Positions 1 through 27,599 of a DNA stretch of 27,599 bases are shown here, in pieces. Source of the stretch: a virus; the IMG/VR virus record IMGVR_UViG_3300020054_000308, positions 1 to 27,599 of that record, one strand, 5' to 3'. How positions within the stretch are numbered: the first letter of the stretch is position 1; each line of letters begins with the position of its first letter. The position numbers and the translations under genes are program-made. Under the pieces are notes generated by a model that worked only from the letters and a program-made list of their open reading frames with translations, had not been told where the DNA came from and did no database searches.

Positions 1-2741
1 TACTCAGCGCCATCAGGGCTGTCAAGGTAACGAAGGATGTCTTCGGCGCTTGCGCCTCGCAAGATCAGACCGCCAACCTCGTCCAACTCGTTACGGAAGT
101 TGCGGTTTGCCAATCGCGTCACCGCGTCAACGTAAGCCTGCCAACTCCCTGGTTCGGGTGAAATCTCGTCTAATTCTCCCTGTCGCAACCGCAAGCGGTC
201 ACGGGCCTCAGATGTTCTGGAGGCGGCGAGGAAACTGTTGTAGGCGTCGTATTCCTGCTGGTACGGGCGAACTCCTTTGACGCTGGGATCTTCAACATCA
301 AGCACGTCAAACTTCTGGCCGTCAACCTCGAACTCCCAGCGACGATCTTCGGCTACTAACCGAGGGAAGGGGCTTCCGTCGCGACGGCGAATAACTGCTT
401 GGCGGCCAGTACCAATCGCTGCGCGATTTTTCTTTCTGCGACCACGTTCCGTGGTGTACCGTAAATATTCCTTGCGGGCTTTCTCGGTCCGCTTCTCAAA
501 CCGAGCCAACTCCGCACGCTTCTTTATTAGGCGCTCTTCTCTCTTGGTAACGTCTTCGCCTTTTTTGCGCGCTTGTTCTAGTTTTTCCTCAAGTTCGGCT
601 ATTGCTTGTTGCTTTTTTCTTTGCTCTTCGGCATGCCCCTCAAACTGTTTTTTTGCTTCCTTCTTAGAGCGGTACGTGCGAGCGCGGTACACCCCGTTTG
701 CGACGCGCTGCGTGTTGTTGTAGATTGAGTTTGCCAGCCCCGGGAACAAGTTTCGGGTCATGAACAGCGACTCGGTATCCATCGTTGCGCGAAGAATCGG
801 GTCGATAATTACGTTCGGTGGAATGTAGGCGACACGGAGCAAGACGTTGTTGGAGAAGAAGATGTTCACCATATCGAAGAACTGACCAGCACCGTAACTA
901 AAATCGCCCATGCGTGCGCGTGCGGCAGTTCCTGCGGAAGGCCGAGTCTTACCTGTCCAGCCACCCTCTCGTGAACGCTTGTATGCGTCACGAACATTGC
1001 TGATTGTTGCTCGCTCAAGTCCCGCAAGATCAAGCATGACGACTGAGGAGGGCTCAGTTGATCGCAACTTCGGCCCAACCGTCACATTCAAGGTGCCATC
1101 GGCGTCGGGCCACACGCCGGGCTCTTCCGCCCACCTTTGAATGTTGGTGCGGCGCGTGTCGATGCTTTTGTAGATGGCGTCCATCTGCGTGAGAAGTTTA
1201 TCTGATCTAGTGGAGCCAGTCATTCCCTCAACGCCGTAGGCCCGGGCGATCCGCAACAATGTGCCCTGCTCGATTTTTTCGAATACTCTTTGACGCTCAG
1301 TGTCTGTTGCTGCACGCATGTAGCGACGGATAGCGTTTTGCTTGAACCGCGCGCCTTCTGGCGTCCCCAGGGCACGAACCCGGTTCAACTCGCTAGCAAT
1401 CTGCCAAGCGGTTTCCATCTGGCGAGGATTAGAGATATTGATTTCGGCTCTGCGGCGAGCACGAGATGGTGAGTAAATTACACGCACTGCACGCTGGAAA
1501 GGCCCGTTCTCAAACAGTCGAGCGAAAACCCCGTCATTCTCAACGAAACCAAACTGAGTCGCAGTCTTGCGCATTCCACGGGGCACCGTTGCTCGATCTG
1601 CGAGGGCATCGAAGGCACCACCAAATATTGACCGCCTGGTGGTGTACGTCGAAATACCAGCACCCGACTCCACCTCGGTGATGAAGTCATCAATGGCGCG
1701 AGCGAACTGAGGGTTCTTCTTTGTCCAGTCCGCATAGACAGCCTGCAATTTTTTAGAACGCTGCACGCTTGGTAGCGCGTGAATCTGTGACATATCATCA
1801 AGCGGAGTGAAGCGAACCCCGAAGTCGTCCACGGCATCAGCCGCAAGGGGCTGCGCCTTCCACAGATCGTTCAGTGCTTTACGGTTTCCGCGCTCTGCGC
1901 GGAGGTAGTTTATGACCGATGTTGCATCATCAAGATTGGAGACAATCGCAATAGCCCGATCAGGGTTTGCCACGCTGCCATTTGCCATGAGCGGATTCTT
2001 GGCAATCTTCAACGGGTCTTTTGACTCGACTAACTGCTGGATCAGTCGAACGTCACCGCTACGCGGCCCCCTGTTCCCATTCTTGAAGTAGTCCTCCGCC
2101 TTGTCGAGGCGAAGCATGTACTTCTCTAAATCTTTTTTGTTCCTGATCGTGTTGCGGCCCAAGACCATGCCCTTGCCGCCACGCCACACAGGGCCGAAGC
2201 CTTTTTCGGCTGCAACTATCTTGCCAATGTCGAGTGCGGAGGAAGCGGCCCAGCCAGCAAACTGGCTCTTGTACGCAATGTCGCGATCTTCCTGATCGAG
2301 AATGTCGAAGTCTTCCTGCATAAACTCGGGAAGAGCGTCCGAAGTGAGATTCATGTACTCGAAGGGAAGGCGAGCAAACGACTGGCCTACGGAGATCTCG
2401 TTCGCGTAGTCACGGGAGACCTTCCGAACCTGCTCAAAATCTAGGTTGGGGTACCGTCGAGCGACTTCGGGTTCAAGCGCGTATCCCGATAATGTCTCGA
2501 ATGCAGGCTCAAATGTCCTCTTGTACACGGCGTTGATGCCTTGCATCGCCGGGTTGAGAACAATACCGAGAGGGCTGTTGAGTGCGGACTGAATGGGTCG
2601 GCCAATGGCTTCTTCGGCTCGATCCACGGCAGTCCTAGCCTGCGGTATTGGCTGCACACTAGGCTTGAAACTTTCCGCGATGCTTGGCTTTTGCGCAGGC
2701 CCCGCCGGGACATCGGGGCTATCCGGCAGCGTTATCGCCAC
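1..2741 (-). CDS. Giant phage virion-type protein, C-terminus cut by window edge
   Basis: This minus-strand frame stays open for at least 913 codons and runs off the left edge, so the C-terminus is missing. I chose the GTG at 2741 because GGAGG lies about 10 nt upstream; an in-frame GTG at 2750 sits almost on top of that Shine-Dalgarno and is less likely. The frame overlaps the end of the 56 aa gene before it. I recognise no enzyme motif. The first 70 residues are Pro-rich. Around residues 605-670 there is an aromatic/hydrophobic stretch (FFDMVNIFFSNNVLL and following), which could associate with membrane or other subunits. It is followed at about 690-760 by a Lys/Glu-rich segment with strong coiled-coil character. 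Size and position, last in the terminase-portal transcript, fit an internal or injected virion protein or a large head/tail protein. Role inferred. Confidence 0.75.
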   Translation of the reverse strand, partial: MAITLPDSPDVPAGPAQKPSIAESFKPSVQPIPQARTAVDRAEEAIGRPIQSALNSPLGIVLNPAMQGINAVYKRTFEPAFETLSGYALEPEVARRYPNLDFEQVRKVSRDYANEISVGQSFARLPFEYMNLTSDALPEFMQEDFDILDQEDRDIAYKSQFAGWAASSALDIGKIVAAEKGFGPVWRGGKGMVLGRNTIRNKKDLEKYMLRLDKAEDYFKNGNRGPRSGDVRLIQQLVESKDPLKIAKNPLMANGSVANPDRAIAIVSNLDDATSVINYLRAERGNRKALNDLWKAQPLAADAVDDFGVRFTPLDDMSQIHALPSVQRSKKLQAVYADWTKKNPQFARAIDDFITEVESGAGISTYTTRRSIFGGAFDALADRATVPRGMRKTATQFGFVENDGVFARLFENGPFQRAVRVIYSPSRARRRAEINISNPRQMETAWQIASELNRVRALGTPEGARFKQNAIRRYMRAATDTERQRVFEKIEQGTLLRIARAYGVEGMTGSTRSDKLLTQMDAIYKSIDTRRTNIQRWAEEPGVWPDADGTLNVTVGPKLRSTEPSSVVMLDLAGLERATISNVRDAYKRSREGGWTGKTRPSAGTAARARMGDFSYGAGQFFDMVNIFFSNNVLLRVAYIPPNVIIDPILRATMDTESLFMTRNLFPGLANSIYNNTQRVANGVYRARTYRSKKEAKKQFEGHAEEQRKKQQAIAELEEKLEQARKKGEDVTKREERLIKKRAELARFEKRTEKARKEYLRYTTERGRRKKNRAAIGTGRQAVIRRRDGSPFPRLVAEDRRWEFEVDGQKFDVLDVEDPSVKGVRPYQQEYDAYNSFLAASRTSEARDRLRLRQGELDEISPEPGSWQAYVDAVTRLANRNFRNELDEVGGLILRGASAEDILRYLDSPDGAE

Positions 2742-2889
2742 TAGCGTCACCCCTCCGAATGATGTCGTTCAATACTTGACGACGCTCCGACTCGTTGGCG
2801 TACGGAATCTTAGAAAGATCCCAAGCCAGAGGAGCCAAATCAAATCCCAACGCCTCAAGGTTTTCCTCGAAGTAGCGCAAGAAAATCAT
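2719..2889 (-). CDS. Small hypothetical protein (56 aa) before the giant virion gene
   Basis: A 56-residue protein starting with ATG at 2889. The start overlaps the stop of the preceding gene by one base (TAATG), a typical translational-coupling junction, and the stop TAG is at 2721-2719. The next gene begins inside its last codons. The product is mixed-charge and probably helical (MIFLRYFEENLEALGFDL at the start, then a Glu/Arg-rich segment). I recognise no motif. Its place in the tightly coupled virion block suggests a structural or assembly role, but nothing in the sequence shows it. Confidence 0.6.
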   Translation of the reverse strand: MIFLRYFEENLEALGFDLAPLAWDLSKIPYANESERRQVLNDIIRRGDASGDNAAG

Positions 2890-3317
2890 TAGGCCGAAAC
2901 ACCCTTCAAATATCGAACAAAGGCACGCATCGTTCCTGACGATGCTTCTGAGTCTGCGTACATTTGCATCAATGGCAGGTACGCACGCAACGCCGCGAAG
3001 TCTTCAAGCATTGACTTCTGCCCCACGCCCAACTGCTCCAGGCCACCACCAGGGCCAGAGGGTGCACCGGCAGTCACCGGCTCCTCTGGACGCTGAGTTG
3101 GTGCGTCTAACGGCGTAATCTTGGGCATCGCCTTGGCCGATCCGGCCATTGGCGCACCCTTCTGGATTCCCATAAAATCTTTTTGCTCGCCGTAGGCGGC
3201 GTCGGGAATCGGCTTCGAACCTTGAGGGGTTCCGTCAGTTCGCTTGGACATCCGACCCGGCCCGCTAACTGGAGCGGGCTTGCTCGGGGCGCGATATCCG
3301 CCTTGTCGTTTAGCCAC
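2889..3317 (-). CDS. Pro/Gly-rich hypothetical virion-block protein
   Basis: Encodes about 142 residues. I chose the GTG at 3317 (MAKRQGG...) because GGAG lies 6 nt upstream. An earlier in-frame GTG at 3329 would put that Shine-Dalgarno inside the gene. The start overlaps the end of the 918 aa gene by 8 nt. The first about 95 residues are rich in Pro, Gly, Lys and Ser and look disordered. The last about 45 residues (from LEDFAALRAYLPLMQMY) look helical. The N-terminal string KRQGGYRAP resembles KQGGIGKAP in the 50 aa protein at 6945-7097, which may be a shared short binding motif. No known domain was recognised. A scaffold, linker or minor virion component is possible. Confidence 0.65.
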   Translation of the reverse strand: MAKRQGGYRAPSKPAPVSGPGRMSKRTDGTPQGSKPIPDAAYGEQKDFMGIQKGAPMAGSAKAMPKITPLDAPTQRPEEPVTAGAPSGPGGGLEQLGVGQKSMLEDFAALRAYLPLMQMYADSEASSGTMRAFVRYLKGVSA

Positions 3318-6066
3318 GGAACGCTCCACTCAGTCTCTTACGCGCATCGGTGTCAAGAATGCGAGTTTGCGTACCGCCAGCACCGATGTTTCGGGTGGCG
3401 ACGTTGTACGCGCTGCGATCTCCGAAGTTGCCCCGGAAACGCTTACGACGCTTCATTTCCTTCGCGGTCATTTGCCGAAGAATTTCACCGGGAACCTGGC
3501 CCTTCAGGCGCTCACGCTTCGCACGGAATGCCTTGCGCCGCTCAAACTCCTCACGAGTGATGCGACGACCGTACTTGTCCCTCAAGAAACCCTGCTTGGG
3601 CCTATTTTGCGTACCGGATGTTGGCGTACGGGATGCTGGCCGGAAAGCATTCTTAGAATCGTACGCCTCGCCGGGGATAATAACCGGACGGTCGTTAGTC
3701 TGTGGATCCATCAGGTAGCCAGCGCCCGCAATGACGCCTGTTGTGCCAAGTGCAAGACCACCACCCAAGCCCAAGTTCCTAAGACGTCTATTTCCTTGGC
3801 TCGGGACTGGATCACCGGCTGCGATGGCGGCCTCTCGCGCTTTCCGCTCGTCGTCTTTCCTGGTGGCTCTCCCAGGCTTTACGCCCCTGCTGCGCTGCTC
3901 ACCAGTTGGTGTTTCCTCAAAGACCTTTTTGGCACCCTTGCCGCCGGACATAATCCGGTCGGCGTCGCCAGGTTGCAGAATCCCTTGGCGCTCTAAGTCG
4001 CGGTAACCCTCGTACATTCGGGCACGGCGGGCCTCGGGCGAGTTGTCACCGGATTGCGGCTGCTGCTTGGGCTTCTCGCCCTTCTTCGGCCCCTCCGCAC
4101 CGGGTGTTGCCGTACGAGCCTCAACCTCTTCCTTCGTAACGAATAACCTCGGGTCACCCCCGTCCGGTGCTTGCGGTGTAGCAACTTTTTCGGGTACGAC
4201 TCTCGTGGTGGCAGGCCCACCTTGACCAAAACCTTGATAATTGGGCCGAGACATCTTTAGGGACGGCGGCGTGCCTGGCCCGCCGATGTAGACATCCGGG
4301 TCTACCCTCAAGTACTCAATGAAAACTTGAGGGTTGCCGTTGTCATCAAGTTGCACTCGTTCAACCGGGAAAAGGCCCTGGGCTGCGAGATCGTCTTCAG
4401 TCATTGGCTCGAATGACCGCATCGGCTGAGAGTCGCGTCCTCCCCTACCCATTACAGGCATACCGCGTGGCATCCCACTAAAGTCTGGTTGCGGTGTCGT
4501 TACGCGGCCCGGAACCACGGTTCCTTCTGCGCGACCGATGCGCACATTTTGTTCAGCCTGCGCTGCTGTGGTTGCTCGGTCTGGTTGTGGTTGAGAGTAG
4601 GTGTCGTACGCCCTATCCATCTTATCGCTGGGATCGTAATACGGCCCCTTCGGGTAACCGGGTGCACGCTCCTGTGATCGAGTCTCACCCATGAGGCGGC
4701 CATCGTCCATCAACATGCGGGTGCGGTCGTCAGTGTCCCTGGCACGCCCTTCAGCCATTGCTTCGCGCTGAAGACGATCCTCCACTGAACCGGCAGCCGG
4801 TTCGGCGAAGCCTGGATCTACCCTCGTTGCCTCGCGTTTGCGTTGCTTCTCGGTGCTAGGAAATTTTCGTCCGGTTGCGTCCTCGAAACGTGCCGCTTGC
4901 GTTTCAGCCCTTTGCTGCTCAAGCAAGGTTGGGCGAGTAAAGCGACCGGGATCGGAATACGGAGTTAGCATCCCGGATTCGTCAAGCCTGATGGCCTCAG
5001 TGCCACCTTCAGCACGCTCACGAGCAGCCAACTGCTTGCGCATTGTGGCGAGAAGGTCGTCAACGCGCCGTTCGTTTTTAGCGCCCTTTTTTGAGTCTGT
5101 GAACTTGACAGACTTTCCAGCACCCTGGCCCTCCATGCCCGCCATGGTGACCGAGGTGGGCTGGGCACGCTCCTTCCGCCGACGGCCAACAAAACCAGTC
5201 AAACTATCGCGGTCCACACCCACGAGGTCACTAGTATCTTGTTGCGCTGCTTCTCGTTGCTCGTCGCGGCGGGCCTTACTTGCGTCGCGCTCTCCTCGCG
5301 CTACGACCGCCTTCTCTTCAGGGGACTTTTCCGCTTCCGCCTTCTTGACCTGGCGTTCGGTGTCTGTCGCGGCCTTACCCTGACCCGGAGTCAAGCGGTC
5401 TGGCGTCGCCTGAGCAACCTGATCCTCGGGGTTGGACTTGTTCCACAAGTCAACTTTCTTCTGCCAGTTGGATACGGCGCGCGAATGAGAGGAGGCGTGA
5501 GCGTAATCCTCACGACGCGGCGGGTTAGGGGATGGCTTTCCCTTGGGTGCCCTGACTTCCTTGGAGCCTGTCGCCGCCTTGGGGGTCTTACGACCCACGG
5601 CCTCATTGGCAGCCCTTTGACCGGACTCACCGACAGCCTCACCGACGGTCTGCTTTAGACCGGATTTCTCGGCAACCTTCTTGCCGCCCTTGGCGACAGC
5701 GCCAACAGCCTTGCCGACACCCTTAGCGCCAGGAAGAGGAATAGCGCCAGCAGAAATAATGGCAGCACCCAAACCGGGTGAAATGTCTCCACGCTCAACT
5801 GCGTCGAGTGTTTCCTGTTCGCCTAGCCAGCCGTACAACTGCTCCGCAGCGCGTGACCACGTATCCCTCTTACTCTTCGCGGGGAGGATCTTGTCGAGAT
5901 CCTGCTGCAAGCGAGCCTGGGCCGCACCCCCACCACCGGGTCCAAATGTCGGAGTCGATGATGACGAATAGGTGCGGTCTTTCTCTGGCTTGCGAGTTGT
6001 GAAAGAGGGCCGTTCCCGCCTGCTTTTTGCGGTGTACGTTCTGCCGGGTGGTTCTCCCCTAGCCAT
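3310..6066 (-). CDS. 918 aa largely disordered, highly charged virion-block protein
   Basis: Starts with ATG at 6066, with AGGAAG just upstream. Most of the 918 residues are low-complexity Lys/Arg/Glu/Gln/Pro/Gly sequence with little predicted globular structure. Two hydrophobic Gly/Ala-rich segments stand out, at about 98-127 and about 765-786; the second is long enough to cross a membrane and is followed by a very basic tail of about 130 residues. A disordered charged body with one or two glycine-zipper-like hydrophobic segments, in the portal-to-head part of a phage operon, fits an internal virion protein ejected with the DNA or a scaffold-like assembly protein. I saw no catalytic motif. 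The N-terminus carries ARGEPPGRTY, a motif also found in the next two upstream genes. The long open frame on the opposite strand (3244-3996) lies antisense to it and looks spurious. Confidence 0.8.
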   Translation of the reverse strand: MARGEPPGRTYTAKSRRERPSFTTRKPEKDRTYSSSSTPTFGPGGGGAAQARLQQDLDKILPAKSKRDTWSRAAEQLYGWLGEQETLDAVERGDISPGLGAAIISAGAIPLPGAKGVGKAVGAVAKGGKKVAEKSGLKQTVGEAVGESGQRAANEAVGRKTPKAATGSKEVRAPKGKPSPNPPRREDYAHASSHSRAVSNWQKKVDLWNKSNPEDQVAQATPDRLTPGQGKAATDTERQVKKAEAEKSPEEKAVVARGERDASKARRDEQREAAQQDTSDLVGVDRDSLTGFVGRRRKERAQPTSVTMAGMEGQGAGKSVKFTDSKKGAKNERRVDDLLATMRKQLAARERAEGGTEAIRLDESGMLTPYSDPGRFTRPTLLEQQRAETQAARFEDATGRKFPSTEKQRKREATRVDPGFAEPAAGSVEDRLQREAMAEGRARDTDDRTRMLMDDGRLMGETRSQERAPGYPKGPYYDPSDKMDRAYDTYSQPQPDRATTAAQAEQNVRIGRAEGTVVPGRVTTPQPDFSGMPRGMPVMGRGGRDSQPMRSFEPMTEDDLAAQGLFPVERVQLDDNGNPQVFIEYLRVDPDVYIGGPGTPPSLKMSRPNYQGFGQGGPATTRVVPEKVATPQAPDGGDPRLFVTKEEVEARTATPGAEGPKKGEKPKQQPQSGDNSPEARRARMYEGYRDLERQGILQPGDADRIMSGGKGAKKVFEETPTGEQRSRGVKPGRATRKDDERKAREAAIAAGDPVPSQGNRRLRNLGLGGGLALGTTGVIAGAGYLMDPQTNDRPVIIPGEAYDSKNAFRPASRTPTSGTQNRPKQGFLRDKYGRRITREEFERRKAFRAKRERLKGQVPGEILRQMTAKEMKRRKRFRGNFGDRSAYNVATRNIGAGGTQTRILDTDARKRLSGAFRG

Positions 6067-6082
6067 GTCTTCCTAACTAAAT

Positions 6083-6592
6083 TTATCGCTGTTTGTTGCG
6101 AATAATTTTGGCAATGTCCGCTTTCGACGCGGATTTACCGAGACGAGTGAGTTCGTTCTTGATTTCGCGCTCAAGATCAAACTGCTTCTCGATCTGTGCT
6201 GCCGTACGCTTCTTTGCGGGAGCCTTCTTCTTCGCCGAAGGCTTCGTTGCATCCCGCTTAGCAGCAATTTTCTCGCGGCTTGGCTTGGTCGCGTAGAACT
6301 CCTTGTTCCCGGGCGTTGGCTTTACGCGAGACTTGTTCGCTCGGTATTGGGGGGTCTTCTTCACCGCCGTCTTCTTGACCTTGACGTTGCTCTTCGGGTA
6401 CTTGCGTGAAGAGCCGGAAGGAGTCTTCGCCAACTTGCTGATGGCTTTCTTGTCCTTCGAGCGAGCCAAAGCCCTCATTAGGCTTGCGACCATGTAGCCG
6501 AGCGATCCGCTCTCCTGCACCTTGCCTGGAGTAAATACGTCCTTGCGGTTCTTGGAGCGATTTGCGGGTTCACCTTTTTTGTAATTGGGCAT
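6083..6592 (-). CDS. Lys-rich basic protein, histone H1-like composition
   Basis: 169 residues, ATG at 6592. The protein is extremely rich in Lys, Ala, Ser and Pro, with the AKKKAPAKKRTA type of repeat seen in histone H1-like and bacterial HU-tail proteins. A short helix is likely near residues 30-50 (LGYMVASLMRALARSK) and another at the C-terminus, ending IAKIIRNKQR. Such proteins bind nucleic acid non-specifically, so it may condense packaged DNA or enter the host with it. The alternative is a basic scaffold or capsid-lining peptide. The N-terminal KGEPANRSK matches a motif in the two neighbouring genes. Role inferred from composition and position. Confidence 0.7.
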   Translation of the reverse strand: MPNYKKGEPANRSKNRKDVFTPGKVQESGSLGYMVASLMRALARSKDKKAISKLAKTPSGSSRKYPKSNVKVKKTAVKKTPQYRANKSRVKPTPGNKEFYATKPSREKIAAKRDATKPSAKKKAPAKKRTAAQIEKQFDLEREIKNELTRLGKSASKADIAKIIRNKQR

Positions 6593-6594
6593 GA

Positions 6595-6942
6595 CTACTT
6601 CTTCTTTCGCTTCCCGCCGGGCCGGAGGAGGCCCGGGTAGTCCTTGTTTTTGGCGTTGCCAGGCCCTACCGGGTACTTCCTGTTGGGTGGCTCGCCCTTG
6701 CCCCGACGCCGCATCGTGCGAGTCTTGTTCGGCGGCTCGCCTTCACCTAGTCCAGGCTTGCGAACTTTGCCCTTGATCTTCGCCGTTCTGGCCTTCTCAG
6801 GTGCCACCGTTTCGCCCTTGATGCGCTTCGCTTTCGCTACACGCGCGCGAAACCCTCGTGCGTCGTCCTTGTTGATGGCTTTCTTGGCGTCCATCATGCC
6901 CTTCTTCGTGTAGGGGTACTTTTTCCCCTTGACGGTTGGCAC
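6595..6942 (-). CDS. Basic Lys/Gly-rich small virion-block protein
   Basis: 115 residues with a GTG start at 6942; no convincing Shine-Dalgarno is visible, so translation may be coupled to the upstream 50 aa gene, whose stop lies 2 nt away. The composition is Lys/Arg/Gly/Pro-rich with almost no hydrophobic core, suggesting an extended nucleic-acid- or capsid-binding chain. It carries the motif GEPPN(K/R) twice, at residues 68-73 and 83-88. Near-copies occur at the N-termini of the 169 aa and 918 aa products downstream. No family was recognised. Confidence 0.65.
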   Translation of the reverse strand: MPTVKGKKYPYTKKGMMDAKKAINKDDARGFRARVAKAKRIKGETVAPEKARTAKIKGKVRKPGLGEGEPPNKTRTMRRRGKGEPPNRKYPVGPGNAKNKDYPGLLRPGGKRKKK

Positions 6943-6944
6943 GA

Positions 6945-7097
6945 CTACTTGAGTTTGTTGTTGTTGCCCTTGATGCCCTGCGGGTTCGAGCCCTTAGCAA
7001 CATTGCCGCCACCAGCGACGCCGCCACCCATGCTCTTCGGCTGAATAACGCCTCCACCCGTGGGGGCCTTACCGATTCCGCCTTGCTTTCCGATCAT
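6945..7097 (-). CDS. 50 aa glycine-rich small protein
   Basis: ATG at 7097 preceded by GGAGAAAGAA, a clear ribosome binding site; stop TAG at 6947-6945. The product is about one-third Gly, with Gly-rich runs and a basic Asn/Lys tail, and looks unstructured. It sits between the portal and the basic proteins. The N-terminal KQGGIGKAP resembles KRQGGYRAP in the product of 2889-3317. The strong ribosome binding site argues that the gene is real despite its length. Function unknown; a virion assembly or decoration peptide is a guess. Confidence 0.6.
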   Translation of the reverse strand: MIGKQGGIGKAPTGGGVIQPKSMGGGVAGGGNVAKGSNPQGIKGNNNKLK

Positions 7098-7108
7098 TTC
7101 TTTCTCCT

Positions 7109-8863
7109 CTACGCGGGAACTTGCCGAACCACTCGGCCAGCAAGTACGGGATTGCCTGACCCTGTGAGTCCGGCAAGTAACTGTTGCATTGGCGGCGGGC
7201 CTTGCTCCATTGCAGGCATATCGCCGCCAGGTTGCATACCAGGTTGCATGGCAGGCTGCATTGGATCTTGCTCCTGCTCTTCTTCCTCTGGTTGCTCGAA
7301 CGCCCTGGCAACCGCATCCTCAAGAGGGGTGCCTTTCTTGCGTTCGCCGATGACCGTAGCCATCTTCTCGATGATTTCTAGTGGGTTTTGACCCTGCGTA
7401 ACCATCTGTGGGACTGCCGCAGCCAGCGAGGCAACCCCTGCCTTCAATGCGTCGCGCATCTCTTCCATATCAATGGCGCGTTCTTCTTCTGCCGCGTTCA
7501 TCGTGATCGGCAGGTTCCGTCGCGTGAAATTGCGGGAGATCAACTTGTCGCCGCGTGCCTGCAACGCAAACACCAGGGCTCGGTTGGGGTCAAGCCCAGC
7601 CATCAGGCCGTACTCGATGTTGATTCCGTAGTTTCCGTCAATATCGGTCGAGGGCCGGTACTTCAACTTGTACGGGACGCCGTTTGCGCTGCCGGAAACC
7701 TCACGCTGGATGTCTCCGAAGTAAGCATCGTCAATGGCGTACGCCAGGGACAGGGCTTCGCCCAAGGCGTCGCCCAAAATTGATTGTGCGGTCTTTACCT
7801 GCCCGTCGAACCCGGCCATGAGGGCCTTGACGCCCTGACCCGTAACAATGGAAGAGTCCATTTGGCCTGTGCGGGCCTCAGGGAACCTTGTGCCGAACTT
7901 CAACTCGTCTGACAGCAGGTTGTTCTCAGCGAAAGTGTACTGTGGGATGTCTAATGGGATTCGCCGGACTTTTTCTGGACTATTGGATCGAATAACCGCG
8001 TCAGGCCCGATGGACAACTGCGTAACGTCCTGCGGCAATGCAAGTGGTGCCTCCACAGACTTCTGTGTGGCCTCCATCATCAGCAGAGCGAGCCGCGCCT
8101 TCGCGGCGTACACCGGGAGCACGTCATCGAACTGCCCACGGGTCTCTCCGTCGAGGCTAGGCCGCTGCGCGATAGCGACAGGGACGCGCCCCAAGGGGTT
8201 CGGGGTCTTTGCCAGCACCAGTCCTTTGCGTTCCGGCAGAAACATGACGCTCTCGTTCTCGTCATAGAAGCGAACGACCTCCATCATCGAGGATTCGTCG
8301 GTGGAACCGTACATTCCCCGCGTCATGATCTTGTCCGCGTACTCAGGGAACATCGCGGCCAGGTCACCCGCCCTTCGGCGGAACAGGTGGGCGTACGCGA
8401 GGACGCTCCCAAACCGATCTATGTCGTAGTAGGCACCTTCGCACGACTCCACGTGAATGTGGGGGCGGGTTTCCGTGAAGTTAGGCTCAACACGGAGCGG
8501 CACAAAGCCGTAGGTGACGAGTTGATCGGCTGCGCGGATCAAGTTTACGCCCAAACGGGAGGAAGAGAGGTAGTAGTTAGCGATTTTTGTGCGCTTGTCT
8601 GCCTTTGTTCGGGACGAATCATCGAGAGACGAGTCGCCGGATGCGCTGACAGACGGGACGACGCCGATTTGCTCAGACAAGTCCTTGGCTACAACGTCAA
8701 TCAAGTTGGCAATGATCGGCTTTGACCACATGCCCTCGGGAAATAGCCCAGGAAACACGTGCCCGGCTTCGCCAGCGCGAACCATAGCAACTTCACGCAT
8801 ACGCTGATCGCGCTCTCCGTTCCTTTTACGGATTGCGTCAAAGCGTTGAGCGTAATCGGTCAC
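7109..8863 (-). CDS. Phage portal protein
   Basis: 584 residues. The start is GTG at 8863, with AGGAGG 7 nt upstream; the gap to the terminase stop is 11 nt. The gene directly follows the large terminase, the classical position of the portal. The overall pattern is portal-like: a helical N-terminus (residues 1-50, then the hydrophobic IIANLIDVVAKDLSEQIG), a mixed alpha/beta body and a Gln/Met/Pro-rich C-terminal tail with repeated MQP units at about 540-570. The portal forms the dodecameric ring at one capsid vertex through which terminase pumps DNA. I cannot name the portal family by eye, and context is the main support. Confidence 0.8.
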   Translation of the reverse strand: MTDYAQRFDAIRKRNGERDQRMREVAMVRAGEAGHVFPGLFPEGMWSKPIIANLIDVVAKDLSEQIGVVPSVSASGDSSLDDSSRTKADKRTKIANYYLSSSRLGVNLIRAADQLVTYGFVPLRVEPNFTETRPHIHVESCEGAYYDIDRFGSVLAYAHLFRRRAGDLAAMFPEYADKIMTRGMYGSTDESSMMEVVRFYDENESVMFLPERKGLVLAKTPNPLGRVPVAIAQRPSLDGETRGQFDDVLPVYAAKARLALLMMEATQKSVEAPLALPQDVTQLSIGPDAVIRSNSPEKVRRIPLDIPQYTFAENNLLSDELKFGTRFPEARTGQMDSSIVTGQGVKALMAGFDGQVKTAQSILGDALGEALSLAYAIDDAYFGDIQREVSGSANGVPYKLKYRPSTDIDGNYGINIEYGLMAGLDPNRALVFALQARGDKLISRNFTRRNLPITMNAAEEERAIDMEEMRDALKAGVASLAAAVPQMVTQGQNPLEIIEKMATVIGERKKGTPLEDAVARAFEQPEEEEQEQDPMQPAMQPGMQPGGDMPAMEQGPPPMQQLLAGLTGSGNPVLAGRVVRQVPA

Positions 8864-8874
8864 CCGCGTACCTC

Positions 8875-10779
8875 CTAGATTCGGGCGAATTGCTGCGAAG
8901 CAGCAAGATCATCAAGATTTATGACGTAACGAGACTCAATGTCCGCTTTCGTGGCGAACTCGTTCTTTACGAACCTCGAAACCCCCGAGGATTGTGCTAA
9001 AACTTCGCGAGCGACAATCTCGCAGAACCACAGCGCCATCACTGTGTCCATTTTTAGTTTCTTGCCGCGCACCCCCGGCTGCCATGTGACCAACTGCTCG
9101 ATCATTTTCTTCATGTGCTCGCTGCGGGAGGCGTCAGGCAACTCGATCAGGTTGTCGCCTGCGTGCTTAGTGGCCTCCTGGCCCTCTCTCTTGGTCTTTG
9201 TGCCAAACAAGGGGGCCAAGGATGCAACACCAAACTCGGGGTCTGTTTTATTGGTGCTCGTGTGATGCGGACGGTAGGCAATCCCACGGCTGGACAGGAA
9301 CGTCCTGATTTCCTCATCCTGTGTCAGGAATAACTGGAAGGCGTTCGACTCCACGATCACCGTATGCGGCTTGTACGCATCCGCCCACTCTCGGATCAGG
9401 TCACGGATAGCGGCAGGGGTCGGCGATGTCATTACGTAGACATCTATGACGTACCGCTTGTTTGTTCTCCGATCCACGGCGTAAGCAACAGCCGCAGTAT
9501 CTCCAGTCATCGCTGGGTCAATGCCGATTACTCGATAAAAATTCGCTGAATCGGCGGGGTGGCCTGTCGCGCCAGACACCAGTGCCCCCGGCTTCCTCAT
9601 TCCATTCACTGCGCCTCTGACGCATACCGGGTCGAAAATGGCGTCTTCTGCGACATCGAGGTTCTGGTACACCAGCGACCATTTACCTGGCCCAACCTCG
9701 TTGCGAACCGCATTCAGACGCGGCCCGCTCCACCTCTCAAACAACCCATCAGCGTCCGGCGTATCGCTATCCGCCAAAGGTTGCTCACTCTTGGGCCACA
9801 ACGTCGCCCAATCAGCCGTGTCAGGTTTGTAGTCCAGCACGGCAGGCATTGCAAGATATGTCCACGGAACATTCCCGTCCGTGTAATGCTCCGGGTTCCG
9901 CAGTTCCTTGTAAAGATCAATCGGGGCAACGCGAGTACCCACCACCAGCAGTTGACCGCCCCCCGGTGGGAGCCGCGAGGCAACCTCCTGGCGCAGCCAG
10001 TCCATCTGCTTAGGCCACTCCCCAGCGTTAGCCAAGGTCACCACGTCGTCGCACACAATCAGCGACGCACGCGAACCATAGATCTGACCGCCCATCCCGA
10101 GAGCCTCAACGGTCGGATCCTTCTCGCCGGAGTCCCGGGCATCCCCACCCAAATAGATCCTGTTCGCCGCCCACTGGTCAGCAGTCGCCCGGTAACCATC
10201 CGCCGGGCCGAAAGCCACCTGCAAGTCCGCGTACTTCGGGTGCGTCAACCGCTGCTTGATCGCGTACAGGAACTTCTTCGCCTGCTCCTGAGTCTTCGAC
10301 ACAATCAAAACATTGATGTTCGGGTCTCTCGCGATCCGATAAGTGATGTAATTGATGGTAATTGTCATCGACTTCGCATGATTCGGCGGGACGTTCACCA
10401 TCAGCCGAGACAGGCCAGCATTGCCAGGCTCGTAGATCATCTGCTCGGGCAGCCACTCAGGCTCCCGACCCTCCAGCAAGTCCACCACATTCTGCATGTG
10501 CGGCCACACGCGAGTATCCAAGTAACGCTGCGAAAACTCCGAGAAACCAATATCCGATTTACGGGCCGCCGAGGCAGCATCAGACTGCCGCAGGCGGACA
10601 CCATCCACCATCACAGAAAAACCCTCAACCGAACGCCGCTGCGCGTCGTACCACGACCGCGAGCGGCCAACAACTTTCAGGCCATCAGAGATAGTGCGGC
10701 CCTGCCGCACCAAGTCAATCAGTTCTTTACGGGCCTCATCAGCACTAACCCGCCTACGAGACGAAGCATCCTCAGACAT
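8875..10779 (-). CDS. terL: Terminase large subunit with N-terminal helix-turn-helix segment
   Basis: 634 residues from the ATG at 10779. I prefer this start to an in-frame one at 10851 because GGAG lies just upstream. ATPase features: a Walker A-like PPNHAKSMT at 131-139 and Walker B LIVCDD at 240-245. The nuclease domain has acidic residues in IGIDPAMTGDT (D421), VIVESN (E477) and KMDTV (D578), the RNase H-like arrangement of terminase nucleases. The protein cuts concatemeric DNA and drives packaging through the portal encoded next. Oddity: residues 13-50 (EARKELIDLVRQGRTISDGL, then VVGRSRSWYDAQRR) read as a helix-turn-helix of the kind found in small terminases, and no separate small-subunit gene is visible here. 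A 449-codon open frame on the other strand (9559-10908) is an antisense shadow. Confidence 0.93.
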   Translation of the reverse strand: MSEDASSRRRVSADEARKELIDLVRQGRTISDGLKVVGRSRSWYDAQRRSVEGFSVMVDGVRLRQSDAASAARKSDIGFSEFSQRYLDTRVWPHMQNVVDLLEGREPEWLPEQMIYEPGNAGLSRLMVNVPPNHAKSMTITINYITYRIARDPNINVLIVSKTQEQAKKFLYAIKQRLTHPKYADLQVAFGPADGYRATADQWAANRIYLGGDARDSGEKDPTVEALGMGGQIYGSRASLIVCDDVVTLANAGEWPKQMDWLRQEVASRLPPGGGQLLVVGTRVAPIDLYKELRNPEHYTDGNVPWTYLAMPAVLDYKPDTADWATLWPKSEQPLADSDTPDADGLFERWSGPRLNAVRNEVGPGKWSLVYQNLDVAEDAIFDPVCVRGAVNGMRKPGALVSGATGHPADSANFYRVIGIDPAMTGDTAAVAYAVDRRTNKRYVIDVYVMTSPTPAAIRDLIREWADAYKPHTVIVESNAFQLFLTQDEEIRTFLSSRGIAYRPHHTSTNKTDPEFGVASLAPLFGTKTKREGQEATKHAGDNLIELPDASRSEHMKKMIEQLVTWQPGVRGKKLKMDTVMALWFCEIVAREVLAQSSGVSRFVKNEFATKADIESRYVINLDDLAASQQFARI

Positions 10780-10918
10780 AACACTCCACAGGGGGACAAC
10801 AGGGGCAAAAATCCAGGGGGGCCGCTGGATAGACCTCACCCACTTATCCACAAAAAAAATACGAACATCTCGGCGCGAAGCGCCTCAATGTTTTTTTCTT
10901 CCCTATAAAAGAAGAGGG

Positions 10919-10967
10919 CTTGAAAAGGGGGTGATTTCAACCCCCCAGGCCAAACTTTTTTTTCAAG
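10919..10967. repeat. Nested inverted repeat (possible cruciform or terminator)
   Basis: Outer arms CTTGAAAA (10919-10926) and TTTTCAAG (10960-10967) are perfect 8-bp complements. Inside them GGGGGT (10927-10932) pairs with ACCCCC (10940-10945). An 8-T run (10956-10963) lies 10 nt after the inner hairpin. It could act as a right-going intrinsic terminator, an operator or an origin structure. Confidence 0.6.
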
Positions 10968-10970
10968 ATG

Positions 10971-10989
10971 CCCAGAATGCCCCAGAATG
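10971..10989. repeat. 10-bp tandem repeat, two copies
   Basis: CCCAGAATG occurs at 10971-10979 and again at 10981-10989, separated by one C. It directly follows the nested inverted repeat. Two copies at about one helical turn could bind a protein dimer; no binding protein is identified. Confidence 0.5.
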
Positions 10990-11227
10990 TAGGCAAAAAT
11001 TTTTCTCAGGACAGGGGGTGTGGGGGGTGGGGGCCACCTTTACAAACCCCAGGTCGGCGGGGGGGTGGCCCTCGCCCGCGCGTGCAACGCTTGCATTGTC
11101 CACAGCACGCCCGTCGCCCGTCGCGCGCCACCGCGCGCACGTCGCCGTACCCGATGGGGAGGCCGAGGCCGACTGTCCGTCTGATGGCTGGCACATGCTA
11201 ACTCTAATGCTCAAATGCATGGGTGTA

Positions 11228-11236
11228 TGTTAGAAT
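11228..11236 (+). promoter_or_regulatory. Candidate extended -10 promoter of the accessory operon
   Basis: TGT-TAGAAT matches the extended -10 form (TGn-TAnnnT) used by actinobacterial housekeeping sigma factors. It lies about 55 nt before the first plus-strand gene, downstream of the GC-rich stretch. I see no good -35 box at 16-18 nt, which is tolerable for an extended -10 promoter. A small CCGG-AAAGA-CCGG hairpin follows at 11247-11259 in the predicted leader. Confidence 0.45.
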
Positions 11237-11291
11237 AGATGTATCGCCGGAAAGACCGGTTGATAGATTACATGAAAGGCTGGTGGTCATA

Positions 11292-11576
11292 GTGACCGTC
11301 ATCGCACAGAGTGCGCGCGTCACGGCGCGCACAGCGCACGGCGCGTTGCAAGCATTGCTTATGCAGCGCGACGATTGGGAGGACATCGTTCTCCGCGCGA
11401 AAGATATGTTCGAGGGTCAGGACGATTACTTCGGCACGCATTGGCTGCTGGAGGAATACAAGGAGGACGGCATTCTCAGCGATGAGCAATGGTTCTACTT
11501 CGAGCACAATATCGACGAGTCAGCATTCGCAGAGTTCATGCGTTGCATGAACGGCATGTGCAAGAACTGCCGATAG
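11292..11576 (+). CDS. Hypothetical acidic protein, first gene of the accessory operon
   Basis: The frame is open from 11223; I place the start at GTG 11292, after GGTGGT, giving 94 residues. ATG at 11361 (71 residues) is an alternative with no clear ribosome binding site. The second half is strongly acidic and aromatic (DDWEDIVLRAKDMFEGQDDY, later WFYFEHNIDESAFAEF) and looks helical. The C-terminus carries three Cys (CMNGMCKNC). No family is recognised. Being first after the promoter-like element, it is probably expressed early. A regulator or small inhibitor is conceivable but not shown. Confidence 0.6.
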   Translation: MTVIAQSARVTARTAHGALQALLMQRDDWEDIVLRAKDMFEGQDDYFGTHWLLEEYKEDGILSDEQWFYFEHNIDESAFAEFMRCMNGMCKNCR

Positions 11577-11602
11577 CGCAGTTCCCAACAGAAAGGAAAG
11601 TG

Positions 11603-12727
11603 ATGTCCGAAGAAACAACGGAAGAAACCGACGAGGCTATCGAGCCTCCGATGTACGACTGCGATCGTTGCGGTCGCTCAGTCCATCAAGTCCGGTGTGC
11701 CGACAGAGGTAGCCGCGACTTGTGCCACTCGTGCTACTCCACGGTCGTCCACTTTTGCGACGAGTGTGGGGATAGTTGCGATCGAGCCGACTACCCGCTG
11801 CTAACGGTGTCTGACCCTACCGGCTGGCAGACTACGCAAGACTTGTGCGAGTCTTGCCATGACCATATCGCCACATGGTGCGACGAGTGCTGCGAATACC
11901 ACTTCGAGGAAAACGGCTCGTGCAATGGCGAGTTGTCCGGCTTGGAAGATTACTCGTACAAGCCCGAGCCCATCTTCCACGGTGACGACGGCAAGCACCG
12001 TCACTTCGGCGTGGAGATTGAGATGGAGAGTGAGCACGGCAACGGGCAGGACGCGCTCGATAACTTCCGCGACACGTTCCGTCATACCGAGTTCTACTAC
12101 AAGGGTGACGGTTCGCTCTACTCCGCGGACGCTATCGAGATGGTGAGCCACCCACGCACTCTCGACTCGTGGCACGAGATACTGCCACGACTGATCGACA
12201 GTATGCGGTATGCCCGTGATGTTGGTATGCGCTCGTGGAATACCAGCACCTGCGGGATACACATTCACATTGACTCGCGTGCCTTCGGCGAGAGCAGCGC
12301 GCACCTGTACCGCTTCGCTCAGTTCATCTACCGCAACGGGGCAGCGATGACTCGACTAGCGGGACGTGGTGACGTGGACTACTCGCACTGCTTCGACTCA
12401 TGGGATCGCAGGACATACCTGGCCCACAACGTCAAGCGACACAAGCGGGGTATGTCTGCCGGTGATCGGTACATGTGGATCAACCTGCAAAACCGCAACA
12501 CCGTGGAGGTACGCATGTTCCGTGGCAGCCTCAAGCCCGAGCGACTGCTCGCCAACATCGAGTTCCTCCACGCTTTGATCGAATACACCCGCACCATGAC
12601 CACGCGCCAAGCGTTCGCTGGTGCTCTCAAGTTTGACGTGTTCGCACACGACGCGCTCATGCAGCGCGACAAGTACCCACACTTGGCGGCAATGCTTGCC
12701 GACAAGTTCGATATGGCTTCGGCCTAG
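11603..12727 (+). CDS. Putative amidoligase with N-terminal zinc-ribbon array
   Basis: 374 residues from ATG 11603, preceded by AAAGGAAAG; an in-frame extension to 11489 overlaps the previous gene and lacks protein character. Residues 20-107 hold about 14 Cys in CxxC-type pairs (20/23, 41/44, 52/55/59, 82/85, 93/96/97, 107), reading as two or three zinc ribbons. The C-terminal domain matches the amidoligase_2 family (glutamine synthetase-like COOH-NH2 ligases): FGVEIEME at 135-142, DGSL at 169-172, EMVSHP at 179-184, CGIHIHID at 217-224 and NTVEVRMFRGSL at 299-310. Family members are predicted to use ATP and metal to join a carboxylate to an amine. The substrate is unknown. The next gene encodes a glutamine amidotransferase, and a gamma-glutamylcyclotransferase-like gene lies downstream, supporting a shared conjugation pathway. 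The family call is by motif; the biochemistry is inferred. Confidence 0.85.
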   Translation: MSEETTEETDEAIEPPMYDCDRCGRSVHQVRCADRGSRDLCHSCYSTVVHFCDECGDSCDRADYPLLTVSDPTGWQTTQDLCESCHDHIATWCDECCEYHFEENGSCNGELSGLEDYSYKPEPIFHGDDGKHRHFGVEIEMESEHGNGQDALDNFRDTFRHTEFYYKGDGSLYSADAIEMVSHPRTLDSWHEILPRLIDSMRYARDVGMRSWNTSTCGIHIHIDSRAFGESSAHLYRFAQFIYRNGAAMTRLAGRGDVDYSHCFDSWDRRTYLAHNVKRHKRGMSAGDRYMWINLQNRNTVEVRMFRGSLKPERLLANIEFLHALIEYTRTMTTRQAFAGALKFDVFAHDALMQRDKYPHLAAMLADKFDMASA

Positions 12728-12740
12728 ATAGGAGCACATC

Positions 12741-13586
12741 ATGTGTTTACTCGCTTACTGTGACCACGAGGCTACTCCCGACTACGATGGCCTGTGGAAT
12801 GCAAGTATCAACAATCCCGACGGCTTCGGGTGGGCAGTCCACCTCGGAGACCGCATTATCCAAGCGCACAGCATGGAAGCCTCGGTTGCTATCGAGTCCT
12901 ACGAGGAGGCACTCAAGGAGCACCCTGGCTCAGCGTCCATGTATCACGCTCGCTATGCCACCCACGGCACGATTGACCTAGCCAACTGCCACCCATTCAC
13001 CGTCGGTGAGGGCGGCACAGTCCTCGCACACAACGGCGTCATGCCGAAGGCCCCATTGGAGAAAGACCGCAGCGATACCCGCTGGTTCGCCGAGGTCGAG
13101 TTGCCCCGCCGTGGCTTGCAGATACTCGACAAGCCTAACAAGTGGGCCAAGTTGGAGGCGTGGCTGTCGTCCAAGGTGGTGCTGTTCACCACTGAGAAGT
13201 CACTCAAGTACGGCATTTACATTCTCAACGAGCAAGACGGCGAGTGGGTGGACGGTATCTGGTGGAGCAACGACTCGTACAAGTCCGTCTACACCTACGC
13301 AAGCCTGGCTCGTGCGTACTCTGCTCACACCGTCATCGCCAAGGAAGATGACTACGAGGCCACTCCCGAGGCGTGCCGCTCCTGCGGCAGCATACTGAGT
13401 TACGACGAGGCAATGGTGTTCGGCTACTGCTACACCTGCGAGTCTTGCCTCGACTGCGGGGAGGACTTCGGCCTGTGCCTGTGCTACCAGGGCAAGCAGG
13501 CTACGCAATGGGCCGTCGGTGGGTGGGCCGAGGAGGACTTGGCTCGTGCCACTGACATCGCTGTATCCATCATCAAGAATAACTAG
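12741..13586 (+). CDS. Class II glutamine amidotransferase with C-terminal Cys cluster
   Basis: 281 residues; ATG 12741 follows TAGGAG at 6 nt. The protein begins Met-Cys, so Met removal exposes Cys2, the nucleophile of class II (Ntn) amidotransferases. The other active-site blocks are present: NNPDGFG (24-30), HARYATHG (69-76), NCHPF (82-86), HNG (97-99) and SDTRWF (111-116), as in GlmS/PurF-type domains. Such domains hydrolyse glutamine to glutamate and ammonia, and relatives act as Ntn peptidases. There is no synthase domain. After residue 205 comes an unusual tail with 8 Cys (212, 215, 230, 233, 236, 239, 246, 248), probably binding zinc. It lies 13 nt after the amidoligase gene and may feed it ammonia or process its product. 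Function of the pair inferred. Confidence 0.88.
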   Translation: MCLLAYCDHEATPDYDGLWNASINNPDGFGWAVHLGDRIIQAHSMEASVAIESYEEALKEHPGSASMYHARYATHGTIDLANCHPFTVGEGGTVLAHNGVMPKAPLEKDRSDTRWFAEVELPRRGLQILDKPNKWAKLEAWLSSKVVLFTTEKSLKYGIYILNEQDGEWVDGIWWSNDSYKSVYTYASLARAYSAHTVIAKEDDYEATPEACRSCGSILSYDEAMVFGYCYTCESCLDCGEDFGLCLCYQGKQATQWAVGGWAEEDLARATDIAVSIIKNN

Positions 13587-13595
13587 GAGGTCGTA

Positions 13596-13745
13596 ATGAC
13601 TGACGTATCCGAGATCGAGCACCAACTGAACGAGATCAGCCTGCGTCTCGCAACACTCGGCGACATTGACTGGCACATCAAGGAACTGACCGATCAGATG
13701 GCCCTGCTCGTCAGTGCTGTGCAGGCCATAGCCGATAGGAGTTAG
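13596..13745 (+). CDS. Small helical hypothetical protein (49 aa)
   Basis: ATG 13596 has an excellent AGGAGG site overlapping the end of the amidotransferase gene; stop TAG at 13743-13745. The product is short, acidic and heptad-like (MTDVSEIEHQLNEISLRLAT at the start), so it probably forms a coiled-coil dimer. It has no Cys or Lys-rich tag. It could be an adaptor of the ligase/amidotransferase pair or a small substrate; no family is recognised. Confidence 0.65.
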   Translation: MTDVSEIEHQLNEISLRLATLGDIDWHIKELTDQMALLVSAVQAIADRS

Positions 13746-13747
13746 CC

Positions 13748-14191
13748 ATGAGGTACGAGGCTTACTACAACCTGCACAGGCAATGCCTGTCGGCACGGCC
13801 CATCGGTGGCCGTGTCCAGCACTATCAGTTCCTCTGCCTGTCGGAAGCACGGTTCGCCGTGCAACCTGCCGGTAGGCAGAGGGTGCTGGAAGAACAGAAG
13901 AAGAACGTCCACGCTTTTGTGCGTGGAGAACTAGTGACCTGGGGTGACCACCGTGTGAGGGCGCACCCTTACGACGGCATTGACAGTGCGGTCAGCGTGG
14001 ATATCTTCCGCAAGCATGACGGCTACGAGGAGGTCACTTACAACCCGTATCAGTACGAGTCGTTTGTGCTCAAGCACGACGAGTCACCGATCTATCAGGC
14101 CCATCACGCCTGGGTTATCGACAAGCACATCTTCGCTTACAAGTATGATACATTTGGTATCAAGGAAGATAGGAGGAGCACTGTTGCGTAA
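13748..14191 (+). CDS. Conserved-looking phage hypothetical protein (147 aa)
   Basis: ATG 13748 is 2 nt after the previous stop, with TAGGAG 7-8 nt upstream. The protein is a mixed, Tyr/His-rich globular sequence with no transmembrane segment and no motif I can assign. Features include FAVQPAGRQRV followed by a Lys-rich helix and NVHAFVRGEL near the middle. A beta-rich second half ends in alternating aromatic residues. Its end overlaps the next gene by 8 nt. It belongs to the amidoligase operon by position, but nothing links it to that chemistry directly. Confidence 0.7.
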   Translation: MRYEAYYNLHRQCLSARPIGGRVQHYQFLCLSEARFAVQPAGRQRVLEEQKKNVHAFVRGELVTWGDHRVRAHPYDGIDSAVSVDIFRKHDGYEEVTYNPYQYESFVLKHDESPIYQAHHAWVIDKHIFAYKYDTFGIKEDRRSTVA

Positions 14192-14336
14192 CACAGCAGA
14201 GTACGAGGAGTACCTGACCAACCCTCTGGAGGATCGCTACCCCGACGACGATCCTCGCACACCGGAGGAGAGAGAAGCACACCGTAAGGCTGTGAGTGAT
14301 TACCTGAGAGAGAGAGGTATGAAAACAAATGAGTGA
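14184..14336 (+). CDS. Small acidic hypothetical protein with TTG start
   Basis: A 50-residue product whose likely start is TTG 14184, because AGGAGG lies 7 nt before it. It overlaps the previous gene by 8 nt and the next by 8 nt, the overlap size used repeatedly in this genome. The protein is very charged (PEEREAHRKAVSDYLRERG near the C-terminus) with an acidic Asp/Pro middle. No family is recognised. A small partner or substrate protein is possible. Confidence 0.6.
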   Translation: MRNTAEYEEYLTNPLEDRYPDDDPRTPEEREAHRKAVSDYLRERGMKTNE

Positions 14337-15108
14337 CATCACCACACGTATCGGCGCACTACTGAGCAAGGCAGAGGGAACGACCAACGACATAGAGCGA
14401 GACACCTACATCGCTAAGGCACAGGAGTTGGCAACTAAGTACGCGATAGATATGGAAGCCGCACGCCTAGCGGCAGGCGGGGAGGCACGCAAGGATACCC
14501 CCGTGGCTGAGACAGTCAAACTGTTCGACAGGTATGACCGATCACAAACGAGGTCATTCTTTGTGAACCTCTACCTGGCTATCGGTAGGGCCAACAACCT
14601 GCGCTTCCTGATTGACCGTGACTCACGGTACGTCGTGGCGCATGGCTTCCAGGGTGACATCGACATCACGACACAGATGTACAACAGCCTGTCCCTGCAA
14701 ATGGTGGCAGCGTCCGAGCGTTACATCAAGACAGACGATTGGCGCGACCGCGCAGGCTTCTTCGACAATCAGGGTGAGTGGAGGAAGATGACTGCGAGGA
14801 CAGCACGACGCTCGTTCTACTCAGGCTTCGCCTCCACCATCGGTGAACGCTGCCGCAATGCGGCACGCAGCATGGAGGAGCAGGAGGTGGACGTCAATGG
14901 CACGACCACCACGGGTGCTCTCGTCCTAGCGGACAGGCGCAGCGAGGTGGACAAGTTCTACGCCAGCGTGCCGAAGGGCCGTGGCTCGTGGGGAGGTGGG
15001 AGTTCTATCAGTGGCGCAGCCTATGGCGCAGGCCAAGAGGCAGGAAGGAATGCCTCACTCGGTAACAGCAGCGCAGTACGCTCTGGTCGTACTGCAATCA
15101 GCAACTAG
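14329..15108 (+). CDS. DUF2786-type protein
   Basis: 259 residues from ATG 14329. The N-terminal about 45 residues (RIGALLSKAEGTTNDIERDT, then AQELATKYAIDMEAAR) match the DUF2786 signature: a short helical domain with the pattern LLxKAExTxxxxExxxxxxKAxxLxxKY. The rest resembles the extended C-terminal part often seen in actinobacterial and phage members: an Arg/Ala-rich helical region, YSGFASTIGERC near 167-178, and a Gly/Ser-rich tail from about 220 that looks disordered. The biochemical function of the family is not established. Here it lies between the amidotransferase and cyclotransferase genes, so it may belong to that pathway. Confidence 0.75.
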   Translation: MSDITTRIGALLSKAEGTTNDIERDTYIAKAQELATKYAIDMEAARLAAGGEARKDTPVAETVKLFDRYDRSQTRSFFVNLYLAIGRANNLRFLIDRDSRYVVAHGFQGDIDITTQMYNSLSLQMVAASERYIKTDDWRDRAGFFDNQGEWRKMTARTARRSFYSGFASTIGERCRNAARSMEEQEVDVNGTTTTGALVLADRRSEVDKFYASVPKGRGSWGGGSSISGAAYGAGQEAGRNASLGNSSAVRSGRTAISN

Positions 15109-15120
15109 GAAGGAAGAGCA

Positions 15121-15690
15121 ATGGGTTACTTTGTATCCATAACAAGAGCAGAGTTCGCAGTACCTGAGAATGAGGAGGTACTGAAAGTCCTCAAGGACGC
15201 GAACTGGAAGTACCACGATTGGAAGCGTGGCGGTAGTTTCGGGGGAGAGCGTGAGGAGAAGTGGTTCTCATGGATGACCCCTAACTACGACGAGCAAGTC
15301 AACCTCGTGTATGACGTGTTCCTGCAACTCGGGTTCGACGTGTCGGCGGACGGCAAGATGGTGCAACTCAACTCCTACGACAACAAGACAGGGCAAGAGG
15401 ACTTGTTCCTCGCAATCGTTGCACCCTACGTGGAGGAAGGATCGTTCATCGAATGGGTGGGCGAGGACGGTACGACGTGGCGGCACGAGGTCATCGACGG
15501 CAAACTGACGGTGGCCGAGGGCGTGAAGCAGTTCATCACACCCCAGCCGTACAAACTCCTGGCATACGAGATCCCCAAGACGGGGAGGAACAGCGAGGAC
15601 TTACTCGGTTACTGGATCGAGTGCGACCCGTACTCCACCATGCCACCGAGTGAGCAGTTCGCCAGGGAGACAGGGAGTTTGCCTGCGTGA
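15121..15690 (+). CDS. Hypothetical protein (189 aa)
   Basis: ATG 15121 follows AGGAAGGAAGAG. The protein looks globular alpha/beta, Trp/Tyr-rich and acidic, with no Cys until near the C-terminus. I see a repeated strand-helix pattern: MGYFVSITRAEFAVPENEEV at the start, then FSWMTPNYDEQVNLVYDVF and later EWVGEDGTTWRHEVIDGK. I cannot assign a family. Its stop overlaps the next gene by 3 nt (GTGA), so translation is probably coupled. Confidence 0.75.
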   Translation: MGYFVSITRAEFAVPENEEVLKVLKDANWKYHDWKRGGSFGGEREEKWFSWMTPNYDEQVNLVYDVFLQLGFDVSADGKMVQLNSYDNKTGQEDLFLAIVAPYVEEGSFIEWVGEDGTTWRHEVIDGKLTVAEGVKQFITPQPYKLLAYEIPKTGRNSEDLLGYWIECDPYSTMPPSEQFARETGSLPA

Positions 15691-15821
15691 TTAGTTCATA
15701 CTGCAAGAAACACCACGGGCAGGCCACAGAATGTGATCGCTGCCCAGGCCCAGGGATCGTCCTCGGGATGCCGATGGATTGTTCCTGCAAATGTCACGAA
15801 AAGAAAGGGGAAGACGAATGA
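15687..15821 (+). CDS. Cys/His-rich mini-protein (44 aa)
   Basis: GTG 15687 overlaps the previous stop (GTGA) and the end overlaps the following gene (ATGA). Six Cys and three His are packed into 44 residues, including CKKHH, CDRCP and CSCKCH, so it almost certainly binds a metal, probably zinc. It echoes the Cys-rich arrays on the amidoligase and the amidotransferase. No known family is recognised. It could be a metal-binding adaptor or a modified peptide substrate. Confidence 0.65.
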   Translation: MISSYCKKHHGQATECDRCPGPGIVLGMPMDCSCKCHEKKGEDE

Positions 15822-15913
15822 GTCTGCCGTATGACGACGAGTATGGAATAAAGATCAACGACGAGTATCACATGGATCAAATCCTTTGGGATGACGACAA
15901 GGAGGAGAAGTGA
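15818..15913 (+). CDS. Tiny acidic peptide ORF (31 aa)
   Basis: ATG 15818 overlaps the previous stop by 4 nt (ATGA), and its stop TGA overlaps the next start by 4 nt (GTGA), so it is held in frame by coupling on both sides. The product is extremely acidic, ending ILWDDDKEEK, and Tyr-rich. It sits directly before the gamma-glutamylcyclotransferase-like gene. Its only function might be coupling, but size and acidity also make it a candidate substrate for an amidoligase. No direct evidence for either. Confidence 0.55.
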   Translation: MSLPYDDEYGIKINDEYHMDQILWDDDKEEK

Positions 15914-16422
15914 ACATCACACCAAGTAAGGACAACCCCGTACCCCTGTTTGTGTACGGGTCGTTGCGTGAAGGGCAGCCACTGCACGAGTGGTACCTGA
16001 GTGGTCACACGATGGCCCTGGCCTACACTCACAGCGACACCGCCCACTACGAGTTGCGGGTCACACACACCAACGCACCCTTCCCCTACATGGTGGAATC
16101 AGACCTGCCGTACAACAGTTACGTGTACGGCGAGGTGACCCACATCACTGACCCCCAGGTGCTCGCACGGATACGCCACCTGGAGGAGAGTGCTGGCTAC
16201 GAGACCAGGCAAATCTACATCAACACCACCGATAAACTGCCTTTCGGCGGGACAGATACGACGATCACCCTGGAGACCTACGAGGCCCTGGCCTTTGTGT
16301 ACCCCGACTCTGAAATTGGGGCTTACCGTATCCAGGGTGGCGACTGGTTGCGGTACGTCAAGGGCTGGTCAGAACTCACCCCCGAACACGCAGGTACGCC
16401 ACCGGCTCAGGAAATGGTATGA
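15910..16422 (+). CDS. Gamma-glutamylcyclotransferase-like (AIG2/GGCT fold) protein
   Basis: 170 residues from GTG 15910, with a strong AGGAGGAGAA ribosome binding site. The N-terminus has the family hallmark FVYGSLREG (14-22), the loop that binds the gamma-glutamyl group. The catalytic acid is probably in the HLEESAGYETR segment (E92/E93), at the position of the LDxxEGxxYxR motif of GGCT-like proteins. The beta-barrel strands YVYGEVTHI and YEALAFVY fit the fold. Known relatives convert gamma-glutamyl-amines or peptides to 5-oxoproline plus the free amine. In this operon it could remove or process what the amidoligase makes. The C-terminal about 30 residues are a Pro-rich extension. Fold call fairly firm, substrate unknown. 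Confidence 0.87.
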   Translation: MNITPSKDNPVPLFVYGSLREGQPLHEWYLSGHTMALAYTHSDTAHYELRVTHTNAPFPYMVESDLPYNSYVYGEVTHITDPQVLARIRHLEESAGYETRQIYINTTDKLPFGGTDTTITLETYEALAFVYPDSEIGAYRIQGGDWLRYVKGWSELTPEHAGTPPAQEMV

Positions 16423-16601
16423 GCGCGTTCGTGATCTTTACCCTGATGGTGCTCGTGGGTGCGGTGCTCCTTGCGCACCACATGGGTAAAGAAATAGGAG
16501 AAGAGGAGGGGTACGTGCGTGCCTGGAAGGCGTCACGCAAATGCCCCTCCTGCGGGGACTTATTAGTCCGTGATACCCTTTCGTGCTACCATGACAGATA
16601 G
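16419..16601 (+). CDS. Small membrane protein with cytoplasmic CxxC tail
   Basis: 60 residues; ATG 16419 overlaps the previous stop by 4 nt. Residues 3-20 (AFVIFTLMVLVGAVLLAH) form one clear transmembrane helix at the N-terminus. It is followed by a Glu-rich linker and a half zinc ribbon (CPSCGDLLVRDTLSCYH). The predicted topology puts the Cys-rich tail in the cytoplasm. A membrane anchor for operon products or a holin/antiholin-like protein are both possible; no family is recognised. The end of the gene forms one arm of a hairpin (16583-16604). Confidence 0.65.
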   Translation: MSAFVIFTLMVLVGAVLLAHHMGKEIGEEEGYVRAWKASRKCPSCGDLLVRDTLSCYHDR

Positions 16602-16688
16602 CACGTGTAGACCCACGCAACGAGGCCATTCTCGCTGCGTGACAACTGAATAGGTGGGGGCCGAATGTGGACTCGGCCTCCGCCCCCA
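16583..16688 (+). ncRNA. Three-hairpin structured RNA or leader element
   Basis: The only gap longer than 30 nt in the plus-strand operon downstream of 11603 holds three hairpins in series. Hairpin 1 is GTGCTA (16583-16588) with TAGCAC (16599-16604). Hairpin 2 (16614-16641) is CACGCA/TGCGTG around CGAG/CTCG with one A-C mismatch and a 6-nt loop. Hairpin 3 (16655-16688) is TGGGGG/CCCCCA around CCGA/TCGG, with a 3' bulge CCTCCG that could mask a Shine-Dalgarno. The next gene starts at 16715 with an exposed GGAGAAAG site. No known riboswitch or T-tract is seen. It may be a small RNA, a processing site or a translation-control leader. Confidence 0.45.
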
Positions 16689-16714
16689 TCCATTCACAAC
16701 CATTGGAGAAAGAA

Positions 16715-16990
16715 ATGAAGTTCGTTGACACATTGCCTGCAACACACACCAAGACAGCGGCGGCCTCGGCAAACCGGCGCAAGTTAGAGCAGTGCCAAGC
16801 CAACCCCGACAAGTGGGCGATCATCCAGTCTTACGAGGTCGGTAAGCAGAGCAGTGGTGCGCCCTACGTGTACGCAAACCAGATCAATCGGGGAGCGATC
16901 AAGAGCCTTGCTGGCTTGCGTGCGGCAGTCCGTCGGGACGGCAACAAGTACCACGTGTGGGCCACGTTCCCCTCGACGGGGAGTAAGTGA
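16715..16990 (+). CDS. Small hypothetical protein (91 aa) after the RNA element
   Basis: ATG 16715 is chosen because GGAGAAAG lies 5 nt upstream; the open frame extends back to 16667 but that part is inside the hairpin region. The product is basic, with a helical Ala/Lys-rich N-terminus and a beta-like second half (WAIIQSYEVGKQSSGAPYVY, later YHVWATFPSTG). The layout resembles small phage nucleic-acid-binding proteins, but I cannot assign a family. The stop overlaps the next start (GTGA). Confidence 0.65.
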   Translation: MKFVDTLPATHTKTAAASANRRKLEQCQANPDKWAIIQSYEVGKQSSGAPYVYANQINRGAIKSLAGLRAAVRRDGNKYHVWATFPSTGSK

Positions 16991-17169
16991 ACCGTAAGGT
17001 CACTTGCTCTACATGCAAGATGGACTTCCCCGCATCAAAGTGTGAGCAGTCAATGCGGGGTTACGAGTGTGACTCTTGCATACAACGTCAACTACGAGTT
17101 GCCCTTCGCAGGATAGAGGGCGTCAAGGTTGGCAGGAATGGCGAGTTATGGGCGGTGGGGTGTGAGTAA
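16987..17169 (+). CDS. Small zinc-finger-like protein (60 aa)
   Basis: GTG 16987 overlaps the previous stop by 4 nt. The N-terminal half has Cys in CSTC, then C, then CDSC spacing, enough for one treble-clef or ribbon zinc site. The second half is an Arg-rich helix (QRQLRVALRRIEG) that could contact nucleic acid. It is another of the Cys-rich small proteins of this operon. No family name can be given. Confidence 0.65.
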   Translation: MNRKVTCSTCKMDFPASKCEQSMRGYECDSCIQRQLRVALRRIEGVKVGRNGELWAVGCE

Positions 17170-17476
17170 ACCAACCAAGCGTGAACTGGTTGCAGTCGCA
17201 AACATCCTTGATCCAAGCCTGTCCGACGAAGCCATAGACATGGCACGTGAAGTGGTAGAAACACTTGACGACGTGCGCTCAAGTAAGGATCAATGGATCG
17301 TGGTCGCCCGTCTCATGGCGAACGGCCCCGATCTAGCGGTCGGAACTTGGACAACGAAAAAGCAAGCCCTGAAGGCGTCCGAGTGTCTGGTCTCGGCCCA
17401 TCGAGAAGAGGCACCAGGCACGGGCATGATCGTCATGCCCATGAGGCAGCCTTTATGGCTTGAGCAGTTCGAGTAG
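17162..17476 (+). CDS. Hypothetical protein, last gene of the accessory operon
   Basis: About 104 residues if it starts at GTG 17162, which gives the 8-nt overlap seen at other junctions. ATG 17138 with AAGG upstream is a reasonable alternative that adds 8 residues. The protein has an acidic helical N-terminus (LDPSLSDEAIDMAREVVETL) and then a beta strand/helix unit (QWIVVARLMANG, WTTKKQALKASECL). No motif is recognised. A hairpin follows 8 nt after the stop. Confidence 0.65.
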   Translation: MSKPTKRELVAVANILDPSLSDEAIDMAREVVETLDDVRSSKDQWIVVARLMANGPDLAVGTWTTKKQALKASECLVSAHREEAPGTGMIVMPMRQPLWLEQFE

Positions 17477-17484
17477 AAGGAGAA

Positions 17485-17511
17485 GGGGAGCCACCTCACA
17501 CGTGGCTCCCC
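17485..17511. terminator. Hairpin between convergent operons, possible bidirectional terminator
   Basis: GGGGAGCCAC (17485-17494) and GTGGCTCCCC (17502-17511) form a perfect 10-bp stem with a 7-nt loop. It lies between the stop of the plus operon (17476) and the stop of the minus operon (17518), exactly where a shared terminator belongs. No T-tract follows on either strand, as is common in actinobacteria. Confidence 0.75.
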
Positions 17512-17517
17512 ATCACC

Positions 17518-18156
17518 TTAGTAAGGGGTGCGTCCACCCAGGTACTCGATGATCTTTCTGATCCCGCGCTGGACAATCTGATCCACTCGCTGCGGACTTA
17601 TCTCCCACTCTTTCGCAATCTCCACGAGTTTCATCTCGTCAACTAATCTCAGGTACAGGACTCCGTAAGTCCGTGAGTCGAGAGACTTCATGGCTGCGTC
17701 GATGTCGGCCATCATGGCGAGCAAGTCGTTGCCCTCGCTGGCTACCTTGATCTTACGCTTCTGCCCCATCTCGGCAGGATCAAACACCTGACCAACAAGA
17801 TCAAAGTCACCCGAACCCCACACTTTTATGAGGTTCTCGACCATCGCAGGGCGGTAGAAGTATTCATCTTCGGGCTGGTAGCCGAGCCTTGCCGCCTTCT
17901 CCTTGCGTGCCACTCGATCACAGTGGCGGCGCAGCATCTTGATTAGTGCTGCCTCACCCTGCCTACGCTCCTGCTTATCCTCTCGATCCAGGTACTCGAT
18001 GACCTTACTTTTTTTCTTGACTGCGAACTCGCAGGCTGACTGCTTGAGATCATCAAAGTCGATAAACTTGTTGAAGTTTCGGTGGACGGGAGCCGCTGCC
18101 ACGGCAGCAAAATCAGTAACTTCCATCCAGAATGCGTCGTCTAGTTCTAGTGCCAC
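17518..18156 (-). CDS. Phage sigma-70-like transcription factor
   Basis: 212 residues from GTG 18156, 4 nt after the metallophosphoesterase stop. Residues 34-41 (FDDLKQSA) resemble the conserved region 2 motif of sigma factors, with helices on both sides (25-95). Residues 155-206 form a region 4-type helix-turn-helix (MKSLDSRTYGVLYLRLVDEM, then LVEIAKEWEISPQRVDQIVQ), where EIAK...IS..RV.QI is the -35-recognition signature. The middle is divergent and lacks a classical region 3. A phage sigma factor would redirect host RNA polymerase to phage promoters, probably late ones, but I could not find a shared promoter motif. It is last in the replication operon. A divergent sigma-like regulator is the alternative. 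Confidence 0.78.
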   Translation of the reverse strand: MALELDDAFWMEVTDFAAVAAAPVHRNFNKFIDFDDLKQSACEFAVKKKSKVIEYLDREDKQERRQGEAALIKMLRRHCDRVARKEKAARLGYQPEDEYFYRPAMVENLIKVWGSGDFDLVGQVFDPAEMGQKRKIKVASEGNDLLAMMADIDAAMKSLDSRTYGVLYLRLVDEMKLVEIAKEWEISPQRVDQIVQRGIRKIIEYLGGRTPY

Positions 18157-18160
18157 ACCC

Positions 18161-18904
18161 TCACCGCCACGAGTACTTGACGCCCTCAACAATGAATGAC
18201 TTGTTGATGATGGGCACGGCCACTGGAGTCACGTTGCTTCCTTCCACGTACAGCAGGCCGAAGCCTTGCTGCCAATTCTTGAACTTGGCATACCTCATGC
18301 CAGGGCTCCCGAAGTCAGCAAGCGTGCCCACCTCGAAGCCTGTCCTGATGGAGGGCTTCTTGTCTCCGAGGTAGGTGAACGTGTGGTGGGCGATCCCTTG
18401 CCTGTGGGTGTGACCGCACACCACCGACTTATTCGTGCGCATGGTCAGGCCAAGTGCTGTCTGTCCACTCTTACTCGACTGCGTGCCCTCGTCCCCGTGC
18501 ATGAGTAGCCAGCCTGGGGCTGGTGACCAGGGGTCTTGGTGGTAGGTCACGCCGAGTTCCCTGAACTTGTAGAACTCTTCCAGTTGCATCTCGGGGATGG
18601 TCTCGAATGCTGGGACACGGGACAGGGCAGCGAACCATCGGTCGAGGTGATTGCTGCGGGTGATGTGCTTGATCTTCAACATCCCCAACACGTCCACCAC
18701 TCGGTCTCGCTCCTTGCCCAGGTCTCCCTGGTACATGCTGCGGGTGTTGAGTGAGTACCTGCTGATGGGTGCGAGGTCGCTCTCGTCGCCGACAGAGATC
18801 ACGTCATCGGGCTCGTACTCCTCGATGAACTGAGCGACAGCATCGACAGCCTTCTTATCCTCGAAGGGTATTTGCAGGTCAGAAATAACAACTATTCTTT
18901 TCAT
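18161..18904 (-). CDS. Calcineurin-like metallophosphoesterase
   Basis: 247 residues; ATG 18904 overlaps the previous stop by 4 nt. All metal-site blocks are present in order: SDLQIP (8-13, Asp9), GDESD (39-43), the SNHLD variant of the GNHD block (84-88), MHGDE (135-139) and GHTHR (164-168). These bind two metals in the calcineurin-like fold. Such phage enzymes are predicted phosphodiesterases or phosphatases acting on nucleic acid or nucleotides, and some resemble the Mre11/SbcD catalytic core. No partner SbcC-like ATPase is seen here. The length fits a single-domain enzyme. The substrate is not predictable by eye. Confidence 0.9.
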   Translation of the reverse strand: MKRIVVISDLQIPFEDKKAVDAVAQFIEEYEPDDVISVGDESDLAPISRYSLNTRSMYQGDLGKERDRVVDVLGMLKIKHITRSNHLDRWFAALSRVPAFETIPEMQLEEFYKFRELGVTYHQDPWSPAPGWLLMHGDEGTQSSKSGQTALGLTMRTNKSVVCGHTHRQGIAHHTFTYLGDKKPSIRTGFEVGTLADFGSPGMRYAKFKNWQQGFGLLYVEGSNVTPVAVPIINKSFIVEGVKYSWR

Positions 18905-19176
18905 CCAACATCCTGGATTCGGTCTTGCCAGCGACCTATCTGCAGGTCAAGCCCGACAAGATAGTTGATGGCGTCCGCTATCTCTTGACGGATCTCCAGC
19001 AGGCACCGAGCGGGGTCATAGTTCTCGATTAGTTGCTGGTCTTCCTCGCCGTACTCACGTGCGCCAGCATCTTGAATGCGGAAGCGCGCATAGTTTGTAG
19101 CACGTCGATGATAACGGACTAACTCTTCGACCGAGAGGCCGAAGGGTGGGGCGAAGGGCGGTGGAGTAGCCACCAT
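18901..19176 (-). CDS. Hypothetical all-helical protein, weakly MazG-like
   Basis: 91 residues from ATG 19176, with AGGAAGG 7 nt upstream. It starts with a Pro-rich stretch, then several helices. Near residues 60-75, LEIRQEIADAINYLVGL resembles the second helix of all-alpha NTP pyrophosphatases (ExxE...ExxD, then Y). Only this half of the motif is visible, so the assignment is weak. If correct it would hydrolyse nucleotide triphosphates, in keeping with its replication neighbours. Otherwise it is an unassigned small helical protein. Confidence 0.6.
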   Translation of the reverse strand: MVATPPPFAPPFGLSVEELVRYHRRATNYARFRIQDAGAREYGEEDQQLIENYDPARCLLEIRQEIADAINYLVGLDLQIGRWQDRIQDVG

Positions 19177-19188
19177 AGGAGCACCTTC

Positions 19189-19833
19189 CTATTCGATTGC
19201 CCTCACAAGGTCTGCGAGGTACTGCGCTCCTTGATTCACAAGCGTACTATTGACGTCCTCCCCCAGGGGCAGCGACACGCGCACCGCATCTGGCAGCATT
19301 TCAGTCAGTTTCTTGGCCAACTCTTGACCAGGATTACTGCCGTCCTCCTTCAGGTCGTTATCACACATGATAAGCACCCGCTCGATGCCGTCAAAGCAAC
19401 GACGGAAGTGAGGCTTCCATCCGTTCACACCAGGCACAGCCACGGCAGGGAAGCCAGCAACAGTAGCGGCAATGGCGTCGAGTTCGCCCTCCACTATGAG
19501 GATGTGATCGAAGGCTTCAATGATCGCCTGAGCGTTGAATAAGTGATGCCTCTGTCCAGTTGGTGATTGGTAGCGAGGGCTGCCCTCCGTCAGTCGTCGG
19601 AACTTGAAGCCGACCACACCGGCAGGCGTGATGTACGGGATCGACAACATGCCAGTGAATCTGTGGTCGTGTCCAGGTTCCGGCTCGGCGACGTAGCCGA
19701 GAAGAAACTGCGGGGCTGCATCCAGTAAGCCTCGGCCACCAAGGTATTCCTCTGCTGGTGAGCCACCGAGTTCGAGGTGGTACACGTGGGCTGCACGTGT
19801 CCACAAGTCCATCAACTTTTCGTTAGGTTTCAT
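19189..19833 (-). CDS. TOPRIM-domain primase protein (split DnaG-like core)
   Basis: 214 residues from ATG 19833; only a weak GAAG precedes it. The N-terminal half follows the DnaG core: AEEYLGGRGLLDAAPQFLLG (28-46), then GMLSIPYITPAGVVGFKFRR (61-80), PRYQSP and HHLFNA. The TOPRIM site follows: VEGELDA with Glu115 (114-120) and CDND (157-160, DxD), with GQELAKKL after it. The catalytic metal residues are therefore intact. A primase makes RNA primers for DNA synthesis. The zinc-binding domain is missing from this protein but is encoded by the gene at 20620-20958, three genes upstream in the operon. The helicase-interaction domain is absent. Confidence 0.87.
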   Translation of the reverse strand: MKPNEKLMDLWTRAAHVYHLELGGSPAEEYLGGRGLLDAAPQFLLGYVAEPEPGHDHRFTGMLSIPYITPAGVVGFKFRRLTEGSPRYQSPTGQRHHLFNAQAIIEAFDHILIVEGELDAIAATVAGFPAVAVPGVNGWKPHFRRCFDGIERVLIMCDNDLKEDGSNPGQELAKKLTEMLPDAVRVSLPLGEDVNSTLVNQGAQYLADLVRAIE

Positions 19834-19859
19834 TCTTCAAGCGATCTCTCGAAGGCCAA

Positions 19860-20009
19860 TCAAAAAGTGGGATCTCCCTTACGGGCGGATCGGGCCTGAT
19901 TGAGTACCTCCCGCAGTCGAAGGCGTAACTTGCGCACCTGAGCAGCAATCGGTAGCAATCTGTGTTCGTTGGCCCTCCACAGTGGGGACAAGGGGGGGTC
20001 ATAGGTCAA
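19860..20009 (-). CDS. Small basic hypothetical protein with TTG start
   Basis: TTG 20009 overlaps the Rpf-like gene's stop (TTGA) with AAGGA upstream, giving 49 residues. The frame continues open further back, but that part lies within the Rpf-like gene. The product has an Arg-rich amphipathic helix (AAQVRKLRLRLREVLNQARS). It lies between the Rpf-like and TOPRIM genes. Function unknown; nucleic-acid or protein contact is suggested only by the helix. Confidence 0.45.
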   Translation of the reverse strand: MTYDPPLSPLWRANEHRLLPIAAQVRKLRLRLREVLNQARSARKGDPTF

Positions 20010-20437
20010 CAGTCCTTTACGTGTGTGTATCCAGCACCGTGAGCATGGCTGGCCGACCAATGATGCGCGCCCTCCAAGCCGGGCTTCTTGGCACGACTGT
20101 TCGCAACAACCCAAAACATCTCCTCCTGGAGATACGGCGGTGCTTTGTTGGGTCGAACACCGACATAGCCTGGGTCAACCTTCACGACGTATGCGTCCCA
20201 CGTTGACTGAATAAACTGATAGGCACCTGAGCCTCCACTTCCATCGCTCTTGAAGTTGGATCCACTCTCACGGGCCAGGATACATTTTCTAAACGGTTCG
20301 TATTTTTTATTGTAATGCCAGCCACGGTAGAGGCTGTCGGGGATCTCTTGCACATTCTTTGTTGGTGTCCACGGATTCTTGTAGTCGAAGTCTCCCTTGC
20401 CGGTAAGGGCCACCGTCAGTACGAGTGCCTCTAGCAT
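20006..20437 (-). CDS. Resuscitation-promoting-factor-like lytic transglycosylase
   Basis: 143 residues from ATG 20437, preceded by GGAGAAAAAA. The core ILARESGSNFKSDGSGGSGA (53-72), then YQFIQSTWDAY, matches the Rpf/transglycosylase pattern (ESGxNxx...GxGGxxQFxxxTW). Glu57 is the predicted catalytic acid. Rpf enzymes cleave peptidoglycan glycan strands in actinobacteria. Residues 2-12 are hydrophobic (LEALVLTVALT), but there is no proper signal peptide with a basic n-region, so export would need another route. The position inside a replication operon, away from the endolysin at 26975-27454, is unusual. Possible roles are virion entry, lysis help or waking dormant hosts. Confidence 0.75.
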   Translation of the reverse strand: MLEALVLTVALTGKGDFDYKNPWTPTKNVQEIPDSLYRGWHYNKKYEPFRKCILARESGSNFKSDGSGGSGAYQFIQSTWDAYVVKVDPGYVGVRPNKAPPYLQEEMFWVVANSRAKKPGLEGAHHWSASHAHGAGYTHVKDC

Positions 20438-20446
20438 TTTTTTCTC

Positions 20447-20623
20447 CTACTCTTCATCTTCTTCAGGGTACAAATCTCGAAACGCTGGATCGGGGGTGAA
20501 TCCTACCGAACCGTTTTCGCTAGTGGTGAGGCGGTCAGCCTCGCCCTTCTCTTCCTCCACGTTGGTGGTCAGATCGAGGTTGATATCCAGTGTCCAGCCA
20601 AGATACTCCACAGTAAGTCTCAT
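20447..20623 (-). CDS. Small acidic hypothetical protein (58 aa)
   Basis: ATG 20623 overlaps the zinc-finger primase stop by 4 nt (ATGA), so I prefer it to the longer open frame. The N-terminus is beta-like (MRLTVEYLGWTLDINLDL) and the C-terminal half is strongly acidic, ending YPEEDEE. Acidic tails in replication proteins often mediate contacts with DNA-binding partners, as in SSB, but no family is assigned here. Confidence 0.55.
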   Translation of the reverse strand: MRLTVEYLGWTLDINLDLTTNVEEEKGEADRLTTSENGSVGFTPDPAFRDLYPEEDEE

Positions 20624-20958
20624 GATGTGGCCCGAAGCCTGGGTGGAGTCCACCGCTTACCCTTAGAACGCCTAGGAATGCTCCAAATCGGCTCTGTCGA
20701 GGAGCCTGACAGGCTTTCTACCATCCTACGAGCATCCTGATATGACCCCTGCTCCATCGCTTGTACGAGGGCGATGGGGCCACCGCCTGCACCGCAAGCA
20801 TGGCAGTGCCAAAGACCCTTCTGGCGGTTCACGGAGGCACTCGGGACTCGATCATCGTGAGCGGGGCACTTGATCGAACGCTCGCCATAGCCAGGCTCCG
20901 GTAGCCCATAGTGCTCGAACACAGCAAGCAACTGCTGCTCCATCACGTCCTCGTTCAT
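20620..20958 (-). CDS. CHC2-type zinc-finger protein, primase N-terminal half
   Basis: 112 residues; ATG 20958 overlaps the previous stop by 4 nt, preferred over an upstream GTG. Residues 31-60 carry the DnaG zinc finger: CPAHDD (Cys31, His34), then WHCHACGAGG (Cys52, Cys55). This is the zinc pattern that recognises DNA template sequence in bacterial primases. The following helix IALVQAMEQGSYQDARRMVE fits the DnaG order. The protein ends with a basic Arg/Lys tail and lacks TOPRIM, which is encoded separately at 19189-19833. The two probably cooperate as a two-subunit primase. Confidence 0.87.
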   Translation of the reverse strand: MNEDVMEQQLLAVFEHYGLPEPGYGERSIKCPAHDDRVPSASVNRQKGLWHCHACGAGGGPIALVQAMEQGSYQDARRMVESLSGSSTEPIWSIPRRSKGKRWTPPRLRATS

Positions 20959-21320
20959 GCCACATGACCCCACTTCAGCAGGTTGATGAACGTGTCGATG
21001 GTCATGACGACCCGACCCTCACCCGTGCCAGCCTGACGAGTCTTAGTCATCACCACGGGGATCGTGTTCCGGTCATACTTGAGGTCATAGTTGCAAGACT
21101 CAACGTCGGCCTCCCGAAGGAAGCCCTTCATCTGACTCCAGACATCCTTGACATTCTTCGCCTCAATCACGATGTCGAAGTCGGCCCCTGTTATGCAAAC
21201 GTCACCGATGTCCTTCGATCCTGCGCGAGGAAGGCGACGAGCCTTCACGCCTTGAGTGTTCAAGTGATCCTCGACGTCACGCTCCCATTGAGAGCCTTTG
21301 CGTTTGTTTGCTGTGCTCAC
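20955..21320 (-). CDS. Holliday-junction-resolvase-like PD-(D/E)XK nuclease
   Basis: 121 residues; GTG 21320 overlaps the WhiB stop (GTGA). The N-terminus NKRKGSQWERDVEDHL (5-20, Glu13) and the core AGSKDIGDVCI with FDIVIEAKN (Asp40, Glu53, Lys55) match the small archaeal Hjc-like/VSR-like PD-(D/E)XK fold. These enzymes cut branched DNA, and phages use them to trim replication intermediates before packaging. The C-terminal half (IPVVMTKTR, VVMTIDTFINLLKW) supplies the remaining strands. A plain site-specific endonuclease is the alternative. Confidence 0.82.
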   Translation of the reverse strand: MSTANKRKGSQWERDVEDHLNTQGVKARRLPRAGSKDIGDVCITGADFDIVIEAKNVKDVWSQMKGFLREADVESCNYDLKYDRNTIPVVMTKTRQAGTGEGRVVMTIDTFINLLKWGHVA

Positions 21321-21727
21321 TTCTTACCTCTTGAGTTCAACCCTCTTGACTTCAACTCGTCTCGGATTCGCTGATTGTTCCGCGCGTTGCGTTCCAGTCG
21401 CCGGTCATTCACTTCTTCCTGGTGCGCCACGCGATCCGCAATATCAGTATCTACCTGCTGAAGCAGGCGATCAATGAAGCCGGGCCGATCAGAGTAAGTT
21501 TTCTTCCTGTACTTGTGCAGCAAGTCCACCCTTTTCCATGAGGTCAGGCCACCCCACACGCCGAACTCTTCTTGCTGATCGAACGATGCAGTCATGCACT
21601 CACGCTGCACAGGGCATTGAGAACAAATCATCACGGCCTCCCACTGCTGGCCTTGGCACTCGGGGAACCACAACTCTGGATCGACGGATCGGCACGTTGC
21701 CGCCTCGTGCCACTGCACTACTGCCAT
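21317..21727 (-). CDS. WhiB-family Fe-S transcription regulator
   Basis: 136 residues from ATG 21727, overlapping the ATPase gene end. Four Cys bind the [4Fe-4S] cluster: Cys12, Cys35, Cys38 and Cys44 (ICSQCPVQREC), with WFPE after the first, and the GVWGG turn at 56-60 is the family signature. WhiB-like proteins occur only in actinobacteria and their phages and bind the host sigma factor to alter transcription. This is the strongest host indicator in the window. The C-terminal about 70 residues are a long, very charged helical tail, ending with a basic SRGLNSRGKK, which may contact DNA. Confidence 0.93.
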   Translation of the reverse strand: MAVVQWHEAATCRSVDPELWFPECQGQQWEAVMICSQCPVQRECMTASFDQQEEFGVWGGLTSWKRVDLLHKYRKKTYSDRPGFIDRLLQQVDTDIADRVAHQEEVNDRRLERNARNNQRIRDELKSRGLNSRGKK

Positions 21728-22539
21728 TCCCTCTTGGTTCTGTACAACTCCAGTTCTTGCAGGCTGTTGAAGAGCGACATCGTTGGTGCGTCGCAGTACA
21801 CGGTGGTCGGATTGGTGGCGTTGGGGTCGGCCTCGCCGTCCCGATTCTTCACAGCCGCTACATGAAACTTATCGCCGTCGCGTGCGACCGAAAGAATAAC
21901 CTCGGGAAGTTGATTGACCTTACCCATGACCGAGCGCATAGGGCCTGGGGTGTTGGGATTACTTGACTGCTCGCTCGTGTGGTGCAGGGCTATGACTGCA
22001 CTCTCAGTCTCACGAGCCAACGAGTGCAGCGCACTCATGGCATCTCTCAGCCCTGTCCATTCGTTGTCGTGCGTCGCCTGAATATTCATCAAGTTGTCTA
22101 CAAAAATCGCTGCTGGAGGCCTCCCGAACACCTCGACATACGCCTGCACTTCTTCATAGATTCCGTCGAGTGTCGGGTGAGGGTCAGGCTCAATGCGCAC
22201 CCGGCGGGTCAGGTCGTAGATCGCATCCTCAAGCAGCACTTCGCCTTCCGTGTCACGCAACCTCTTGACTTCGTTCACGGGCATTTGCAGCATGATGGCC
22301 CCAGCCCGGTTCGCCATCGTTCCCTGGTCGGAGTCGGCATTGAGATACAACACTGACTCCCCACACTTCACGGCGTACCAGAATGCGAACAGCGTCTTGC
22401 CTCGACCCGGTTGACCGGCAACTACGTGGAGTTGTCCACGGCGAAATCTAATTGTGCTTGCCGTCAAGGCGGGGAGGATCTCAGGAAGATCCTCACCCGC
22501 CAACGACGAGCCACGAATGACCTGAAGTAAAGAGCGCAC
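21718..22539 (-). CDS. RecA/DnaB-like replicative ATPase
   Basis: 273 residues with a GTG start at 22539; no good ribosome binding site, so it is probably coupled to the gene ending at 22543. Walker A is GQPGRGKT (42-49), Walker B is AAIFVDNL (143-150) and a sensor-like VIALHHTSEQ follows at about 187-196. The order and the LYLNADSD segment fit the RecA-like ATPase core of DnaB and similar helicases. It lacks the N-terminal helical domain of full-length DnaB, so it may be a trimmed helicase or a RadA/Sak4-like recombinase. Neighbouring primase genes favour a replication role. Confidence 0.83.
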   Translation of the reverse strand: MRSLLQVIRGSSLAGEDLPEILPALTASTIRFRRGQLHVVAGQPGRGKTLFAFWYAVKCGESVLYLNADSDQGTMANRAGAIMLQMPVNEVKRLRDTEGEVLLEDAIYDLTRRVRIEPDPHPTLDGIYEEVQAYVEVFGRPPAAIFVDNLMNIQATHDNEWTGLRDAMSALHSLARETESAVIALHHTSEQSSNPNTPGPMRSVMGKVNQLPEVILSVARDGDKFHVAAVKNRDGEADPNATNPTTVYCDAPTMSLFNSLQELELYRTKREWQ

Positions 22540-22542
22540 GTA

Positions 22543-22983
22543 TTATCGCTGCGGCCAGATCGGTTCTGCCTCAACGGCACCCTTCGGGAAGGGCTTCGGC
22601 CCCTTCACTGGGTCGAACCAGCCGACGTACACGCGGCCTGCCTTGTTTGTGCCCTTCTTGCGTGCGTACTTGCCGCGACCATCGGGCAGATCGGGTGCAT
22701 CGGGGTGCCCGTATGTCCACTCATTTCCGTACCTGTCCACCTGTGTGTCGATGGCGGTCGCTTCCTCGACTACCTGCGTGGCGACTCCGGCCCCGGCGAG
22801 GGCCTCAACTGCCGCCTGCGTGTCATCCTTCTGACTAGAGCCTTGCAGCACCGCCGTAAGTTCTCGGAGGTCAGCAATGCGCTGAGTCATTTCTTCCTTC
22901 GTGTCTGCTCTTCCGGTCAGCAGATCATTGTTTGGGCCGACCTTGATGGTCAGGCTAAACGGGGATTCAGTAGTGCTATTCAC
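22543..22983 (-). CDS. Hypothetical replication-module protein (146 aa)
   Basis: GTG 22983 overlaps the nuclease stop (GTGA) with GGAGG upstream; the open frame continues further back inside the nuclease gene, but that part is rejected. Order: a beta strand (FSLTIKVG), a helix with Glu/Arg repeats, an Ala/Val-rich segment, then a Gly/Lys/Trp-rich C-terminal region (GRVYVGWFDPVKG, ending EPIWPQR). No Cys. It lies between the nuclease and the ATPase, so a single-strand DNA-binding or accessory role is plausible, but I do not recognise the family. Confidence 0.65.
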   Translation of the reverse strand: MNSTTESPFSLTIKVGPNNDLLTGRADTKEEMTQRIADLRELTAVLQGSSQKDDTQAAVEALAGAGVATQVVEEATAIDTQVDRYGNEWTYGHPDAPDLPDGRGKYARKKGTNKAGRVYVGWFDPVKGPKPFPKGAVEAEPIWPQR

Positions 22984-23651
22984 TTGCCCTCCTTTGTCCA
23001 TATTTCTAACGGGAACTCTGCTGACTTGAGGCCAGCCACGGCAGGGCAGTATGCCCTGAATGAGCAGTAAGAGCAATGGTCGCCGACGTGGGGTGGGAAG
23101 AATCCTGTTGCCATTTGCTCGTTCATCGAGGCGAACATGAAGTCAAAGTAGTCAATGCCCCACGGTGCAAGATCGACAAGATCAGAAAGTTCACCCTTCC
23201 GGCTCATGTAGAACGCACCCCACTTGGGGCGCACGCCGTAGGCTTTCTCAATCGCACTTGCGTACAACGCCAACTGTTCTTGCCCGTAGGGCACACGCTG
23301 GCCCGTCTTGTAGTCAACGACGATCAGGTCTGTGCCGTTGGTGTAGACGCAATCGACAACCAGGCGCACCGGAGTATCACCGAACGACACCTCGGCTTCC
23401 CACTCAATGCCAGGCTTGCCGTCGGGCAGGGTGGCAATCGCCCACCCTGAATTTTGATACCACTCCAGGTACGCCTCGACTTGGCGCAGACCCTCCGACT
23501 GCCAGAAGTCCAGCGTTTCCCCATCGGGGTTTGCCTTGGTGCGACGACCAGCCACACGCCACTGCTCTGCTGGCACATCACTGCGTGCCTCGACATCGGC
23601 AACGGCCCGTTGGAATACTTCCAACCACTTCTCAGAAATGTCAGTTAGCAC
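22980..23651 (-). CDS. RecB/Cas4-like PD-(D/E)XK nuclease, C-terminal part
   Basis: 223 residues from GTG 23651, with GGAGG 7 nt upstream. Catalytic motifs: VVDCVY (Asp100), VVDYKTG (Asp113, Lys115) and YGQEQLALY (Gln124/Gln126). Near the C-terminus, HCSYCSFRAYCP gives Cys193, Cys196 and Cys202, three of the four [4Fe-4S] ligands of Cas4/AddB-type nucleases. The N-terminal motif with the first Cys and the GxxxH block is missing here but is present in the small ORF at 23817-24005. Such enzymes process DNA ends during recombination or packaging. The protein would need its small partner for an intact metal cluster and active site. Confidence 0.86.
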   Translation of the reverse strand: MLTDISEKWLEVFQRAVADVEARSDVPAEQWRVAGRRTKANPDGETLDFWQSEGLRQVEAYLEWYQNSGWAIATLPDGKPGIEWEAEVSFGDTPVRLVVDCVYTNGTDLIVVDYKTGQRVPYGQEQLALYASAIEKAYGVRPKWGAFYMSRKGELSDLVDLAPWGIDYFDFMFASMNEQMATGFFPPHVGDHCSYCSFRAYCPAVAGLKSAEFPLEIWTKEGK

Positions 23652-23824
23652 AGCAAGTCCTCCTGCTCGTCCGGCGAGGCAAGCGTGACCGGCGACTCAC
23701 ACCCGGCGCAGTAGCCATTGAGCGTCCACCACACGGGCAGGCCGTCCTCGAACCTGACCAGCACCTTGAAGGTGTCGCTGCCGCACAGGCACACCCGTGT
23801 CGGGATACCACGTTGGTCAGGCAT
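23645..23824 (-). CDS. Small CxC/CxxC protein lying between the split nuclease parts
   Basis: ATG 23824 overlaps the N-terminal nuclease ORF by 8 nt; stop TAA at 23647-23645 overlaps the next start by 7 nt. The product is 59 residues: VCLCGS near residue 12 and YCAGCES near residue 40 form one probable zinc ribbon, ending in an acidic DEQEDLLC. Its coupling to both halves of the nuclease suggests expression in step with them. No enzyme motif is seen. It could act as a DNA-binding or assembly factor for the split nuclease. Confidence 0.6.
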   Translation of the reverse strand: MPDQRGIPTRVCLCGSDTFKVLVRFEDGLPVWWTLNGYCAGCESPVTLASPDEQEDLLC

Positions 23825-24005
23825 CAGGCTCTCCCACCAACTCGCGATTCACGTGCTCGATCATGGCATGGACAGCCGTTCCTGCGGCCAGGTACACAGC
23901 CGGTTGCTCGGGAACTTGGGCGATCTTCGACAGGTAATACTGTCGCTGACATCGCATGAACGTGCTCAACTGCGAGTACGAGCGGTGTGCCGGTGCTTCA
24001 TTCAC
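23817..24005 (-). CDS. RecB/Cas4-like nuclease, separate N-terminal part (62 aa)
   Basis: GTG 24005 overlaps the previous gene end; the longer open frame to 24134 reads an Arg-rich antisense-like stretch and is rejected. The product contains RSYSQLSTFMRCQRQYYL (8-25), the N-terminal family helix with the first Fe-S Cys (Cys19), and GTAVHAMIE (42-50, His46), motif I of RecB-family nucleases. These are the elements missing from the 223 aa protein at 22980-23651. It stops with a normal TGA, and the rest of the enzyme lies after the intervening Cys-rich gene. Confidence 0.78.
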   Translation of the reverse strand: MNEAPAHRSYSQLSTFMRCQRQYYLSKIAQVPEQPAVYLAAGTAVHAMIEHVNRELVGEPDA

Positions 24006-24366
24006 TTGCTGGCTCCATGAGGATAAATTCCCAATCTTCGTTATCGACTTCGGGGATGGTGTAGCCGACGATGTTTCCCATCTCGACAATGACCTCGAAC
24101 CCCTGCGCCTGCGCGTGCCACATCGCCTTGTCAACCTCTGAACCTTCCGCCCTGTGCCAGGGTACTAGCACCAGGGCGTACCTCGCTCTTGAGTCCATCA
24201 GAATTTCGATGTCGTCCTCAAGCCGGATGCGGCGGAACTTGTCCAGTTCCCACTCGAATACCACTCCCGAACCGTAGCACCGAACTGTGACAACGACAAG
24301 AGTTCCGGTGTGTCGCCCACCTGTGGTAGGCTCCGCCTGCGCGAGAGCGTGGGGCAGAAACTCCAT
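23998..24366 (-). CDS. Nucleoside deoxyribosyltransferase-like protein
   Basis: 122 residues from ATG 24366; no strong Shine-Dalgarno, so the start could lie further in. The middle reads LEDDIEILMDSRARYALVLV, then PWHRAEGSEVDKAMWHAQ and GFEVI, matching the second half of the NDT/DUF4406-like fold (D..l..cD..v.lPgw..S.G...E...A...g..v). The N-terminal strand motif is unclear. Such enzymes exchange or remove nucleobases of deoxynucleosides or nucleotides. First gene of the replication operon. Alternatives are a Rossmann-like binding protein without catalysis. Confidence 0.6.
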   Translation of the reverse strand: MEFLPHALAQAEPTTGGRHTGTLVVVTVRCYGSGVVFEWELDKFRRIRLEDDIEILMDSRARYALVLVPWHRAEGSEVDKAMWHAQAQGFEVIVEMGNIVGYTIPEVDNEDWEFILMEPASE

Positions 24367-24403
24367 TTGACGGGCGACGGCAAGAGCCGGACAGGGTGTT
24401 TCT

Positions 24404-24439
24404 CCTACCTGCTACGATCTTGAAATCGTGGGGGGTAGG
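24404..24439. promoter_or_regulatory. Two-tier hairpin in the leader of the replication operon
   Basis: CCTACC (24404-24409) pairs with GGTAGG (24434-24439), and inside it ACGAT (24414-24418) pairs with ATCGT (24425-24429) around a 6-nt loop CTTGAA; the tiers are separated by a symmetrical 4x4 internal loop. It lies about 40-75 nt upstream of the first gene of the minus-strand replication operon. Together with the rest of 24367-24535 (a CGCATATGCG palindrome at 24523-24532, G-rich runs) it probably holds the promoter and operator; I cannot place a convincing -35/-10 pair. Confidence 0.4.
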
Positions 24440-24535
24440 GGGGCATTTCTCTTTTTCAGGGTTCCGGCAAGGAGCGAGCCGTAGGCGAGCGACTAATAAG
24501 GAGGTTTTTGGGGGGCAGTATCCGCATATGCGCAT

Positions 24536-24574
24536 AAAAAAAAGGGGCCACCCGAAGGTGGCCTCGCTTTTTTA
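24536..24574 (-). terminator. Intrinsic terminator with UUCG tetraloop
   Basis: Read on the minus strand, GGCCACC-TTCG-GGTGGCC (24563-24546) forms a 7-bp stem closed by the very stable C(UUCG)G loop, followed after CC by eight T (24543-24536). It starts right after the stop codon of the gene at 24572, so it ends the lysis/tail transcript and isolates the replication operon. Confidence 0.92.
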
Positions 24575-24781
24575 GTACGGAGTAATATCAAAAATTGCCA
24601 GGGTTCTCTCGTCCAAGCATCCGTGGGGTGGAATGTCGTGATTGTGCTGTATGCCCCGAATTATTTCTGACAATCCGTAGTCCAATGTGTTGTCGCCAGG
24701 GATATTCAACACCTGCCTCACTCGCCCCACTAGTGCGTTTGAGTCTCCCTGCATCACTAGCGGCACAAGCGACATCTGCAT
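24572..24781 (-). CDS. Small peptidoglycan-binding-domain-like protein (69 aa)
   Basis: ATG 24781 overlaps the previous stop by one base (TAATG). The core NALVGRVRQVLNIPGDNTLD, then a spacer helix IIRGIQHNH, then GCLDERTLAIF resembles the three-helix PG_binding_1 fold (xVxxLQxxLGxxxDGxxGxxTxxAVxxFQxxxGLxxDGxVxxxT), although the repeat residues are loose. It is the last gene before the terminator. It may help the tail or lysis apparatus bind the cell wall. The alternative is an unassigned small helical tail protein. Confidence 0.55.
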   Translation of the reverse strand: MQMSLVPLVMQGDSNALVGRVRQVLNIPGDNTLDYGLSEIIRGIQHNHDIPPHGCLDERTLAIFDITPY

Positions 24782-26694
24782 TATGTAATCTCCACATCCA
24801 CGGTTTGTAGTTGCACGGTGACCAGGCCCCCGAAGCCATCAACAAACGACGGAGGTGCTGACTGCTCAAACTGTACAGCCCGAACCACGCAGATGCGCTC
24901 GTCACCCGTCGAGAAGTCCTGCAACAGGCACGCCCCACCCGTCTGCTCCAACTTCTCCAAAGCCTGAAGCCGGTGCCAGGGGTTCGACACCCGAGTAACA
25001 CCGTTCGAGTCTTTCTCCTCTGAGTAGAGCAGCAACGGCAAGGTGATTGTTCGCGAGCGCAGCGGTGCGGGAAGCGCACGCAACTGCCACTCTTGCAGGA
25101 TCGGCGATACCGAAGTATCGCTAGTGTCCCGTGTCAGCGTGACCTTCACCTCGAACTCCGTCTCGGGAAGCAAGTCAGCCGACAACGGAATGTTCAGCAC
25201 TCGACCCAGCGGGACAGACTCAAAGTTCGCGTTTGCGCCCGTAGGATCTGCGACCTGGACACCGAGCACACCAGCCGTAGTTTCGCTACGGATTGAGAAC
25301 GACACCGGCTGCTTGAACTCTGTCGTGCCGTAGCGCACGAAGCCGGAATCGAGCGTACCGACCTCGGCCTTCACGGTTGCCGACTCGATGTAGACCTTTG
25401 CTGCTGTGCAGATCAAAGCCAGACCCGTCGTTCCCACGAATGCAACCGACTGCGGTGTGCCATCAGCCACCGAAAGATCAGCAGCGAAAGCGTAGAAGTC
25501 TCCGACCTCCTGGCCAAGATCAATGCGCCACAATCCCTTAGCACCCAGGCGCTCCGTGGTGCGCGTTGCGTACACGTACTCGCCGTCGAATGTCAGATCT
25601 GAGATGTCATCCTCTACCGATAGAGGGCCGTAGACGAAACCCGTACCCGCAGCAGATTCCTCGGCAACACGGACACCCTTGCTTGTGGCAGCGATGACGT
25701 ACGAGTTCAAGTAAGACTTGAGGTTGCGGAGAACTTCACCGATGGGGAACTCCGCCACGTTGATCGGCTCAAGCATGGCACCGAGACCGCTGCTCGACGT
25801 GTCAATCGTGAATGACAAAACCTTAGCCTGGATGCCGATGTTCAGTGCCACCAGGATTGCGCTCGTAGTCTCCGTTACAGCAACAAAACTCAACTCGGTT
25901 GAGGCGTACTCGTACCGGGAGTCACCCGAAGTTGCAATGTTGATAGTGGCCGGTGGTGAGGCCGGGTTGCGGCCCAACTCAAACACGCGCATGGGGTAAG
26001 AGTCTGTGATCTGGCAACCCACAATGATGCGGTCTTTGACGTAGCCAATGGCCTGAACTGTCCACGACGCACCTGAACCTGCATGGTCGTACAGTTTCGT
26101 GGTGGACAACGAACTGTCGATCTCGTAGATACCATCAGCGGCACCGACCAGTGCGTTGCAACCATCAGTAGTTAGAGCCTGAGCAGTGCCAGAGAAAGAA
26201 GTAACTTGCACAACGGAACTCGTGGCAATCTTGTACAGGTACACGTTGCCGCCGTTGATGAACCACGTTCCCAACGAGCACGTGTGCGCGTAAGACCCAC
26301 CGTGGCTAGCCACCTCGGACGTGGAGTTCAGTAGGCTAATCTGCCCCTGCGTCCACACATCCATGTTCGCCGACTCACGGAAACGGAACAGGTCACCCTC
26401 GTCCGCGTCATAGAACTCGGCACCTTCACCTCGATGCCACGAGGTAGCAGAGCGTAGCCACCAATTCGACAGCGTGTTCTCACCGGCAGCCGCCGCTTGA
26501 TCGACACGTTCTTTCTGGTACTGAGTCGTAACTCGGGAAATCCTTGTGGCATCTGATGCCGAAGAAAGCCATGGCTGATTACCTATGGCGTAGTCCGCAG
26601 CAAACCCGCTGCGGTCGAAACGGGCAAGCCGGTCGATAATGTCCTGACCGATAGCAAAAGGAATGTCATTGACAACCGCCTTATTCTCAGCCAC
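24781..26694 (-). CDS. Tail-type structural protein, beta-rich (637 aa)
   Basis: Start GTG 26694 with GGAAG 6 nt upstream. After a helical N-terminus (about 1-90) the sequence is a long series of beta strands with alternating hydrophobic, Gly and Ser/Thr residues. Segments such as TWFINGGNVYLYKI, ALTTDGCNALVGAADGIYEI and DLTFDGEYVYATRTTERLGA repeat at propeller-blade-like spacing. From about residue 480 strands of a different type follow, ending VQLQTVDVEIT. This suits a phage minor tail or tail-spike protein with a beta-propeller that contacts the host surface. No catalytic residues are evident. Family not recognised. Confidence 0.72.
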   Translation of the reverse strand: MAENKAVVNDIPFAIGQDIIDRLARFDRSGFAADYAIGNQPWLSSASDATRISRVTTQYQKERVDQAAAAGENTLSNWWLRSATSWHRGEGAEFYDADEGDLFRFRESANMDVWTQGQISLLNSTSEVASHGGSYAHTCSLGTWFINGGNVYLYKIATSSVVQVTSFSGTAQALTTDGCNALVGAADGIYEIDSSLSTTKLYDHAGSGASWTVQAIGYVKDRIIVGCQITDSYPMRVFELGRNPASPPATINIATSGDSRYEYASTELSFVAVTETTSAILVALNIGIQAKVLSFTIDTSSSGLGAMLEPINVAEFPIGEVLRNLKSYLNSYVIAATSKGVRVAEESAAGTGFVYGPLSVEDDISDLTFDGEYVYATRTTERLGAKGLWRIDLGQEVGDFYAFAADLSVADGTPQSVAFVGTTGLALICTAAKVYIESATVKAEVGTLDSGFVRYGTTEFKQPVSFSIRSETTAGVLGVQVADPTGANANFESVPLGRVLNIPLSADLLPETEFEVKVTLTRDTSDTSVSPILQEWQLRALPAPLRSRTITLPLLLYSEEKDSNGVTRVSNPWHRLQALEKLEQTGGACLLQDFSTGDERICVVRAVQFEQSAPPSFVDGFGGLVTVQLQTVDVEIT

Positions 26695-26982
26695 CTAGCA
26701 CTTCCATTTCCGTCGAGCCTTACGCAAACGAGAGTTCGGATCCTTCGCAGCCTTCGGGAACTTCTTCATCTGACCGAGGCTGCGAGCACAGAACGAACGC
26801 TTACGAGGGCCGCCGCCCGGTTGCGGTGGCTTCAAGTTGCTCCCCTGTGCTTTCGCCGAGGCGCGTCCCTTCGCGTTCAACCCGCCGTCAGGGTTCTGTC
26901 CCTCTTTACGAGTCCAAGCAGGAGAACTGAACTTCTTCTTCTTTTTCTTCGTCATCTTCTTCGACGGTTTACGGTCAGCCAT
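26695..26982 (-). CDS. Basic conserved phage protein with SPAWxRKEGxNPxGGLN motif
   Basis: 95 residues from ATG 26982, overlapping the endolysin gene by 8 nt. The Lys-rich N-terminus (MADRKPSKKMTKKKKKKF) is followed by SPAWTRKEGQNPDGGLNAKG, then KPPQPGGGPRKRSFCARSLG and DPNSRLRKARRKWKC. This pattern, as I recall it, is a widespread small-protein family of marine and freshwater podovirus-like phages (DUF6321-like), of unknown function. Two Cys near the C-terminal half are conserved in that pattern. Its place between endolysin and tail gene fits a virion or lysis-related role. The family link is from memory and needs a search. Confidence 0.7.
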   Translation of the reverse strand: MADRKPSKKMTKKKKKKFSSPAWTRKEGQNPDGGLNAKGRASAKAQGSNLKPPQPGGGPRKRSFCARSLGQMKKFPKAAKDPNSRLRKARRKWKC

Positions 26983-27454
26983 ACAGGCCCTTCCGCCAAG
27001 CCCTCTTCAACCGCCGATCCTTCGTCAGGATCGGAAGCGGCCACAGGCGCTCATCCTTCTGCGCCTTCTCCGTGAACGAGATGTGAATGTGTTGGTAGTG
27101 ACCCCAGTTACCCGGACGCCACTTCCACCACTTGCTGCGGTAAGTGCCAGACGCGAGCCGACCCTCGTACACGACGTACTTGACGCGCTTACTACCCGGC
27201 AGGCCAGATGCTGCATACGCACGCAACTGGTCGGCGAGTTTCCTCGCCGCCCTACCGTTGCGCCACTTGCCCTTGCCCATGTTCTCGTCAATGTCGAGAG
27301 CATGAACCCAACCATTCTTGTCAGGGTTGTGATCGGACTTGCGCTTAGAGTGCGCCCGATCCCCGATCCAACCATCAGAACGCTTATCACGACCGGGCCA
27401 GCGACCATTGATCTGGTCACGAAGGACGACACCGCCCTTCACCAACTTAGCCAT
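26975..27454 (-). CDS. Endolysin, M15-type peptidoglycan peptidase
   Basis: 159 residues from ATG 27454, whose overlap of 8 nt with the upstream gene is the genome's usual pattern; an upstream start at 27484 would add a poor extension. Zinc site residues: KSDHNPDKNGWVHALDIDEN (39-58) with His42 and Asp54/Asp56, and GHYQHIHISF (118-127) with His122/His124. This SDHNPD...ALDI...HIHI pattern is typical of actinophage endolysins that cleave peptide cross-links in the cell wall. The C-terminal about 30 residues are basic and may bind the wall. No signal peptide, so it would depend on the holin-like protein upstream. Confidence 0.86.
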   Translation of the reverse strand: MAKLVKGGVVLRDQINGRWPGRDKRSDGWIGDRAHSKRKSDHNPDKNGWVHALDIDENMGKGKWRNGRAARKLADQLRAYAASGLPGSKRVKYVVYEGRLASGTYRSKWWKWRPGNWGHYQHIHISFTEKAQKDERLWPLPILTKDRRLKRAWRKGLYG

Positions 27455-27599
27455 CCGACTGCCGCCCGAAGCGAGGGTTCTCACCGTTCAAGTAATCAAC
27501 CAACACAACAATCGCCGGAGGAATCGCAACCACAAGAACCGGAGGCAAGCCGAACCCCGCGATGTTGTCCACCACCCACGTCAGGGCAGTCGCAGCGAA
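27447..27599 (-). CDS. Holin-like membrane protein, N-terminus cut by window edge
   Basis: The open frame continues past the right edge; only the last 50 residues are visible. They contain a hydrophobic segment GFGLPPVLVVAIPPAIVVLV, a good transmembrane helix, followed by a short polar tail ending GRQSDG. Stop TAA at 27449-27447 overlaps the endolysin start by 8 nt (ATGGCTAA). Immediate upstream coupling to the endolysin is the classical place for a holin. Family and number of membrane helices cannot be judged from a fragment. Confidence 0.6.
   Translation of the reverse strand, partial: FAATALTWVVDNIAGFGLPPVLVVAIPPAIVVLVDYLNGENPRFGRQSDG

Follow-up and report, generated by a model that had tools for sequence, protein, structure and literature searches.

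An amidoligase gene (AL) and the class II glutamine amidotransferase gene next to it (GAT) form a core two-gene unit that stays together while its gene surroundings change, and a gamma-glutamyl cyclotransferase-like gene (GGCT) is a genuine, though optional, associate of that unit. The unit is described here from the IMG/VR virus record IMGVR_UViG_3300020054_000308, analysed over its full length of 27,599 nucleotides (the window). Phage amidoligase modules have been predicted since 2009 to rework cell walls or to tag molecules, and the papers found on them demonstrate no product. The question now comes down to two neighbouring genes, kept together in phages that otherwise have little in common, among them mycobacteriophage Marvin, which grows on the laboratory strain Mycobacterium smegmatis mc2 155. 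The pair falls into subfamilies that differ in their hydrolase, of either the GATase_4/EgtC type or the GATase_6/GFAT type, and thus offers distinct, testable chemistry.

The pair was followed through 80 viral loci from a profile search together with loci found earlier. AL lies directly upstream of GAT on the same strand for 82 of the 85 GAT genes, with a median gap of 5 nt; the exceptions are a GAT at the edge of its contig, a GAT followed by AL on a contig of 2.2 kb, and one locus without a recognised AL. Among 32 representative loci, 402 of the 496 pairwise comparisons revealed no other common protein within 5 kb. This adjacency among dissimilar loci leads to the conclusion that the pair is kept while its surroundings change. 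That AL and GAT are chance neighbours is refuted by the near-universal pairing. Amidoligase_2 was absent from 50 random viral contigs (2.46 Mb), a weaker negative in that the family's control genomes gave no match either. The same search does detect the AL of the window.

The 27.6-kb window is the whole of its record and probably a fragment of a virus genome. Its terminase is best matched, at about 45% identity, by those of Streptomyces phages and of two unclassified records, and since a WhiB protein and an L5 gp82-like protein are also encoded, the host is likely an actinobacterium. A plus-strand block (11.2-17.5 kb), flanked by minus-strand terminase and structural genes and by minus-strand replication genes, holds the genes of interest (Table 1). 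The ORFs lie where the original prediction had placed them, and its single operon is a reasonable reading, because all are on one strand and most junctions are gaps of 2-13 nt or short overlaps; the shared gene run was borne out. A DUF2786 protein and small or unassigned ORFs do occur between the enzymes, though one of these ORFs belongs to a family, that of L5 gp82. Promoter-like matches in the window stood at chance level (three found, 2.7 expected), an Rfam search of it returned nothing, and the 4.8-kb segment had no DNA-level match among phage records.

Table 1. Features of the plus-strand block, with positions in the window
Feature	Position	Strand	Family or remark
117-aa ORF	11223..11576	+	No family; upstream of AL; conserved in relatives
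AL, Amidoligase_2 with N-terminal zinc-ribbon-like region	11603..12727	+	PF12224
GAT, GATase_4/EgtC-like domain with C-terminal Cys-rich zinc-ribbon-like tail	12741..13586	+	PF13230
49-aa ORF	13596..13745	+	No confident family; conserved in near relatives only
Mycobacterium phage L5 gp82 family protein	13748..14191	+	Pfam PF25735, E = 2.4e-25
DUF2786 + DUF7168 protein	14329..15108	+	Pfam; conserved in L007/L028 at 76%
189-aa protein	15121..15690	+	phrog_38862, E = 2.2e-26
44-aa Cys-containing ORF	15687..15821	+	ORF list and comparison with relatives
44-aa ORF	15779..15913	+	ORF list; overlaps GGCT start
GGCT, gamma-glutamyl(amine) cyclotransferase family	15910..16422	+	PF06094; GTG start
60-aa ORF with CxxC and hydrophobic N-terminus (by eye)	16419..16601	+	Start overlaps GGCT stop

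AL reaches 40.4 bits against the Pfam Amidoligase_2 profile (gathering cut-off 22), which 25 of 29 AL relatives also match. The zinc ribbon attributed to it corresponds to a zinc-ribbon-like region of five CxxC motifs (residues 20, 41, 52, 82 and 93), all N-terminal to the catalytic domain. Across 29 diverse sequences, G136-x-E138-x-E140, D169, G218-x-H220-x-H222, R255 and T300-x-E302-x-R304 are invariant. The predicted model (pLDDT 86) was matched by Foldseek to YbdK (E 5.5e-6, probability 1.00), with a TM-score of only 0.36-0.38, and, with whole-chain TM-scores that are likewise low, to plant glutamate-cysteine ligase, glutamine synthetases and gamma-glutamylmethylamide synthetase. Model and alignment together give AL the glutamine-synthetase-like fold and the conserved acidic, His and Arg residues of Amidoligase_2 proteins, and it is predicted to be a glutamine-synthetase-fold carboxylate-amine ligase. 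The fold is taken from the predicted model because searches against the sequences of solved structures gave nothing beyond chance level, the AL sequence having no match and the AL profile matching only zinc fingers and other proteins at that level. Profiles confirmed the remote homology of AL to the amidoligases of LUZ24 and Kharcho. Rows from annotated phage records were left out of the alignments used to model AL and GAT.

GAT taken alone is a marginal match to GATase_4 (23.2 bits, cut-off 23), a profile matched by 28 of 31 members of its family. It starts with Met-Cys, as had been pointed out, and Cys2 is the predicted nucleophile. C2, N25-x-D27-G28-x-G30, H69-x-R71, T74, G76, H84, HNG97-99 and D112 are invariant in 31 sequences, and H84-P85 is kept in GAT; the N-terminal Cys and the glutamine-site HxR, HNG and Asp of class II glutamine amidotransferases are therefore all present. 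Most of these conserved positions can be aligned to GlmS and PurF chains from the PDB, and NNPDGFG aligns with NGDGFG of 3mdn, which supplies the DGFG signature of GATase_4. The GAT model (pLDDT 82.5) matches the glutaminase domain of GlmS as well as EgtC, with TM-scores of about 0.45/0.53 for EgtC versus 0.39/0.45 for GlmS, and the sequence profiles retrieve GlmS and PurF, not EgtC. With the GAT profile as query, a weak search limited to one short motif found no relative among 84,980 prokaryote genomes.

GGCT scores 57 bits against the GGACT profile (cut-off 22.8) and keeps both the predicted YGSL motif, as VYGSL, and the conserved Glu of its family (LEESAGY); the two are conserved in the aligned phage members, rows L130 and L132 being left out. 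Profile searches thus place each of the three proteins inside the family first proposed for it, marginally so for GAT, and because the active-site residues are intact and AL and GAT have fold matches, all three look catalytically competent.

The association of GGCT with the pair is not random. Of 92 AL/GAT records, 17 encode GGACT, whereas the 50 random viral contigs (2.46 Mb) encode none (p = 0.0004); in 14 of those 17, a same-strand stretch of about 3 kb holds all three genes. Counted by lineage within the subfamily to which the window belongs, about six of 32 have it (p = 0.003), five of them on the same strand and no more than about 8 kb away. GGCT directly follows GAT in a second subfamily, directly precedes AL in the Arthrobacter phages Kharcho and Salgado, and adjoins the pair in G050-G062 too. 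The neighbourhood therefore recurs, but the three enzymes are not the equal partners that had been proposed: AL and GAT are a strict pair, and most AL-GAT records, many of them fragments, are without GGACT. The relative L028, whose AL is 62% identical, has other small ORFs plus an additional 311-aa ORF at the position of GGCT, and its 16.7-kb record yielded no GGACT.

It had been suggested that the full set may be undescribed, which does not hold. Sets with all three families have been published for UFV-P2/LUZ24-like phages and Pseudoalteromonas PSA-HP1 (PMC3890496, PMC5498523) and for phage U17 (PMC11945000), and the three are adjacent in annotated Arthrobacter phages. The name peptidoglycan-modification module has been in use for the phiEco32/LUZ24-like set since 2009 (Iyer 2009; Hardies 2013, both as cited in PMC5498523). 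Like the window, this set has Amidoligase_2, a class II GAT and GGCT/AIG2 on one strand, in LUZ24 in the order AL (gp18), GAT (gp19), RimK-like (gp21), GGCT (gp22). Unlike the window ORFs scanned, it includes a COOH-NH2 ligase (PF14395). The GAT of LUZ24 is a GATase_6 protein (92 bits), whereas that of the window is of the GATase_4 type; zinc-ribbon-like regions on AL and GAT, and unrelated ORFs separating GGCT from the pair, further distinguish the window. Since the families are the same and one defining component, the COOH-NH2 ligase, is missing, the window is a variant of this module and not a plain member.

The pair itself belongs to the Marvin type. AL and GAT adjoin, by tblastn, in the Marvin group and in Methylophilales phages MEP401/402, where the pair has been noted before (PMC10580990). 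Marvin gp105-gp106 and the MEP401/402 genes are of the same subfamily and in the same order as in the window, with about 35% identity for GAT and about 26% for AL between the window and Marvin; Marvin and MEP402 differ from the window in having no GGACT. More distant are Salgado gp97-99 and Kharcho gp64-66, annotated with all three families adjacent on one strand. Their order is GGCT-AL-GAT rather than AL-GAT-...-GGCT, their AL and GAT are of other subfamilies (GATase_6/7), and a weak N-terminal helix-turn-helix stands where the window has zinc ribbons.

The reading preferred here, tentatively, is that the pair, with GGCT where present, may be a write-and-erase unit for gamma-glutamyl or related amide bonds that resembles EgtA/EgtC. 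AL would form an amide bond in an ATP-dependent reaction, most probably joining glutamate through its gamma-carboxyl to an acceptor amine, and GAT, as an N-terminal-Cys hydrolase, would cleave a gamma-glutamyl amide, whether this is the glutamylated acceptor or free glutamine. GGCT could provide a second removal route, in which the gamma-glutamyl group leaves as 5-oxoproline. In this way a gamma-glutamyl mark would be attached and taken off again, or would serve as a temporary handle, in the manner of EgtA and EgtC in mycobacterial ergothioneine synthesis; we infer the glutamyl specificity, the direction of each reaction and a substrate common to AL and GAT. The ligate/trim cycle originally predicted is plausible to this extent, with one enzyme that would form and two that would undo such bonds, but it cannot depend on GGCT, which most AL-GAT records lack. 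Naming a peptide, protein or cell-wall substrate was an overstatement, as would be any functional tie of the small ORFs or the DUF2786 protein to the enzymes. The leading candidates for the acceptor are a host cell-wall component and a macromolecule recognised via the zinc-ribbon-like regions. EgtA and EgtC, a gamma-glutamylcysteine ligase and an amidohydrolase of the class II GAT fold matched by the GAT model, are encoded in one operon (PMC6154287). No ergothioneine genes were seen among the window ORFs scanned. EgtA is not known to be an Amidoligase_2 protein.

The invariant residues of AL, the likeness of GAT to EgtC, the adjacency of the two and the non-random presence of GGCT all speak for write-and-erase; the GAT score barely above its Pfam cut-off, profiles that lead to GlmS and PurF, and whole-chain TM-scores of 0.3-0.5 speak against it. 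A split glutamine-dependent amide synthetase would account for part of the same evidence. Here GAT would supply ammonia from glutamine, and AL would ATP-activate a carboxylate, such as one on a stem peptide of peptidoglycan, and convert it into a carboxamide, as in MurT-GatD. The strict, often overlapping order of AL and GAT fits a stoichiometric complex, the invariant glutamine-pocket residues of GAT align to GlmS and PurF, and ammonia is usable by a glutamine-synthetase-fold ligase. Residues alone do not separate hydrolysis from amidation, because this pocket is common to ammonia-feeding glutaminases. Characterised members of GATase_4, the family of GAT, such as EgtC and DUG3, hydrolyse gamma-glutamyl amides. 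Write-and-erase is favoured for this reason, and the amide synthetase, for which no AL-GAT fusion was seen and which leaves GGCT without a role, is rather doubtful.

A module that modifies peptidoglycan, in which new peptide-side-chain linkages would block superinfection or prime lysis, is the published reading for phiEco32/LUZ24-like phages, and the window has the same families in the same order as LUZ24 gp18, gp19 and gp22. In PMC5498523, PMC11945000 and PMC11253131, which cite Iyer 2009, the idea is itself offered as a prediction. The COOH-NH2 ligase is missing from all 49 related records, with LUZ24 matched as positive control; the proteins show no recognisable wall-binding domain, nor did Pfam, which also misses LUZ24 gp21 and was applied to what is probably a fragment, detect an ATP-grasp domain in the window ORFs scanned. 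This reading is therefore unlikely for the window. Less probable still is a reversible gamma-glutamyl or amide mark that AL and an EgtC-type GAT would place on a protein or nucleic acid recognised via the zinc ribbons; if true, this would mean that a virus encodes a reversible modification of a kind not described so far. That AL, GAT and GGCT are independent accessory genes sharing a transcript by chance is least probable, and very much so: GGCT and GAT are indeed 2.3 kb apart, separated by six or seven other ORFs, and L028 has other small ORFs in place of GGCT, but the AL-GAT pairing is near-universal and the enrichment of GGCT is significant and recurs in other lineages.

DNA-base modification was rejected as a role, no modification enzymes being recognised in the scanned ORFs of this incomplete record. 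Around the enzymes, the L5 gp82 family protein was not recovered in the L007/L028 relative, and the 60-aa ORF after GGCT is kept in L028, where GGCT is missing. The 117-aa ORF has homologues directly upstream of AL in L005 (60%) and in L007/L008 (34%).

The gap between the minus-strand terminase gene and the plus-strand operon contains a non-coding block (10915-11060) that is conserved in L028 (828-965), a relative with a 62% identical amidoligase. The sequence conserved between the two is GGGGTGATTTCAACCCCCCA ... AGGACAGGGGGT.TGGGGGGTGGGGGCCA. In a search of viral contigs its exact core matched only four, each a close relative, and Rfam gave no match for the block. The block may serve as a packaging site or have a regulatory role. 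Within the L028 operon, directly past the spot where the GGCT gene is missing, lies a 311-aa ORF (5595-6530), presumably DUF932-like.

The amidoligases of two Arthrobacter phages, L003 (8615-9586) and L270 (4049-5059), carry weak N-terminal helix-turn-helix matches (E 0.04 and 0.0065, respectively) at the position occupied by the zinc-ribbon motifs in the window's subfamily. In L099, a single viral contig of 117.5 kb, the amidoligase-amidotransferase pair is present twice in tandem (5944-10822); 2.6 kb upstream lies a GGACT gene.

On the replication side of the window, the primase is split into two ORFs.

Replication-side genes of the window
Feature	Position	Strand	Context
Primase piece, Toprim ORF	19192-19833		
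Primase piece, zinc-finger ORF	20623-20973		
PD-(D/E)XK nuclease-family protein	20958-21320	minus	near primase and helicase pieces
PD-(D/E)XK nuclease-family protein	22983-23651	minus	near primase and helicase pieces
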